DNA of 47,686 nucleotides, from positions 1 to 47,686 of IMG/VR virus record IMGVR_UViG_3300021962_000182; one strand, written 5' to 3'. Below, piece by piece: positions 1 to 47,686 of the stretch. Below the pieces are notes generated by a model, which saw only the letters and a list, made by a program, of their open reading frames with translations, did not search any database and was not told the origin of the DNA. The position numbers were made by a program, and so were the translations under genes. Positions within the stretch are counted from its first letter, which is position 1; each line of letters opens with the position of its first letter. The DNA comes from a virus.

Positions 1-43
1 AAGACACGATACAAAAGCAAAAGCTAAAAAGTGATCTAAAAAT

Positions 44-63
44 AAACCTTAGTTGAGGTTTTT
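44..63 (+). terminator. Terminator of the gene left of the window
   Basis: AAACCTT pairs with GAGGTTT (one G-U) around an AGTT loop and runs into a short T tract, the form of a Rho-independent terminator. All three forward frames close with a stop between positions 25 and 56, so an upstream gene probably ends just inside the window, but its frame cannot be chosen. Confidence 0.5.
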
Positions 64-69
64 GAATAT

Positions 70-97
70 GAGGTGGTGTATTTACTTACATCACCTC
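70..97 (+). terminator. Hairpin before the first gene
   Basis: GAGGTG-G-TGTA pairs with TACA-T-CACCTC (11 pairs including one G-U) around the loop TTTACT. It is followed by TATTTATT rather than a clean T run, and its last base is the first base of the candidate late promoter at 97-106. It may be a second terminator or an insulator between transcripts. Confidence 0.5.
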
Positions 98-106
98 TAT
101 TTATTA
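97..106 (+). promoter_or_regulatory. Candidate late promoter (CTATTTATTA)
   Basis: Copy of the recurrent ACTATTTATT motif (first base missing), 14 bases before the ATG at 121 and directly after two hairpins. It would drive the operon that includes bS21. Confidence 0.5.
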
Positions 107-120
107 TGAATTGGTGAAAA

Positions 121-543
121 ATGAAAGCAGAAGAACTTAAAAAAACTTTAAGACCTCTTGTCAAAGCCCTAGTCAAAGAAGCGATGCAAGAGGAACTATC
201 CACAGTAATAAGTGAGATAATAAAACAAACAGCAGGGTCAACACCAATAGTAGAACGTAAACAACCTACTATAGATCCAAAATTACAACAAGAAAGAATG
301 ATTGCTAAACAAAAAGCAGAATCCGAAAGAAAGAAAATGCTTGAAGACATTAGCAAAAAATCTTATGGTGGTATAAATATATTTGAAGGAACAACTCCTT
401 TAGCTAGAGGTGGCGAGATAAGCGAAAGCAAAGCCTCAGCACCTTCAGCAGCAGATCCTCTTGCTGGCGTAGATCCTCATGATCCAGGCGTTGATATTGG
501 AGGTCTTCTTAAACTTACAGGTGGTTGGAAGCAAATAAGATGA
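121..543 (+). CDS. Small structural-type protein, unknown function
   Basis: 140 residues, not recognised. The first 40 residues are a charged amphipathic helix rich in Lys and Glu. A Lys/Glu/Gln-rich, probably coiled-coil segment covers about residues 55-85, and an Ala/Ser/Gly/Pro-rich tail with several Asp residues ends in a Trp-Lys-Gln sequence. There is no membrane segment. A GGTG about ten bases before the ATG can serve as ribosome binding site, and a candidate late promoter and terminators lie upstream. It overlaps the next gene in an ATGA arrangement, so the two are translationally coupled. Position at the head of a virion operon suggests a late protein, perhaps prohead core or another virion component; this is inferred from position only. 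Confidence 0.75.
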   Translation: MKAEELKKTLRPLVKALVKEAMQEELSTVISEIIKQTAGSTPIVERKQPTIDPKLQQERMIAKQKAESERKKMLEDISKKSYGGINIFEGTTPLARGGEISESKASAPSAADPLAGVDPHDPGVDIGGLLKLTGGWKQIR

Positions 544-1463
544 AAAGATTAACAGAAATACAAGTTAGAGAAGTTATAAGAGAAGAAATTAAATCTTATT
601 TATTTGAACAAGATGAAAGTTTTTTTAATAAATATCATAAAGTAACAACTCCTGCTGGTATTGCTTTGTTAGGAATTTTAGCTGGAACAACTTACAATCC
701 AGAAGCACAAGCAACTGAAGAAGTTTATGATACTAGTGGTTTAGAACAATTACAAGGTCTTATTGATGATACTGAACAAAAATTAGTAAGTATGGGTGTT
801 GTCGATCAATATGCTCAAAATTTAATTTCTAGAACTGTTGAATATGGAAACATAGCATTTGAAAAAGAAGTTTCTAAAAAAGGAATTAAAGATCAAGATA
901 GACCAGAAGAATATGAAGAGTTTATGTTGAAAAGATTTCAAGAACTACAAGATCCAGAAAATCTTTCAAAAGTAGCAGCACAAGATTTTCTTACACAAGC
1001 ACAATCTGTTGGAACACATCAAATTATGTCTGCTCAAATAAATCCACAAACTGGTGAAACAAGTGTTGTTTCACCAGTACCAGCTTATTCTTTACAAGTT
1101 GCTTTTGCTAATGAAATGTTAAATGTTGTTACTGAAGAAGAAAAACAAAATCAAAATGTCTATACTAATTTGATTGTTAAATCATTTGATAAAGATTCAA
1201 ATGCTTATGTAGTACAACCAACTATTCTTCCATTTTTTCAACAAGTGGCAGAGAAGGGTTCACCATTTCAAGCAGCTATATTGGATGTAATACCACAAGT
1301 AAGTGTTGCTGCTTCTATATTTGAAGAAGAACAGAACAATAATGCTATGGAAGAAATAAACAAACAAGTAGGTGCTCAAGTTAAAAATAAAAAGTCAATT
1401 GAAGAAAATAAAGTTAATAAATTAAGACAAAGAATAAACGAATTGAGAGGTGTTTATGTCTAA
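540..1463 (+). CDS. Hypothetical virion-type protein with N-terminal RExIREE helix
   Basis: 307 residues from the ATG at 540, which overlaps the previous stop as ATGA; an earlier in-frame TTG at 525 is less likely. The N-terminus is a charged helix (RLTEIQVREVIREEIKSYL) followed by LFEQDE. L-F-E is a possible T4 gp21-type (I/L-x-E) cleavage site. A short hydrophobic stretch at about residues 37-48 is followed by a Gln/Glu-rich, mostly helical body and a basic coiled-coil C-terminus. No enzymatic motif was recognised. A similar Arg/Ile/Glu helix closes the protein at 31915. A virion or internal head protein is plausible but unproven. Confidence 0.7.
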   Translation: MKRLTEIQVREVIREEIKSYLFEQDESFFNKYHKVTTPAGIALLGILAGTTYNPEAQATEEVYDTSGLEQLQGLIDDTEQKLVSMGVVDQYAQNLISRTVEYGNIAFEKEVSKKGIKDQDRPEEYEEFMLKRFQELQDPENLSKVAAQDFLTQAQSVGTHQIMSAQINPQTGETSVVSPVPAYSLQVAFANEMLNVVTEEEKQNQNVYTNLIVKSFDKDSNAYVVQPTILPFFQQVAEKGSPFQAAILDVIPQVSVAASIFEEEQNNNAMEEINKQVGAQVKNKKSIEENKVNKLRQRINELRGVYV

Positions 1464-1737
1464 GAGCAATAATCTTCACGCAAAAGTAGTCCCAAAGAAG
1501 GGAGAACCTTTTGAAAGAATGGTGAAGAGATTTTTAAAGAAAGTAAAAAAAGAAAGAGTTATCGAGCAAGTTAAAGATAGAAGATACTACGAGAAACCAT
1601 CAGTAGTAAGAAGGAAAGAAAAACTTGCTGCAATTGCTAGATGGAAGAAACATTTAGCAGAGAAAAAAGCGAAAGAATTAGCAAGAGAATCTAATTACAA
1701 TAAACGCTTTGAAAGCAACAAAAGAAGGGAAGATTAA
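1456..1737 (+). CDS. rpsU: Ribosomal protein bS21 homologue
   Basis: 93 residues, very basic. Residues 16-57 follow bacterial bS21 closely: GEPFERMVKRF matches the bacterial EPFDVALRRF, and the central RRYYEKPS matches the diagnostic REFYEKPT, followed by the Arg/Lys-rich C-terminal helix. bS21 sits on the 30S platform near the anti-Shine-Dalgarno end of 16S rRNA and affects initiation. The ATG at 1456 is chosen over the in-frame GTG at 1450 because GAGAGG lies five bases before it. It overlaps the preceding stop by eight bases. The gene lies in a virion operon downstream of a candidate late promoter, so it is probably made late. Phage-borne bS21 is documented in several environmental phage groups. 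The C-terminus is longer than in E. coli (71 residues). Confidence 0.92.
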   Translation: MSKSNNLHAKVVPKKGEPFERMVKRFLKKVKKERVIEQVKDRRYYEKPSVVRRKEKLAAIARWKKHLAEKKAKELARESNYNKRFESNKRRED

Positions 1738-1739
1738 AT

Positions 1740-2174
1740 ATGTCACAAAGTTATCCTTATGGTGTTGGGTTAAGTAACGTAGGTTCTTATCAAGTATCTG
1801 GTGTTCCTTATGCTACTTCAAGTATAGCAGCACCATCAAACGCTGGAACTCCAACCCAAGTTTCATTTCCAGATATTACTCAAAGAGTTGTAGTATCAAA
1901 TGTTAATACTGCTGCTCCTTTAAGAGTTGGATTCTCAGCAAATGGAGTATCTGGGACAAATTACTTTATAATTCCTGCGGCAACATCTACTACTGTTTTC
2001 CCATCACAAGATTTTAAAGTTAAAGTATCATCAATATTTTTACTCTCACACACAACAACTCCAACAAGTGCTTCTGTGTTTGCTGAACTTACAAATATTG
2101 GAACATCACATTTACAAAATTCTGGACCTAATGGTATCGGTAATAACTGGTCTGGTTCGGTAGGAGTAGGATAA
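1740..2174 (+). CDS. Small Ser/Thr/Gly-rich structural protein
   Basis: 144 residues, almost free of charged residues, rich in Ser, Thr, Gly, Ala and Val, with alternating hydrophobic positions typical of all-beta capsid decoration or fibre-tip proteins. It begins three bases after the bS21 gene, with an AAGGGAAGA binding site, and ends one base before the large adhesin gene. No family was recognised. Composition and position suggest a small virion surface protein or an adaptor for the fibre encoded next. Confidence 0.7.
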   Translation: MSQSYPYGVGLSNVGSYQVSGVPYATSSIAAPSNAGTPTQVSFPDITQRVVVSNVNTAAPLRVGFSANGVSGTNYFIIPAATSTTVFPSQDFKVKVSSIFLLSHTTTPTSASVFAELTNIGTSHLQNSGPNGIGNNWSGSVGVG

Positions 2175-2175
2175 A

Positions 2176-5100
2176 ATGAGTAGATTTGGTTGGGCTTATG
2201 TTAACGATGTAATAACTGGAAGTGGTGGAACCCCAGGTGGATCTGATAAAGCAATTCAATTTGCTTCTGGTTCTACTTTCAGTGGCTCAACCAATTTTAC
2301 TTATAATTATTTAAGTAATTCTTTAGCTCAAGGATTAAATACTTTAGCAAGTGGCTCTTATTCACATGCTGAAGGAACTTCTACAATAGCTTATGGAGAT
2401 TATTCACATGCTGAAGGTATAAATACAAGAACATACGCATATTATTCTCATGCTGAAGGACAAGGCGCGTGGGCTTATGGCACATCTTCCCATGCTGAAG
2501 GAGCTTCTACAACAACTTATGGCACAGCTTCACATGCTGAAGGCAGAAATACAATAACTTATGGAAATTATTCTCATGCTGAAGGTATTTATACTTTAGC
2601 AAGCGGAGATTACTCTCATACTGAAGGTATCTTTGCTACAGCATCAGCTAATTCTTCTCACGCTGAGGGTGCATATACTTTAACTGAAGGCATAGCCTCT
2701 CACGCTGAGGGCGAATCTACAATAGCTTATGGAGATTATTCACATGCTGAAGGTCTTTTTACTGTAGCAAGTGGAACCCATTCTCACGTTGAAGGTGAAG
2801 CTACAATAACTTATGGAGATTATTCACATGCTGAAGGGTATGCTACCAAAACATATTCACAGTATTCACATGCTGGAGGTTTAGGAACTATTGCTAGTGC
2901 TTCTGGTCAAACAGTTGTAGGAAAATATAATGTTGCAAATAGTTCTTCATTATTTATTGTAGGTAATGGAGTCAGTAACGCTTCAAGAAGTGATATATTT
3001 TTAGTAAACAGTAACAATATTACCATATCTGGTGCTTTATTAATGTCTGGCACCTCATATATTAGTGGTACAGTTTCTTCATCAATCGCTTTACAAACTG
3101 CTGGTACCATAACTGCTGCTTCAAATATAACTTCTACTGGTGGTATTCTATCAGCTTCTTCTGGTATTGACACTGCTGGTCCAATTAGAACTTCTAATGG
3201 TTTATTTGCTGTTGGAGCCGTTATCGCTACTGGTTCAATAATTACTCTTGGAACATTTAGCGGTGATGGTTCAAATATAACCGATATTAATGGTATCAAC
3301 GTTAATGGCGTTGGTAATGATTGGACTATACAACTAAAAGATGGAAATACAGGAACTTTAACTGGTTCTTCTAATTTAACTTTTAGTGGAAGCACTCTAA
3401 CATTAACTGGTTCTTTCTTAATGACAGGATCGAGTACATTTATAAATATTGGACCAACAATACTTTCTGGAACACTAAATGTCACTGGAGCAATAACTGG
3501 AAATAATGCGTTCATTTCTGGTGGATTGTCTGTAGGTAATTACATACAGATGCTCCCAGTTGCACCAGCAGTAATTCCAACAAATCAAACTGCTTCTTAT
3601 ATTTATACTTCTGGTTCAACAAACGATATATACTTTACACAATATTTGCCAGGAACTTCTTATACAAATACAACCCGTCTTCGTTGGCTTGAATCTTCAA
3701 TAGCAACAGGTCACCAACATGGCGGTATTCTTTCTACTGTAACTGGAACAACAACATTTAGTTTAACTGCTGGTTCTGGTCTTATTGTAGATCAAAACGT
3801 TTCATTAACAGCAGATTCATACCCAACAATAATTAAAGTTGATTGGCCCGCTTATGTAAGTCAATCATTAGATTATATATCATCAAGTCAAGTAACCTAT
3901 ATTAGTATTAATGCTTCTGGCACTATTCAACAAAGTACAACTGCTCCAACTATTACACAATACCGTGATAGAATTATACTTGGAAGAGTTCTGCACCAAA
4001 CAGGTTCTGTAACAAATGGTGTTCTTGTTATACCAGCAGTTACTTATGGTAGTACAAATAATTTACTAGATTTTACAAGAGCATTTGGTCCATTAAAGAT
4101 TAGTGGTCACGTTCTTGCCGCTTCTGGTTCTACATTAAGCCTTACAAAAACAGCAGGAGATTCTTATGCTGAAGGTAGAAATTATACATCAGATCCAGAA
4201 TCTCCAAATATAATAACATCGGCAAATGACGCGGCACTTACAGTTTCAAAGATTTATCGTCAATATCTTAATGTAAGTGGAAATATTGTTACAGATACGG
4301 GGATTGGTCTTGCTGGTCATACCACTATTGATCCAACACAATATAATACTGGTGGAACACTTGCAGCAGTTGGAAATAGTGAGTGGACAAATCAAAGAGT
4401 TTATTGGTTTCCTAAAGCTGTTAATCGTGCTTTATTTGTATACTATGGTCAAGAAAAATACCCAACGTTTAGTGATGCTTTGGCTGCAATTTCTGTTGAA
4501 ACATTTACAGAAGGCTCTAATACTGCTGGATCTGCAATATTTGTTGGTACGATAACCGTAAGAGGTAATGCTTCTAGTTTAACAGCTACTGACGCTAGAA
4601 TTACACCTTCTGGTCTTCATCGTGGTGCTTCTGGAGGTGGTGGAGGTGGCGGTGGACAAACATCTGCCGCAGGTTCAAATGGTTATGTTCAATATAATGA
4701 TTCTGGTGTTCTTGGAGCAGAGTCAACGTTTACATATGATAGCACTTCAAATACTTTATCGGTTACAAATATTTCTGCTTCTTCCTATGTTGGTGGAATT
4801 CCAAAACATGCTATATTTTATGCGAACGGCGTTACAACAGGAAGTAATTATGAACTTCTAACTATAAACTCTAATAAATATTTACAGTTACAAAGAAGAA
4901 AAACTTTTCCTACCGCAAGAGCTATTGGTCTTATGAATAGCGAATATGGATGGACTTGGTTAAATCGTAGTAGCTTAAGTTCAGTTTCTTCTTCAACAGA
5001 AAACGTATCATCTTCTAATGCTGCTAATTTAATTCACAGTTCTTTGTCGGACACAACTTGGTTTGGAGGCACAGCAACAGCACCAACCAGATATAGAGAG

Positions 5101-5928
5101 TATAATCTACAAGTTGGACAATCACTACAGGTAACAACTAAAATATCTGCTTACTCAGTATCTAACTATGATCAAACACAAGCAGTAGTTTGGATATCTG
5201 GTTCTGTTGATAAATATGTTAGATTTGGTGTTGGTTACGATAATGGTCTTTATGCAACAGCGCAATCAAACCTTGGTGGGACTACAAATCACACGTTAAC
5301 AAGTGGTGAAGCTGCTGCTGGTATTTGGTGGACAGCTTACATAACTCCAACACAATATTCACTTTATTATAATTTATCAACTGGTTCGACATTACCAACA
5401 ACAGGATGGTTATTCTCGCAAGGAAATACGTTTGTAAATGCCTCGGTTACTTCTGTTGGAAATAAAATAAATGTTGGTCAAATGTTAATGACAGGAAAAT
5501 CAAATGCTGCTATAACTTCTACTGGTTCATTCCATTATTACGATGTTCAGCTTAAACCAGATGAAGAAGCAGGATATTTTGTTCCAAATAGTTATTATCG
5601 TTGGGGTTCTGCTCAATATGACACTTCTGGTACTGAACAATTGGTTGGAGAGTTTGACTTAGGTTCTACGTCAGCAACTATAGATCAAACAAAATTAAGA
5701 TTAGCATTAGCTGATTTAGTTAATAATTTAAGTGGAGATAGTGCGACAGTAACTTGGTCAGCAGTTCAATCAAGTTCATCTGGTGCAAGTTCTTCAACTT
5801 ATTATGATGCTTCGTCAGTTGTTATATCTGGTACTGGTCGCTACTTTAGATTATGGGCAAAAGTTACAAGCACTGGTAACACTGGTGGTTCAATAGGACC
5901 ATTCCCAATAACTATTCCTATTTCTTAG
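2176..5928 (+). CDS. Large fibre/adhesin with YadA-like repeats
   Basis: 1250 residues, the largest protein in the window. Residues 63-244 form thirteen 14-residue repeats of the form SHAEGxxTxAYGDY, the left-handed beta-roll head repeat of YadA-type trimeric adhesins, also found in phage fibres. They are followed by a SASGQTVVGKYN-like exit and long Ser/Thr/Gly-rich beta segments (LTGSSNLTFSGSTLTLTG type) typical of trimeric shafts. A run of eight glycines near residue 820 is a flexible hinge. The C-terminal 400 residues look like globular carbohydrate-binding-type beta domains. It probably forms a homotrimeric receptor-binding fibre on the tail or head. No intramolecular chaperone domain was identified. 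Confidence 0.85.
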   Translation: MSRFGWAYVNDVITGSGGTPGGSDKAIQFASGSTFSGSTNFTYNYLSNSLAQGLNTLASGSYSHAEGTSTIAYGDYSHAEGINTRTYAYYSHAEGQGAWAYGTSSHAEGASTTTYGTASHAEGRNTITYGNYSHAEGIYTLASGDYSHTEGIFATASANSSHAEGAYTLTEGIASHAEGESTIAYGDYSHAEGLFTVASGTHSHVEGEATITYGDYSHAEGYATKTYSQYSHAGGLGTIASASGQTVVGKYNVANSSSLFIVGNGVSNASRSDIFLVNSNNITISGALLMSGTSYISGTVSSSIALQTAGTITAASNITSTGGILSASSGIDTAGPIRTSNGLFAVGAVIATGSIITLGTFSGDGSNITDINGINVNGVGNDWTIQLKDGNTGTLTGSSNLTFSGSTLTLTGSFLMTGSSTFINIGPTILSGTLNVTGAITGNNAFISGGLSVGNYIQMLPVAPAVIPTNQTASYIYTSGSTNDIYFTQYLPGTSYTNTTRLRWLESSIATGHQHGGILSTVTGTTTFSLTAGSGLIVDQNVSLTADSYPTIIKVDWPAYVSQSLDYISSSQVTYISINASGTIQQSTTAPTITQYRDRIILGRVLHQTGSVTNGVLVIPAVTYGSTNNLLDFTRAFGPLKISGHVLAASGSTLSLTKTAGDSYAEGRNYTSDPESPNIITSANDAALTVSKIYRQYLNVSGNIVTDTGIGLAGHTTIDPTQYNTGGTLAAVGNSEWTNQRVYWFPKAVNRALFVYYGQEKYPTFSDALAAISVETFTEGSNTAGSAIFVGTITVRGNASSLTATDARITPSGLHRGASGGGGGGGGQTSAAGSNGYVQYNDSGVLGAESTFTYDSTSNTLSVTNISASSYVGGIPKHAIFYANGVTTGSNYELLTINSNKYLQLQRRKTFPTARAIGLMNSEYGWTWLNRSSLSSVSSSTENVSSSNAANLIHSSLSDTTWFGGTATAPTRYREYNLQVGQSLQVTTKISAYSVSNYDQTQAVVWISGSVDKYVRFGVGYDNGLYATAQSNLGGTTNHTLTSGEAAAGIWWTAYITPTQYSLYYNLSTGSTLPTTGWLFSQGNTFVNASVTSVGNKINVGQMLMTGKSNAAITSTGSFHYYDVQLKPDEEAGYFVPNSYYRWGSAQYDTSGTEQLVGEFDLGSTSATIDQTKLRLALADLVNNLSGDSATVTWSAVQSSSSGASSSTYYDASSVVISGTGRYFRLWAKVTSTGNTGGSIGPFPITIPIS
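2362..2907 (+). repeat. Thirteen tandem 42-bp repeats (SHAEG units)
   Basis: Thirteen consecutive 42-base units, all in frame, each encoding a variant of SHAEGxxTxAYGDY. Several units are almost identical in DNA, for example those reading TATGGAGATTATTCACATGC near 2392, 2730 and 2814, which suggests recent duplication or gene conversion. Degenerate units (SHTEG, SHVEG, SHAGG) lie at unit 7, unit 11 and the last position. Confidence 0.9.
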
Positions 5929-5934
5929 GCTATT

Positions 5935-5944
5935 ACTATTTATA
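5935..5944 (+). promoter_or_regulatory. Candidate late promoter (ACTATTTATA)
   Basis: Nine of ten bases match ACTATTTATT. It ends only four bases before the ATG at 5949, and no Shine-Dalgarno lies between, so transcription from it would start at or very near the start codon. Confidence 0.45.
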
Positions 5945-5948
5945 GTTA

Positions 5949-6881
5949 ATGGCACGCCAAAAGAAATCCGATACTGCTTGGTCACAACCCGCACAACCTC
6001 CTCCTCCCTTATTTACAGGTGAGAAGGAGCGTAACCTTGTTAAGCAAGTTAATGACGAGCTTATTGAAAGAGTTATTGGTCAACAAGTAGCTTATTTCTC
6101 TATTGATATTGATCGTTCCAACTTCCATCCTCTTTATGGCGAGGCAATAGAAAAAACATTTCTTCCTCCAATAAGAATCTATGCCCTCGTAAAGTGGGAA
6201 GGTCAAACCCAATCATTTACACAGAATGTTGGTATTGATAAAGCAACATCAATAGAGATTCACTTTCACAAAAAACGTCTAACAGAAGATCAAGATGTTT
6301 TTGTTCGTGAAGGTGATTTTGTTTTATATGGCGATAGATATTACGAAATTGTTAAGCTTGATGAACCAAAACAATTATTTGGACAGATAGAAAATAAATT
6401 TGAAGTAATGGCTAAATGTTTGAGAGCAAGAGAGGGAATGTTTAATCCTCAATTTTCAGCAAACACAGTTATACCAGTCAGACAAACAACTTCAACTTCT
6501 TCTGGTTCATCAGCACAAGCAAACATTTCAAACAACGCATCATTCAATAATTTAACTGCTAATGGATTAACTACATTAAATGGTGCGATAGTGTATCATA
6601 CAAATTTAGTTTCTGGTAATTATACCGTAACTTCAACGGATTTTATTATTGGTGTTAATACAACATCTATATCATCAACAATAACTTTACCTTCTGTTTC
6701 GGCAACAAATACAGGAAGAACTCTATTTATCAAAGACGAAACAGGCAACGCATTTACAAACACAATAACATTAGTAGCTGCTTCTGGTGAAACTGTTGAT
6801 GGAGATTCAAACTTTGTTATTGAATCTGATAATGGTTCTGTAATGCTTTATTGTACGTCAACTGGCTGGCATGTAGCATAG
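5949..6881 (+). CDS. Neck gp14-like domain fused to a fibre C-terminal module
   Basis: 310 residues in two parts. Residues 30-170 contain a fold-like pattern (EIHF...EGDFVLYGDRYYEIVKLDEP...LFGQ...FEVMAKCLRAREGMF) that resembles T4 gp14, where EGDLIYF, FEINWVEP and YQLGQ occur in the same order. Residues 175-310 are Ser/Thr/Asn-rich and carry a module shared with the next two genes (GVNTT...TITLP...LFIKDETG...TVDGDSNFVIES). I infer a neck or portal-proximal adaptor with an attached short fibre. There is no Shine-Dalgarno before the ATG and no alternative in-frame start before the conserved part. gp14 would otherwise be missing between the gp13-like and gp15-like genes. Neck assignment is tentative. 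Confidence 0.6.
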   Translation: MARQKKSDTAWSQPAQPPPPLFTGEKERNLVKQVNDELIERVIGQQVAYFSIDIDRSNFHPLYGEAIEKTFLPPIRIYALVKWEGQTQSFTQNVGIDKATSIEIHFHKKRLTEDQDVFVREGDFVLYGDRYYEIVKLDEPKQLFGQIENKFEVMAKCLRAREGMFNPQFSANTVIPVRQTTSTSSGSSAQANISNNASFNNLTANGLTTLNGAIVYHTNLVSGNYTVTSTDFIIGVNTTSISSTITLPSVSATNTGRTLFIKDETGNAFTNTITLVAASGETVDGDSNFVIESDNGSVMLYCTSTGWHVA

Positions 6882-6889
6882 GATAACAA

Positions 6890-7459
6890 ATGGCATATAA
6901 AGTTTCAAAGGGCAAAAATAAGATAACGGGCAATCAAACCTTTATCGATAATATATCTGGTTCTATTGTTTCTGCCTCTTATTTTGTCGGTAATGGTTCT
7001 TTATTAACAAATATATCTGGTTCTGGTGGCAGCGCAACAGGTGGTGGTCCTTTAACCGCTATTCAGTTTAAAACTGGTTCTGCTGGTGGAATAAGTGGTT
7101 CATCAGATCTGTTATTCGACTATACAATTCCAAAATTTACAACTAATTCTGGTTTTGTTGTTAATAGAACTACAACTTCAACGGATTTAACTTTAACGCC
7201 AGCACAACATATAATTGGTGTTGATACTTCAGCCGCAACAGCAAGTTTAACTTTAACTCTTCCAAATGCTTCAACTCTTTCAAACGGTCAAATATTTATT
7301 GTTAAAGATGAAGGTGGAATGGCAGACACAAATAATATAATTTTAAGTTGTTCTATTAACGGACAAACAATTGATGGAGAAGCAACAATAATAATTGAAT
7401 CACCTTATTCAGCAATTAATTTATATTCAAATGGAAATAATAAATACTTTATCTATTGA
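6890..7459 (+). CDS. Short fibre-type structural protein, shared C-terminal module
   Basis: 189 residues. Starts with MAYKVSKGKNKITG, close to the start of the gene at 7537 (MAYKFQRGPATVSG), then a Gly/Ser-rich segment containing GGGPLTAIQFKTGSAGGISG. The C-terminal 90 residues repeat the module of the 5949 product (HIIGVDTS, TLPNAS, GQIFIVKDEGG, QTIDGEATIIIES, NLYSNG). AGGA about eight bases upstream serves the ATG. It ends before a strong terminator. Probably a fibre tip or decoration protein; the three-gene family suggests alternative or hetero-oligomeric tips. Confidence 0.7.
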   Translation: MAYKVSKGKNKITGNQTFIDNISGSIVSASYFVGNGSLLTNISGSGGSATGGGPLTAIQFKTGSAGGISGSSDLLFDYTIPKFTTNSGFVVNRTTTSTDLTLTPAQHIIGVDTSAATASLTLTLPNASTLSNGQIFIVKDEGGMADTNNIILSCSINGQTIDGEATIIIESPYSAINLYSNGNNKYFIY

Positions 7460-7480
7460 CAGATACTAATTAATATGATA

Positions 7481-7518
7481 GCACATAGTAACGTCATTTT
7501 TACTATGTGTCTTTTTTT
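7481..7518 (+). terminator. Rho-independent terminator
   Basis: A ten-base-pair stem (CACATAGTAA with TTACTATGTG) and an eight-base loop are followed by seven T residues. It lies between the stop at 7459 and the Shine-Dalgarno of the next gene. Confidence 0.9.
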
Positions 7519-7536
7519 AAGGAGACAAATAATAAA

Positions 7537-8667
7537 ATGGCTTATAAATTTCAAAGAGGACCAGCAACAGTTTCTGGTTCGTTTACAGCAGAAGAAGGTT
7601 TAACCTCTAATACTAGCGTTTCTGCCGTTGGTGGTAATCTTTCTGGTTCTGCTCAATTATTAGTTGGAACATCAGCAACAATCGGTAATGGTCTTACTGT
7701 AACTGTTGGTAATACAAGCGTTCAAGCATTAACGGCTTCTTCGTTACAAGGTGGAGCAGTTCAAACAAGTGATAATTATCTTCCATATTATGATAACGTA
7801 GCAAAAGCATTCAAAACAAGTTATGCTTATTATAATAACGTAGGTGGAAATGAAGCGATAAAAGTTTCTGCTTCTTCTGGTATAACAGTAAATTTTGAAG
7901 TAGCTAAAGGTGCGCTTACTGCCTCCTCTGGTGTTAGAGTAACTGCTGGTGGCGTTTCTGTTGCCGCTGGTGGAGTTACTATAGATAGTGGTGACGTAAC
8001 AGTTAAATCTGGTTTCGTATCAGCCTCTAACAATATCCAAGCAGGTAGTTCAATTACTGCTTCTTCTGGTGTTAGAGTTACTAGCGGTGGTATTAACGTT
8101 CTTGCTGGTGATTCAAACGTACAAAAACTTACCGTTAATGGTGATTTGATTGTATTGGGTGATACATTCTCAGCTTCAGTAGGCACATTACTTATCCAAG
8201 ATACAGCTATCGTAGTTGGTGATGGTTCTACTGGTTTTGGTGCTGGATATGGTTTATTGTTCGGTTCTGGTTCAAGTCAGTGGGCTTCCTTCCAAACTGA
8301 CACTTACAGCGCAACAAACGTTCTTTCATCTTCATTACCAATTAAAGCCTCAAGCTTCGTTGGTTCTATGGCTTCAACTGTAACCGAAGTTCCAGATGGT
8401 AATTTTAACTTAAATGTTGGTGTTAACTTCTCTACTGCTTCATTAACAGCACCAAGAACTTGGACTTTACCAGCATCACCATCCGTAGGTGAATCAGTTA
8501 AAATTAAAGCACCATCAAATTGTGGTAATCTTGGTGGTCAATATACAATTGCTATTTCTGGCAACACTTCACAAACTATTGATGGAGAGAATTTTGTAAC
8601 TCTTGAATCTCAATATGCTGCTATTGAGTGTGTATACATAGCAACTAATAAGTGGTCAATCTTCTAA
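7537..8667 (+). CDS. Fibre-type structural protein, shared C-terminal module
   Basis: 376 residues from the ATG at 7537, preceded by AAGGAG at 7519-7524. The longer in-frame start at 7507 lies inside the terminator stem and is rejected. Its start MAYKFQRGPATVSG resembles that of the previous gene. The middle is a repetitive Ala/Ser/Gly/Val beta region (TASSGVRVTAGGVSVAAGGV and similar, repeated about residues 120-200) like a beta-helical shaft. The C-terminus carries the third copy of the shared module (WTLPASPSVGESVKIKAP, QTIDGENFVTLES). Likely a trimeric fibre. No separate promoter motif is seen upstream, so its transcript source is unclear. Confidence 0.75.
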   Translation: MAYKFQRGPATVSGSFTAEEGLTSNTSVSAVGGNLSGSAQLLVGTSATIGNGLTVTVGNTSVQALTASSLQGGAVQTSDNYLPYYDNVAKAFKTSYAYYNNVGGNEAIKVSASSGITVNFEVAKGALTASSGVRVTAGGVSVAAGGVTIDSGDVTVKSGFVSASNNIQAGSSITASSGVRVTSGGINVLAGDSNVQKLTVNGDLIVLGDTFSASVGTLLIQDTAIVVGDGSTGFGAGYGLLFGSGSSQWASFQTDTYSATNVLSSSLPIKASSFVGSMASTVTEVPDGNFNLNVGVNFSTASLTAPRTWTLPASPSVGESVKIKAPSNCGNLGGQYTIAISGNTSQTIDGENFVTLESQYAAIECVYIATNKWSIF

Positions 8668-8705
8668 TCTAAAATTAGATTCTGGTTTTACATTAGAATT
8701 AAATT

Positions 8706-8739
8706 GGAAGGCATCATTAACTTGGTGCCTTCCTTTTTT
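8706..8739 (+). terminator. Rho-independent terminator
   Basis: GGAAGGCA pairs with TGCCTTCC around a 12-base loop, followed by six T residues. It closes the fibre operon and directly precedes a candidate late promoter. Confidence 0.9.
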
Positions 8740-8749
8740 ATTTACCATC

Positions 8750-8759
8750 CTATTTATTG
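8750..8759 (+). promoter_or_regulatory. Candidate late promoter (CTATTTATTG)
   Basis: CCTATTTATTG lies between the terminator at 8706-8739 and the GAGAGA-type leader of the gene at 8775, 15 bases before the ATG. Confidence 0.5.
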
Positions 8760-8774
8760 AGAGAGAAATAAAAC

Positions 8775-9917
8775 ATGGCTTTTGGTTATAATAGAACTTC
8801 TGGTAGCACTTCACAAACTGTTGGAGATTTAGTTGCTGGTTCAGATCCGCAACGAGATACTAAAATTGATTTTGAAAACGATCAAATTGATTTTGTTGCT
8901 GGTGGTTCTTCAATTTTAAAAATCACAACAAGTCAAGTTAGTTCATCTACTGATATAGTTGCTGGACAAACTTTAGTATCTAATTATTCTTCTGGTGATG
9001 AAGGTGGTGAAATAAAATTAAATAAACCACAAACTAATACAAATATTACTGGTAGTGTTACAATAGACGTATACCAAAACAAACTTCGTATATTTGAAAC
9101 TGGTGGTTCTAATAGAGGTGGATTTTTTGATATTTCAACACTTGACGTTGGTGTTGGAAGAGATTTAGCTTCTGGTGGGGTTGCTGGAAGTGGCGATATT
9201 ACTTCTGTTTCTGCTGGCTCTGGTTTGACTGGTGGAGGAACAAGCGGAGCAGTAACTTTAAGCTTATCCAGTAGTATAACTGTTACTTCTATTTCTGCTT
9301 CAACTTATATTGGTTTACCATCTTCTACAAGTTTAACGGTTTCTGGAACAAGTGCTGAGGGTGCTACATATAATAACACTGTATCAAAAATAACATTCGA
9401 TAACAATACAGGATTTCAAGTATCACAGTCCGCCCCTAATGAAGTATTTTTATCAATAGGTTCTCACTACAAAGACATAGTAGTTGCAGGACAAACTACT
9501 CTTTCAGCTACAGGGTCTGATAGCTTAGAATTAAAAGGTCTTGGAGGAGTAGCTATTACAACTTCTCTTGTAGATAGTAATGCAAACGGAATATTAAAAG
9601 AAGTAACATTTAGCACAACAGAATTATCATCTTCTTTAAATACAAGAATATCTACATTAGAATCTGGTAAATTTCCATCAAGTTCTTTATCAATCCCTTA
9701 TTATGATAATTCCGTAGCACCATCAGTTATCGCTCCACCTTCATCTGGTAATAGAGAAGGCAAAGTTTTAGCTTGGTTAAATGATGGAACAATTGGATGG
9801 AAAGCAATTGTTTTAGCAGCTTCTGTTTTAAACACAAGATATATGGAAGCAGAAGCTAGTGCTGGTCCTTTAATAAGTCCAATCTATTTAAGTATAACAA
9901 CAGGAGCAATAGGATAA
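8775..9917 (+). CDS. Fibre-like structural protein
   Basis: 380 residues, Ser/Thr/Gly-rich, mostly beta. Residues 139-163 contain GDITSVSAGSGLTGGGTSG, a sequence type common in long tail fibres and bacterial adhesins. The N-terminal 130 residues are more polar and may be the attachment domain; the C-terminal 60 residues (LAWLNDGTIGWKAI) suggest a small globular end. It overlaps the next gene by one base (TAATG), so the two proteins may be parts of one fibre or spike. Homology was not established. Confidence 0.7.
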   Translation: MAFGYNRTSGSTSQTVGDLVAGSDPQRDTKIDFENDQIDFVAGGSSILKITTSQVSSSTDIVAGQTLVSNYSSGDEGGEIKLNKPQTNTNITGSVTIDVYQNKLRIFETGGSNRGGFFDISTLDVGVGRDLASGGVAGSGDITSVSAGSGLTGGGTSGAVTLSLSSSITVTSISASTYIGLPSSTSLTVSGTSAEGATYNNTVSKITFDNNTGFQVSQSAPNEVFLSIGSHYKDIVVAGQTTLSATGSDSLELKGLGGVAITTSLVDSNANGILKEVTFSTTELSSSLNTRISTLESGKFPSSSLSIPYYDNSVAPSVIAPPSSGNREGKVLAWLNDGTIGWKAIVLAASVLNTRYMEAEASAGPLISPIYLSITTGAIG

Positions 9918-10903
9918 TGAGTTTACCAGCTTTAAATTGGAAGCAGTTACCAGTTCAATCTGGTATGACTGCATTAGTTCCAAACGTTATAGATGCTATA
10001 AATACAGCATTTAGTTCAAATGTTTATCTTGATGGAAGTGCTAGAGTTACTGGTTCTGGTATTGCTTGGACACCAGCAATTGAAAAATCTGGTTCATTTA
10101 CAGAAGCATGTTATTTTACACCTCCAAGCAGTTCATTAGGGCAAAAGATCTTAGTAGCTGGTTCCTCAAGGGCAGGTTTGACACCAACTATGGCTTCACC
10201 AGATACATATGCAGCAAATTTTCTTCACGTTTCGTTATCTAAAAATGTTGGTACTGGTTCTTATTCATCTTGGACAAATGCTAGCCCTTTTTCTGCTGGT
10301 AATTTTTTTGGATATTGGAAAATATGGTCTACAAGTATGGGTGGCGCATCTTCAATTAGATGTTTTGAATCAACTGATGGAATAGCAATATTTTTTAATT
10401 GTACAACAGATACTGTAAGTGGTTTTGTTGCTGGCGGAATAATTGATTGTGAAACAGACAATACAACCGCTGATTCAGAAAAAGACAATAAAGTATATGG
10501 AATTATAACAACTGGTGCCAATACAACAAATGGTAAATTTTCTATAACTTCTAATACTATAAGTAATACTCCAACTTTTGGTTTTCATGGTGCATCAACT
10601 GGTAATTCACATGCTGGTATTTTTATTCCAAATCAAGCAACATTAGCACTTATTCAAAAAGTCAATTATTTTGCGGTTTCTGATTCTACAACATTAATTA
10701 CAAAATCTGCTAATTTAGTTAAGCTACCTATTTTTATAGGTTATAACGCTAGTCCATATAATTTTGTTGGTAGATTAAGAGAAATATGGTATTCTAGAGA
10801 CGCTGTGTTTGGTAATTCAGTAACTGATGGAGCAACAGTAAATGGTTACTTAATTTCTGGTGGCACTACTGGTGTGGCAGACGCAATTATGTTTTCAACT
10901 TAG
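9917..10903 (+). CDS. Fibre-tip or receptor-binding-type structural protein
   Basis: 328 residues, rich in aromatic residues, Ser, Thr, Asn and Gly, with alternating hydrophobicity; no signal peptide. It begins with a helical segment (MSLPALNWKQLPVQSGMTALVPNVIDAINTAF) and continues as a predicted beta-sandwich with several Trp/Phe pairs (FFGYWKIWS, LREIWYSRDAVFGN). One-base overlap with the preceding fibre gene implies coupled translation. I read it as a distal fibre or host-recognition protein by context. No family was recognised. Confidence 0.65.
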   Translation: MSLPALNWKQLPVQSGMTALVPNVIDAINTAFSSNVYLDGSARVTGSGIAWTPAIEKSGSFTEACYFTPPSSSLGQKILVAGSSRAGLTPTMASPDTYAANFLHVSLSKNVGTGSYSSWTNASPFSAGNFFGYWKIWSTSMGGASSIRCFESTDGIAIFFNCTTDTVSGFVAGGIIDCETDNTTADSEKDNKVYGIITTGANTTNGKFSITSNTISNTPTFGFHGASTGNSHAGIFIPNQATLALIQKVNYFAVSDSTTLITKSANLVKLPIFIGYNASPYNFVGRLREIWYSRDAVFGNSVTDGATVNGYLISGGTTGVADAIMFST

Positions 10904-10911
10904 GAAATATT

Positions 10912-11148
10912 ATGAAAATACAAGATTATATTATTCAACTTCTAGATGAAGGAATAGATATTAATAAAATTAAAATAACTAATTTTTATCCATTTGGAAG
11001 TTATAAATTTGATATCACATTAAATGATAACACTACAAAAACAATTTATGTAGAAAAAACTTCTTTTGAAGATGAAAGCTTAGTTGAATTTTATAATCCA
11101 TCTAACGAATTAATAGCAAGAGCAAAAGGTTTTAGTTCTGTAAATTAA
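10912..11148 (+). CDS. Small hypothetical protein
   Basis: 78 residues, acidic, with a predicted alpha-beta fold: an N-terminal helix (IQDYIIQLLDEGIDINKIK), then several beta strands rich in aromatic residues. TAGGAAATATT supplies a weak ribosome binding site eight bases after the fibre gene stop. It is the last gene before the capsid operon. Not recognised; it could be a fibre assembly factor, judging only by position. Confidence 0.6.
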   Translation: MKIQDYIIQLLDEGIDINKIKITNFYPFGSYKFDITLNDNTTKTIYVEKTSFEDESLVEFYNPSNELIARAKGFSSVN

Positions 11149-11176
11149 TAAAATTAGGGTTTTTCCAAACTTAGAC

Positions 11177-11186
11177 ACTATTTATT
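11177..11186 (+). promoter_or_regulatory. Candidate late promoter (ACTATTTATT), capsid operon
   Basis: Exact ten-base match to the consensus, in the 68-base gap before the scaffold gene and 30 bases from its ATG. It would drive gp22 and gp23, which end at the terminator at 14067. Confidence 0.6.
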
Positions 11187-11216
11187 TTTGATTACATATA
11201 TATTGGAGAACTCTTA

Positions 11217-12245
11217 ATGTCTTCTTTGTTAGAACAAGCAATTATAGATGCCACAGCATTAAAAGAAGCTGCACTTAAAAATGCAGAAGCACAAGTATTA
11301 GAAAGATACTCAACTGAAGTAAAAGACGCAATTAAAAATTTATTAGAACAAGATGAAGGCTTTAATTCTCCTGTTGCATCCGAAGGTGGAACTTCTGGCA
11401 TTAATGGCGGAAATGTTGGCGATCAAATGACACAAGCTTACAAAGATGGACAAAAGATGTGCGCTTGCCCAGACGAAGAAGAAATAGTAACAATTGATCT
11501 AACATTAGGTGAGATTGATGGAATGGCAAAAGAATCTAATATTGATTTATCTGGTAACAAAGGTTCCGCTATGTCCCGTGATCAATTTATACAATCACAA
11601 GCAGCACAACTTCAAGAAGGCGAACAATACGAGATTGATAAAGCAGAACTTTTAGATCTCTATGAGAAACTTACAGTTGATGCCAGAGTTGTTCCATATG
11701 GTAATATTGAATATCCAGCTAACACACTTGAAGTTGAATATGCCAAAGATGTAGCAGCAGCAAAAAGAGCACAACTTGAAGCTGAGGAACAAACAATAGA
11801 AGTTAAAAATGAAAATAAAAAACTTCAAAGCAATTATAAGAATTTACAAGTTGAATACAAAAAACTTGAAAAGATTACTGAAGCACTCGCAAATAAAGTA
11901 GAACAATACGAGAGCGCAGTATCACAATTAAAAGAGAATTTAGATAAGTTATCAGTAACAAATGCTAAACTTCTCTATACAAACCGCGTATTGAATAGTA
12001 ACTCCTTGAATGAGCGACAAAAAGATAAACTTGTCGAAGCACTATCCAACGCAAAAACAACAGACGAAGCAAAGACAATCTATCAAACACTTCAAAGCAC
12101 AGTGGGGGGTAATACAAAAGTATCTGCTCCAAAATCACTTAGCGAAGCCTTAAATAGACCTTCTTCATCTGTATTTCACACAAAGCAAAACGATACAGTA
12201 ACTCCAGAAGTGGATAGAATGCGTCGTTTGGCAGGTATTAAATAA
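11217..12245 (+). CDS. Prohead core scaffold protein, gp22-like
   Basis: 342 residues immediately upstream of the major capsid gene, the T4 gene 22 position. A helical N-terminus (about 1-50) contains L-x-E sites. An acidic stretch with CACPDEEE follows, then a long coiled coil from about residue 180 to 260, and the segment TNRVLNSNSLNERQKDKLVE near 260-280 that is characteristic of gp22-type scaffolds. The C-terminus is RMRRLAGIK. The protein forms the core around which gp23 assembles and is degraded by the prohead protease (gp21), which is not in the window. TTGGAG supplies the binding site. The low-hydrophobicity, high-Lys/Glu/Gln composition fits. Confidence 0.8.
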   Translation: MSSLLEQAIIDATALKEAALKNAEAQVLERYSTEVKDAIKNLLEQDEGFNSPVASEGGTSGINGGNVGDQMTQAYKDGQKMCACPDEEEIVTIDLTLGEIDGMAKESNIDLSGNKGSAMSRDQFIQSQAAQLQEGEQYEIDKAELLDLYEKLTVDARVVPYGNIEYPANTLEVEYAKDVAAAKRAQLEAEEQTIEVKNENKKLQSNYKNLQVEYKKLEKITEALANKVEQYESAVSQLKENLDKLSVTNAKLLYTNRVLNSNSLNERQKDKLVEALSNAKTTDEAKTIYQTLQSTVGGNTKVSAPKSLSEALNRPSSSVFHTKQNDTVTPEVDRMRRLAGIK

Positions 12246-12269
12246 ATAAACATTTAAGGAGTTTATAAT

Positions 12270-14048
12270 ATGTCTATTATCGAAAGATTAACAGAGGGCA
12301 TGGTTCAACGTGACCTCGCAAAAGAAGGCTCAGCTCTTCTTTCAAAATGGGAAAAAACAGGTCTTCTTGAAGGTATGTCCTCAGAGAGAGCAAAACACAC
12401 TATGGCTCGTCTTCTTGAGAACCAAGCAAAAGAGCTTCTTCGCGAATCTTCAGCTATGGCTGCTGGTGACGTAGAAGGTTTTGCTGCCGTAGCATTCCCA
12501 ATCGTCCGCAGAGTATTCGCTGGTCTTATCGCCAACGATCTCGTTAGCGTTCAACCTATGTCACTTCCATCTGGTCTTATCTTCTTCCTTGATTTTAAGA
12601 TTTCATCAACTGCTGGTTCTGGTCCAAGATTAGGATACGAGGCTGGTGATTCAGTTTATGGTCAAGGCGTTCTCGGTCAACAAATCACTGGTGGTGTTAG
12701 CTTAACTGGTCTTAATGCTGAAAAAGGTTTCTACAACCTTAATAACGGTTACACTTCACCAACAGGTTCCGTACTTCTTGGTGCATTAGGTGTAGTTGCA
12801 TCTGGTACATTTGGCGATACAACTCTTGATAGCTGGGTTCGTTATGATGCAGACTTTACTTCTGGTTCAACTAAAATTGCAGTTGTCTCAGCAAGCTTAG
12901 CAGCCTTTACACAACTTAATGTAAAAGATTTCGTTGCAATCACATTAGTTGGTCCTACTCCAAACTTAACTGGTTCAAACAGCACACGTTTGGTCAGAAG
13001 ATTAACTAAATTGGGTGATGGTTCCGTAATCGGAACAACCGCTTTGGGTGCTGCTCAACACACTACTGCTACATCAAACTTATACTTTGTATTCGCTTCT
13101 GATACTGCTACTAACGGTGCTGCTGTCAAATCAGACTTGACAATTGGTGCTGGTGCAACTATGCAATTCCCAATAACTGATGGTTTCGGTACAACTAACA
13201 TAGCTGCTGGTTCAACTAACGCCCTTGGTGCAATCGCTGGTCAAAACACATGGGGTTTTGAATCACAAACAGCAATCCCAGAGATTGATATCTCCGTCGA
13301 TTCAGTATCAATCACCGCTATCACCAAGAAAATGAAAGCAAAATGGACACCAGAATTGGGTCAAGACCTTAATGCTTATCACAATCTTGATGCAGAGGTT
13401 GAGCTTACCTCAATTCTTTCAGAACAAATCGGTCTTGAAATTGACCGTGAAATTCTTGAAGACCTTATCAAAGGTGCAACTGCTGGAACATTCTATTGGT
13501 CAAGATCACCAGGTCTTTTCGTCAATAGATTAACTGGTGCCGAAATTGGTGCATCAGCTAAGGCTCCAGACTTCACTGGTACTGTCTCAGCTTGGTACGA
13601 AACCTTAATTGAAACAGTAAACGATGTATCAGCTCAAATCCACAGAAAGACACTTCGCGGTGGTGCAAACTTCCTCGTATGTGGTCCAGAAACCGCTAAC
13701 ATTCTTGAGTTCACTTCTGGCTTCAGAGCTAAAGTAACTCACGAAGACGAGAAAGGCGAGGTCGGTGTTGTTAACGTTGGTTCAATCTCCAAGAAATGGG
13801 ATATCTACGTTGATCCATACTTCCTTCGTAACGTAATCCTCGTTGGTCGTAAGGGTAGCTCATTCCTCGAAAGCGGATATGTATATGCACCATACGTCCC
13901 ACTCCAAGTAACTCCAACCATCTTTGGTACTGAGGACTTCGTTCCACGTAAAGGCGTCATGACACGTTACGCCAAGAAAATGGTCAAGCCAGACCTTTAC
14001 GGTTTGGTAATCATTCGTGGTATGTTTGGCGAGTCTGGCGGCGTCTGA
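12270..14048 (+). CDS. Major capsid protein gp23
   Basis: 592 residues. The segment AAVAFPIVRRVFAGLIANDL followed by VSVQPMSLPSGLIFFLDF (about 71-108) is the gp23 signature. About 25 residues before it, L-R-E at 57-59 followed by Ser is a likely prohead protease site, matching the position of T4 processing. The C-terminal third (EIDISVDSVSITAITKKMKAKWTPELGQDL, about 345) is also well conserved in the family. Length exceeds T4 (521). AAGGAG lies ten bases upstream. Codon choice is visibly richer in C-ending codons than in neighbours, as expected for the most abundant protein. It folds probably with the GroES-like cochaperonin encoded at 44968. Confidence 0.95.
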   Translation: MSIIERLTEGMVQRDLAKEGSALLSKWEKTGLLEGMSSERAKHTMARLLENQAKELLRESSAMAAGDVEGFAAVAFPIVRRVFAGLIANDLVSVQPMSLPSGLIFFLDFKISSTAGSGPRLGYEAGDSVYGQGVLGQQITGGVSLTGLNAEKGFYNLNNGYTSPTGSVLLGALGVVASGTFGDTTLDSWVRYDADFTSGSTKIAVVSASLAAFTQLNVKDFVAITLVGPTPNLTGSNSTRLVRRLTKLGDGSVIGTTALGAAQHTTATSNLYFVFASDTATNGAAVKSDLTIGAGATMQFPITDGFGTTNIAAGSTNALGAIAGQNTWGFESQTAIPEIDISVDSVSITAITKKMKAKWTPELGQDLNAYHNLDAEVELTSILSEQIGLEIDREILEDLIKGATAGTFYWSRSPGLFVNRLTGAEIGASAKAPDFTGTVSAWYETLIETVNDVSAQIHRKTLRGGANFLVCGPETANILEFTSGFRAKVTHEDEKGEVGVVNVGSISKKWDIYVDPYFLRNVILVGRKGSSFLESGYVYAPYVPLQVTPTIFGTEDFVPRKGVMTRYAKKMVKPDLYGLVIIRGMFGESGGV

Positions 14049-14066
14049 TAGCTATTAGCTAGTAAG

Positions 14067-14099
14067 AACCCTCCTTAATCTAAATGGTTAAGGAGGGTT
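14067..14099 (+). terminator. Rho-independent terminator after gp23
   Basis: AACCCTCCTTAA pairs perfectly with TTAAGGAGGGTT around the nine-base loop TCTAAATGG, followed by TCTTATTTTT. The same nine-base loop recurs in the terminator at 21652. Confidence 0.92.
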
Positions 14100-14112
14100 T
14101 CTTATTTTTATA

Positions 14113-14122
14113 ACTACTTATT
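14113..14122 (+). promoter_or_regulatory. Candidate late promoter (ACTACTTATT)
   Basis: One substitution from ACTATTTATT, 14 bases after the gp23 terminator and 20 before the gp13-like ATG, with AAAGGAAA between as ribosome binding site. Confidence 0.45.
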
Positions 14123-14142
14123 GTAAAAGGAAATAATATTTA

Positions 14143-15432
14143 ATGGCAGTTCCTGTTTTAACCCCAGCATCTACTTTAAGTGCTATTGTTTTGCCATCAG
14201 CAGGGACAATAGCAGATGTAGCAGCAACCCTACCTTTTGGTATTTATTCAACCTCCCCAGCATTTTTAACAGGAGCAGCAGACCAAGTTGGTTATGTTTA
14301 TAAAAAGCTTGGTGGTGATATATTAGATATTGAAATAACAACAGGAAATGTATACGCTGCTTATGAAGAAGCTGTGTTAGAATATTCTTATATTGTTAAT
14401 TTACATCAATCAATCAACGCTATGCCAACTTTTCTTGGAGCAACCACAGGAACATTTGATAGCGATGGAGAATTTGCTTCTGGATCTGCATTATCTGGTC
14501 AAACTCCACAATTAGCTTATCCAAGATATAACCTAGATTATTTTGCAAGATACGGTGATGCATATGCTATTGAAGCTGGTATAGGAGGTACGCAACAAAT
14601 ATATTCAGCTTCCTTCAGTGTTACTCCAAATATTCAAGATTATGACCTACAAGCTATTATTGAATCATCTTCCTTAAACAATACAGATGCTGCTTCTGGT
14701 GGTCCTGTTCCTTTTTCTGGTTCGGTTGGAAACAGAAGAGTAATAATAAGAAAGGTATTTTACAAAACTCCAAACTCTATGTGGAGATTTTTTGGTTACT
14801 ATGGCGGTTTAAATGCTATTGGTAACTTATCATCTTATGGTCAATATGCTGACGATAGCACATTTGAAGTAATCCCAACATGGCATAATAAGCTACAAGC
14901 TATGGCATATGAAACAGCAATCTATACAAGAAATTCTCACTTCTCTTATGAAATTAGAAATAACAAAGTTAGATTATATCCATGCCCAAGTGATATAGGT
15001 GTAGATCATATGTGGGTTGAATTTAGTATTTCAAACGAAGCAGATCCTTGGGAAGCACCTTCAAATTCAAGCGATTCCGAAACTGGTGGAGTAAATAATA
15101 TAAATACACTTCCTTTCTCTAATATACCATTTGAGAACATAAATGCAATAGGTAAACAGTGGATACGTCGTTATGCTTTGGCAGTATGTAAAGAAATGCT
15201 AGGACAAGTTAGATCCAAGTTTAGTACCCTTCCAATTCCAGGTGACTCTGTTACTTTAAATGGCCCTGCTCTTATGTCCGAAGCAAAAGAAGAAAAGAAG
15301 GAATTGAAAGAAGAATTAAACAAGATTCTTGATCAAGTAACTTATCACAAGATTGCAGAGACAGAAGCTAAAATGTCTGACGATGTTCAAAAGGTTTCTC
15401 AAAAGATTCCTGTTCTTATTTATGCAGGATAA
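14143..15432 (+). CDS. Neck (head completion) protein, gp13-like
   Basis: 429 residues. The N-terminal third contains LGGDILDIEITTGNVYAAYEEAVLEYS, and the C-terminal third KQWIRRYALAVCKEMLGQVR followed by a TLPIPGDSVTLNGPALMSEAKEEK segment; these blocks are typical of gp13 neck proteins in T4-like phages of marine type. gp13 binds the portal after DNA packaging and, with gp14, forms the platform for the tail. It is longer than T4 gp13 (309), mainly by a central beta-rich insertion. It sits directly before the gp15-like gene, as in the T4 order 13-14-15 with 14 missing. Confidence 0.7.
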   Translation: MAVPVLTPASTLSAIVLPSAGTIADVAATLPFGIYSTSPAFLTGAADQVGYVYKKLGGDILDIEITTGNVYAAYEEAVLEYSYIVNLHQSINAMPTFLGATTGTFDSDGEFASGSALSGQTPQLAYPRYNLDYFARYGDAYAIEAGIGGTQQIYSASFSVTPNIQDYDLQAIIESSSLNNTDAASGGPVPFSGSVGNRRVIIRKVFYKTPNSMWRFFGYYGGLNAIGNLSSYGQYADDSTFEVIPTWHNKLQAMAYETAIYTRNSHFSYEIRNNKVRLYPCPSDIGVDHMWVEFSISNEADPWEAPSNSSDSETGGVNNINTLPFSNIPFENINAIGKQWIRRYALAVCKEMLGQVRSKFSTLPIPGDSVTLNGPALMSEAKEEKKELKEELNKILDQVTYHKIAETEAKMSDDVQKVSQKIPVLIYAG

Positions 15433-15437
15433 TATAA

Positions 15438-16310
15438 ATGAGCAATATATTACAAGAAATAACCTTTCAATCTTCTACTCTTGAAACAATTGATTTTGCT
15501 TTTTATAATTGGTTAAACGAAAAAATAAATGTATTCTCAACTACATCAGAAGGTTGGAAAAAGGTTCCTGTTATCTGGGTATCTGCTGAAAGAGCACATC
15601 AAGTAAAGAATAACAAAGATATTCGTGATTCATCTGGTATGATTAAGTACCCAATTATATCTATCAATAGAAAATCAATCAATAAAGACCCACAAAAGAC
15701 AGGTTCCATACCAGCTAACCTTAGACCAATTCAAGACGAAAAGGGTGGAACAATAACAGTTGCTAGAAGAATACAACAAGAGAAAACTTCTAACTTTCAA
15801 AATGCTGATAACTTAAAATATCCTAAGAATAGAAGAGAAGGTAAAGTAACTCCTCTAAATGGTGTTGGATATAAAAGTAATGCTAAAATAGTCTATGAGA
15901 CAGTAACAATACCAATACCAGTTCACGTTGCTGTTACATATGAATTAAGTATAAAAGCTGATTACTTGCAACAATTAAACGAAATAACAACTGTATTCTT
16001 TACTAAAAACGGTAATACCAAATATATACAACTTGAAAATGAAGGTCATAAATATGATGCCTTTATCAAAGGTGATTTTAATTTTGAAGATAATTCCTCA
16101 AACCTAAACGAAGAAAGAAAAACTTATGGAGCTTCAATATCTATAGAAGTTATAGGTTATTTAATTGGCGATGGACCAAATCAAGAAAGTCCAAAAATGG
16201 TCATTAGAGAAAATGCAGTAGAATTAAAAATACCAAGAGAAAAAGTAATCTTTGGAGATATACCAGATTATTTAAATTCCTTAAAAAACAAAACATCTTA
16301 TAGAGAATAA
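15438..16310 (+). CDS. Proximal tail sheath stabiliser / tail terminator, gp15-like
   Basis: 290 residues. The central ETVTIPIPVHVAVTYELSIKADYLQQLNEI block and the C-terminal EVIGYLIGDGP...ENAVELKIPREKVIFGD are the features of gp15-type proteins, which cap the tail tube and sheath at the neck end. T4 gp15 has 272 residues. Position between the gp13-like gene and the sheath gene supports this. It follows the previous stop by five bases, with GGATAATATAA as a weak binding site. The call rests on pattern and order; a structural search should confirm it. Confidence 0.65.
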   Translation: MSNILQEITFQSSTLETIDFAFYNWLNEKINVFSTTSEGWKKVPVIWVSAERAHQVKNNKDIRDSSGMIKYPIISINRKSINKDPQKTGSIPANLRPIQDEKGGTITVARRIQQEKTSNFQNADNLKYPKNRREGKVTPLNGVGYKSNAKIVYETVTIPIPVHVAVTYELSIKADYLQQLNEITTVFFTKNGNTKYIQLENEGHKYDAFIKGDFNFEDNSSNLNEERKTYGASISIEVIGYLIGDGPNQESPKMVIRENAVELKIPREKVIFGDIPDYLNSLKNKTSYRE

Positions 16311-16331
16311 TAGCTTTTAGATTAACTTAAT

Positions 16332-16341
16332 ACTATTTATT
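16332..16341 (+). promoter_or_regulatory. Candidate late promoter (ACTATTTATT), sheath gene
   Basis: Exact match in the gap between the gp15-like and sheath genes, embedded in TTAATACTATTTATTATTG, 36 bases before the ATG. The preceding TTAATACTATT overlaps the 3' part of the T4 late consensus TATAAATACTATT. Confidence 0.6.
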
Positions 16342-16377
16342 ATTGATTATTCACAATAAGCAGGAGTATTAAAGCAA

Positions 16378-19206
16378 ATGGCTATATCATCTTATCGTTT
16401 TGTCTCCCCAGGCGTTCAAGTCCAAGAGATCGACAATTCACAACTTCCAGCAGTTTCAGCACTAGTAGGACCAACCGTTATCGGACGTTTCCAAAAAGGT
16501 CCAGCTATGCGTCCTGTTTATATTACTTCTTTTTCTCAATTTGTAGAAATATTTGGTAATCCTGTTGCTGGTAATACTGGTAATGATGTTTGGCGTGATG
16601 GAAATTATCTTGCTCCAACTTATGCTGCTTATGCTGCTCAAGCTTGGCTCCGCAATACACCAGCACTTAATGTTATACGTTTAATTGGTTCACAACACAC
16701 AAATGCAACTGCCGATGGTAAAGCAGGTTGGACAACAGACCAAGGTTATGCTGCTGGTAATTCTGCTGGTGGTGCTTATGGTCTTTTCATCGTTCCATCT
16801 GGTTCTTCTACTACCTCTGTTGTAACTGGTACTCTTGCTGCTGTTTGGTATCTTCAAACTGGTTCAATCGCCCTTTCTGGTGTTGTAGCTGGTACTGAAA
16901 ATGCTGGTACTCCTACCTATGCACAAGGTTCAAATATATTAATTAAATCTGTTAATCCATATGGAGAGTTTAGAGCAGTTGTTACAGATCCTTCTGGTAC
17001 ATATGCTTCAAACTTTAACTTTAATAATTCATCAGATTTATATGTAAGAAGAGTATTCAATACAAATCCAGTTCTTACCAATTCACAGATAACAACCAAT
17101 ACTAATGCTGAATATTACTGGTTAGGTGAAAGCTACGAAAGAACCTTAGACGAAACAATTACAAACTTTACAAATGCAGCAACTACAACCTATGGTTTTA
17201 TTGCTCCATTAACAAATGGAACAGTTGATTTAAGAAACCACAAAATGGCTGCTAGATCAGCTAAAACTGGTTGGGTTATAGGTCAAGATTTAACAAACAA
17301 TACTGGTTCATTCGTTGCAGCAAATCAACAAAAACTCTTCAGATTTGTTACTTTAGATGCTGGTGAATATGAGCAAAAAGCTTACAAGATTTCAATATCA
17401 GATATTACCCCACCAGCAACTGACTTTGATCAATACGGAACATTTACTGTTAACGTTAGATTGGCAAGTGATACTGATAATACTCCTTCATTTGTTGAAA
17501 GATACGCTAACGTAAATCTCAACCCAGCTTCACCAGACTACATCGCTAGAAGAATAGGTGATAAATATGTTCTTTGGGATGATACTGAAAGAAGATTAAG
17601 AGAATATGGTATGTATTCAAATGCATCAAAACTTATTCGTGTAGAAATGAATGACGATGTAGATGCAGGTAGTGTAGACCCAACATTCCTTCCATTTGGT
17701 TTCTTTGGTCCAGCAAGATTCAAAAACTTTACACTTACTTCTGGTTCAGCTACAACTGCTCCTACAAATTCACCAGTTACAGGTGGATATGGTGCTGCCT
17801 TTAATGCTGGTAATTTCCTATATACAGCAAGAGAGCTTACAGCTTCAGTTGTATTTCCATCAATTCCATTAAGACAAAATGCTGCTGATGGTGGTATAAG
17901 TGATCCAAGAAATGCTTACTTTGGTATTGCTACTGGTGAGAAAACAGCTACAACCACATTTGATGCTACTTATTATGACTTAACTAGAGCATCATTCTAT
18001 ACTGATTATGAAGTAGGCTCTGCTACATATTTAGAAAATTCATTTGTATTTACACTTGACGATATTTCTGGTTCAACCTCAACAACTCCAGGTGCGGTTT
18101 ATGTTGCTGGTTCAAGAGCTTTAGGAACTTCATTAACAGCAGTAACTTCTTCATACCGTAATGTATTAACACAAGGATATGATAGCTTTACTATGCCACT
18201 CTTTAACGGATTTGATGGTTTTGATGCAACAGAGTCAGAACCATTAAGAAATAGTTTAATGACTGCCAATTCAACCGAACTTAACGACTCAGTATACTAC
18301 ACATATAAGAGAGCAATTGATACTGTAAGAGATCCAGAATCAATAGTAACTGATATCGTAACAGTCCCAGGTCTTACCAATACTTCTCTTACAAATCAAC
18401 TTATTTCAGTTTGTGAGTCAAGAGCAGATGCCCTAGCAATTATAGACCTTCCAAACGTCTATAAACCAGAGGCTGAGGGTGTAGCATCAGCTAGATCAAG
18501 TAGATATCAAGGAACTGCTGCAAATGTAGCTTTAGCTCTTAAAGATAGAGGATTAAATTCAAGCTATGGTGCAACATACTATCCTTGGGTACAAGTAAGA
18601 GATACTATTGCTAATAGAGTTCTTTTTGTACCACCTTCAGTTGTTGCTCTTGGTGCTATGTCATATGGTCAATCAACACAAGAACTTTGGTTTGCTCCAG
18701 CAGGTTTTACAAGAGGTGGATTAAGCGAAGGTCGTGGTGGTATCCCAGTTTTGGGTGTTACAGAGAAACTTTCATCAAAGGATCGCGATACACTTTACGA
18801 AGCAAACATCAATCCAATTGCTTCTTTCCCAGCAGAAGGTATCGTAATCTTTGGTCAAAAGACACTTCAAGTTACTCCATCTGCTCTCGATAGAATCAAC
18901 GTTCGTAGAATGATGATCTTCGTCAAGAGAGAAATTTCAAGAATAGCTTCAAGAATACTTTTCGATCAAAACGTAGAAGTAACTTGGTCAAGATTCACAG
19001 GTCAAGTAAATCCATTCTTGTCTACAGTTAAATCAAGATTAGGTCTTTCAGACTACCGTGTAATACTCGATAAATCAACTACAACAACAGATTTAGTTGA
19101 TAGAAACGTAATGTACGCAAAAATCTTCTTGAAGCCAGCTAGAGCAATTGAATTTATCGCAATTGACTTTACAATTACAGATTCTGGTGCGTCATTTGCA
19201 GATTAA
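16378..19206 (+). CDS. Tail sheath protein gp18
   Basis: 942 residues against 659 in T4. N-terminal SPGVQVQEIDNS followed by SALVGPTVIGRFQKGP and an FxEIFG-type segment is the classic sheath start; the C-terminal region from about 800 (GIVIFGQKTLQ, RINVRRMMIFVKREISR, FDQNVEVTWSRFTGQVNPFL) is the conserved polymerisation domain of the contractile sheath. The middle is expanded by about 280 residues of Ser/Thr/Gly/Ala-rich surface domains. It surrounds the tail tube and contracts during infection. AGGAG lies 13 bases upstream and an exact late motif precedes it. Confidence 0.95.
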   Translation: MAISSYRFVSPGVQVQEIDNSQLPAVSALVGPTVIGRFQKGPAMRPVYITSFSQFVEIFGNPVAGNTGNDVWRDGNYLAPTYAAYAAQAWLRNTPALNVIRLIGSQHTNATADGKAGWTTDQGYAAGNSAGGAYGLFIVPSGSSTTSVVTGTLAAVWYLQTGSIALSGVVAGTENAGTPTYAQGSNILIKSVNPYGEFRAVVTDPSGTYASNFNFNNSSDLYVRRVFNTNPVLTNSQITTNTNAEYYWLGESYERTLDETITNFTNAATTTYGFIAPLTNGTVDLRNHKMAARSAKTGWVIGQDLTNNTGSFVAANQQKLFRFVTLDAGEYEQKAYKISISDITPPATDFDQYGTFTVNVRLASDTDNTPSFVERYANVNLNPASPDYIARRIGDKYVLWDDTERRLREYGMYSNASKLIRVEMNDDVDAGSVDPTFLPFGFFGPARFKNFTLTSGSATTAPTNSPVTGGYGAAFNAGNFLYTARELTASVVFPSIPLRQNAADGGISDPRNAYFGIATGEKTATTTFDATYYDLTRASFYTDYEVGSATYLENSFVFTLDDISGSTSTTPGAVYVAGSRALGTSLTAVTSSYRNVLTQGYDSFTMPLFNGFDGFDATESEPLRNSLMTANSTELNDSVYYTYKRAIDTVRDPESIVTDIVTVPGLTNTSLTNQLISVCESRADALAIIDLPNVYKPEAEGVASARSSRYQGTAANVALALKDRGLNSSYGATYYPWVQVRDTIANRVLFVPPSVVALGAMSYGQSTQELWFAPAGFTRGGLSEGRGGIPVLGVTEKLSSKDRDTLYEANINPIASFPAEGIVIFGQKTLQVTPSALDRINVRRMMIFVKREISRIASRILFDQNVEVTWSRFTGQVNPFLSTVKSRLGLSDYRVILDKSTTTTDLVDRNVMYAKIFLKPARAIEFIAIDFTITDSGASFAD

Positions 19207-19208
19207 TG

Positions 19209-19218
19209 ACTACTTAAT
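19209..19218 (+). promoter_or_regulatory. Possible late promoter (ACTACTTAAT)
   Basis: Two mismatches to ACTATTTATT, just after the sheath stop and 25 bases before the tube gene, which has a strong GGTTGGAGGAA binding site. Weaker than other copies. Confidence 0.3.
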
Positions 19219-19243
19219 ATATAAAGGTTGGAGGAAATAATAA

Positions 19244-19867
19244 ATGGCATTCTGGAACGAAGCAGCTTTAGAACCAAAGAGAAAGTTTAAGTTCTTAATT
19301 AGATTTGGTGCAGCATCTGATAAACTACCAAGCTTTATCGCAAAAAAATGTGATAAACCTTCTTTTGATGTATCAGAAACAAAACATGATTTCTTTGGTC
19401 ATGCATTTTATTATCCAGGCAGAGTTACTTGGAAAGAAGTCTCAGCAACTATTATAGACCCTGCTGGTGGTGGTTTACCTGCTGCTGACGATGCTAATCC
19501 AAGCACTCTAAGAGCCGCTGCAAACGATGTAACTGATGCTCTTTATCAAGTATTACTTTCTGCTGGTTATCAATCTCCTACTGCTGCTGGTGCTGCCTTT
19601 ACTGGTGGTGCCTCGCTTAGCACTCTAAGGACTATGGCTAAGGGAACTGCAACAGCTCAATTTTCACAAGTTGAAATTATTCAAGTTGATGCTAACGGTA
19701 ATTCCCTTGAAACTTGGGTATTAAATAATGCTTGGCTAAAGTCAGTAAACTTTGGTTCACTTGAATATGGATCAGATGATATCAGCGATGTTTCATTAAC
19801 TTTCCGCTACGATTGGGCTGATGTAAGAATTGAAAGCACAAGATTTGATTCTTCATTAGTACCATAA
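19244..19867 (+). CDS. Tail tube protein gp19
   Basis: 207 residues, directly after the sheath gene as in T4. N-terminal MAFWNEAALEPKRKFKFLIRF and C-terminal NNAWLKSVNFGSLEYGSDDISDVSLTFRYDWA are typical of gp19-family tube proteins: the last block is the strand pair of the tube beta-barrel. T4 gp19 is 163 residues; the extra length is an Ala/Gly-rich loop around 75-125. It forms the hexameric rings through which DNA passes. Confidence 0.9.
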   Translation: MAFWNEAALEPKRKFKFLIRFGAASDKLPSFIAKKCDKPSFDVSETKHDFFGHAFYYPGRVTWKEVSATIIDPAGGGLPAADDANPSTLRAAANDVTDALYQVLLSAGYQSPTAAGAAFTGGASLSTLRTMAKGTATAQFSQVEIIQVDANGNSLETWVLNNAWLKSVNFGSLEYGSDDISDVSLTFRYDWADVRIESTRFDSSLVP

Positions 19868-19876
19868 GAGGTATGA

Positions 19877-20611
19877 ATGTTCTGGGCAAATCAAGACAAA
19901 ACTAAAATTTTAGAACTTAAAAAAAGAAGTTTATTTACTGCCGAATTCCTAGGTACAAGCAATTTTAATTGGACTGGTGAAGGGAAAAAGGAACAGAATA
20001 TTAAATTCTTAACTAAGAAAGTTTCTTTGCCCTCAATAAATATTCCATTTGAAAGACTACATGGTAATCAATATGTTCACTATTATCATGTAGGAGAAAT
20101 GAATTGGGAGCCTATAACTATAACATTTGTAGATGTATTAGAAAATGATCAATATAATGGAAAAGATCAATTAGTACCAAACTTAAAAAAAATGTTTTAT
20201 GATTATTTAATTAATAATAATATAACAGAAAACAATAGAACTGGTATGTTAGATTTGGCTACATTTTGTACAGAAATACGACTAAGAAGTTATAGCACTT
20301 ATATTCCACAAGACCAATACGAAAATGATAATCCAAATATATTACTAGATAGACAACTTGGTTTTAGCACAGATGAAAATGGTAGTATTAATGGCGATTA
20401 TGTTAAAGATAATAGATTAAGTGTTGCAGAAGATTTTATTATCAAAAAGCCAAAAATAACTAAAATTGATTTTGGTTCACTTGATTATGGTTCCGACGAT
20501 GCAAATGAAGTAGCAATAACGTTTTTACCAGAATGGTGTGAATATAGTGACACCAGTGATGGTGATGAACAACAACAAAAAGTAGCAAGACAAAAAGCTA
20601 ATAAAGTTTAA
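19877..20611 (+). CDS. Second tail-tube-family protein (possible gp54-like initiator)
   Basis: 244 residues, paralogous to the previous gene: the C-terminal block KITKIDFGSLDYGSDDANEVAITFLPEW mirrors SVNFGSLEYGSDDISDVSLTF of gp19, and the N-terminus (MFWANQDKTKILELKKRSLFTAEFLG) is also similar in pattern. In T4, gp48 and gp54 are tube-fold proteins that nucleate the tube on the baseplate, so a second copy next to gp19 may be such an initiator. An Asn/Asp-rich insert with many Tyr residues lies at about 95-165. Starts nine bases after gp19, with an AGAGG binding site. Confidence 0.75.
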   Translation: MFWANQDKTKILELKKRSLFTAEFLGTSNFNWTGEGKKEQNIKFLTKKVSLPSINIPFERLHGNQYVHYYHVGEMNWEPITITFVDVLENDQYNGKDQLVPNLKKMFYDYLINNNITENNRTGMLDLATFCTEIRLRSYSTYIPQDQYENDNPNILLDRQLGFSTDENGSINGDYVKDNRLSVAEDFIIKKPKITKIDFGSLDYGSDDANEVAITFLPEWCEYSDTSDGDEQQQKVARQKANKV

Positions 20612-20624
20612 CAACGAGTGATTT

Positions 20625-21476
20625 ATGAGAAATAACCTAGATAGATTGGGGTTAGAACAGAAACAACCCCAACAAAGCGAAGCGGTACAAGCTTCTGGTT
20701 TGCAATTTGTAACCCCAACAGAAATTGTAGACCTACCATCAAAAGGTGTGTTCTATCCAGAAGGACACCCATTATATAACAAAGACACAATTGAAATTAG
20801 ATACATGACAGCTAAAGATGAAGATACTTTAACAAACGTATCTCTTCTTAAAAAAGGTGTTGCATTAGAAAAAGTATTACAAGATATTGTTGTAGATAAA
20901 ACAATCAATATGGATACTTTATTGGTTGGTGATAAAAATGCAGTTATTGTTGCTGCTCGTAAATCTGCTTATGGTGCGGATTATCAAACCAAAGTAACTT
21001 GCCCTTCTTGTGGTAAAGTTCAAGGATACGAGTTTGATCTTAACAATTGTAATGTCAAAGAAGCATCATTAGAAGAAGATTTGGAAGCAGAAGGAATAAG
21101 AAGAACAGAAGATAATACTTTTGTTATCCAACTTCCAGTATTTAAAGTTCCAGTTGAATTAAGATTATTAACAAGTAAAGATGAAAATTTTATAGCTTCA
21201 AAAGTAAGAGAAGCACAATTAGCAAAGAAAGAAATGGATTCAATCCTATCATTACAATTAAGATTAATGATAAAATCAATAAATGGTTTATCAGATCCTA
21301 AAATCTTAAATGAAGTTGTATCTACACTTCCAGCAAAAGACTCAAAAGCAATTAGACAAGCATACGTTAAGATTGCTCCAAATATGGATTTATCACACGA
21401 TTTTGAATGTCGTTCTTGTTCATATGAGACAAGGCTGGAGGTTCCGTTCACATCGGACTTTTTTTGGCCTAAGTGA
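20625..21476 (+). CDS. gp26-type tail assembly chaperone / baseplate protein
   Basis: 283 residues of the T4 gp26 (T4_baseplate) family. Conserved DLPSKGVFYPEGHPL is at about residues 37-51, and IRYMTAKDEDTLTN follows. Two Cys pairs, CPSCG near 129 and CRSC near 265, may hold zinc. In dsDNA phages the gene just upstream of the tape measure usually encodes a tail assembly chaperone that makes a longer frameshifted form; this gene has that position and ends in a seven-T run with a second frame open beyond it. The zero-frame product stops 12 bases after the run. Confidence 0.8.
   Translation: MRNNLDRLGLEQKQPQQSEAVQASGLQFVTPTEIVDLPSKGVFYPEGHPLYNKDTIEIRYMTAKDEDTLTNVSLLKKGVALEKVLQDIVVDKTINMDTLLVGDKNAVIVAARKSAYGADYQTKVTCPSCGKVQGYEFDLNNCNVKEASLEEDLEAEGIRRTEDNTFVIQLPVFKVPVELRLLTSKDENFIASKVREAQLAKKEMDSILSLQLRLMIKSINGLSDPKILNEVVSTLPAKDSKAIRQAYVKIAPNMDLSHDFECRSCSYETRLEVPFTSDFFWPK
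21459..21465 (+). promoter_or_regulatory. Slippery site for programmed +1 (or -2) frameshift
   Basis: Seven T residues are read as TTT TTT T in the gp26-like frame, with TGG as the next codon. A Phe-tRNA on 21462-21464 can move one base forward onto TTT at 21463-21465 and continue with GGC in the downstream frame; a two-base backward slip onto TTT is also possible. The zero frame stops at 21474-21476. No ATG, GTG or TTG exists in the downstream frame between the run and its conserved segment. Confidence 0.7.
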
Positions 21477-21651
21477 TGAATACCAGAAACAAGTATATGA
21501 ACAATTCTTTATCCTAAAGTATCATGGAGGATGGTCGTTTATCGAAGCGTACAGCCTTCCAGTAGGACTTAGGATGTGGTTTGTAGAAAGACTTGCTAAA
21601 CAAATGCAAGACGAAGCAGAGGCTATGGAGAAGGCTTCAAAGAAGAAATAA
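21466..21651 (+). CDS. Frameshift extension of the tail assembly chaperone (T-type domain)
   Basis: 61 codons open after the slippery site, in the +1 frame relative to the gp26-like gene. The peptide begins GLSDEYQKQVYEQFFILKYH, has GGWSFIEAYSLPVGLRMWFV in the middle and ends in a charged helix. The YSLPVGLRMWFVERL pattern (a helix beginning with Pro and Arg/Trp) resembles the short C-terminal domain of other phage chaperones that bind the tape measure. Translated only by frameshift, the fusion would be 341 residues (342 with the -2 mode). It ends one base before a terminator. The in-frame ATG at 21310 lies deep inside the gp26-like gene and is not a credible start. Confidence 0.7.
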   Translation, partial: GLSDEYQKQVYEQFFILKYHGGWSFIEAYSLPVGLRMWFVERLAKQMQDEAEAMEKASKKK

Positions 21652-21678
21652 CAAAAGGGATCTAAATGGTCCCTTTTG
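21652..21678 (+). terminator. Rho-independent terminator after chaperone
   Basis: CAAAAGGGA pairs with TCCCTTTTG around the loop TCTAAATGG, followed by TTGTTATTT. The loop is identical to that of the terminator after gp23. Confidence 0.85.
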
Positions 21679-21688
21679 TTGTTATTTA

Positions 21689-21698
21689 ACTATTTATT
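21689..21698 (+). promoter_or_regulatory. Candidate late promoter (ACTATTTATT)
   Basis: Exact match, 11 bases after the terminator at 21652-21678 and 19 bases before the ATG at 21718; TAAAGGAAA between serves as the ribosome binding site. This terminator-promoter-leader block closely resembles that at 14067-14142. Confidence 0.6.
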
Positions 21699-21717
21699 GT
21701 TAAAGGAAACAGTAATA

Positions 21718-22443
21718 ATGTTTAAAGGTTTAAAAGAAGCAAAAGCAACTGATATGTTTAATAGGGCTGCTTCTGGTCTTGGAAGTTCGTTTTATGGAGC
21801 AAAAGAGGAAAAACAGAAAAAAACCAAAAAACAACGAGTTTATAAAACAAAACAACAACAAGCAACCAATCAAACACAAGCTACAAATCAAGCCCCCGCT
21901 CAACAAAATCCAGCTAATCCTCCTACTCAAACTCCTCAAAATAATACATCACAACAAGAAAATATTGATTATGTTAATTTATCTTCTTTTATAACCACCA
22001 AGTATAAAGATTTAAATAATAATAACTATATAGAGTTTCTTGACTATGTATTTAAATATATCTATAACTATGATCAAAAATTTGAATCTGATTATAAATC
22101 TTTTAAAAATGATTTTGAGGTTTTAGCAAATGATTATAGATTTCAAGATGATAATTCTTACAGAATAGTATGGTATACATCATTAACAACTTTTATTTAT
22201 TATTATATAATTTCAGCTACATTAGATTCATATAAACAAAATTTAGATAGAAATTTTATTCTTATTAAAACAGATCATAACAATAACAATAACAATAATT
22301 ATAATTTAATGGTAAAATTTATTTTTAAAAATTGTCAATATATATTAGATCAAATAAAGCAAAAAGCAAAAGAACAATCCAATAATAATCAAATAAACGA
22401 ATCCTTAATAAGACGTTGGAAAGTTTTAGCAAACATTAAATAA
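21718..22443 (+). CDS. Gln/Asn-rich hypothetical protein before the tape measure
   Basis: 241 residues from the ATG at 21718, preceded by AAAGGA; an upstream in-frame start at 21676 overlaps the terminator and is rejected. Residues 30-85 are low complexity (Gln, Asn, Pro, Thr). Residues 85-230 are helical, Tyr- and Asn-rich, with a hydrophobic stretch (VWYTSLTTFIYYYIISA) near 153. A run of seven Asn residues near 190 is encoded by an AACAAT-type microsatellite. The C-terminus RRWKVLANIK recalls the end of the scaffold (RMRRLAGIK). Unknown function; position suggests a tail-assembly role. Confidence 0.65.
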   Translation: MFKGLKEAKATDMFNRAASGLGSSFYGAKEEKQKKTKKQRVYKTKQQQATNQTQATNQAPAQQNPANPPTQTPQNNTSQQENIDYVNLSSFITTKYKDLNNNNYIEFLDYVFKYIYNYDQKFESDYKSFKNDFEVLANDYRFQDDNSYRIVWYTSLTTFIYYYIISATLDSYKQNLDRNFILIKTDHNNNNNNNYNLMVKFIFKNCQYILDQIKQKAKEQSNNNQINESLIRRWKVLANIK

Positions 22444-22454
22444 TAAAGATAGAT

Positions 22455-22464
22455 ACTATTTACT
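22455..22464 (+). promoter_or_regulatory. Candidate late promoter (ACTATTTACT)
   Basis: Nine of ten bases match. The context GATAGATACTATTTACT also matches 11 of 13 bases of the T4 late consensus TATAAATACTATT. It lies 13 bases before the ATG at 22478 and would drive the tape-measure operon. Confidence 0.55.
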
Positions 22465-22477
22465 TTGAGGTTTATGT

Positions 22478-22804
22478 ATGTCCAAAGAAATAGTCCCAAT
22501 TCACATCGACTTTACAAATACAAACCAGTTGAATGAATCATTCCTAGAAATGTTTGGTTCAACTGTGAAGCTTATTCTTCAGCGTATGTTTGGACAAGAT
22601 GTATTTTTACCTCCTGTTTCTGTAACTGGCGATAGATACCAAGTTGAATCCTTTGCTAGAGCTTTGGCTAGTGAAAGGAGATATTTTGATTCATATGTTA
22701 GATATGGTCTTAATGATCCAAGAACATATAGAAATAAATATGAACTTGACGCATCTGTTTCTAAATTTGAGAATAGTACAGGCTTAAAGTGGCCGTTTAA
22801 ATAA
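22478..22804 (+). CDS. Small conserved protein upstream of tape measure
   Basis: 108 residues, predicted mostly helical. The C-terminal half (DRYQVESFARALASERRYFD, YGLNDPRTYRNKYELD, FENSTGLKWPFK) is a pattern I associate with a small protein of marine T4-like phages found near the tape measure. There is no metal-binding or catalytic motif. GAGG eight bases upstream is the binding site. It may be a further tail assembly factor; the length and sequence do not match T4 gp25. Confidence 0.65.
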   Translation: MSKEIVPIHIDFTNTNQLNESFLEMFGSTVKLILQRMFGQDVFLPPVSVTGDRYQVESFARALASERRYFDSYVRYGLNDPRTYRNKYELDASVSKFENSTGLKWPFK

Positions 22805-22817
22805 GGAATTATAATAA

Positions 22818-25229
22818 ATGGCTGAAAATCTTGAACAAAGCAAATCTAGATTAGAAAATGAAATTTCTGCTTTACAACAAAATTTAAATAATTTAAATCA
22901 AAAAGATAAACAATTATTAGATGATAAAATTAAAGCTCTTGAAAGAATTAATGAGCTTTTAAATCAATCTGCCGAATATCAACAAAAAAGATTAGATGAT
23001 CTTGAATTAGAAAAAAAGCTTTTAGAAGCTAATGCTAAATTTCTTGACTCTAAACAAGAAAATCTTGATGCATTTGTAAGACTTCAAAATATTGATATTG
23101 AACAAGGAGAAATGATTGTTAAACAGGTTAAAGAAAGATTAAAATCTGTTTTAGAATCTTCCCAAGCCACAGATGATCAGAAACAATTGGCTCTTGAGAT
23201 ATATCTTCTTGAAGAAAATAAATTATTAAACCTAAAAGAACAACTTGAAGTATCTGGTAAGTTAGGTCAGCAAACAAAAGATATTATATCATCAACTATG
23301 GGTATCTCTGCACGTTGGAAAGAAACCTTCTTTGGTAGATTGTTAGATAAAGACGGAGATAGTTTAAAGAATATGAAAGCTATTTCTGCTTCTATGAAAG
23401 ATACATTTACATTACAGAACATAGCTGGCTCTACTCTTATGAAGATCCAAGAAGCAACTGTTATGGCTTTCTTTAAATATGATCAAGCAGCTAGTTCATT
23501 AGCAAAATTAGCAGGAGCAAATGAACAATTACTTGGTGTATTAAATACTACAGCAAGAGGCGCAACTGCTTATGGTATTTCTTTTGAACAATCTGGTAGG
23601 GCAATTGAAGGTTTATATACAAACTTAAATACATTTTCTAATCTTAATGCCAGTTCTCAACAACAATTAACTATTTCTGCTGCTAAACTTGATAGATTAG
23701 GAATAGCTAGTCAAGAAAGCGCAAAAACAATTGGAACCCTAACACAGATTATGGGTATGTCAGAAGTTCAAGCTGGCAAAACAAGCGAACAATTAGCTGG
23801 ATTTGCTTTAGCTATTGGTAAGACACCTCAACAAGTAGCGCAAGATTTTGCCGCTGCTTCCAATCAGTTAGCTGCTTATGGCGGCAATATGGTAAATGTA
23901 TTTAAAGATCTTGAAATACAATCAAAAGCTACTGGTGTTGCTGTTGGAGATTTAATAGCAATTACAGAGAAATTCCAAACATTTGAAGGGGCCGCTACTG
24001 CTGCTGGTAAACTTAATGCTGCCCTTGGTGGTGGATTTATCAACTCTATGGAGCTTCTTGAAGCATCAGCAGAAAACCCAGCTAAAGCAATTGATTTATT
24101 GAGAACAAGATTAGATCAAGCTGGTTTATCTTTTAATCAAATGTCGTTTTACGAACAGAAAATGATTGCTGATGCTGCTGGTTTTAAGACAATTGAAGAA
24201 GCAAGCCGTATTCTTTCTAGGTCTAATGCCGAAGCAGAGGCAGCAGCAAGAGCAGACGCCGAAAGAGCAAATCAACAAGAACTATTAAATAATGCAATTA
24301 AAAGAGCAATACCAATTCAAGAAAAAATTGAACTATTAATGGCTAACTTTGCGGTTACTATGGGTCCAGTTATAGATAAAATATCTATGTTTATTAGTGG
24401 AATAACTTGGCTAATTGATAATGTGCCTTTTCTTAGCACTATACTAGGAGTTATAATTGGAGCTTTCGTTGCTTTAAAAATTGTTTCCACTATTGCAGTT
24501 ATGTTTGAAACTGTTGCTGGTGCGCTTGGTATATTTAATACTGTTGCTACTGTTACTGCACCCGCGTCCACTGGTGTTGCTGGTGGTATGCAAGTTATTG
24601 GTGCTTCTGCTTTGTCTGCTGCTCCTGGTTTGTTTGTATTTGCGGGTGTTATGTTTATTATAGCTGCTAGTATGGCTTTAGTTGCTGCTAGTGTTGGTAT
24701 TTTATTTACTGGTTTAAGTAAATTAATCTTATCATTTGTTGAAATGTTTAAAGTTTTAGCTAACACTGATGATATTGGTGATAAACTTACTTCTTTAAGT
24801 CTATCTATGGCAAAAGTTGGAGTAATCTTTACTAATCCTGTTGCTATAGCAGGACTTGTATCGTTTGCTGTAGCACTAAATGAAATAGTTTCAACTCTTA
24901 ACAAATTAGATGAAGCAAAATCAAAAAACTTTTCTGTGATAACCGAAAGTATAGCACAACTTAATGTTAATACAACAACAACTCCAAACGGTATTGTATC
25001 TCAAACAGAGAAGCTAGTAAAATCAATAAATGAATTTTCATTATCTGATTCCTCAGCATTAAATCTAGAAAGAATACTTAAAGCTGCTATCCCACAAAAT
25101 ACTACACCAAATATATCTAACACATATTCTCCACAAATAATAGTTAAGATTAACGATAAAACATTAAGGCCAAACTCAGTAGAAATTAGGGAAACAGCTA
25201 CAGACGTTCCTGGTGCAATTGGCGGCTAA
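22818..25229 (+). CDS. Tail tape measure protein
   Basis: 803 residues. The first 125 are a continuous coiled coil (Leu/Gln/Lys/Glu heptads), followed by Ala/Gly-rich helices. Hydrophobic segments that could span a membrane lie at about 536-570 (FLSTILGVIIGAFVALKIV) and 600-635. The C-terminus ends in a short beta segment. These are features of tape measure proteins, which fix tail length and help DNA cross the host envelope. It follows a chaperone with a frameshift, as is usual. T4's equivalent is gp29. Starts 13 bases after the previous gene. Confidence 0.85.
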   Translation: MAENLEQSKSRLENEISALQQNLNNLNQKDKQLLDDKIKALERINELLNQSAEYQQKRLDDLELEKKLLEANAKFLDSKQENLDAFVRLQNIDIEQGEMIVKQVKERLKSVLESSQATDDQKQLALEIYLLEENKLLNLKEQLEVSGKLGQQTKDIISSTMGISARWKETFFGRLLDKDGDSLKNMKAISASMKDTFTLQNIAGSTLMKIQEATVMAFFKYDQAASSLAKLAGANEQLLGVLNTTARGATAYGISFEQSGRAIEGLYTNLNTFSNLNASSQQQLTISAAKLDRLGIASQESAKTIGTLTQIMGMSEVQAGKTSEQLAGFALAIGKTPQQVAQDFAAASNQLAAYGGNMVNVFKDLEIQSKATGVAVGDLIAITEKFQTFEGAATAAGKLNAALGGGFINSMELLEASAENPAKAIDLLRTRLDQAGLSFNQMSFYEQKMIADAAGFKTIEEASRILSRSNAEAEAAARADAERANQQELLNNAIKRAIPIQEKIELLMANFAVTMGPVIDKISMFISGITWLIDNVPFLSTILGVIIGAFVALKIVSTIAVMFETVAGALGIFNTVATVTAPASTGVAGGMQVIGASALSAAPGLFVFAGVMFIIAASMALVAASVGILFTGLSKLILSFVEMFKVLANTDDIGDKLTSLSLSMAKVGVIFTNPVAIAGLVSFAVALNEIVSTLNKLDEAKSKNFSVITESIAQLNVNTTTTPNGIVSQTEKLVKSINEFSLSDSSALNLERILKAAIPQNTTPNISNTYSPQIIVKINDKTLRPNSVEIRETATDVPGAIGG

Positions 25230-25248
25230 ATATAAATAAGGATCAAAA

Positions 25249-26106
25249 ATGGCTAGAGATTATCTTATAAGAGAAGGTGATATACAAATAAGGGAACAAT
25301 ACCCAGACGGAAAATATTTAAGCAAAATTGATAATTATTTATTAATTAATATAAAAAGTATTACTTATAATGTTTATTTTAGATTTTTTCCCTACGACGT
25401 TAAAATAACTGAAAGTTTAACACCAGAGTGGAATAAAGAAACAGTAATAGGCAGAATGGACCCTATTGCTACTTTTAAAAGAATGGGAAGAACTATGAAT
25501 CTTTCGTTTAAAATAAAAGCTAGATATGGTGATGATTTTAAAAACAGTTCCACAGATCCAGCTTTTTTGCCTGTTGATGAATTATTACATACTGTTGATC
25601 ACTTTAAAAGAGTTCTTTATCCTAGATATAATGAACAACAAGTTATGACTTCTCCTCCTTTATTTAGAATTAAGTATGGAAATTTAATTCATGCTGGAGA
25701 GAATACTATGGGTGCTGATAATGATGGTGTTTTATGTACGATAGATAGTTTTGGTGCTAATCCAATTTTTTCTCCTAATAGCATATATGTAAAAACAAAA
25801 AACACTACTTCTGATGGTAGAGTAAAAATTGGTGAAAAGAATGCTGGTTTTTATCCTAATGGATTTGAAGTAAGTATTGGATTTACAGTATTTAATGAAC
25901 AACTTTCAAAAGAATCTAGTGGTATATTAAATAATAAATATTTTTATGATTTTGTTGAATCAATACATAAATCGCAAACAGAAATAGAAAATAGTTTTTT
26001 TGATAAAAATTCTGAGATAAGAAATGTTGATGATGATTTAGCACCAGATAATTCAATTGTTACTGAAGAAAATAAAGCAGCACTTAGAAAGGCATTAAAG
26101 GGATAA
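25249..26106 (+). CDS. Baseplate protein, possibly gp48-like
   Basis: 285 residues. A beta-rich core contains PYDVKITESLTPEWNKETVIGRMDPI and FKRMGRTMNLSFKIKA (about 48-90), a pattern used by baseplate and tail-tube cap proteins; the C-terminus is charged and helical. It lies between tape measure and the gp53-like gene, where T4 has 48 and 54. AAGGA precedes the ATG; TATAAATA at 25231-25238 is probably just this leader. The specific T4 equivalent is uncertain. Confidence 0.6.
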   Translation: MARDYLIREGDIQIREQYPDGKYLSKIDNYLLINIKSITYNVYFRFFPYDVKITESLTPEWNKETVIGRMDPIATFKRMGRTMNLSFKIKARYGDDFKNSSTDPAFLPVDELLHTVDHFKRVLYPRYNEQQVMTSPPLFRIKYGNLIHAGENTMGADNDGVLCTIDSFGANPIFSPNSIYVKTKNTTSDGRVKIGEKNAGFYPNGFEVSIGFTVFNEQLSKESSGILNNKYFYDFVESIHKSQTEIENSFFDKNSEIRNVDDDLAPDNSIVTEENKAALRKALKG

Positions 26107-26110
26107 CTAA

Positions 26111-26452
26111 ATGGCTTCAAGATATAGTGGAAATATAACAAGAAATACAAACACCTCAAATGGTGAATCTCTAAAAGAAGTAATTGAATCAAGAGGATTT
26201 AGTTCAATTACTCACTATAGAATTAATAATTTAAAATACCCATCAGTAGAACAAATAGAAAATTTAACAATTATTAAACACGTTTGGAAGTCTAATGATA
26301 GGTATTGGAAGTTATCAGAAAGGTACTATGGAGATCCAAAATATTGGTGGATTATTGCTTGGTTTAATAAAAAACCCATAGAAGCAACATTAACTTTAGG
26401 TGAGTATGTTTCAATACCACAACCCTTATCCGACGTATTAGGAATGATCTAA
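26111..26452 (+). CDS. Baseplate wedge protein, gp53-like
   Basis: 113 residues. The C-terminal half, HVWKSNDRYWKLSERYYGDP followed by KYWWIIAWFNKKP and GEYVSIPQPL, is the signature of the gp53 family, a LysM-like domain that clamps the baseplate wedges together. T4 gp53 is 196 residues, so this is a short version lacking N-terminal extensions. It begins four bases after the previous stop and overlaps the next start by one base (TAATG). Confidence 0.7.
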   Translation: MASRYSGNITRNTNTSNGESLKEVIESRGFSSITHYRINNLKYPSVEQIENLTIIKHVWKSNDRYWKLSERYYGDPKYWWIIAWFNKKPIEATLTLGEYVSIPQPLSDVLGMI

Positions 26453-29187
26453 TGGCAGAAGAAGATGCAAAGTTTAGTCACCAAGCTTATTTATCATCTT
26501 ATATTGATGATATTGCTGGGGAAACAACATCAGACTTTGGTTTTGTAAATAAACTTGTAACTAAAAATGTTTCCTTACCAGAAACTTTTGCATTACTTAC
26601 TGGAAAGTCTGGTAACTCTTCCTTTACAAAACTATCTTCCTATCAATATTCTTCTATTATTCCAAAAATAAGAATTTATAGAGCTGATACTCAAGGCGAT
26701 AAAGAAACAGAATATGAATTTATATTTAATAAAGATACAAAATTAAATAATGTCAATATTCTTGGTGATAATATCATAAGAGATAATAGTGCTGGTATTA
26801 AAAGTATTAATTGGACTTTAGCGGGAACCAATCCAGTTACAGCAGAAAGAAATATAGAATGTTCTATTGAATTTTACTTTAGTTCTATTAATGCATTTTC
26901 TGGTGGTGATTATGATGCTATGTTGGATTTCTGGAATAATGAAAATCCTAATTTAGCTGATTCTCCATTTGATGATAAAAAATTATTTACAACAAGAAAT
27001 TATTGGGCACTACTATTTCATCCAAGCTTAAAAAACAATAATTCTAGTTATGAAACAACAAAATTTAGAATTAAAGCTGTTATTGGATGGGAGGATATAG
27101 ATCCAAATATATTATCTAATATATTTAAAGGCTTTGATAATATTAATGAAGAATTACAAGATTCAAATTTAGTTATGTACTTGAATCTTGTAAAACATAA
27201 TTTCTCTTTTAATGAAGATGGTTCTCTAATAGTTAAGGCGGAATATATAGCTAGTTTTGAAAATGCATTATTTAATTACAAGTATGATTTATTCAGAGGA
27301 TTGAAAAGTTATATTAACACGTTAAATACTAGATTTGAATATAAAACTAATAGTGGTCCTCAAGGAGAAATTGTTAATTATGAAAAAGAAAAAGCAAAAT
27401 TAAATTTAATAAAATCATTAATTAACGGAGATAACGATGCACTTAAAAGCTGTGATGTTGATGGAACACAAGGATTACTTACACAATTAAAAGCTTTACC
27501 ACCCGATCTGGTTCAACAACAGATTACCGCATTAGAGGCTAGAGCTTCTAATATACAAGGACAAATTAAAAGCCTTGCTACTCAAATTAAAAGAGATTTT
27601 TATAGTAATGTTATAAACAGAATTATTAAAAATGGAAAATTATATTCTATTAGTTTAACAGCGAAAGATATAACAGATTGGTTAGAGTGGAAAAACGCTG
27701 ATAATGATAAACAACCAAATCCATTTACTGAAAAAATAACTCCTGTTGAACAACAAGCAAGCCCATCAGGATTAAGAGTTTCTTTATCAGAAAATAATAC
27801 TGATGCCCAAATAGAATCGCAACTTGATCAATTAAAAAATGATATTGAAAGTAGAGAAATAAATGTAACAGATCAAATAATTTATTTTACTACTATAGGT
27901 CATTTAATAGATTCTGCTTGTTTTGCTTTAATAGAAGGTCCAGAGTTTATAACCGAAGAAGGATTTAGGTATGATACAGCTACAAGGAGTATAAAAGATG
28001 GAGGCAGGTTTTCAGAGTCACAAATATTAGAATTTAAAAAAAATATAATAACTTTTTCTTCTTTTGATGAAGAAGGTATCAGAAATATTTCTGATATACC
28101 AATTGCATATAATAACTTACTACAATTTTTTATTGATAAAGTTTACAGACCACAAAAAACAGAATATTCTTTATATCAATTTGTTAAAGATGTTATTACA
28201 ACTTTAGTTGAACCAGCTTTAAATTTAAGAAGTGTTCAAAATAAAGAAATTAATAAATATTCTAATATTTCATTAGCTACAAACATAATCACATTAAAAT
28301 CTTTAGAAGAAGAACCAAATACTCCTCCTTTAAAATATATTGCAGATGCCACAGGAACATCAGACCAATCAACAAATAAAAATATTATTGATTTAAATGG
28401 TGTTACTAAGGAATCAATAAAGCAATTCTATCCAAAATCAACTAATAAAGGTGGAAAATATTATTTTTATTACATTATATATGATAAATATTTAAAAGAT
28501 TTTGATGGTAAAGGGGATATTGTTGAAGACTCTAGAAAAGGAATTTATCATTATACTATTGGACAAGATTATGGATTAGTTAAATCAATTAATTTTAAAA
28601 GAAACGATCAACCATATTTAAGAGAATCAAAATCAATAGGTAAAAAAACTTTGTATTTAGGACAGTTTAGAGATATCTATGCAGCAGACATAAAAATGGT
28701 TGGAAATAATATTTATACTCCTGGTATGATTTTATTATTAAAACCATCGGTGGAATTTGGTCAAGTTATAGGAAATTTAGATGATAAAAAACCATCGTTC
28801 TCACAAATAACTGGCGTTGGAGGTTATTATAGTGTAATAAAAGTTTCAAGTAATATAGACGAAAATGGATATTCAACAAGTTTGGAATGTTTATTTCATT
28901 CAAATGAACCAAAAAGAAAAAGACAAAGTGCTGGAAGCGAGTGTGATGAACAACTTGTTGATTATGCTAATGTAATAGGAGAAATATCTGGTGAATTACA
29001 AAATATTGTAGATACTGTAAAAGATAGGCAAGACTCAACAATTTATAAATTAAAACAAGCAGCAAAAGATTTTTATGAATCTGAGAATTTTACTGAGGAG
29101 GTTATACTTAGTTCTATTCTGCCAGGATATGGGATTAAAAAAGCATATGATTATCTCACAAAAGATACAGAAGAACCAAAAGAATAA
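26452..29187 (+). CDS. Large baseplate protein, hub-type
   Basis: 911 residues, coupled to the gp53-like gene by a one-base overlap. The N-terminal 280 residues contain beta blocks (SIIPKIRIYRADTQ, SINWTLAGTNPVTAERNIEC) of a type found in large baseplate proteins. A long helical segment lies at about 318-385, and a C-terminal domain at about 720-830 carries SINFKRNDQPYLRESKS and GGYYSVIKVSSNIDENGYSTSLEC, a pattern of tail hub proteins. Last 60 residues are helical. I infer a central baseplate or hub component; no single T4 protein is matched. Confidence 0.65.
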   Translation: MAEEDAKFSHQAYLSSYIDDIAGETTSDFGFVNKLVTKNVSLPETFALLTGKSGNSSFTKLSSYQYSSIIPKIRIYRADTQGDKETEYEFIFNKDTKLNNVNILGDNIIRDNSAGIKSINWTLAGTNPVTAERNIECSIEFYFSSINAFSGGDYDAMLDFWNNENPNLADSPFDDKKLFTTRNYWALLFHPSLKNNNSSYETTKFRIKAVIGWEDIDPNILSNIFKGFDNINEELQDSNLVMYLNLVKHNFSFNEDGSLIVKAEYIASFENALFNYKYDLFRGLKSYINTLNTRFEYKTNSGPQGEIVNYEKEKAKLNLIKSLINGDNDALKSCDVDGTQGLLTQLKALPPDLVQQQITALEARASNIQGQIKSLATQIKRDFYSNVINRIIKNGKLYSISLTAKDITDWLEWKNADNDKQPNPFTEKITPVEQQASPSGLRVSLSENNTDAQIESQLDQLKNDIESREINVTDQIIYFTTIGHLIDSACFALIEGPEFITEEGFRYDTATRSIKDGGRFSESQILEFKKNIITFSSFDEEGIRNISDIPIAYNNLLQFFIDKVYRPQKTEYSLYQFVKDVITTLVEPALNLRSVQNKEINKYSNISLATNIITLKSLEEEPNTPPLKYIADATGTSDQSTNKNIIDLNGVTKESIKQFYPKSTNKGGKYYFYYIIYDKYLKDFDGKGDIVEDSRKGIYHYTIGQDYGLVKSINFKRNDQPYLRESKSIGKKTLYLGQFRDIYAADIKMVGNNIYTPGMILLLKPSVEFGQVIGNLDDKKPSFSQITGVGGYYSVIKVSSNIDENGYSTSLECLFHSNEPKRKRQSAGSECDEQLVDYANVIGEISGELQNIVDTVKDRQDSTIYKLKQAAKDFYESENFTEEVILSSILPGYGIKKAYDYLTKDTEEPKE

Positions 29188-29195
29188 GGATTTAA

Positions 29196-30380
29196 ATGGA
29201 GCCAAAAGCAAACAATAAGTTAAAAACTGGTCTACTTTTTGAAAATAGAGTTTTTTATGATTCTTTATATTTTCCAAAAGAAACTACAAATATTATTAAC
29301 TTTTGGAAAACATCTTTTAACTATGGCAGAATTAATAAAAATATTGAACCAATATGTATCAAAGAAAATAATATTAAAGCCATACAGGATATACAAAATA
29401 AACACTTTGTTCATTCAGTTACAGCATTAGCCTATAAAGAATTTCTAACAGAATATAAGAAAGCAGACTTTATTAAAGCAATACCAAAATCAAATTTAAA
29501 TCCTTTAACAGTAAAAAAATCATTAACTAATCCAAATATAAAGTATAAACAACATGTATCAGATACTTTAGATGTTATTATTGATAGTAATAAAAATTTA
29601 TTTAACAATAATATATTTACTATTCAAGAATTCATAAATAATGTTTGTTCCTTGTTACTACCAGTAACCTTTGTACTAACAAAAACAAAATATATAACTT
29701 GTAATTTAACCTCCCCTATGGATTCTGGTTTATGTATAGAACATTCTACAAGCGAACACGATGATGATGCAGTAAAAGCTTCAAAATATATTAAAGATCA
29801 AAATTTTAATTTTTATGTTAATACAGCAGAAAAATATTCTTTCTTTGTTGATAAGAATGCTCCTTGGAGATTGACATTCAACGTTAGTACAGGTTATGCT
29901 TTAGCAAAGATGAATGAATTAGGGTATAGTTCATTAGATGAATTTTTAAATAATTCATATGATATAACATATTTGAATGATTATGAAGGTTTAAAACAAC
30001 TTATTATAGAAAAATACAATACTTTGTATTCTAGTAAACCAAAATCACAAATGTATTCATTTTCACATGAAGAACAAAAGATTCTATTTGATACTAAATT
30101 TAAATCTAACAATAATGAAATTGAAGATTTAGTATGGATTAAGTTATGGTATTTCCTTAGATTATGTGAAGAAAAAATAAATCTATCTCAAAATCAATTT
30201 GAAACAAATTTAAAATATATAACTGATTTATATAATATAGATAAAGAAAGATGTTTAAAATGGATTCAAAATCAAACAAATCCTTTCCTTGACGGTGGTA
30301 CAAACCCAAGCTATAGTCAACTGTCTTCTGCTAGTATAGCAAAGAAGACTAATTCAAAAACATTTTTATTTACTGTATGA
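29196..30380 (+). CDS. Hypothetical structural protein, end of baseplate cluster
   Basis: 394 residues, Asn/Lys/Tyr-rich with no membrane segment. Notable blocks are IIDSNKNLFNNNIFTIQEFINNVC near 130 and NTAEKYSFFVDKNAPWRLTFNVSTGYAL at about 210-235. An eight-base gap separates it from the baseplate gene, so it is cotranscribed with it. I do not recognise the family; a baseplate or tail-associated virion protein is the likeliest role by position. It ends seven bases before the polymerase gene, so this is where the virion and replication clusters meet. Confidence 0.65.
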   Translation: MEPKANNKLKTGLLFENRVFYDSLYFPKETTNIINFWKTSFNYGRINKNIEPICIKENNIKAIQDIQNKHFVHSVTALAYKEFLTEYKKADFIKAIPKSNLNPLTVKKSLTNPNIKYKQHVSDTLDVIIDSNKNLFNNNIFTIQEFINNVCSLLLPVTFVLTKTKYITCNLTSPMDSGLCIEHSTSEHDDDAVKASKYIKDQNFNFYVNTAEKYSFFVDKNAPWRLTFNVSTGYALAKMNELGYSSLDEFLNNSYDITYLNDYEGLKQLIIEKYNTLYSSKPKSQMYSFSHEEQKILFDTKFKSNNNEIEDLVWIKLWYFLRLCEEKINLSQNQFETNLKYITDLYNIDKERCLKWIQNQTNPFLDGGTNPSYSQLSSASIAKKTNSKTFLFTV

Positions 30381-30387
30381 GGTCTAA

Positions 30388-31533
30388 ATGCTTGTTGAAC
30401 CGCTCGATAATAAGTCCGAGTGCGTAGGCTATTATTGCGAAGGTCAAATCGTAAAAGAAATCCCAGAAGTTGTTGAATCTTGGAATTACCATCCTTCTTT
30501 TGGACTTGATGGAGAATTTGCTTATCTTTACTGTAAAGAAGATATTAGTAAGGTATGTCCAGATATCTACAAGAACGAATGGAAGCATGTAAATGACCGT
30601 ATGAAGGCTTACTTTAGATCTTTTGTTATCTCCAAAGTAAATCTTGATCATAACTGCATTTTTGATATGATCCCTCAGCAGTTTCTTATCAAGTATTATG
30701 AAGTAAAAACACAGATTGTAAGTTATATTTTATCAAATTATAATAAGCCACATGACTATGGTTATCTTCTACAACTATCACAGGTTTTAGCTGATATTCG
30801 TTCTCGACCTCTTAATATTGATACGGATTGTTTGACAGATAAAAAGCAGATTAAGAAGTATCAAGAGATCGATCCTTACATCAAGTATGAGATTTTTGGA
30901 ACAAAGACAGGTAGGTTATCGACCCAAACTAAATCTTTTCCTATTCTCCAGCTTGATAAGACACATCGTTCTATTTTAACCCCTACAAATGATTGGTTTG
31001 TTGAGTTAGATTACAACGGAGCAGAAGTTAGAACCTTTTTGGCTCTTGCTGGAGTTGAACAACCAGAAATCGACATTCACCAGTGGAACGCAGATCACAT
31101 TTATAATGGTTCAAAGGATCGTGAAGAAGCAAAAGTTGCTTTTCTTGCTTGGCTTTATGGAGAAACTAAAAATGAAAAAGCAGAACAAATTTACAATAAG
31201 CAGAAAGTCCTTCAAAAATATTGGGATGGAGAGAAAGTTACTACGTTCTACAATATGGAAATACATGCTGATAGTAAGCACGCTGTTAATTACCTTATTC
31301 AATCTACATTTGCTCAACTTGCTCTTCGTCAAATGATTAAGGTATTTAACTTTCTCAAAGGTCGTAAATCCTATATTGCTTTTACTGTCCACGATAATGT
31401 TGTTATTGATTTAGCACAGGAAGACAAGAAAGACCTAAAGCAGATTATCGATATCTATTCTAATACTGACCTTGGAAAGTTCAAAGTAAACCTAAAAGCA
31501 GGGTCAAATTACGGAGAATTAAAGAAGTTTTAA
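30388..31533 (+). CDS. Compact family-A DNA polymerase
   Basis: 381 residues with the polymerase core of the Pol I family. TGRLST is near 175; motif A (ELDYNGAEVR) has Asp at about 208; motif B (REEAKVAFLAWLYG) begins at Arg 245 with its Lys and Tyr-Gly; motif C is HDN at 335-337, where most family members have HDE. No complete 3'-5' or 5'-3' exonuclease domain is present, and the 150-residue N-terminus is too short for one. T4 itself uses a family-B polymerase. The catalytic aspartates are intact. It could be the replicative enzyme with exonuclease encoded separately, or a repair-type enzyme. Palm-thumb spacing is shorter than in Klenow. Confidence 0.85.
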   Translation: MLVEPLDNKSECVGYYCEGQIVKEIPEVVESWNYHPSFGLDGEFAYLYCKEDISKVCPDIYKNEWKHVNDRMKAYFRSFVISKVNLDHNCIFDMIPQQFLIKYYEVKTQIVSYILSNYNKPHDYGYLLQLSQVLADIRSRPLNIDTDCLTDKKQIKKYQEIDPYIKYEIFGTKTGRLSTQTKSFPILQLDKTHRSILTPTNDWFVELDYNGAEVRTFLALAGVEQPEIDIHQWNADHIYNGSKDREEAKVAFLAWLYGETKNEKAEQIYNKQKVLQKYWDGEKVTTFYNMEIHADSKHAVNYLIQSTFAQLALRQMIKVFNFLKGRKSYIAFTVHDNVVIDLAQEDKKDLKQIIDIYSNTDLGKFKVNLKAGSNYGELKKF

Positions 31534-31542
31534 CTATTTATG
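31533..31542 (+). promoter_or_regulatory. Candidate late promoter (ACTATTTATG)
   Basis: Nine of ten bases match; it begins on the last base of the polymerase stop and lies 16 bases before the Dps-like ATG, with AAAGAGG between. It would place the next genes, including the tagged phosphatase-like protein, under late control. Confidence 0.5.
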
Positions 31543-31558
31543 GAAAGAGGTATCTGAA

Positions 31559-31915
31559 ATGGAACAAATTGTCATGCAACTCGTCCAGATGGAACAACAA
31601 ATGCGTATCTTCCACTGGCAAACTAAATCATTCGCTAGACACTCAGCGTTTGGTGGAATCTATGGAACACTTGGAGATCTAATAGATACCTTTGCTGAAA
31701 CTTGGATGGGTAAGAATGGAAGAGTTCGCGTTGCTGGACCTATTGACCTTCAAGATATTGGTGGAGATGTAGAAGGTATTGTAGACGGGTATATAAATAC
31801 TCTTGTTGGCTTTACCGATATACTTGATCCACAAAAAGATACAGACCTTCTAAACATTCGTGATGAAATTTTAGGAGAGTTCAATAAACTCAAATACCTT
31901 CTCACCCTTAAATAA
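31559..31915 (+). CDS. Dps/ferritin-like small helical protein
   Basis: 118 residues. Residues 15-52 (MRIFHWQTKSFARHSAFGGIYGTLGDLIDTFAETWMG) carry the H-W-x-T...H...D...E spacing of the first Dps/ferritin helices, the pattern of a small phage family related to Dps. True Dps is about 160 residues, so only part of the four-helix bundle may be present. Possible roles are DNA binding or iron binding; neither is demonstrated. It overlaps the next start by one base (TAATGG). An ACTATTTATG motif precedes it. Confidence 0.75.
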   Translation: MEQIVMQLVQMEQQMRIFHWQTKSFARHSAFGGIYGTLGDLIDTFAETWMGKNGRVRVAGPIDLQDIGGDVEGIVDGYINTLVGFTDILDPQKDTDLLNIRDEILGEFNKLKYLLTLK

Positions 31916-32820
31916 TGGATAAGATACTTCAAAATTGGGATAAATTCCTAAACGAGCAAACAGAGCCTTACCAAAGAAAGATGAAGGCAAAACATTCTCG
32001 TTTAAAGAAAAGAGTTATAGGTCATGGAGGTCAAAAAGCTGGTCCTCCGTATACTCAAAAGCCTTCTATGGAACGTTCTAAATCTGCTCCTCCTATGGGA
32101 GAAGGTCTTGATGAAGGATTTATGGATTTCTTTAGAAAGAAGAAACCAGAAGAACAACCAAAAGAAAAACAACCAGTTACAATTCCTCCTTATACAGATT
32201 ATAACCAAATAGGAAATACTAATATATACGTTGGAAGATTTCCTATGCAAAAGGGTAGCGATGATAATAGGGTATTTCAACCAGATGTATTGGAAAAATT
32301 TGATAAAATATTCTTAGTTGCAGATGAAGAAGTAGATTTCTTAAAATCAAAGCAACCAGATATACTTGGTGATACGCAAGACAATAAAGAAAATAAAATT
32401 GTTGCTACTGAAAAGAGGATTGATGATAAAGCTAATCCAAATAAAGAACAACTTGATTATATGGAAGAATTAGCCTTAAAAGCAAGCAAAACAGAGGGTA
32501 ACGTTTTAATTGCCTGTAGTGCTGGTAAAAATCGTTCATCAGCTATAGCAGCAAGAGCAATAGCCTTAAAACAAGGTGGAGTTAAAAGCGATCAAGATTT
32601 AGATAATATCGTCAATATGATAAGAAGCGCAAGAGGACCAAGTGCTTTAGCTTATACTCACAGGCACATGGTAGGGTCAGTAGACAAAAATAAGCCACCT
32701 CAACATGATGCTTTTATAAACTTTATTAAGAATGGTCCAACTTCTACCCTTGAAGAAAGTTTGAGAAGAGTTATAAGAAGATTGATCAGAGAACAACATG
32801 GAAGAAAACGATACACCTAA
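31915..32820 (+). CDS. Phosphatase-like protein with putative capsid-targeting tag
   Basis: 301 residues. The N-terminus MDKILQNWDKFLNE resembles T4 capsid-targeting sequences such as MKTYQEFIAE of IPIII, ending in a prohead-protease-like L-N-E site. Residues 20-60 are basic and Pro/Ser-rich. A domain of about 100-260 has NIYVGRFPMQ at its start and the loop CSAGKNRSS at 201-209, matching CX5R(S/T) of tyrosine/dual-specificity phosphatases with Cys 201 and Arg 207; a candidate general-acid Asp lies in the preceding region but was not assigned. The C-terminus is an amphipathic Arg/Ile/Glu helix. Packaged phosphatase injected with DNA is the working hypothesis. Confidence 0.75.
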   Translation: MDKILQNWDKFLNEQTEPYQRKMKAKHSRLKKRVIGHGGQKAGPPYTQKPSMERSKSAPPMGEGLDEGFMDFFRKKKPEEQPKEKQPVTIPPYTDYNQIGNTNIYVGRFPMQKGSDDNRVFQPDVLEKFDKIFLVADEEVDFLKSKQPDILGDTQDNKENKIVATEKRIDDKANPNKEQLDYMEELALKASKTEGNVLIACSAGKNRSSAIAARAIALKQGGVKSDQDLDNIVNMIRSARGPSALAYTHRHMVGSVDKNKPPQHDAFINFIKNGPTSTLEESLRRVIRRLIREQHGRKRYT

Positions 32821-33202
32821 TTCAGTATTAGTTATAGTTCAAAAGGGTAACAAAATCCTTGTAGTAGAAAGATCTAAAACTGATCAGTGGATGCCTCTTC
32901 ACTGGTCATATCCAGGGGGTCATATTCAAAAGGATGAAACTCCTTATTATGCTGCAAAGAGAGAACTTGAAGAAGAAACTGGTCTTAAACCAAAAACAGT
33001 AGTTTATACTGGTATTCGTGATACTGCTAGTGGTAAAATGTATATCTATCTTTGTGATGAATTTGATGGTGATGTAGAACTAAACTTTGAACATTCAAAA
33101 CACAAATGGATTACTTATGATGAAATTGAAGATCTAAAAAAGAAAACACCATTTATGAAGCAAATTGCTGCTACTGCACTTGGTATTCCTATGGGGTATT
33201 AA
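32798..33202 (+). CDS. Nudix hydrolase
   Basis: 134 residues. The Nudix box GX5EX7REUXEEXGU is complete: Gly 41, Glu 47, and REL-EEETGL at 55-63, within GGHIQKDETPYYAAKREL. Residues 8-25 form the first beta strands of the fold. It hydrolyses a nucleoside diphosphate linked to another group; candidates include oxidised dNTPs, NADH, ADP-ribose and capped RNA, and the sequence does not select one. Starts 23 bases inside the phosphatase gene, with AGAGAACAAC upstream. ATG at 32798 is preferred by the conserved N-terminus. Confidence 0.92.
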   Translation: MEENDTPNSVLVIVQKGNKILVVERSKTDQWMPLHWSYPGGHIQKDETPYYAAKRELEEETGLKPKTVVYTGIRDTASGKMYIYLCDEFDGDVELNFEHSKHKWITYDEIEDLKKKTPFMKQIAATALGIPMGY

Positions 33203-34008
33203 TGAATATAATTGGCCTTGGTAAAACAGGTTGTGGAATAGCTCAAAAGTTTAGCAAATACCCACAATATAAAATATTCAAACTATCTATTGAAGAAGGA
33301 ACTATTGATGAACAATCAACACCAGAAGAATATGAGAGCAAAACAAGCCTCGCTCCTTTTGCTCTGGACGGTCCTATTGATTTTATTTTAGGTGGTGATG
33401 AAACTATTATCGCTGCTTCCCTAAAAATATTGGAGGGTTACAAAGACCATGAGATCAGAATCATATATATTAGACCTTCTCAACGTTTCACTACAGGACT
33501 TCAAAGAGCAACAGATAAGGTTGTATTTAACGTATTACAAGAGTATACACGTTCTAACAAATTTAGCTCTTTCTATGTAATCAGTTATGAAATGGTAGCT
33601 AAGATGGTTGGCAAGATTCCAATTGTTGGTTACTACGATAAACTTAATCAAGTTATAGCAGATACAATCCATATGCTTAATTATCTCGATCATATTGAAG
33701 GAGCTATGGATACCTTTATGGATATGTCACCAACATATTGCCTAAAAACGATTGGCTTAATGGATATGAACTCTGGAACAGAAAGTTTATTTTATGATCT
33801 TGACGATGTAAGAGACAAGAGATACTATTACTCCATCAACGACGAACAACTAAACAACGATGGTGATTTGTTCGATAGTATAAACGAACAAATAGAAGAA
33901 AAAATAACAGACCTTGCTAAAGCGATGTTTGGTGTTTATTCTTCTCAATACAAAGACAATTATTGTTATGTCGTTTATTCCTCTCCACATATACAAGGTG
34001 TAAAGTGA
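33202..34008 (+). CDS. Unknown protein with tubulin/FtsZ-like sequence pattern
   Basis: 268 residues. It opens with a beta strand and glycine loop (NIIGLGKTGCGIAQKF), then FILGGDETIIAASLKIL at about 60-76, a strand IRIIYIRPS, and a long helix ending SSFYVISYEMVAKMVG. The order resembles the FtsZ/tubulin GTPase half: glycine loop, glycine-rich T4 loop, strand, helix, then a second strand. The signature GGGTGTG is, however, degenerate here (GGDETI), so GTP binding is doubtful; a Rossmann-type nucleotide-binding fold is an alternative. One-base overlap with Nudix (TAATG). Confidence 0.7.
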   Translation: MNIIGLGKTGCGIAQKFSKYPQYKIFKLSIEEGTIDEQSTPEEYESKTSLAPFALDGPIDFILGGDETIIAASLKILEGYKDHEIRIIYIRPSQRFTTGLQRATDKVVFNVLQEYTRSNKFSSFYVISYEMVAKMVGKIPIVGYYDKLNQVIADTIHMLNYLDHIEGAMDTFMDMSPTYCLKTIGLMDMNSGTESLFYDLDDVRDKRYYYSINDEQLNNDGDLFDSINEQIEEKITDLAKAMFGVYSSQYKDNYCYVVYSSPHIQGVK

Positions 34009-34361
34009 ACCCAATTATAGTTAGAAATTCCAAGATACCAAAGCTAATGAGTTTAGTAATAGATGTATATGCTATTACCCTTTTCCCGTTTATCTTTGTT
34101 GAAGATGATGGAAATTGGGTTACAATTAATCACGAAAGTATACACATTAAACAACAAGCAGAATTATTTGTAATACCTTTTTATATACTTTACGGTTATC
34201 AGTGGTTAATGAACCGACTTAAAGGTATGAATGGTGAACAAGCTTACTACAATATTCAATTTGAATTAGAAGCTTACCAAAATCAAACTGATCAAAACTA
34301 TCTCCAAAACAGAAAAAGAATGGCTTGGAGAGATTATAAACAAGAAGAGAAGATATCATGA
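34005..34361 (+). CDS. HESIH-motif protein, metallopeptidase-like
   Basis: 118 residues if it starts at GTG 34005, which overlaps the previous stop as GTGA; AAGG lies six bases before it. An ATG at 33963 would put 14 extra residues inside the preceding gene and looks less natural. HESIH near residue 47 fits HExxH, followed by QQAELFVIPFYILYGYQW (a probable membrane-associated helix) and NIQFELEAYQNQ, a pattern known from small proteins of bacteria and phages. The second Glu, in FELEAY, could be the third metal ligand. Peptidase activity is not established. Confidence 0.75.
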   Translation: MNPIIVRNSKIPKLMSLVIDVYAITLFPFIFVEDDGNWVTINHESIHIKQQAELFVIPFYILYGYQWLMNRLKGMNGEQAYYNIQFELEAYQNQTDQNYLQNRKRMAWRDYKQEEKIS

Positions 34362-34609
34362 AATCTTTTACAGGAACATTTTTGAAGAAAGACGGAAGTT
34401 CAAGAACCATGAGCTTTGTTAAGGTAAAGGACTTGCCAGAAGCTTTCTTTGATGGTAAGGTTAAAGGGACAGGGAAGCCAAGAACTCTGGCGGAAGGGTC
34501 CGAAATGGTTTATGATTTGGATGCTAAGGAATTTCGTATCTTCAATCATAATACAGTCGTCGGTAACATTATCGAAATGGAACTTGACGATGATTTGCTA
34601 GTAGGTTAG
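34358..34609 (+). CDS. Small beta-barrel protein, WYL_2/DUF2693-like
   Basis: 83 residues. FTGTFLKKDGSSRTMSFVKV followed by VYDLDAKEFRIFNHNTVVG is the strand pattern of the small SH3-like family found in many T4-like phages. The function is unknown; small basic barrels of this kind often bind nucleic acid or partner proteins. It overlaps the previous stop as ATGA. The promoter for gp32 lies in its last 26 bases. Confidence 0.7.
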   Translation: MKSFTGTFLKKDGSSRTMSFVKVKDLPEAFFDGKVKGTGKPRTLAEGSEMVYDLDAKEFRIFNHNTVVGNIIEMELDDDLLVG

Positions 34610-34612
34610 AAT
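34584..34612 (+). promoter_or_regulatory. Sigma70-like promoter of gp32
   Basis: TTGACG (34584-34589), exactly 17 bases, TAGAAT (34607-34612). Transcription should begin near 34619, so the RNA would open almost directly with the hairpin at 34623-34646. Confidence 0.65.
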
Positions 34613-34622
34613 GATAACATGG

Positions 34623-34646
34623 CGGTTGAAGAGATTTGTTCAACCG
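34623..34646 (+). promoter_or_regulatory. 5'-end hairpin in the gp32 leader
   Basis: CGGTTGAA pairs perfectly with TTCAACCG around an eight-base loop. An unstructured A-rich leader then holds the binding site AGGAG (34661-34665) before the ATG at 34673. T4 gene 32 mRNA also starts with a folded element (a pseudoknot) before an unstructured leader that binds gp32. I do not see a strong pseudoknot partner here. A terminator is the alternative reading. Confidence 0.6.
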
Positions 34647-34672
34647 TTCTTAAAACAACAAGGAGTATTAAA

Positions 34673-35461
34673 ATGGCACTAGATATGAGCAAAATGAAGA
34701 ACAAGCTTGAGAAGCTTGCTAATAACGGTAAGGAAAGCAATAATTCTGTTAAATGGAAAATGGAAGAGGGTCAACACTCTGTTCGTATTGTTCCAACTGA
34801 TGATGGTGATCCATTCAAGGAGCTTTATTTCCACTACAAGGTTGGTGGTAAAACAGTTCTTTGCCCCAAAAAGAACTTCAACGATGAATGCCCTGTCTGT
34901 AACTTCGCTTCCCAACTTTGGAAGGAAGGAACTGCTAATGAAGACAAGTCAAGCCAGAAAATGGCTAAGGAACTCTTCCCCAAGCAGCGTTTTATGTCTC
35001 CTGTTCTAGTCCGTGGTGAGGAGGCTAAGGGTGTTCAAGTATGGGAATACGGTAAGCGTGCCTATGAGACGATGATTGGTCTTGTTCTCAATCCAGAATA
35101 CGGAGATATCACCGATCCACAAGACGGTCTTGATCTTGTAATTGATTACTCTAAGCCACCTGTAGGAGCTAAGGATCAATTCCCAGAGACAAAGATCACT
35201 CCTCGTCGTAAATCCTCCCCACTTTGTTCTCCAGAATACGGTGGTCCAGCAAAGTGTAAAGAAATCCTCGATACTATCCCAGATTTCTCCAAGCTTTATC
35301 CTCGTCAAACCACACAAGAAGTCCAAAAGGTTCTTGATGCCGCACTTGCTACCGATGAAAGTGCAGAGGAAGAGTCCAAAGAGGTAGTCCGCGAAGGCAA
35401 AGCCAAGAAAGCAAAAGGCGCAGAAGCAGTAGACGACGCCTTTAATGAATTTGCTGGTTAA
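34673..35461 (+). CDS. Single-stranded DNA-binding protein gp32
   Basis: 262 residues from ATG 34673, with AGGAG before it; the longer in-frame start at 34619 lies at the leader hairpin. His 54, Cys 64, Cys 73 and Cys 76 (in ECPVC) reproduce the H-C-C-C zinc site of T4 gp32. A basic N-terminus (KMKNKLEKL) serves cooperativity, and the acidic tail (about 225-262, DESAEEESKEVV through EAVDDAFNEFAG) contacts replication proteins. It coats single-stranded DNA in replication, recombination and repair. Codon use is biased to C-ending codons, indicating high expression. A terminator follows; the gene has its own promoter and a structured leader. Confidence 0.93.
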   Translation: MALDMSKMKNKLEKLANNGKESNNSVKWKMEEGQHSVRIVPTDDGDPFKELYFHYKVGGKTVLCPKKNFNDECPVCNFASQLWKEGTANEDKSSQKMAKELFPKQRFMSPVLVRGEEAKGVQVWEYGKRAYETMIGLVLNPEYGDITDPQDGLDLVIDYSKPPVGAKDQFPETKITPRRKSSPLCSPEYGGPAKCKEILDTIPDFSKLYPRQTTQEVQKVLDAALATDESAEEESKEVVREGKAKKAKGAEAVDDAFNEFAG

Positions 35462-35473
35462 TCTACACTAACT

Positions 35474-35509
35474 GAGCGGGTGTATCTTTCGGGGTATGCC
35501 CGCTCTTTT
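35474..35509 (+). terminator. Rho-independent terminator after gp32
   Basis: GAGCGGGTGTA pairs with TATGCCCGCTC (11 pairs, two wobbles) around a ten-base loop and continues into TTTT. Confidence 0.88.
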
Positions 35510-35527
35510 CATATACAAAGGAACAAA

Positions 35528-36673
35528 ATGGCTAAAAAAACAACGACTCAAACAACGACAAATGGTAAATTATCAATAGCTCAATTAAAAGATATGATTA
35601 ACAAAAAAGCTGGTGCTGAAGTAGCATTTAATCTTGTTGATGATAACCCAACAAACGTAACAGAATGGATACCAACAGGTTCACGCTGGCTTGATTCAAT
35701 TATTTGTAAAGGTAAATTAGCTGGAATTCCTGTAGGTAAAATTGTAGAGATTGCTGGTCTTGAAGCTTCTGGTAAATCATATATGGCTGCTCAAATTGCG
35801 GCTAATGCTCAAAAGATGGGCTTTAATGTTATTTACTTTGACTCCGAATCTGCTCTTGACTCTCAATTCTTGGCTAATGCTGGATGCGATGTTGGTCAGC
35901 TTCTATATGTTCAAGCTCAATCGGTAGAGTTTGTTCTTGAAACTATCGAAACAACCCTAAATGAAAGAACCCTTTATATTTGGGACTCACTCGCTTTAAC
36001 CCCAGCAAACGCAGACCTTGAAGGTGACTTTAATCCTCAATCTTCTATGGCTCAAAAACCTCGTATTCTTTCAAAAGGAATGTCGAAGTTAGTTCAGCCT
36101 ATTGCTAATGCTCACTCAACGGTTATAGTGTTGAACCAGCTTAAAACGAACATCACCAGCACGCCCGCAGAAGCCCTTGTAGAGCCTTATTTCACACCAG
36201 GAGGCAAAGCACTACCTTATGCTTATTCGCTCCGTATATGGCTTACAGGGCGTAAATCAAAGGCATCCTATGTTACGGACGAGAAGGGTTTTAGGATTGG
36301 TTCAGAAGTAAAAGCAAGATTAAAGAAATCTCGTTTTGGGACAGAAGGTAGAGAATGTACTTTCAAAATCTTATGGGGTGGTGAAGATATTTCTATCCAA
36401 GATGAAGAATCATGGTTAGAAGCAATTAAGTCCTCTCCTCACTTTGAACAAGCTGGTGCATGGTCCTCAATTGTTTATGAAGATGGAACAAAAGAGAAAT
36501 TCCAAGCTGCTATGTGGAACGAGAAGCTACAAAGTCCAAAGTTTAGGTCAAGAGTTCTTGAAATTATGGATAAAGAATTGATTAAGAACTTTGAAACAAA
36601 AGAAGGTCACGCATCAAATTATTATAATATTGATGGTGAAGGACCAGACGATATAGACGCAGAAGTAGAATAA
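35528..36673 (+). CDS. uvsX: UvsX/RecA-family recombinase
   Basis: 381 residues from ATG 35528, with AAAGGA eight bases upstream; the ATG-less extension to 35480 lies within the terminator. Walker A is GLEASGKS (77-84). Walker B is in RTLYIWDSLAL, near 150. VIVLNQLKTNI near 205 is the L2-proximal segment. It forms filaments on single-stranded DNA and drives strand invasion in recombination-dependent replication, working with gp32 just upstream. It matches T4 UvsX in length (391) and in motif order. No clear promoter of its own was found, so expression may depend on read-through past the gp32 terminator. Confidence 0.93.
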   Translation: MAKKTTTQTTTNGKLSIAQLKDMINKKAGAEVAFNLVDDNPTNVTEWIPTGSRWLDSIICKGKLAGIPVGKIVEIAGLEASGKSYMAAQIAANAQKMGFNVIYFDSESALDSQFLANAGCDVGQLLYVQAQSVEFVLETIETTLNERTLYIWDSLALTPANADLEGDFNPQSSMAQKPRILSKGMSKLVQPIANAHSTVIVLNQLKTNITSTPAEALVEPYFTPGGKALPYAYSLRIWLTGRKSKASYVTDEKGFRIGSEVKARLKKSRFGTEGRECTFKILWGGEDISIQDEESWLEAIKSSPHFEQAGAWSSIVYEDGTKEKFQAAMWNEKLQSPKFRSRVLEIMDKELIKNFETKEGHASNYYNIDGEGPDDIDAEVE

Positions 36674-36677
36674 AACA

Positions 36678-36713
36678 AAGGCTTCCTAGGGGTTGACGCT
36701 CTTAGGAAGCCTT
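36678..36713 (+). promoter_or_regulatory. Hairpin overlapping the promoter after uvsX
   Basis: AAGGCTTCCTA pairs perfectly with TAGGAAGCCTT around a 14-base loop that contains the -35 hexamer TTGACG. There is no following T tract (GTTACT), so this is a poor intrinsic terminator; it may instead be an operator or an RNA 3' end for uvsX. Confidence 0.6.
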
Positions 36714-36721
36714 GTTACTAT
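36693..36721 (+). promoter_or_regulatory. Sigma70-like promoter of the deaminase gene
   Basis: TTGACG, 17 bases, TACTAT. The spacer is mostly the right arm of the hairpin at 36678-36713. The predicted start lies about 17 bases before the ATG at 36745. Confidence 0.6.
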
Positions 36722-36744
36722 CTTGGTGTTGGAGATTGAACATC

Positions 36745-37161
36745 ATGGAGTCGGACCCGAAGTTGTCTAAGAAGAAGCAGCGGTTTATTGACCTTGCCGC
36801 ACGAATCGCACAGCAGACCGAGTTTAAGGAATACAAGCATGGTGCCGTTCTTGTTCGTGCTGGAGCCGTTCTAAATACCTCTTGTAACAAGAACAAGTAT
36901 AAGGCATGGGCAAATCAGTTTCGTAAGAAGCAGCGTGGTCATGCTACTGTTCATGCTGAGATTGGTGCTATTCTTGGTCTTGATCGTTCTGTGACTGAGG
37001 GTGCTACCATTTATGTTGTTCGCGTTGGAAAGTGTGGAGATCTGAAGAACTCTAAGCCTTGTCCGATGTGCGAAGCTGCTATGCAGTATGTGGGCATCAA
37101 GAAGGTTGTTTATTCCTCCGAAGATGGTAAGATTGAAACTATGAGGATTTATAATGAGTGA
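36745..37161 (+). CDS. Deoxycytidylate/cytidine deaminase-family protein
   Basis: 138 residues. The zinc-dependent deaminase signature is complete: H70-A71-E72 and P105-C106-P107-M108-C109 (HAEIGA and PCPMC). It would convert dCMP to dUMP, feeding ThyX in the same region. The length and the absence of a regulatory insert leave cytidine or another substrate open, but the phage context favours dCMP deaminase. GGAG is ten bases upstream. The in-frame start at 36712 would place the start in the promoter. It ends in an eight-base overlap with the next ATG. Confidence 0.85.
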   Translation: MESDPKLSKKKQRFIDLAARIAQQTEFKEYKHGAVLVRAGAVLNTSCNKNKYKAWANQFRKKQRGHATVHAEIGAILGLDRSVTEGATIYVVRVGKCGDLKNSKPCPMCEAAMQYVGIKKVVYSSEDGKIETMRIYNE

Positions 37162-37483
37162 GAATAAAATTACCTATAGTGCTATATACCAACCCTACCT
37201 TGATTACAATAATCCTTGGGAAAGAGCCAAAGAGGGTTGTTGGATAATCAGAAAGAAAGATGGGACAACTTCTACTCGCCGTCTTACAGAAGAAGAAATG
37301 GTAGAAGGACTAGAACAAGTTCATTATGCTATGGCTGTTAGTTGTGATATAATGATGAACAAGATGTTGGACCTTCAAAATAGTGGTCGCTCTTTGTCTA
37401 TTAGTGATATTGTTCTTGAAACTATTAACGCTGTTGGAAGCGAAATCAAAAGGAGAAAAAATGAACCAAATATGGGAAACTGA
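37154..37483 (+). CDS. Small hypothetical protein, overlaps deaminase
   Basis: 109 residues, mixed alpha-beta, with a Trp/Arg-containing start (WERAKEGCWIIRKKDGTTSTRRLTEEE) and a helical centre. Its start overlaps the deaminase stop by eight bases and its end overlaps the next gene by 23 bases, so it is translated as part of the same message. No family was recognised. Confidence 0.6.
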   Translation: MSENKITYSAIYQPYLDYNNPWERAKEGCWIIRKKDGTTSTRRLTEEEMVEGLEQVHYAMAVSCDIMMNKMLDLQNSGRSLSISDIVLETINAVGSEIKRRKNEPNMGN

Positions 37484-37832
37484 AATTACCAATAAGTATC
37501 CAAAGACCTTCGCTCGCCTTTCTTACTTTGAGTGTTCTGGCGGTTGGAAAGACCTTATTGCTGAAATCGCAGAGGTTAGCGAGAAGTATAATAATACTCA
37601 AGTAAATAGCGATTATCATATTACGGCAGCACAAGTTAAGGAAAAGTTTGGAGGACTTAGGTTCTATATTGATAGCGGCGAGGAATGTCCGCATGAAGTT
37701 TATCTGGAAATCTCCAATCTTATTGCCGAAGTAGAAAATAGGTCTTATAAAATTTGTGAGGTTTGTGGAGAAGAGGCCCAAAAGAGGCGCGAAAGGTCTT
37801 GGGTTAAAACTCTGTGCGATAAACATGCTTAA
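37461..37832 (+). CDS. Hypothetical protein with C-terminal zinc-ribbon-type Cys
   Basis: 123 residues from ATG 37461, preceded by AAAGGAG; the in-frame start at 37383 is internal to the previous gene. The centre holds ITAAQVKEKFGGLRFYID, a pattern of a widespread family of small phage and bacterial proteins of unknown role, followed by ICEVCGEEAQKRR and TLCDKH, four metal-type ligands (two Cys, then Cys/His). Confidence 0.7.
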   Translation: MNQIWETEITNKYPKTFARLSYFECSGGWKDLIAEIAEVSEKYNNTQVNSDYHITAAQVKEKFGGLRFYIDSGEECPHEVYLEISNLIAEVENRSYKICEVCGEEAQKRRERSWVKTLCDKHA

Positions 37833-38046
37833 TGTGGGCGATTTAGTATGGGTTAATAAATTTAGTCCATCATTTAGCTCACACCTATTAGCGGATACTC
37901 CAATAGGGCAACAAACCTTATTTAGAGAGTATTCGCTTTTAGGTATTGTTATGGAAATTTATCCAGATATTTATTGTGTTTATCTTACCGAAGCCCAAAG
38001 TTACAAATATTTATATAAGGAGGATGTTATTAAATGCCAAGATTGA
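37825..38046 (+). CDS. Small beta-rich hypothetical protein
   Basis: 73 residues if initiated at ATG 37825, eight bases before the previous stop; the ATG at 37756 lies inside the preceding gene. The sequence MLNVGDLVWVNKF followed by a hydrophobic beta pattern is that of a small SH3-like barrel. It overlaps the exonuclease start by 13 bases. Unknown function. Confidence 0.55.
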   Translation: MLNVGDLVWVNKFSPSFSSHLLADTPIGQQTLFREYSLLGIVMEIYPDIYCVYLTEAQSYKYLYKEDVIKCQD

Positions 38047-38996
38047 TGATTGTAGATGCTCTTAATATGTTCATTAGAGCATACATTACAAATCCTACCC
38101 TATCTCCAAATGGACAACCAGTTGGAGGTGTAGTTGGCACGATTAATATTCTTCAAAAGCTTATTAAACAAACTCAACCAGACCAAATTATTATTTGTTG
38201 GGATGGTGAGAATGGCTCTAAAAAGCGAAAGAGTATGAATTCTAACTATAAAGAAGGTCGTAATCCTATTCGTCTTAATCGTGATGTAAGAAATCTAGAC
38301 GAGAACCAAGAACTTGAGAATAAAATCTGGCAACAAACAAGATTGGCTGAATATTTTAATAACTTTCCAATCATTCAGTTTATGTATCCTAATATTGAGG
38401 CAGATGATTTAATTTCTTATGTTGCTACCCATTCTCATTATAGAGATTGGCAGAAAGTAATTGTATCCTCAGACAAAGATTTTATACAACTTGTTAACGA
38501 TAAAACAATTCTTTTTAGACCTATTCAAGAACAAATCTTAACTACCAAAAAAGTATTAACAGAATTTGGTGTTCATCCTAACAATTTTGCTTTAGCTAGG
38601 GCTGTTGCTGGTGATGCTTCCGACAATCTTAAAGGTGTTGGAGGAGTAGGAATGAAAACACTTTCTAAGCGTGTTCCTCTTCTTCAATTAAGTGAATTCT
38701 GCACGGTTGATAAACTTGTTGAGTATTGTGCTAATCAAGATCAAAAGATTAAATGTTTTACTTCAATCGCATCAAGCCGTGAGGCGATTAGCGACAATTA
38801 TCGCCTCATGCAACTAGCGACTCCACATATCTCTCCACAAGTTAGAAGTCATATGAATGAAACATTAGAAACCTTCCAACCAGAACTAAACCAATTAGAG
38901 TTTAAAAAGATGTCTATACAAGATGGTTTTGGAACTGTAGATCATTCATATTTGATTACAGCTATGAAGAAATTTGTCGCTAATGGCACTATTTAG
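38034..38996 (+). CDS. 5'-3' exonuclease / flap endonuclease-family protein
   Basis: 320 residues of the FEN/T5-exonuclease family. Catalytic metal ligands are seen in order: D8 (LMIVDALN), CWDGENGSKKR near 57, NIEADDL near 120, and SSDKDFIQL near 143. GDASDNLKGVGGVGMKT near 198 is the helix-hairpin-helix DNA-binding segment. T4 RNase H has the same role in removing RNA primers and flaps (305 residues). AAGGAGG lies nine bases upstream. It is a partner for the exonuclease-free polymerase encoded at 30388, which lacks a 5' nuclease domain. Confidence 0.88.
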   Translation: MPRLMIVDALNMFIRAYITNPTLSPNGQPVGGVVGTINILQKLIKQTQPDQIIICWDGENGSKKRKSMNSNYKEGRNPIRLNRDVRNLDENQELENKIWQQTRLAEYFNNFPIIQFMYPNIEADDLISYVATHSHYRDWQKVIVSSDKDFIQLVNDKTILFRPIQEQILTTKKVLTEFGVHPNNFALARAVAGDASDNLKGVGGVGMKTLSKRVPLLQLSEFCTVDKLVEYCANQDQKIKCFTSIASSREAISDNYRLMQLATPHISPQVRSHMNETLETFQPELNQLEFKKMSIQDGFGTVDHSYLITAMKKFVANGTI

Positions 38997-38997
38997 G
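38988..38997 (+). promoter_or_regulatory. Weak copy of the late motif (ACTATTTAGG)
   Basis: Eight of ten bases match and it overlaps the exonuclease stop; it ends two bases before the ATG at 39000, much as at 5935. It could allow separate late expression of the tagged protein at 39000. Chance is not excluded. Confidence 0.25.
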
Positions 38998-38999
38998 GT

Positions 39000-39746
39000 A
39001 TGCAACAAAAATTAATACTAGAGAACTGGCGTAAATTTCTTAAAGAAGAAGTTGAGGGCTTAGACTTAGTTAAGCAAGAAACTGAAGAAAGTTTAGAAGA
39101 TACATCAACCACCAAAGCTCAACCAACAGTTCAGCAACAACAACAAACTATTGAAGATACTATAATTGGAAATTTAGAAAACGATCTAAATAAAGCTAAA
39201 CAAACAGCAGAATCAGAAGGTATTAATAAATCAGAACTTCAAAATGCTATACTTGATAAAGTAAAAGAAATTCTTAAAGAATCAAAAAAGAAAAAGAAAA
39301 AGAAATCTGGTGACCGTTGCACAAGAATAGCAAAACGTAAATATGATGTTTGGCCTTCTGCTTATGCTTCTGGAGCCGTTGTAAAGTGTCGTCAAGGAAA
39401 GATTTGGAAAGGCGTAAGCGAAAATGCCTCCGATCAAGAAATTGACGACGCTTTATTACTAGAAGAAGTAGAAATTATTGAAGAAGCTAAAAAAAAAGCT
39501 TATAAACCAAACTTCTCAAAAGAAAAAGAGCAAGGTCTTCACGGATGGTTTGCTCGTAACGATGGAAAAGGTTGGGTAAATTGTAGAACTGGTGGTCCAT
39601 GTGGAAGAGATAATGCCGATAAAGGTGGTAAATACCCAGCTTGTAGACCAACAAAAGCACAGTGTAAATCTGCTGGTAAAGGACCATTAAGAAAAAAGAA
39701 ATCTTCTTCTCCTATCTCATGGACGAAAAAGAAAAAGAAGGACTAA
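39000..39746 (+). CDS. Tagged protein with Cys-rich basic domains (putative capsid cargo)
   Basis: 248 residues. The N-terminus MQQKLILENWRKFLKE has the W-x-x-F-L-x-E tag and ends in an L-K-E site. A Gln/Thr-rich linker and helices follow to about 90, then a Lys run (KKKKKKK). The middle (RCTRIAKRKYDVWPSAYASG, VKCRQGKIW) and the end (GLHGWFARNDGKGWVNCRTG, YPACRPTKAQCKSAGKGP) are two Cys/Gly/Lys-rich domains of a type recurrent in marine and algal viruses, with function unknown. The domains look nucleic-acid-binding by charge. A capsid-packaged protein is inferred from the tag. Confidence 0.7.
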   Translation: MQQKLILENWRKFLKEEVEGLDLVKQETEESLEDTSTTKAQPTVQQQQQTIEDTIIGNLENDLNKAKQTAESEGINKSELQNAILDKVKEILKESKKKKKKKSGDRCTRIAKRKYDVWPSAYASGAVVKCRQGKIWKGVSENASDQEIDDALLLEEVEIIEEAKKKAYKPNFSKEKEQGLHGWFARNDGKGWVNCRTGGPCGRDNADKGGKYPACRPTKAQCKSAGKGPLRKKKSSSPISWTKKKKKD

Positions 39747-39753
39747 TTAAAAC

Positions 39754-40845
39754 ATGACTAAATATTCATCATTTAACCAACAACAACTAATAACTGAAAG
39801 TTGGAGAGCGTTTCTTATCGAACAAGAACAAACTCAACCACAGCAACCACAGCAACTACAAAATCAACAAAATAATCAAAATCCTGTAAAACAACCTAAT
39901 ATATTACAGTTAGTTACAGCATCAAATACTAAATTAAAGGTTACCCAACCAGGACCATCAAACAAAACAAAAGAACAACTCAATAATCAACAAAATATTA
40001 ATAATTTAAAAACATTACTTAATAAAAAAGATTACAAAGGTTTTCTAGAAGCTTTTACAAAAATTCTTAACACTGATCCAAATAGTGGTGATAGAGAAGA
40101 AGTAATAAATAATGCAAATTTATTGTTTAATAAAGGAAGAACTTATAATTTTAAAAAATCAGATAATCCAAAAACATATACAAGAAAAGCTCAAATAAAT
40201 GAAAAACAATATGGACCAATAGCTTCTACTATAGAAGGAGGTTTTTCTTTAGCTAAAAAAGGTTTGCTAAATTTAGGCGACGGAGATATTGAAGCAGGTT
40301 TAAAAAAGTTTGTAGGTGCCTCAGCAACTATGGTATTAAGTAGCATGATAATTTCAAATGTAGTTAATATGCTTCAAAAAGCAGATCCTACAGATTTACA
40401 AGACACTTTACAATTAATAGATCATTTAAAAAATTCATTATCAATATCAAATCCAGCACAATTAGTCAAAATGTTTCAAACAGTACAAACTGCCAAAGGA
40501 ATATCAGAAAGTAGTTTATACGATGATGCCCATTTAGATGATGGAACTCTTGTTTGCCCACAGTGTTTGCAAGAGTTACTTGAAAATGATACAGGAATTC
40601 TTCAAGAAGCTAAATATCAAGGTAAAACAGTTACACTTAACAAGCCCATGAAAGGTGATGTTAAGAAATCAAAAGTTTATGTAAAGAACGAAAAAGGTAA
40701 TGTTGTAAAAGTAAACTTTGGCGACAAGAATATGAAGATTAAAAAGAATATTCCAGCAAGACGTAAATCTTTTAGAGCACGCCACAACTGTGAAAACCCA
40801 GGACCAAAGACCAAAGCTCGTTATTGGTCTTGTAAAGCTTGGTAG
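39754..40845 (+). CDS. Tagged protein with conserved C-terminal basic domain (putative capsid cargo)
   Basis: 363 residues. The N-terminus reads QQLITESWRAFLIEQ at about 10-24, the third copy of the W-x-x-F-L-x-E tag, ending in L-I-E; T4 Alt begins with a similar LITE string. A Gln/Asn-rich linker extends to about 75, then helical regions. At 260-300 is VCPQCLQELLE with a CxxC pair. The last 65 residues, VYVKNEKGNVVKVNFGDKN and RRKSFRARHNCENPGPKTKA then RYWSCKAW, form a domain found repeatedly in marine phage proteins. Follows the previous gene after seven bases. Confidence 0.7.
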   Translation: MTKYSSFNQQQLITESWRAFLIEQEQTQPQQPQQLQNQQNNQNPVKQPNILQLVTASNTKLKVTQPGPSNKTKEQLNNQQNINNLKTLLNKKDYKGFLEAFTKILNTDPNSGDREEVINNANLLFNKGRTYNFKKSDNPKTYTRKAQINEKQYGPIASTIEGGFSLAKKGLLNLGDGDIEAGLKKFVGASATMVLSSMIISNVVNMLQKADPTDLQDTLQLIDHLKNSLSISNPAQLVKMFQTVQTAKGISESSLYDDAHLDDGTLVCPQCLQELLENDTGILQEAKYQGKTVTLNKPMKGDVKKSKVYVKNEKGNVVKVNFGDKNMKIKKNIPARRKSFRARHNCENPGPKTKARYWSCKAW

Positions 40846-40874
40846 TTGACTTCTCCAGCTAACCGTATTACTAT
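40846..40874 (+). promoter_or_regulatory. Sigma70-like promoter of the helicase gene
   Basis: TTGACT, exactly 17 bases, TACTAT, beginning directly after the preceding stop. The predicted start near 40881 leaves a short leader of about 16 bases with AGGTG before the ATG at 40897. Confidence 0.65.
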
Positions 40875-40896
40875 CTAATTCCCCAATAGGTGTCTT

Positions 40897-42279
40897 ATGA
40901 CGACAACAGAAAAGAACGATTTCAGTCGTTTTGGCCGCGCATTTCAAGAAAATCTGGTTCAACTGATTCTTCTTGATAGACCTTTTAGCGATCAAATTCG
41001 TGAAGTGTTCTCAACAGAATTTCTTGAACTTAAATATCTTCAAGCATTTGTAAATCTTATCTTTAGTTATAAAGACAAATATAAGATTCATCCTACGTTT
41101 GATATTATGACTACGCTTGTTCGCACAGGTCTTGAAGATCAGAACGAGACAGTCCAAAAGCAAGTTCGTGATTACTTTGCCCGTATTCACGATAAAGAAC
41201 CAGATGGTGCGGATTTTGTTAAGGAAACCTCACTTGATTTCTGTAAAAAGCAAAAGCTAAAAGAAGCTATGTTGAAGTCGGTAAAGCTTCTTCAAACTGC
41301 TTCTTTTGATGAAATTTCTAAAACTATTAACGAAGCTCTAAAGCTTGGCACCACATCTGACTTTGGTTATGATTATCTTGTAGATTTTGAAAAGCGATTC
41401 CAACTTAAATCTCGTAATCCACTCTCTATGGGTTGGGCTGAAATTGATTCTATCTGTAAGGGTGGTCTTGGAACAGGAGAGCTTGGAGTTGTAATTGCTC
41501 CTACAGGTGCTGGTAAATCGATGGTTCTTGTCCATCTTGGAACGGAGGCGATTAAGGCTGGCAAAACCGTAGTTCACTATACCCTAGAGCTTGCTGATTC
41601 AGTTGTTGCTTCACGTTACGATAGTTGTCTTACGGGTATTGAATTGAAGAATCTGTTTTCATTTAAGGAGCAGATTTTCCAATCAGTCCAAGAACTTGCT
41701 GGAAAACTAATTGTTAAGGAATATCCTACCAAATCTGCTTCTACAAATACTCTAAAGCTTCATCTTGAGAAGCTAAAAATTAAGGGCATCAAACCAGATA
41801 TGATCATCGTTGACTATGGTGATCTTCTTCGTCCTATTTCTAATCAAAAGGAGAAGAGACAGGAACTTGAAACTATTTATGAGGAGCTACGAGGATTAGC
41901 CCAAGAGAATACTTGCCCTGTTTGGACCGCATCACAAACAAATCGTTCTGGTCTAAACGCAGAAGTTATTACTATGGAAAGCATTAGCGAAGCATTTAAC
42001 AAGTGCTTCGTAGCAGATTTTATTTTCTCTGTGTCACGAACTGTTGAAGATAAAACCACTAACTCTGGTCGTATCTTTGTAGCTAAAAACCGTAATGGTC
42101 CAGATGGTCTTGTCTATCCAATCTTCATGGATACTTCTAATGTCAAGATTAAAGTATTGCCCTCGACAGGAGAGACACCATCGGATATAATGGTTAAAAG
42201 TTCAAAAGAACAAGAAGACAACCTAAAGAAGAAATATTCTAAATATAAGAAAAAGAAAACGGAGAACGAAGATGTATAG
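40897..42279 (+). CDS. Replicative DNA helicase, gp41/DnaB-like
   Basis: 460 residues. The RecA-type helicase core is clear: Walker A APTGAGKS (201-208), VVHYTLELADSVVASR (a DnaB-type H1a region) near 225-240, Walker B MIIVDYGDLLRP near 305-316, and PVWTASQTNRSG near 343-354. GRIFVAKNRNGPDG near 385 is the conserved C-terminal motif with the arginine finger region. It forms a hexamer unwinding the fork; no primase was seen in the window. The N-terminal 140 residues are helical, fitting the primase-interaction domain. It overlaps NrdJ by eight bases. Confidence 0.93.
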   Translation: MTTTEKNDFSRFGRAFQENLVQLILLDRPFSDQIREVFSTEFLELKYLQAFVNLIFSYKDKYKIHPTFDIMTTLVRTGLEDQNETVQKQVRDYFARIHDKEPDGADFVKETSLDFCKKQKLKEAMLKSVKLLQTASFDEISKTINEALKLGTTSDFGYDYLVDFEKRFQLKSRNPLSMGWAEIDSICKGGLGTGELGVVIAPTGAGKSMVLVHLGTEAIKAGKTVVHYTLELADSVVASRYDSCLTGIELKNLFSFKEQIFQSVQELAGKLIVKEYPTKSASTNTLKLHLEKLKIKGIKPDMIIVDYGDLLRPISNQKEKRQELETIYEELRGLAQENTCPVWTASQTNRSGLNAEVITMESISEAFNKCFVADFIFSVSRTVEDKTTNSGRIFVAKNRNGPDGLVYPIFMDTSNVKIKVLPSTGETPSDIMVKSSKEQEDNLKKKYSKYKKKKTENEDV

Positions 42280-44677
42280 TAAAGAAGAGGTTAATGCTAA
42301 TAGCGTTTCCTATTTTAATGGTGACGAATTGGCAGGTAACGTATTTACAACAAAATACGCCCTAAAAACTAAAGATGGTAAGTATTTGGAGTCAAACCCA
42401 GATCAAATGCACCAACGTATAGCCAAAGAATTTGCTCGTATTGAAGCAAAGTTTGGTGGTGAGACAGCATTAGATTACGATACAATTTATAATGATATTA
42501 AAAACTTTGGTTATATCGTTCCACAAGGTTCTCCTATGTATGGAATTGGTAATAACGAGACAGTAGCATCACTATCAAATTGTGTTGTAGTTGCTTCACC
42601 AGAAGATAATGTTTCATCAATTATGGATTCTGGTAAACATCTTGCCAATCTATTTAAGCGTCGTTGTGGCGTTGGTATTGATATTACTAATTTACGCCCA
42701 GAAGGTATGATTGTAAATAACTCAGCAGGCACTACAACAGGTGCTTGGTCATTTGCTGATTTCTACTCCTATGTTTGTAGAATGATTGGTCAAAATGGTC
42801 GTCGTGGTGCTCTTATGATTTCAATTGATGTAAGACATCCAGATGTATTTAAATTCGTTAAGATGAAGCATGACTTAACAAAGGTAACAGGTGCAAATGT
42901 CTCAATTAGAATCTCAGACGATTTCATGGAAGCTGTGGAGCAAGATCAAGATTTTACTTTGCGATATCCTGTTGATTCCGCTGTTCCTACTTATACTAAA
43001 AACATTAGAGCCAGAGAGTTATGGAAAGATATTGTTGATTCCGCGACAAAAACAGCAGAACCAGGACTCTTGATGTGGGGTAATATTGAGAAGTTCTTGC
43101 CAGCAGAAAGCTACAAAGATCATGGTTTTAAGACACTAACTACTAATCCATGTGGCGAAATTCCTCTTTCAGCTTACGATAGTTGCCGTCTTGTTTCTGT
43201 GAACCTTAAATCATTTGTAGAGAATTCATTTACGAATGATGCTAGATTTAATTTTGATCTCTTTAAGAAAGTCACTAAGCGTGCTATGCGTTTGTCCGAC
43301 GATCTTATTGAGCTTGAAATTGAGAAGCTTACAAAGATTCTAAACGCTTGCGATACACCAGACGAAAAAGAGCTTTGGACTAATCTTCTTAGAGCTTGTG
43401 TGGACGGACGTAGAACAGGTCTTGGAACACACGGATTAGCTGATGCTTTGGCTTGTCTACAAATTCCTTATGACTCTACTCTTGGTCTTGCGATGATTGA
43501 CGAAATCTATCGCACACTAAAAGAAAGTGCATATGGTGAATCTGTTTGGCTTGCAAAAGAACGTGGTTCATTCCCTGTATTTGATTGGGAACTTGAAAAA
43601 GATAATGCTTTCATCAAATCTCTTCCAAGTGAAATTCAAAATGCAATTAAGACATTTGGACGCAGAAATATTAGTATTCTAACAAATGCTCCAACAGGTT
43701 CTGTTTCAATTATGTCTCAAACCTCTTCTGGTCTTGAACCTGTATTCCGTAATTTCTATATTCGTCGTCGTAAACTTTCTCATAATGAGCAAGATCAAAC
43801 TGCAACATTCGTAGATGCAGTTGGAGACAAATGGACTGAATATAAAGTTTACCATCAAAATGTTCAAGAATATTTGAAACTCTTTAATACTGATGAAGTG
43901 CCAGATTTCTTTACTGAGTCAGACAAAATCGATTGGAAGCGTCGTGTTGAAATTCAAGGAACAATCCAAAAACATATTGATCATTCAATTTCTTCTACAA
44001 TCAACCTTCCAAAAGGAACTACACCAGAGACAGTCGCAGAACTTTACCAACTTGCTTGGAAACACGGCTTAAAAGGCGTTACAGTTTATGTTGATGGTTC
44101 CCGTGATGGTGTCTTAATTACAGAGACAAAAAAAGAAGAATTCCCACAACATAATGCTCCAAAACGTCCAACAACACTTGAAACTGATATTCACAACCTT
44201 ACAATTAAGGGAGAGAAATGGACAATTCTTGTTGGTCTAATGGATGGTAAACCTTACGAAGTTCTTGGAGGAGCAAATAAAATTGTAGACCTTCCAAAGA
44301 ACGCAAAGAAAGGACAACTTCTAAAAGTTTCAACTGGTAAAAATCAAGCTCGTTATGATTTAGTAGTTGATGATTTGACTGTCAAAGATGTTTCAAAAGT
44401 ATTTGATAATCCAAATTACTCAACCTTTACCCGTTTACTTTCTCTTTCACTTCGTCATGGTGCTCCAATTAACTATGTTGTAGAACAAATGCAGAAAGAG
44501 CAAGATGCAGATATGTTCTCGTTTGCTCGTTCAATTGCAAGAGTTCTAAAACACTATGTCCCAGATGGAACAAAAGCCACAGGAGTAAAAACTTGCACAG
44601 AATGTGGATCAACTAACTTGATTTACCAAGATGGATGTGCTACTTGTGCTGACTGTGGAAATTCAAAGTGCGGCTAA
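42272..44677 (+). CDS. nrdJ: Class II (cobalamin-dependent) ribonucleotide reductase
   Basis: 801 residues, one chain. The active-site cysteines occur as C104 (SLSNCVVV), C294 within NPCGEI (292-297) with Glu 296, and C305 (DSCRLVSVNL). The C294-C305 spacing of 11 equals that of the Lactobacillus adenosylcobalamin enzyme and differs from class I. A GDP-type loop and NAPTGSVSIMSQTSSGLEP near 474-492 are also typical. The C-terminus ends in a Cys-rich zinc-ribbon (CTECGS and CATCADCGNSKCG), as in NrdJ/NrdZ proteins, with the terminal Cys pair acting as a reductant relay. No NrdB-type subunit is needed. It makes dNTPs for replication. Confidence 0.92.
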   Translation: MYSKEEVNANSVSYFNGDELAGNVFTTKYALKTKDGKYLESNPDQMHQRIAKEFARIEAKFGGETALDYDTIYNDIKNFGYIVPQGSPMYGIGNNETVASLSNCVVVASPEDNVSSIMDSGKHLANLFKRRCGVGIDITNLRPEGMIVNNSAGTTTGAWSFADFYSYVCRMIGQNGRRGALMISIDVRHPDVFKFVKMKHDLTKVTGANVSIRISDDFMEAVEQDQDFTLRYPVDSAVPTYTKNIRARELWKDIVDSATKTAEPGLLMWGNIEKFLPAESYKDHGFKTLTTNPCGEIPLSAYDSCRLVSVNLKSFVENSFTNDARFNFDLFKKVTKRAMRLSDDLIELEIEKLTKILNACDTPDEKELWTNLLRACVDGRRTGLGTHGLADALACLQIPYDSTLGLAMIDEIYRTLKESAYGESVWLAKERGSFPVFDWELEKDNAFIKSLPSEIQNAIKTFGRRNISILTNAPTGSVSIMSQTSSGLEPVFRNFYIRRRKLSHNEQDQTATFVDAVGDKWTEYKVYHQNVQEYLKLFNTDEVPDFFTESDKIDWKRRVEIQGTIQKHIDHSISSTINLPKGTTPETVAELYQLAWKHGLKGVTVYVDGSRDGVLITETKKEEFPQHNAPKRPTTLETDIHNLTIKGEKWTILVGLMDGKPYEVLGGANKIVDLPKNAKKGQLLKVSTGKNQARYDLVVDDLTVKDVSKVFDNPNYSTFTRLLSLSLRHGAPINYVVEQMQKEQDADMFSFARSIARVLKHYVPDGTKATGVKTCTECGSTNLIYQDGCATCADCGNSKCG

Positions 44678-44686
44678 TCTAAAAGC

Positions 44687-44715
44687 TTGACGATAGCCTC
44701 CATATTGGTTAGTTT
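44687..44715 (+). promoter_or_regulatory. Sigma70-like promoter upstream of a small gene
   Basis: TTGACG, 17 bases, TAGTTT (three of six to TATAAT, the key T, A and T). A better -10 (TACTAT, 44715-44720) would need a 22-base spacer. Its spacer contains the left arm of the hairpin at 44697-44734. Confidence 0.5.
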
Positions 44716-44734
44716 ACTATGACTAATATGGAGG
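44697..44734 (+). promoter_or_regulatory. Hairpin that sequesters a Shine-Dalgarno in read-through RNA
   Basis: CCTCCATATT (44697-44706) pairs perfectly with AATATGGAGG (44725-44734), and the right arm ends in GGAGG, the ribosome binding site of the gene at 44741. RNA started at the promoter at 44687 begins after the left arm, so only read-through RNA from nrdJ should fold it. T4 genes e, soc and 49 use this design. Confidence 0.7.
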
Positions 44735-44740
44735 TTATTT

Positions 44741-44968
44741 ATGTCTGCAAAATGTAATCATTTAGTCCCAGCTTTAGAACAAAACAAAAAATGTGTAAGC
44801 TCAGATCCAAATAGCAGAACACATTTTTGGATACCAACAGGATATATAGAAGCAAAAATCAACAATACTATAAGAGTTGACTTTATCTGCAAATACTGTG
44901 AAAAAAGAGTTACAAACTTCTTAGACAAAGAAGAATATGAATTAAACAAAAGGTTATTAGGTGCATAA
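44741..44968 (+). CDS. Small protein with Cys/His metal-binding type motifs
   Basis: 75 residues. CNHLVPALEQNKKC and FICKYCEKRV carry CxxH- and CxxC-type pairs spaced about 45 residues apart, compatible with a zinc finger. It is followed by the cochaperonin gene with a one-base overlap. Function unknown; a small regulatory or adaptor protein is a guess only. Its binding site lies in the hairpin above. Confidence 0.65.
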   Translation: MSAKCNHLVPALEQNKKCVSSDPNSRTHFWIPTGYIEAKINNTIRVDFICKYCEKRVTNFLDKEEYELNKRLLGA

Positions 44969-45243
44969 TGTATTATTTATCCCCACGAAACAATTACTTG
45001 CTAATCGAACCCCTAGAGGTTATAGAAGAGAAACCCAAGCAAGCTTTCCTTCTTCCAACTGATTACAAGGAAAAGGAAAACCCATACAAAGTTATGCGGG
45101 TTATTGAAGATTCAACTGATAAGTATAAACCAGAAAGTTTAATTTTGGTTCCATCACATATGATTGAAGAAATTGAATTAGAAGGTCAAAAACACTTTCT
45201 AGTTACACAAAACTATGTTATAGCAACAGTCACACAGGAGTGA
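44968..45243 (+). CDS. GroES-like cochaperonin (gp31-type)
   Basis: 91 residues. The layout matches the GroES barrel: NNYLLIEPLEVIEE as the first strand, a mobile-loop-like KPKQAFLLPTDY, a central VMRVIEDS strand and a closing NYVIATV strand. T4 gp31 (111 residues) replaces GroES so that gp23 fits the GroEL cage. Here the capsid protein is unusually long (592 residues), so a dedicated cochaperonin makes sense. Sequence identity to GroES is low and the conserved IVL-type mobile-loop contact is only partly seen (AFLLP). It is translated in overlap with the previous gene. Confidence 0.65.
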   Translation: MYYLSPRNNYLLIEPLEVIEEKPKQAFLLPTDYKEKENPYKVMRVIEDSTDKYKPESLILVPSHMIEEIELEGQKHFLVTQNYVIATVTQE

Positions 45244-45245
45244 AA

Positions 45246-45509
45246 ATGTCTCAAGAAGTCGTAACGTCCAAAGAAGATAATATCGCAAGCTACATCCGTC
45301 AGCTTGCTTCAATTGAGGCTTGTATTGAACCATTTAAGGAGCAAGCAAAAGACCTTCGTAAAGATTATGTAGAGAAGGGTTGGCTTACCAAAGAAGACAT
45401 TAAAAGTGCTGTAAAAGCTTATCGTCTTTCAAAGTCCAAAATTAATATGGACCAGCTTGTTGAAAGTCATAATACACTTGTAAGCAAAAACCTTATTAGT
45501 GAGGAATAA
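45246..45509 (+). CDS. Small helical hypothetical protein
   Basis: 87 residues from ATG 45246, with CAGGAG five bases before; a GTG at 45240 falls within the binding site. Highly charged and helical: SYIRQLASIEACIEPFKEQAK then DLRKDYVEKGWLTKEDIKSAVKAYRLSKSK. It resembles a family of short conserved myovirus proteins of unknown function. Located in the cluster from cochaperonin to ThyX. Confidence 0.65.
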   Translation: MSQEVVTSKEDNIASYIRQLASIEACIEPFKEQAKDLRKDYVEKGWLTKEDIKSAVKAYRLSKSKINMDQLVESHNTLVSKNLISEE

Positions 45510-45510
45510 T

Positions 45511-45972
45511 ATGGATCCTATTGTAGAACAACCAGCATTACCACCAGAAGAAATGCCAGCACTAGAAGTGGGCGAAGAGAACCAATTTACTTCTTCTACT
45601 GTTCAAGCTTCAAATGTAATAAATGATAGGGAATATCCAAGCTTATACGATACTTATGGAACAACTATGATTGCTATTGTATTTGCAGTAGCAATCGTAA
45701 CAGGTGTAATTGGATTAGTTCAGTATATCTATCGTAGGGCAAGTTCAGATCATTCAGCACTTACACAATTTGTTACAACTATGTTTGCTCTTATTGCTGG
45801 CGTATTTGTAGCTGATAAGATTGTTGCTGGACCTTCAACAGAACTTCTAAACGGTCAAGAGTCACTTAAAGTTCTGGAATTTATCCAACAAACTTGTTTA
45901 ATGGTGTTTGCGTATTATTTTGGAACTAAAGCACAACCACCAGCAGACGGTCCCTTAAATAAAGAGGAATAA
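45511..45972 (+). CDS. Three-segment membrane protein (possible holin)
   Basis: 153 residues from ATG 45511 with GAGGA upstream; the GTG at 45499 is not needed. Acidic, Pro-rich N-terminus (about 1-50), then probable membrane segments at 51-73 (TTMIAIVFAVAIVTGVIGLV), 86-105 (FVTTMFALIAGVFVA) and 119-138 (VLEFIQQTCLMVFAYYFG), and a short acidic tail. Size and segment number fit a class I-like holin, but no endolysin was found in the window, and other inner-membrane roles are possible. Confidence 0.6.
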   Translation: MDPIVEQPALPPEEMPALEVGEENQFTSSTVQASNVINDREYPSLYDTYGTTMIAIVFAVAIVTGVIGLVQYIYRRASSDHSALTQFVTTMFALIAGVFVADKIVAGPSTELLNGQESLKVLEFIQQTCLMVFAYYFGTKAQPPADGPLNKEE

Positions 45973-46689
45973 ATGAAATCTATTGAGTTATATGGTGATG
46001 GAATTGGTAAGGTTGAACTTGTAGAAAGTATGGGTTCAGATCTTACTGTTGTTAATTCAGCGCGTGTAAGTTTTGGGAAGCACAAAGAAGAGCTAGATGA
46101 TAAGGATGAAAAACTTATTGATTATCTTATTCGCCATAAACATACTTCTGTATTGGAACACTGTCTTGTAACTTTTAGATTTAAAGTTCCTCTGTATGTT
46201 CGTTCTCAACATCACAGGCATCGCACTTGGTCTTATAATGAGATATCAAGGCGATATACTGAAGAAAACTTACAGTTCTACCAACCAGAAGAATTTAGAA
46301 CGCAACACAAGTCAAATCGACAAGCCAGCAATAATGAAAACCTAATTAATCCTTGGGTAGAAGAACCAGATCAGTGGATTCAAGGACGTAGGGTTAGTGA
46401 CGCACTTAAGGACCATCACGAAGATAGTGTAAAGCTATACAATAAATTGATGGAACTTGGTGTTTGTCGTGAGCAAGCAAGGGGCGTTCTTCCACAAAAT
46501 CTCTATACTGAATATTATGGAACAGTAAATCTTGGTAATCTACTTAAGTTTATTGACCTTAGAACCCATGAAGGCGCACAGTGGGAAATTCAAGTTGTAG
46601 CTCAAGCTTGTTTGGAGATTGTAAGCGATCTATATCCAAAGACAGTAGCAGCTTATCGTCGTATTCTTGATGAAAAAAGAAATACATAA
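45973..46689 (+). CDS. thyX: Flavin-dependent thymidylate synthase ThyX
   Basis: 238 residues. The ThyX signature RHRxxSxNExSxRY is complete at 82-95 (RHRTWSYNEISRRY), in the correct place after VPLYVRSQHH. It makes dTMP from dUMP with FAD and methylene-tetrahydrofolate, completing the route from the deaminase. A second His/Arg-rich motif near 180 (NLLKFIDLRTHEGAQWEI) includes the usual Arg and His of the C-terminal half. Starts directly at the stop of the membrane protein. It overlaps the next start by 20 bases. Confidence 0.93.
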   Translation: MKSIELYGDGIGKVELVESMGSDLTVVNSARVSFGKHKEELDDKDEKLIDYLIRHKHTSVLEHCLVTFRFKVPLYVRSQHHRHRTWSYNEISRRYTEENLQFYQPEEFRTQHKSNRQASNNENLINPWVEEPDQWIQGRRVSDALKDHHEDSVKLYNKLMELGVCREQARGVLPQNLYTEYYGTVNLGNLLKFIDLRTHEGAQWEIQVVAQACLEIVSDLYPKTVAAYRRILDEKRNT

Positions 46690-47587
46690 ATACGATAAAA
46701 TAGTAATAGGTTCGACCCTTGAAGGTTTGCTTTATGCTTATCTTCACGGGTTGCCTTTGTTTTATTCGGTTGCTAAAGTTCCAACAGAATTTGAAGCTTT
46801 AGAAGTTGATGATAATTTTTGGGGTGCATTAGACCATGAAAACATACCAAGAACGATTAAAACAAGTGAAGGTGAGTTAACTATAGGTTCCAGCAAGTTA
46901 GAAGTATGGAACAAATTATTCTTTTCATTATCTATGTCTGGTTTATTACCATGCACAAATATACAGACGTTAAGAATAGATGATGAACTTGTTAAAATAA
47001 CAACTCAAAACAATAGATTAATAAAATTACAACCAAAAGAAATCTTGTTGTTTGATGATGAAGGCGTAGAAGGTTTAGCAAGAGCCTATAAAATGAATAA
47101 AAGGCTTATTGTATACGATTGGATGATATTTCATTTTCTTATGATTAACTTTGATTTTACTATGGTTCAAACAGAATGGGATTATGGTAATAAATTATGG
47201 TTTTTACAAGCTGGTGGAAATCGTCCCGCTGATGGTTGTTTAATCTCTTATGTAAGTGGTCAAACAGAATTACAAAATGACTTGACTGATTACATCTTGC
47301 GGTTTACATTAAAAAGTATCTTCAAAAAATACAACATGAAGGGACAAAATAATGGTTATCGTCCTAATGGTGTTAAAAACTATAGACCAATTAAATATGA
47401 GTTTATAGACAGACAAGTCGTTAAAGAAAAACCACATTTATATCATGATTGGGATAATGTTAAATCCATGACCCATCTAACAATCAAAGATATTTTTGAA
47501 GAGAAAAAAACAACTAACTATGTGATGTATAAAACATGCTCGAAATTGACACAGAAAACAGGACAAATAAAGGGAGTTTTCATTTAG
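46670..47587 (+). CDS. Hypothetical protein with N-terminal nucleotide-binding-like motif
   Basis: 305 residues from ATG 46670. YDKIVIGSTLEGLLYAYLHG forms a beta strand plus glycine turn like that of FAD/NAD(P)-binding proteins (GxxxxG rather than the classic GxGxxG). Later parts are Trp/Tyr-rich, with FHFLMINFDFTMVQTEWDYG and RPADGCLISYVSG. No catalytic motif was recognised. It starts 20 bases inside ThyX. Possibly an accessory to nucleotide metabolism, judging from position only. Confidence 0.6.
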   Translation: MKKEIHKYDKIVIGSTLEGLLYAYLHGLPLFYSVAKVPTEFEALEVDDNFWGALDHENIPRTIKTSEGELTIGSSKLEVWNKLFFSLSMSGLLPCTNIQTLRIDDELVKITTQNNRLIKLQPKEILLFDDEGVEGLARAYKMNKRLIVYDWMIFHFLMINFDFTMVQTEWDYGNKLWFLQAGGNRPADGCLISYVSGQTELQNDLTDYILRFTLKSIFKKYNMKGQNNGYRPNGVKNYRPIKYEFIDRQVVKEKPHLYHDWDNVKSMTHLTIKDIFEEKKTTNYVMYKTCSKLTQKTGQIKGVFI

Positions 47588-47686
47588 CAGGTATTGTTCC
47601 TGTTTCTGGTGAAGCTCTTGATTTTAAAATGCCTTGGCACGATAGTTTGATGCCTATTGGACCAAACTATACTATGGTAGAAAGAG
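47536..47686 (+). CDS. Partial gene running off the right edge
   Basis: At least 50 codons from ATG 47536, inside the end of the preceding gene, with no stop before the window edge. The visible part contains HLAGIVPVSGEALDFKMPWH followed by DSLMPIGPNYTMVER. This resembles the N-terminus of hypothetical marine phage proteins with nucleotidyltransferase-like sugar-nucleotide handling (IPV...MPWxDSLMPI), but the evidence is thin. Confidence 0.5.
   Translation, partial: MLEIDTENRTNKGSFHLAGIVPVSGEALDFKMPWHDSLMPIGPNYTMVER

Follow-up and report, generated by a model that had tools for sequence, protein, structure and literature searches.

A probable programmed +1 ribosomal frameshift at the end of the gp26-type tail assembly chaperone gene in a clade of T4-like phages

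Comparison of an uncultivated T4-like phage with its relatives makes it very probable that the 3' end of its T4 gp26-type tail assembly chaperone gene is the site of a programmed +1 ribosomal frameshift. The window, that is the whole stretch of DNA analysed here, consists of the 47,686 bases of virus record IMGVR_UViG_3300021962_000182, has a G+C content of 34% and carries myophage structural genes, namely a major head protein, a sheath and two tube-like genes, followed by the gp26-like gene (Table 1). A programmed frameshift producing an extended tail assembly chaperone had been proposed in an earlier note, made from the letters of this DNA alone, and is now supported by comparative evidence: the conserved overlap of two frames, the conserved slip site, the coding constraint on the second frame and the homology to the T4 gp26/gp51 family.

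Table 1. Features of the chaperone locus and its neighbours, in window coordinates
Feature	Position	Strand	Basis or remark
Two tail tube-like genes, upstream of the gp26-like gene	19244..20611 (19244-19867, 19877-20611)	+	PHROG 4542 tail tube, E 3e-22 and 7e-12
T4 gp26-like protein, 283 aa, putative chaperone short form (TAC-N; lambda gpG-like role by analogy)	20625..21476	+	PF12322, PHROG 150, predicted fold
GGAGG, Shine-Dalgarno-like, possible frameshift stimulator	21437..21441	+	22 nt before T run
Small hairpin UCCG-UUCACAU-CGGA, possible frameshift stimulator	21443..21457	+	directly 5' of slip site; -3.9 kcal/mol
Slippery T7	21459..21465	+	E-site TTT 21459-21461, P-site TTT 21462-21464, A-site TGG 21465-21467
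+1-frame extension (TAC-C; gpT-like, probably homologous to T4 gp51 C-terminus), 61 codons + stop	21466..21651	+	
Probable tape measure gene, 803 aa	22818..25229	+	position, length, gene order as in immuto

The overlap at the end of gp26 and its possible stimulators

The gp26-like gene ends in the 0 frame with GAC TTT TTT TGG CCT AAG TGA (stop at 21474-21476). After a +1 slip the reading would go on as GGC CTA AGT GAT GAA TAC... for 61 sense codons to a TAA at 21649-21651, exactly the continuation that the earlier note had described. The seven T's on which it placed the slip are present, although the run starts 15 and ends 8 bases before the stop, not 12 as had been stated. Its claim that the second frame has no in-frame start does not hold for the window, where the open part of the +1 frame reaches back to an ATG at 21310 and contains a second ATG at 21424, both inside gp26. 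The chance of an open run of this length is about 0.0045 when estimated by dinucleotide shuffles of this stretch alone; chance is excluded as an explanation because the overlap is conserved in 108 loci.

That slippage occurs, its rate, the roles of the stimulators and the chaperone function we infer from sequence, and the events may be pictured as follows. Most ribosomes would read TTT TTT TGG CCT AAG TGA in the 0 frame and end with the 283-aa short form. A smaller share would pause while the P site holds the second TTT with its Phe-tRNA and the A site holds TGG; this tRNA would move by +1 onto the overlapping TTT at 21463-21465, and GGC CTA AGT... would then be read to give a 341-aa long form containing ...SDFFGLSDEY.... 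If the analogy with lambda gpG/gpGT holds, the tape measure protein would be coated by many copies of the short form, and a few long forms would recruit tail tube subunits via their helical C-terminal domain.

The slip rate is probably raised by the upstream GGAGG and by the small hairpin, which ends one base before the T run. Of the 108 loci, 95 have GGAGG ahead of the slip, 78 of them at exactly the same place as in the window, and the codon GAG at this site has a codon identity of 0.97 versus 0.59 expected; SD-like motifs are also found at 25 of the 42 gene starts of the window phage, versus 10% of random stretches. In 77 of 108 loci no more than 5% of synonymous randomisations give the 18 nt before the T run a more stable fold. 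The stem registers of the hairpin differ between loci, so that selection seems to favour the hairpin as such. The hairpin is missing in some loci (L107, L139), and since one or both of the two elements are missing from some loci, neither appears to be essential everywhere. By looping out about 15 bases, the hairpin may shorten the distance between GGAGG and the P-site codon to about 5-6 bases. When relatives were compared against the same amino acids elsewhere in gp26, the excess of codon identity peaked in the last 9 gp26 codons (+0.195 versus a window mean of -0.01, sd 0.034). The RNA downstream of the slip showed no unusual structure (z 0.4 to 0.7), and hence we claim no 3' stimulator; a search of 21300-21800 against Rfam gave sub-threshold chance matches alone.

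Conservation among relatives and the probable direction of slippage

The earlier note had suggested comparing homologous phages for a conserved T run and second frame, and this comparison came out in its favour. Searching IMG/VR for relatives of gp26 and of the extension gave 110 non-redundant viral loci with both parts; 108 sequences, the window included, entered the slip-site analysis. The extension lies in the +1 frame in 108 of the 110 loci, the two exceptions being L071, in which 4 bases immediately past the slip appear to be tandemly duplicated, and L024, which is broken upstream within gp26 and has an intact T7 junction. Extension relatives share 52-84% identity, and the Pro-Arg-Trp helix that had looked conserved is indeed so: G, L, G, W, E, Y, L, P, R, W and L are invariant over 41 relatives. 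A scan of genome contigs matched three MAG contigs, all with the T7 junction as in the window. One contig labelled as a bacterial chromosome (L298; CP070664.1, MAG of a WOR-3 bacterium) holds a chaperone locus of the window's phage clade at 2950-3180, which reflects either a prophage or a misassembly.

The slip site YTT TGG is invariant in all 108 loci and comes in three classes, TTTTTTTGG (TTTTTTT) in 99, TTTCTTTGG (TTTCTTT) in 5 and TTCTTTTGG (TTCTTTT) in 4. These natural interruptions bear directly on the direction of the shift, which the earlier note had left as +1 or -2. A -2 slip on the T run would also make a fusion, longer by one Phe (SDFFFG); phage Mu is a known case of such a shift (PMC5009743), and where the T7 is unbroken, a single tRNA-Phe could also re-pair two bases back. 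In the TTCTTTTGG and TTTCTTTGG loci, however, a -2 move puts the tRNA on TCT or TTC instead of the cognate TTT or CTT, whereas +1 re-pairs on TTT. Thus, in TTT CTT TGG the tRNA on CTT re-pairs as TTT after a +1 move of the release factor 2 type, and -2 needs TTC; in TTC TTT TGG, +1 gives TTT and -2 gives TCT. The T run has changed at least six times on the gp26 tree with the +1 slip kept every time, and the sites of the distant relatives SP-15 (TTT TTT CAC) and BRock (CTG TTT CGC) also fit +1. Because the interrupted T runs keep +1 but not -2 re-pairing, the +1 part of the earlier proposal is favoured and we regard a -2 slip as improbable.

The same variants speak against slippage of RNA polymerase on the T7, by which a fraction of transcripts would carry an altered number of U's. 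Homopolymer runs can cause such slippage, yet it needs an unbroken run, so the interrupted runs count against it: variants with runs of merely 3-4 T hold the same frame relation. Moreover, seven T are short for efficient slippage, and the SD-like motif and the hairpin of most loci fit a ribosomal mechanism, which leaves a polymerase-based origin of the long form very unlikely.

In all 108 loci the +1 reading opens with Gly-Leu, written as GGC/GGA/GGT/GGG followed by CTA/CTG/CTC/TTA, and the 0-frame residue over the same bases varies between P, T, S and V. This constancy with synonymous change suggests that the +1 frame is translated from the slip site onward and not from a later start. Such protein-level constraint right after the slip also weighs against the second frame being a separate gene, translated from a start inside gp26 or by re-initiation. 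For a separate gene one might cite the two in-frame ATGs of the window, the ATG at the gp26 stop in P-SSM2, KVP40, phiM12 and Cr30, and the annotation of a separate short gp51 in P-SSM2. Starts are not conserved, however: in the stretch that begins at the upstream stop and ends seven codons after the slip, ATG is lacking in 43 of the 108 loci, and 13 contain neither ATG nor GTG nor TTG; four pelagiphage-like loci (L287, L293, L295 and L297) have no start codon at all for their -1 extension. We therefore consider an independent gene to be hardly plausible.

The median dN/dS of about 0.06 for the extension, versus 0.085 for gp26, indicates that the extension is under strong purifying selection. 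It also counts against the reading that the T run contains an artefact of sequencing or assembly, or that the frame is open by chance; this might be entertained because homopolymers are error-prone and the window is one metagenomic contig. Against an error stands further the same frame relation in 108 independent contigs and in cultured genomes, also where there is no long homopolymer, and the probability of this reading is negligible.

Chaperone family, gene neighbourhood and the link to T4 gp51

The identification of the first gene as gp26-like, made in the earlier note, was borne out by a match to PF12322 (T4_baseplate) with E 6.8e-18 and 65.6 bits against a curated cut-off of 24.5 (residues 53-281; profile 13-219 of 219), as well as by a match to PHROG 150 (baseplate hub, E 1.2e-17). 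Structures were predicted separately for gp26 and the extension. The predicted fold of the former (pLDDT 86) matches gp26-family proteins such as gp26 of Bacillus phage SP-15 (E 4e-18), and the latter is predicted by AF2 to be a small three-helix domain (pLDDT 90). Fold searches of both against the PDB gave no significant match, the HK97 tail chaperone 2ob9 appearing at E 2. A weak match of the extension to DUF6760 (PF20546; E 0.0067) lies below the cut-off of that family, and no DUF6760 match above cut-off was found in control genomes. A link to extracellular contractile injection systems, considered via this family, found no evidence.

The sequence evidence supports the view that gp26 is the short form, and gp26 with its extension the long form, of a G/GT-type tail assembly chaperone. 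The second frame overlaps the 3' end of gp26 without a conserved start of its own (108 of 110 loci), and a conserved slippery sequence lies at the overlap. A chaperone of this type would be expected to occur as two forms in a fixed ratio, to bind the tape measure protein and to be missing from the virion. As for the neighbourhood, the two tube genes lie directly upstream and the 803-aa gene downstream. Family and profile searches found no family match for the latter; its size, its place and the analogy with SP-15 and with immuto, the latter having its long gene after the chaperone locus annotated as tape measure, make it a probable tape measure gene. The adjacent tube-like genes encode 207 and 244 aa, both PHROG 4542, and the KVP40 record likewise notes a duplicated tube gene beside gp26. 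An Asn/Gln-rich gene of about 240 aa (21720-22443) separates the chaperone gene from that of the probable tape measure; at its place L024 has a gene with a similar start and a different continuation. Directly 3' of the extension stop codon we noticed by eye an inverted repeat, AAAAGGGA/TCCCTTTT (21653-21677), a possible terminator closing the gp26-extension unit; it was not among the terminators listed by a terminator scan. Elsewhere in the window, a ribonucleotide reductase large subunit gene (42272-44677) adjoins a DnaB-like helicase gene (40897-42279).

Both directions of shift were encountered in cultured phages. The +1 overlap is present in Microcystis phage Mel-JY01, Flavobacterium phage immuto, Bacillus phage SP-15, Listeria phage LIS04, Streptococcus phage GXN1 and Streptomyces phage BRock. 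A -1 extension follows a standard T TTT TTY both in PA5oct, Atu_ph07, Serratia phage BF and RAS14 and in P-SSM2, HTVC008M, phiM12, KVP40 and Cr30. At the corresponding place TTTTTTC is invariant in 39 cyanophage loci, in which the -1 codons between the slip and a nearby ATG are mostly Arg-Ile/Val-Ser with synonymous Arg codons. In Salmonella phage Vi01 (L199, 2250-2450) the -1 frame stays open after a PF12322 gene and carries a similar motif, YSIFEISESMPW; the candidate slip site, GAA ATT TTC ATT TAA, is less clear.

The -1 extensions link the window to T4, where gp26 (residues 1-206) and gp51 (1-201) both match PF12322 and gp51 has an extra tail. In whole-genome six-frame searches, the profile of the window's extension family matched the stretch after gp26, that is the -1 extension, in HTVC008M (E 1e-6), KVP40, P-SSM2 and phiM12 (E 1e-6 to 2e-4). 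A profile of the T4-like -1 extensions had in turn one match in the whole T4 genome, the C-terminus of gp51 (E 1e-5; hhalign E 1.7e-7). Direct comparison of the window extension with T4 gp51 was not significant; the extension thus appears homologous to the gp51 C-terminus by an indirect route, via cyanophage, pelagiphage and KVP40 sequences. Two PF12322 genes are present in T4, against one in each frameshift phage that the Pfam model can detect; immuto and Mel-JY01, too divergent for this model, do not enter the count. Hence T4 appears to make both forms from two genes, and the other phages, including that of the window, from one gene by frameshifting.

Cyanophage gp51 has been described as lacking the first about 200 aa of T4 gp51 (Sullivan et al., 2010; PMC3037559), and the KVP40 record carries a similar remark. 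Like the extension here, the short gp51 of cyanophages and of a marine vibriophage lies directly after gp26, whose end has TTTTTTC/T in those phages, but the shift is -1 instead of the +1 of the window, and several of these phages have an ATG at the gp26 stop. The truncated gp51 would be explained by its being the shifted tail of gp26.

Relation to known frameshifts and implications

The proposed slip resembles that of prfB, the gene of release factor 2, in its P-site +1 re-pairing: the CUU U slip of prfB is shared by immuto (TTT CTT TGG) and five loci, and the rest have UUU U. The A-site codon is the stop UGA in prfB, whereas it is UGG in the window clade. Both have an SD-like motif upstream, which in prfB is spaced 3 nt from the P-site codon and here lies about 20 nt away with the hairpin between.

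Frameshifting of the G/GT type upstream of tape measure genes is classical. Vladimirov, Gautam and Davidson reportedly assigned in 2022 the short form to T4 gene 26 and the long form to gene 51, with frameshifting in several T4-like groups. Our literature search, with that study outside its reach, found no description of a +1 frameshift in gp26. The chaperone assignment of gp26/gp51 and -1 frameshifting in T4-like phages thus appear to be already published; the new part seems to be the +1 clade, its slip-site variants and its upstream elements. A 2016 review listed -1, -2 and +1 cases of tail-chaperone frameshifting and treated T4 as the exception to it (PMC5009743). In lambda (gpG/gpGT) and P2 (E/E+E') a gene between tube and tape measure gives a short and a frameshift-extended form, as proposed here for gp26; both shift by -1 (PMC5009743), in contrast to +1 in the window.

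We consider it reasonably likely that a large uncultivated T4-like clade makes its gp51-type long chaperone by a +1 shift at YUU UGG with an SD-like element and a hairpin, while relatives use -1 and T4 a separate gene. The clade would then use the less common direction of a known trick of long-tailed phages, and T4-type gp26 genes, held to be an exception in the 2016 review, would carry a frameshift signature in both its +1 and -1 forms. Many marine and freshwater phages, in which the extension has been overlooked or entered as a gene of its own, could have their annotation corrected, and the mechanism could be studied on a naturally occurring series of +1 slip sites that differ in T run and stimulators. 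If true, one assembly requirement would be answered by three decoding or genetic solutions within a single protein family.

Follow-up and report, generated by a model that had tools for sequence, protein, structure and literature searches.

An N-terminal Trp tag on unrelated proteins of T4-like phages is very likely a capsid-targeting propeptide

Scores of otherwise unrelated proteins from T4-like phages, the listed long contigs of which encode gp21, were found to begin with the same short sequence, an aliphatic-aromatic half (LxENWxxF) followed by [LI]-x-E. We consider it very likely that these tags are capsid-targeting propeptides that are cut by gp21 and whose cargo is injected with the DNA. 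An initial annotation of the viral DNA analyzed here (47,686 nucleotides, IMG/VR record IMGVR_UViG_3300021962_000182, hereafter the window) had proposed such a cargo system, with proteins loaded into the prohead and injected with DNA, based on a W-x-x-F-L-x-E sequence shared by the N-termini encoded at 31915, 39000, and 39754. This reading is supported, with virion location, cleavage, and injection remaining inferred. The starts of the three open reading frames (ORFs) and the motif were confirmed, an (I/L)-x-E site closes every tag (LNE, LKE, and LIE), and the domains behind the tags are indeed unrelated, belonging to a phosphatase and two proteins that match only PHROG families without a function (Table 1). 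On the other hand, the annotation overlooked a second type of tag, seen in the window protein at 525, and was too modest about the scale of the system.

Table 1. Coordinates of the window features discussed in the text.
Feature	Coordinates	Strand	Sequence or content	Basis or remark
Tag 1	31915..31956	+	MDKILQNWDKFLNE	Cut predicted after E14
Mature protein 1	31957..32820	+	Basic linker and PTP/dual-specificity phosphatase domain	PF00102 4.7e-5, phrog_10650 8.9e-11
C-x5-R phosphatase loop	32515..32535	+	CSAGKNR, residues 201-207	Sequence; invariant in window and 3 relatives
Tag 2	39000..39047	+	MQQKLILENWRKFLKE	Cut predicted after E16
Mature protein 2	39048..39746	+	Acidic linker, Lys/Cys-rich C-terminal segments	phrog_727 1.7e-7
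Tag 3	39754..39822	+	MTKYSSFNQQQLITESWRAFLIE	Cut predicted after E23
Mature protein 3	39823..40845	+	Q/N-rich linker, helical middle, basic C-terminal domain	phrog_7595 3.1e-13; alignment
gp23	12270..14048	+	Major capsid protein and N-terminal propeptide	PF07068 2.1e-69; predicted gp21 cut after LLRE-59
Scaffold-like protein, gp22 position	11217..12245	+	Ends RMRRLAGIK	Directly upstream of gp23
Second-tag-type protein	540..1463	+	MKRLTEIQVREVIREEIKSYLFEQ	ORF at 525, internal ATG used as start; census of second tag

The 31915 product meets the criteria for a protein-tyrosine or dual-specificity phosphatase on the strength of its sequence and a model: it has the C-x5-R loop, its score against PF00102 is above the family cut-off, and the top PDB matches of its low-confidence structure model are PTP folds. 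Its tag is variable at residues 7, 9, and 10 only when the window is compared with three relatives. Pfam and PHROG searches with tagged proteins 2 and 3 at 1e-3 returned nothing beyond PHROG families without a function. The structure models (mean pLDDT of 53 for the 31915 product and 57 for the 39754 product) were used solely for the phosphatase fold and the tag, which two low-confidence models render as a helix (predicted at residues 7-26 for tag 3). The window phage qualifies as T4-like by its major capsid protein, which is of the gp23 type and has a propeptide predicted to be cut; the propeptide, its L-R-E site, and the cut are inferred from comparison with relatives only. No match in Pfam or PHROG was found for the scaffold-like protein, and a similar C-terminal end was seen in five related contigs and two isolates. 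The number of T4 late promoters (TATAAATA) in the window was uninformative, with 12 matches versus 6.6 expected and 12 being reached by 5 of 100 shuffles.

The chance of meeting three such N-termini was estimated from 160 related loci, which held 1,889 ORFs after de-duplication on the last 60 residues. The pattern W..[FY][ILVM].E occurred 22 times within the first 40 residues of these ORFs (75,560 aa), compared with 7 matches in the remaining 423,290 aa. From the background rate, 0.03 tagged N-termini would be expected among the 49 window genes, and three were observed (Poisson P ∼5.5e-6). With a looser de-duplication of the 160 loci (2,056 ORFs), 25 of 32 motif matches lay within the first 40 residues. 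Because the motif was defined post hoc from the three window tags, the independent support for it comes from the relatives.

The tagged proteins collected numbered 197 and fell into 85 families after removal of the tag (25 with at least two members and 60 singletons). Families were built by single-linkage BLASTP from mechanically called ORFs (longest first, ≤30% overlap), and some singletons are possibly truncated ORFs at contig ends. The collection is not a census because part of it was gathered by scanning DNA for the tag, which returned at least 120 stretches and at least 80 loci. When 43 and 41 representatives were aligned, W8 and E14 were the sole invariant columns, as the selection pattern required, and nothing common was seen beyond the tag; the tag is attached to unrelated mature proteins. 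Among 188 tags picked solely by the N-terminal part up to the Trp, F/Y was found at +3 in 179, L/I at +4 in 165, and E at +6 in 164. These frequencies are inflated because 86 of the tags match the DNA-scan pattern; without them the counts were 93, 80, and 78 of 102, respectively. The 27 off-register tags among the 188 are free of this selection bias, since the scan pattern admits in-register tags only. An [LIVMF]-x-E site within W+3 to W+13 was retained in 26 of the 27 (mean of 11.5 and maximum of 21 in 20,000 shuffles), and the strict [LI]-x-E in 18 (mean of 6.9 and maximum of 16 in 5,000 shuffles).

It could be argued that these N-termini are functionless relics of domain shuffling or of a repeated DNA element, and the tandem tagged genes of G041 and G022, which also count in favor of a cargo system, do suggest duplication and recombination. 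However, the conservation is at the protein level, with codon position 3 being the least conserved in the tags (0.55 versus 0.72 and 0.84), the 161 in-register tags are encoded by 154 different DNA versions, and the tag is spread over 85 families. We consider the relic explanation extremely unlikely.

The domains carried by tagged proteins include protein kinase, phosphatase, ADP-ribosyltransferase (ART), SAM lyase, nudix, nucleotidase, and amidase domains, with one family being ART-PolyVal. Domains of this sort are known from injected phage proteins, which favors the cargo reading. PADLOC matches among the 43 tagged representatives were not accepted as defence systems, as they may only mirror kinase or methylase domains; PD-T4-6 is a kinase. 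Basic charge also fails as a cargo hallmark. It holds for the window (mature pI of 9.6, 9.3, and 9.6 for the 31915, 39000, and 39754 products), but the tagged class, unlike the internal proteins of T4, is not basic (median pI of 5.3 versus 5.8 for all genes). The tag is not universal among homologues: L017 and L018 are without the Glu, L019 has no W tag, and one nucleotidase (L431) is untagged. Nor was the W tag found in HTVC008M, Mel-JY01, or immuto. The last, a cultured Flavobacterium phage (host Flavobacterium sp. LMO8), does have an annotated prohead protease and nine genes with tags of two other types, for which cleavage would be predicted after FLVE or FLTE. In the search for a cultured phage with the W tag, a 22-residue tagged N-terminus gave a single match (E = 4) in 50,697 phage records, and the phosphatase and a tagged kinase as queries gave none. 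The cultured-phage miss is weak evidence of absence because the 22-residue query is insensitive.

A search of the rest of the genome for further tags and gp21, as suggested in the initial annotation, was feasible in relatives only and was positive there. Among the listed tagged contigs, every one of the seven that reach 180 kb contains gp21. It was not found in the window, a genome fragment that probably ends just short of it; in G003, gp21 lies ∼12 kb upstream of gp23. Neither gp21 nor gp23 was detected in 13 of 22 tagged contigs, all of them ≤123.5 kb. Searches of these 13 for UvsX-like and sheath proteins were empty (0/13 each; the sheath query did match G019), and gene sharing was used instead. 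The four gp21-less contigs examined have 25-55 genes in common with a gp21-positive tagged genome and thus look like fragments. One gp21-positive record (G011) has no W tag. Three further records chosen for their phrog_7595 domain, and hence non-random (G018, G019, and G008), had a W tag in 0 of 751 genes, and neither Pfam nor a profile built from 11 gp21 sequences detected gp21 in them. Their use as a negative control was rejected: G019 and G008 carry other short, T4-like N-termini (MRAxQF[IL]xE and MRAxEFLxE). They are thus no clean control for tags at large, and the gp21 association is claimed for the W tag alone.

The surroundings of gp21 bear on a second alternative, in which the tag stays uncut and serves to dock proteins on the scaffold or capsid while assembly proceeds, making them assembly factors rather than injected cargo. 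In G036, gp21 is immediately followed by one W-tagged gene and has a second one gene ahead of it, an arrangement that fits the capsid-targeting reading as well, and in G003 second-type tags are found on genes near gp21 in the head block. Furthermore, 1 of the 43 tagged representatives matched a PHROG named minor head protein, and there are no cleavage data. However, docking alone does not explain why hydrophobic-x-Glu is kept despite register shifts, and assembly factors would hardly be expected to carry kinase, ART, SAM-lyase, or nudix domains. We consider this alternative very unlikely.

Known systems offer several points of comparison (PMC9026906, PMC5694885, PMC3012670, and PMC5512222). 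In the T4 record, MKTYQEFIAE is the N-terminus of IPII and IPIII. A review assigns tag residues 4 and 7 to targeting and 8 and 10 to processing, T4 gp21 cleaves after L/I-x-E, and the IPIII tag alone is reported to be sufficient to load a foreign protein. The IPII and IPIII capsid-targeting sequences, aromatic-x-x-F-[IL]-x-E, have spacing identical to W..F L.E, which bears out the T4 analogy of the initial annotation exactly on all four mapped positions; the aromatic residue and the Phe are at -6 and -3 from the predicted cut Glu. The IPII/IPIII system likewise combines a short N-terminal tag and unrelated mature parts, in a phage that encodes gp21 as the relatives of the window with long tagged contigs do, with the IPI tag being degenerate. 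The W tag differs in having Trp for Tyr/Phe, an L-L-E-N block in front, and many enzyme domains behind it. T4 has three tag-like N-termini in 150 kb (IPII, IPIII, and gp61.1; two further matches in the 150 kb scanned look like chance), whereas tagged genes number between 5 and 11 per record in five records. By analogy, the system is in all likelihood a Trp-based, greatly expanded variant of the T4 tag system.

Other parallels are looser. T4 Alt and IPI are known to be injected, and the tagged counterpart of Alt, a host-modifying ADP-ribosyltransferase, is the ART-PolyVal family. However, the Alt N-terminus (MELITELFDE) departs from the motif, and T4 ARTs and polyvalent-protein ARTs were assigned to different families (PMC5512222). 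Propeptides of SPN3US and phiKZ are also N-terminal, cut by a prohead protease after x-x-E, and proposed to target cargo, but several are longer than 100 residues, with cleavage after A-x-E in SPN3US and after S/A/G-x-E in phiKZ. Polyvalent proteins share overlapping domains (ART, ParB-like, and nudix), and many are predicted to be packaged and injected; unlike the tagged proteins, their domains are fused in one chain, and no common short tag is described in the relevant passages (PMC5512222).

A third alternative is that the tag addresses proteins elsewhere, such as the tail, the membrane, a host partner, or a replication compartment, or that it is a stability signal. The helix in the two low-confidence models would fit many roles, and there are no location data. 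The match at the four T4 positions and the gp21 in every listed long tagged contig argue against this possibility, which we judge to be most improbable.

In the favored capsid-targeting model, the aromatic half of the tag would bind the prohead scaffold, perhaps where the gp23 propeptide docks through its comparable LLxKW stretch. Cleavage by gp21 after the tag Glu would follow, and the freed protein would be retained in the head alongside the DNA and be injected at infection, where the cargo domains suggest early host take-over and defence against host restriction. The KW motif is present in 78 of 80 listed gp23 loci (L118 and L121 fail), but because this list was filtered on that motif, the likeness is merely suggestive and its conservation unproven.

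A bolder reading, which we could as readily doubt as accept, is that T4-like phages fill their heads using a general, swappable peptide code with lineage-specific tag alphabets and exchangeable host-attack enzymes. The alphabets would include LLENWxxFLxE (window lineage), KITxxxLRxIIKEELxxxLxE, NFDLKKFLVEN (a cultured Flavobacterium phage), and MKTYQEFIAE (T4); most close with a protease site. If such a code exists, injected effectors could be read straight off genome sequence. If the tags act as inferred, the injected payload of a phage would be predictable by sequence alone, and that of uncultured T4-like phages would comprise protein kinases, phosphatases, ADP-ribosyltransferases, SAM lyases, nucleotidases, and dozens of nameless families. 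The tagged set would then be a candidate list for anti-defence and take-over proteins, and the W tag may offer a second, independent address for loading foreign proteins into phage heads.

The three window proteins starting at 31915, 39000 and 39754 carry N-terminal tags sharing W-x-x-F-L-x-E (the W tag), as the initial annotation had claimed for this T4-like phage fragment (an IMG/VR record of 47,686 bases). This claim held and the tags were confirmed: at the background rate 0.03 motif N-termini would be expected among the window's 49 genes, versus 3 observed (P ~5.5e-6). W..[FY][ILVM].E was matched 32 times in 2,056 ORFs of 160 related loci, 25 times within the first 40 residues, and after stricter de-duplication 22 matches fell in 75,560 N-terminal residues versus 7 in the remaining 423,290. 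In the T4 record, MKTYQEFIAE forms the N-termini of internal proteins IPII and IPIII, and MKTFKEFIKE that of gp61.1. Targeting by the IPIII tag depends on residues 4 and 7 and processing on 8 and 10, with the prohead protease gp21 cutting after L/I-x-E (PMC9026906); in the W tags these four mapped positions are occupied by W, F, L and E. The match supports the earlier reading of T4-like capsid-targeting tags cut by gp21, with cleavage itself an inference.

Among 188 tags picked solely by the part up to W, F/Y was found at +3 in 179, L/I at +4 in 165 and E at +6 in 164; without the 86 fitting the scan pattern, these counts were 93, 80 and 78 of 102. The strongest internal test of the tag design, shown as a sequence pattern, came from the 27 of 188 that are off-register (without the usual spacing after W). 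Within W+3 to W+13, [LIVMF]-x-E was present in 26 of them versus a shuffle mean of 11.5 and maximum of 21 (20,000 trials), and the stricter [LI]-x-E in 18 versus 6.9 and 16 (5,000 trials). Because 26 of 27 retain such a site, we infer, without cleavage data, that docking half and cutting site vary independently, which would fit a two-part propeptide. Conservation in the tags is lowest at codon position 3, so selection acts at the peptide level.

Scanning viral contigs at the DNA level for tags located at start codons gave at least 120 stretches and at least 80 loci. Together with the relatives identified first and with whole contigs, these loci supplied 197 distinct tagged proteins, which fall into 85 families, 60 of them singletons (BLASTP 1e-3, first 25 residues removed). 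Alignments of 43 and 41 representatives (84 of the 85 families; one omitted) revealed no similarity beyond the tag. The only invariant columns were W8 and E14, as imposed by the selection pattern; M1 reached 90%, as did K2, E6 and N7 in the second set. Domain matches, taken at 1e-3 and in some cases below Pfam's own cut-off, comprised NUDIX, protein kinase, AAA_33 (polynucleotide kinase type), nucleotidyltransferase, ParB_N, tRNA-ligase phosphodiesterase (2), DUF192 and four others in the 43, and S-adenosylmethionine lyase (2), ART-PolyVal and amidase in the 41. At most 16 of 84 had any Pfam match.

W-tagged genes numbered 7/235, 7/227, 10/206, 5/189 and 11/237 in the related contigs G003, G041, G022, G033 and G036, with 3, 2, 4, 0 and 0 motif matches beyond residue 40; they are clustered in G041 and G022. 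The initial annotation had also proposed searching for gp21 and further tags, and relatives were positive: gp21 (Pfam S77) was detected in all seven contigs of at least 180 kb listed by the scan, in 9 of 22 tagged contigs, and in 12 of 33 picked from related loci, tagged or untagged. The other 13 of the 22 are shorter contigs in which the major capsid gene gp23 is missing as well. Four of these 13, compared over their first 80-120 kb, have 25 to 55 genes in common with one gp21-positive tagged genome, and at most 7 with T4, HTVC008M or the gp21-negative records. In G036 the start of one tagged gene coincides with the end of gp21, and a second tagged gene is located one gene before gp21. In G003 gp21 lies ~12 kb upstream of gp23. 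The window's own gp21 is likely to sit just beyond the fragment end, because only 12.3 kb precede gp23 and the 5' end opens with homologues of genes downstream of gp21 in G003.

Positions of capsid genes, tags and associated features
Feature	Record	Position	Remark
gp23-type capsid protein	window	12270-14048	Pfam Gp23, 2e-69
Scaffold-like protein	window		directly upstream of gp23 gene
Scaffold C-terminal motif R(M/W)xxLAGIK	window	12216-12242	
Same motif, IRRWKVLANIK	window	22408-22440	end of ORF 21676-22443
Same motif, end of W-tagged protein	G036	123980-125050	adjoins gp21
W-tagged gene cluster	G041	2363-10151	
W-tagged gene cluster	G022	22410-33232	
W-tagged gene	G022	17249	probable chance match
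118-residue ORF	window	31559-31915	overlaps start of first tagged protein
Phosphatase C-terminal end, LEESLRRVIRRLIREQ	window	32749-32796	conserved in 3 relatives
Tagged phosphatase homologue	G003 (L408)	2218-3585	in frame with upstream stretch
Second tag	window	540-1463 (tagged protein)	
Second tag	G003 (L176-L185)	77000, 154705, 155122, 156293	
Second tag	G022		seven genes
Tag NFDLKKFLVENKLT	immuto	1803, 103806, 117631, 118632, 125241	variant in 125241, directly downstream of prohead protease gene
Tag MKKSQLRxIIKE	immuto	102294, 102880, 113188, 123355	
MRAxQF[IL]xE / MRAxEFLxE	G019 (L355-L366)	9427, 11420, 12852, 235599	
MRAxQF[IL]xE / MRAxEFLxE	G008 (L348-L354)	32109, 88565	

The 31915 product contains a phosphatase domain whose C-x5-R loop is intact; those of 39000 and 39754 have Lys/Cys-rich C-terminal segments and PHROG matches without known function. 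The mature parts of all three, after the predicted cut, are basic (pI 9.3-9.6). The phosphatase's C-terminal end resembles the second tag type described below, as though a signal stood at both ends. Its G003 homologue follows a stretch that by eye is 2H phosphoesterase-like, possibly a fusion or a second start. The 118-residue ORF encodes what by eye resembles a ferritin/Dps-like protein.

Homologue evidence was consistent, yet not uniform. In contigs of the W-tagged lineage, seven of eight deoxyribonucleotidases (loci partly fetched because of the tag) bear a W tag, one off-register, and the L431 protein none. The HTVC008M, Melnitz and immuto enzymes have an N-terminal extension of 17-24 residues that includes a hydrophobic-x-E site, whereas the extension in Atu_ph07, Phosso and RBC57 is only 3 to 7 residues long; the phiM5 enzyme is part of a longer fusion. 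Two further members (L020, L022) start with MKTKEFLTE, and no gp21 was detected in their contigs. In the family of the 39754 product several members have F in place of W, Glu is missing in L017 and L018, and the L019 N-terminus resembles the second tag.

This second tag, K[IL]T...L..IIKEEL, in many cases with a hydrophobic-L-x-E end after it, is found on additional proteins, among them the one at 525 in the window; written more fully as K[IL]T...L..IIKEEL..[LY]L.E, it occurs on different proteins. In G003, G041, G022 and G033, 15 of 16 occurrences lie within the first 25 residues and one elsewhere; G036 has none at the N-terminus and two elsewhere. Three of the four G003 carriers are closely downstream of gp21. 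The cultured Flavobacterium phage immuto (MW353175; L399, L400, L174) has an annotated prohead protease and two tag types of its own. Whether the G019 and G008 N-termini could be T4-like tags served by an unknown protease is posed as a question; gp21 was not detectable in these two phages.

The gp23 propeptide stretches (LLSKWEKTGLLEG in the window, LLNKWKPLLEGE in T4, LQEKWSPVLNH in HTVC008M, LTEKWAPLLDHE in S-SSM7) resemble the tag LLENWRKFLNE. Cargo tag and capsid propeptide would dock on one common scaffold surface, a tentative proposal inferred from this resemblance alone. The recurring scaffold C-terminal motif might be a C-terminal loading signal.

The principle is known, since T4-even internal proteins have been described as a highly diverse defence-protein set whose sole common feature is the capsid-targeting sequence (PMC3012670). 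Open-access literature without preprints yielded no report of the Trp tag, of its occurrence on scores of protein families from uncultured phages, or of the second tag, and because of that limited scope this is weak evidence of novelty. W tags very likely act as capsid-targeting propeptides, an inference from sequence without data on virion location or cleavage. By analogy with T4 and from their domains, the tagged proteins are likely to be injected into the host, for which there are no injection data. The W-tag system would be a much expanded variation on the known capsid-targeting principle.

Follow-up and report, generated by a model that had tools for sequence, protein, structure and literature searches.

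What does it mean for a phage gene when the hairpin that buries its Shine-Dalgarno (SD) sequence also appears to hold a promoter? This question is raised by a small gene in the window, by which we mean the entire virus record analysed here (47,686 bases, possibly a fragment). Its Gp23-type capsid protein suggests a tailed phage, probably T4-like and distant from T4. The features that concern us lie in the following order:

42272..44677, + strand: ribonucleotide reductase gene (PHROG 84, E 1.5e-108), upstream source of read-through RNA
44687..44692, + strand: putative -35 box TTGACG (5/6 matches; TTGACA at the same place in most relatives)
44697..44711, + strand: left (anti-SD) arm, inside the promoter spacer
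44710..44715, + strand: putative -10 box TAGTTT, weak (3/6), where arm meets loop; relatives have TATTTT, TACAAT or TATAAT
44720..44734, + strand: right arm, whose 3' end is the GGAGG SD (44730-44734)
44735..44740, + strand: T-rich tail TTATTT from stem to ATG, the U-tract of the proposed terminator
44741..44968, + strand: gene for a small protein of 75 aa in which Cys/His positions are conserved (alignment of 14)
44968..45243, + strand: gene for a 91-aa protein, a probable GroES-like cochaperonin (weak profile matches in solved structures)

The small protein has no match in Pfam or PHROG, and its profile gave only weak, mixed matches against solved structures. The 91-aa product is a probable cochaperonin, a weak assignment: its only matches to solved structures are two weak ones, both to GroES (E 0.12 and 0.21). 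A thymidylate synthase gene also lies downstream.

Hairpin, Shine-Dalgarno sequence and predicted promoter overlap

The ten-pair stem described in the initial annotation is present: CCTCCATATT (44697-44706) is fully complementary to AATATGGAGG (44725-44734). With G-U pairs, the stem extends to 15 bp (44697-44711 with 44720-44734, loop of 8), and 20 bp form across 44692-44739. RNA folding predicts -21.5 kcal/mol for the 40-nt hairpin (z -6.8), a stability equalled in 0/200 shuffles, and it has the top + strand hairpin score in the whole window. The GGAGG said to be buried (44730-44734) is indeed entirely paired, 6 nt before the ATG at 44741, and this end of the right arm is the sole SD of the gene. 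Following the -10 box, the right arm closes with ATATGGAGG and leads through the T-rich TTATTT to the ATG (window 44687-44743).

A promoter had also been proposed to overlap the left arm, and we found sigma70-type boxes straddling this arm, conserved in place and weak in the window. TTGACG, 17 bp, and TAGTTT amount to 8 of 12 consensus matches, an only fair promoter with the poorest -10 box (3/6) in the cassette family of the small gene, while the boxes at the same place in relatives have 8 to 12 of 12 matches, the best being TTGACA-16-TATAAT. Spacing between the boxes is 16 or 17 bp in 18 of the 19 distinct sequences and 18 bp in one. Since the boxes straddle the left arm, RNA from this promoter, with a predicted start at about 44722 (7 nt past the -10 box), would lack that arm. 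In predicted folds, opening the SD of the window costs 18.9 kcal/mol in read-through RNA versus 3.8 in promoter-derived RNA, and the means are 15.0 versus 2.5 kcal/mol over 25 cassettes, 19 of the small gene and 6 of uvdE, each folded with and without the left arm. A first scan for nested promoters was set aside as too lax, since shuffles yielded similar totals; the strict genome scan used a threshold of 9 of 12, below which the window's own site (8) falls.

Conservation of the layout and selection on RNA

Searching with a profile of the small protein, we found 27 loci, 24 of which have the cassette layout; the three without it (L073-L075) are the most distant homologues, 36% identical. With the window included, the conservation set comprises 25 loci and 19 distinct 62-mers, every one of which forms a single ungapped helix of 12 to 20 Watson-Crick pairs. 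Approached from the reductase gene, 33 loci were found, four of them excluded as cut before the gene's end. Among the 29 read past the gene end, the cassette is present in 19. Two others (L037 and L040) have a nested promoter and a hairpin followed by TTTT, with a separate SD outside it before the cochaperonin gene, and one (L044) has a plain terminator-like hairpin. The remaining seven have nothing comparable downstream, one of them (L038) showing only a short stem around the -10 box.

The opposed positions of the helix in the 19 sequences are 306 Watson-Crick, 44 G-U, 2 A-C, and 5 other. A DNA dyad should show G-T and A-C equally, whereas a + strand RNA helix should favour G-U, so the ratio of 44 to 2 argues for selection on RNA (binomial p 3e-11, a value that overstates independence, the sequences being related). 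Across 12 core positions, pairing reaches 99.6% within a sequence's own arms and 52% when the arms come from different variants, a difference that is partly a register effect because the core was re-anchored for each sequence in a script count; two-sided changes between variants occur at 12/12 of these positions. A stricter control with free register, using 12 typed arm pairs (one of them, L066, mis-trimmed), gave 14.4/15 for own arms versus 11.3 for crossed arms. Pairs were counted by script because a MAFFT alignment of the 19 sequences puts the arms out of register. Despite the divergence of the arms, the purine-rich, SD-bearing sequence is kept in the 3' arm. Anatomy, conservation, RNA-level covariation, and T tail can be read directly in these sequences, and we regard the anatomy and the RNA-level selection as near certain. 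Covariation, conserved box placement, and folding together give good support to the core idea of the initial annotation, namely that only read-through RNA hides the SD and that the internal promoter frees it.

The T-rich tail points to a probable terminator

The hairpin is probably also an intrinsic terminator, a property absent from the initial annotation, because a conserved T-rich tail follows it. The T fraction of the gap between SD and start codon has a mean of 0.85 in the cassettes versus about 0.26-0.33 in other genes of these phages, and values of 0.83 or more occur in 0/138 background genes (Mann-Whitney p 4e-7 on distinct gaps; the background, with script-picked starts, excludes 16 of 124 locus genes that have an upstream TTGAC, 9 of these 16 being non-cassette). 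The tails could alternatively be kept to extend pairing with upstream A residues.

By the d'Aubenton Carafa formula, the terminator-type score ranges from -14.7 to +25.9 in the family (18/19 sequences, L062 being without a scorable hairpin) and is -4.8 for the window cassette, near two of the further three terminator-like hairpins that the window contains (19.4, 0.8, and -4.9). An RB49 promoter/stem-loop scores 26.8, and T4 e together with five T4 early-type SD-hiding hairpins scores -29 to -74. The separation of family and T4 scores suggests that an SD lock like that of T4 and a terminator like that of RB49 are united in the family. In the window itself the T tail is interrupted, and the window copy is among the weaker ones in both promoter and tail.

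Relation to T4, RB49 and insertion sequences

Transposase genes of IS10 and IS50 are protected in a related manner, in that external RNA folds over the ribosome binding site whereas RNA from their own promoter does not; a fold in external RNA only is also predicted for the cassette, and the IS context is that of a mobile element. According to PMC2988022, the T4 genes I-TevI, segB, soc, and e have a ribosome binding site hairpin in early/middle RNA only, the site being free in late RNA. In these genes as in the window, the 3' arm contains the SD; a promoter within the hairpin and folding of read-through RNA only, described there for T4, are predicted for the window. Their promoter is the late TATAAATA, whereas the boxes of the window are sigma70-type. 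The layout that the initial annotation ascribed to T4 e agrees with the T4 e sequence, in which the late box is inside the hairpin, and predicted folds and covariation indicate SD pairing of the T4 e/soc type in read-through RNA of the window.

T4 also has early-type promoters nested in hairpins that cover an SD, at NC_000866 positions 123092, 136335, 166806, and 53942 (annotated genes alt.-3, alc, ndd.4, and nrdC.8; for ndd.4, the start that fits the hairpin comes 15 nt after the annotated start), with a fifth upstream of regB (L076). These five resemble the window family in having a sigma70-type promoter, a left arm within the spacer, and an SD in the right arm; unlike the window family, they have no T tail, nor does any other T4 SD-hiding hairpin examined.

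Promoter/stem-loop (PeSL) cassettes were reportedly described in RB49-type phages by Arbiol in 2010 and Comeau in 2014; they are said to occur as densely spaced repeats, similar in sequence, that mediate recombination. At the RB49 site, the loop of the T-tailed hairpin contains the -10 box of a sigma70-type promoter, and the window likewise combines sigma70-type boxes with a stem-loop. This stem-loop is a candidate terminator, with a conserved T tail and the terminator-type score given above. At the RB49 sites inspected, however, the SD is outside the hairpin, whereas in the window it is inside; and in contrast to the density ascribed to PeSLs, cassette copies are few and dissimilar, with one full cassette in the window and nested hairpins of differing sequence in relatives. 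PeSL cassettes of RB49-type phages are cited in PMC4503421 and PMC5931544. As judged from sequence, the cassette merges the T4 e/soc-type SD hairpin with the RB49-type promoter-in-terminator. Such a triple overlap of promoter, terminator, and SD lock was not found described in the open-licence papers searched, which is no evidence of its being unpublished.

Similar cassettes before other genes

In relatives, a second SD-locking cassette precedes a UV-endonuclease-like gene (6 records), assigned to the UvdE family by Pfam in one viral relative. Before recA, relatives (3 records, the gene being recognized through its resemblance to recA of the window, which matches Pfam RecA) have a nested promoter whose T-tailed hairpin does not include the SD. 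In the window, a hairpin with TTTT stands before recA at 35474-35510; its -35 box is lost, and relatives hold a TTGACT-TATCTT promoter there. After recA, at 36678-36745, there is a terminator-like hairpin whose loop contains TTGACG, followed by 17 bp, TACTAT, and a dCMP deaminase gene; here promoter and terminator may be nested in another manner, the -35 box being the part that lies in the loop.

We scanned viral contigs for TTGACA, CCTCC, and GGAGGTTTT at cassette distances and obtained 47 loci with paired arms and a T tail, 10 of which belong to the small-gene family. They give 32 distinct cores, among which the -10 box is inside the hairpin in 27, a start codon with an ORF of at least 40 residues is present in 28, and all features are present in 25. 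The arm-swapped control pattern gave 3 loci, none complete and none with a -10 box or start codon. A non-complementary left arm gave 16 loci, 12 of them distinct, with one complete (L194), which is a real-looking cassette in another register. An A tail gave 5 loci, read individually, of which two are near-identical full cassettes; the 9-mer baseline for these A-tailed loci comes from pattern-selected loci and is biased.

The genes downstream of the viral matches are unrelated to each other. A scan of species genomes gave at least 119 stretches, and among the 80 matches listed, 77 are distinct and 25 complete; control patterns cover the viral contigs. Six loci among the complete ones listed (L217, L228, L236, L258, L266, and L271), on Clostridia-like bacterial contigs, precede a gene of HTH/biotin-ligase/repressor-like type, as judged by printed protein starts for all six and by Pfam for L217 only. 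We put forward, with a likelihood a little short of even, a recurring self-insulating gene-start module, in which a 50-60 bp hairpin would be terminator, lock, and promoter scaffold at once and would have arisen or spread many times before unrelated phage and bacterial genes. On this same tentative footing, its phage genes would include those for UvdE, cytidine deaminase, a PHP-domain polymerase III alpha-like protein, RecA, a 5'-3' exonuclease, adenylosuccinate synthetase, and WhiB, and its bacterial genes, many on Clostridia-like contigs, those of biotin ligase/repressor and penicillinase-repressor families.

A proposed double lock and its alternatives

For the window family, we consider it likely that the cassette is a composite insulation device made of a terminator, an SD lock, and a nested promoter that escapes both. 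RNA arriving from the helicase/ribonucleotide reductase operon would carry both arms and fold into the 15-20 bp hairpin, which with the T-rich tail would stop incoming transcription just before the start codon. Any RNA reading on past the terminator would have the small gene's SD hidden by the hairpin and be untranslatable. The promoter of the small gene/cochaperonin operon would be built into the same hairpin, with the -35 box before the left arm, the left arm in the spacer, and the -10 box at the loop, and its RNA would begin within the right arm. Such RNA could not form the hairpin and so would be neither terminated nor blocked; with incoming RNA doubly locked and their own RNA free, the small gene and cochaperonin gene would obey their own promoter only. 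Promoter activity, termination, translational block, and the purpose of insulation are what we infer from the sequences.

One alternative holds that the cassette is a translational lock of the T4 e/soc kind, without termination and with an incidentally T-rich gap. T4 e is laid out alike, the sigma70-type promoters of alt.-3, alc, ndd.4, nrdC.8, and regB are nested in SD-hiding hairpins that do without a T tail, and the window's own tail is interrupted. This account is nevertheless unlikely, given the strong enrichment of the T tail over background genes, the 47 T-tailed loci against 5 A-tailed ones, and terminator-type scores of about -15 to +26 in the family against -29 to -74 in the T4 cases. 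The opposite simplification, a terminator with a nested promoter of RB49 type whose 3' arm contains the SD merely because a gene start adjoins it, draws on an RB49 site (L077, 3201) that nests alike with a T tail and an SD outside the hairpin, on the element of this kind before recA in relatives, and on the separate SD before the cochaperonin gene in L037 and L040. We judge it quite improbable, since the arm-swapped pattern, equal in termination ability, gave 3 loci with neither a -10 box nor a start codon against 47, and divergence of the arms has left the purine-rich SD within the 3' arm, in the uvdE cassette as well.

Two further explanations place the function elsewhere. The dyad does span the promoter, so that it might be read as a DNA palindrome, either a repressor operator or a cruciform aiding promoter melting; yet a DNA dyad has no reason for the strand preference seen in 44 G-U versus 2 A-C, and arm sequences differ widely among relatives. 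The operator was set aside on the G-U excess, and the palindrome as a whole is very improbable. A hairpin that hides an SD, together with a terminator, is a typical expression platform, which would fit a regulated switch whose read-through hairpin is opened at some stage of infection, either by temperature or by a factor of phage or host. Against this, no conserved sensor sequence is present in loop or flank, and an Rfam search gave no family at gathering score, its one weak antisense match being judged chance, so that a switch is hardly credible here.

If the double lock is real, the module would let a gene sit in any operon yet obey its own promoter only, and two regulatory designs of T4-like phages, known separately, are joined in one, the evolutionary evidence for retention of both locks being strong. 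Since the cassette pattern is searchable by sequence, it offers a simple, testable way of picking out insulated genes where phage or bacterial genomes lack annotation, and the cassette itself would be a compact part for insulated expression.

Probable insulation rather than late timing

The initial annotation had suggested that the small protein and the cochaperonin may be timed as in T4. This part did not find support, because the promoter boxes are of sigma70 type and CTATTTA, the motif proposed below for late promoters, is absent here: neither TATAAATA nor CTATTTA occurs within 44670-44740, and TATAAATA is not enriched. Timing of the T4 e/soc type is thus not favoured, and the cassette has the appearance of a device that shields its genes from transcription arriving from upstream. 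Elsewhere in the window, CTATTTA occurs 13 times on the + strand and twice on the - strand, with 9 of the 13 at most 60 nt from a start, and a strand bias is also seen in relatives (46:12 in G001 and 4:24 in G002). The motif, for example at 5936, 8750, 11178, 16333, 22456, 31534, and 38989, and often as ACTATTTAT, lies 10-60 nt before mostly structural genes and is a candidate for the late promoter of this phage.
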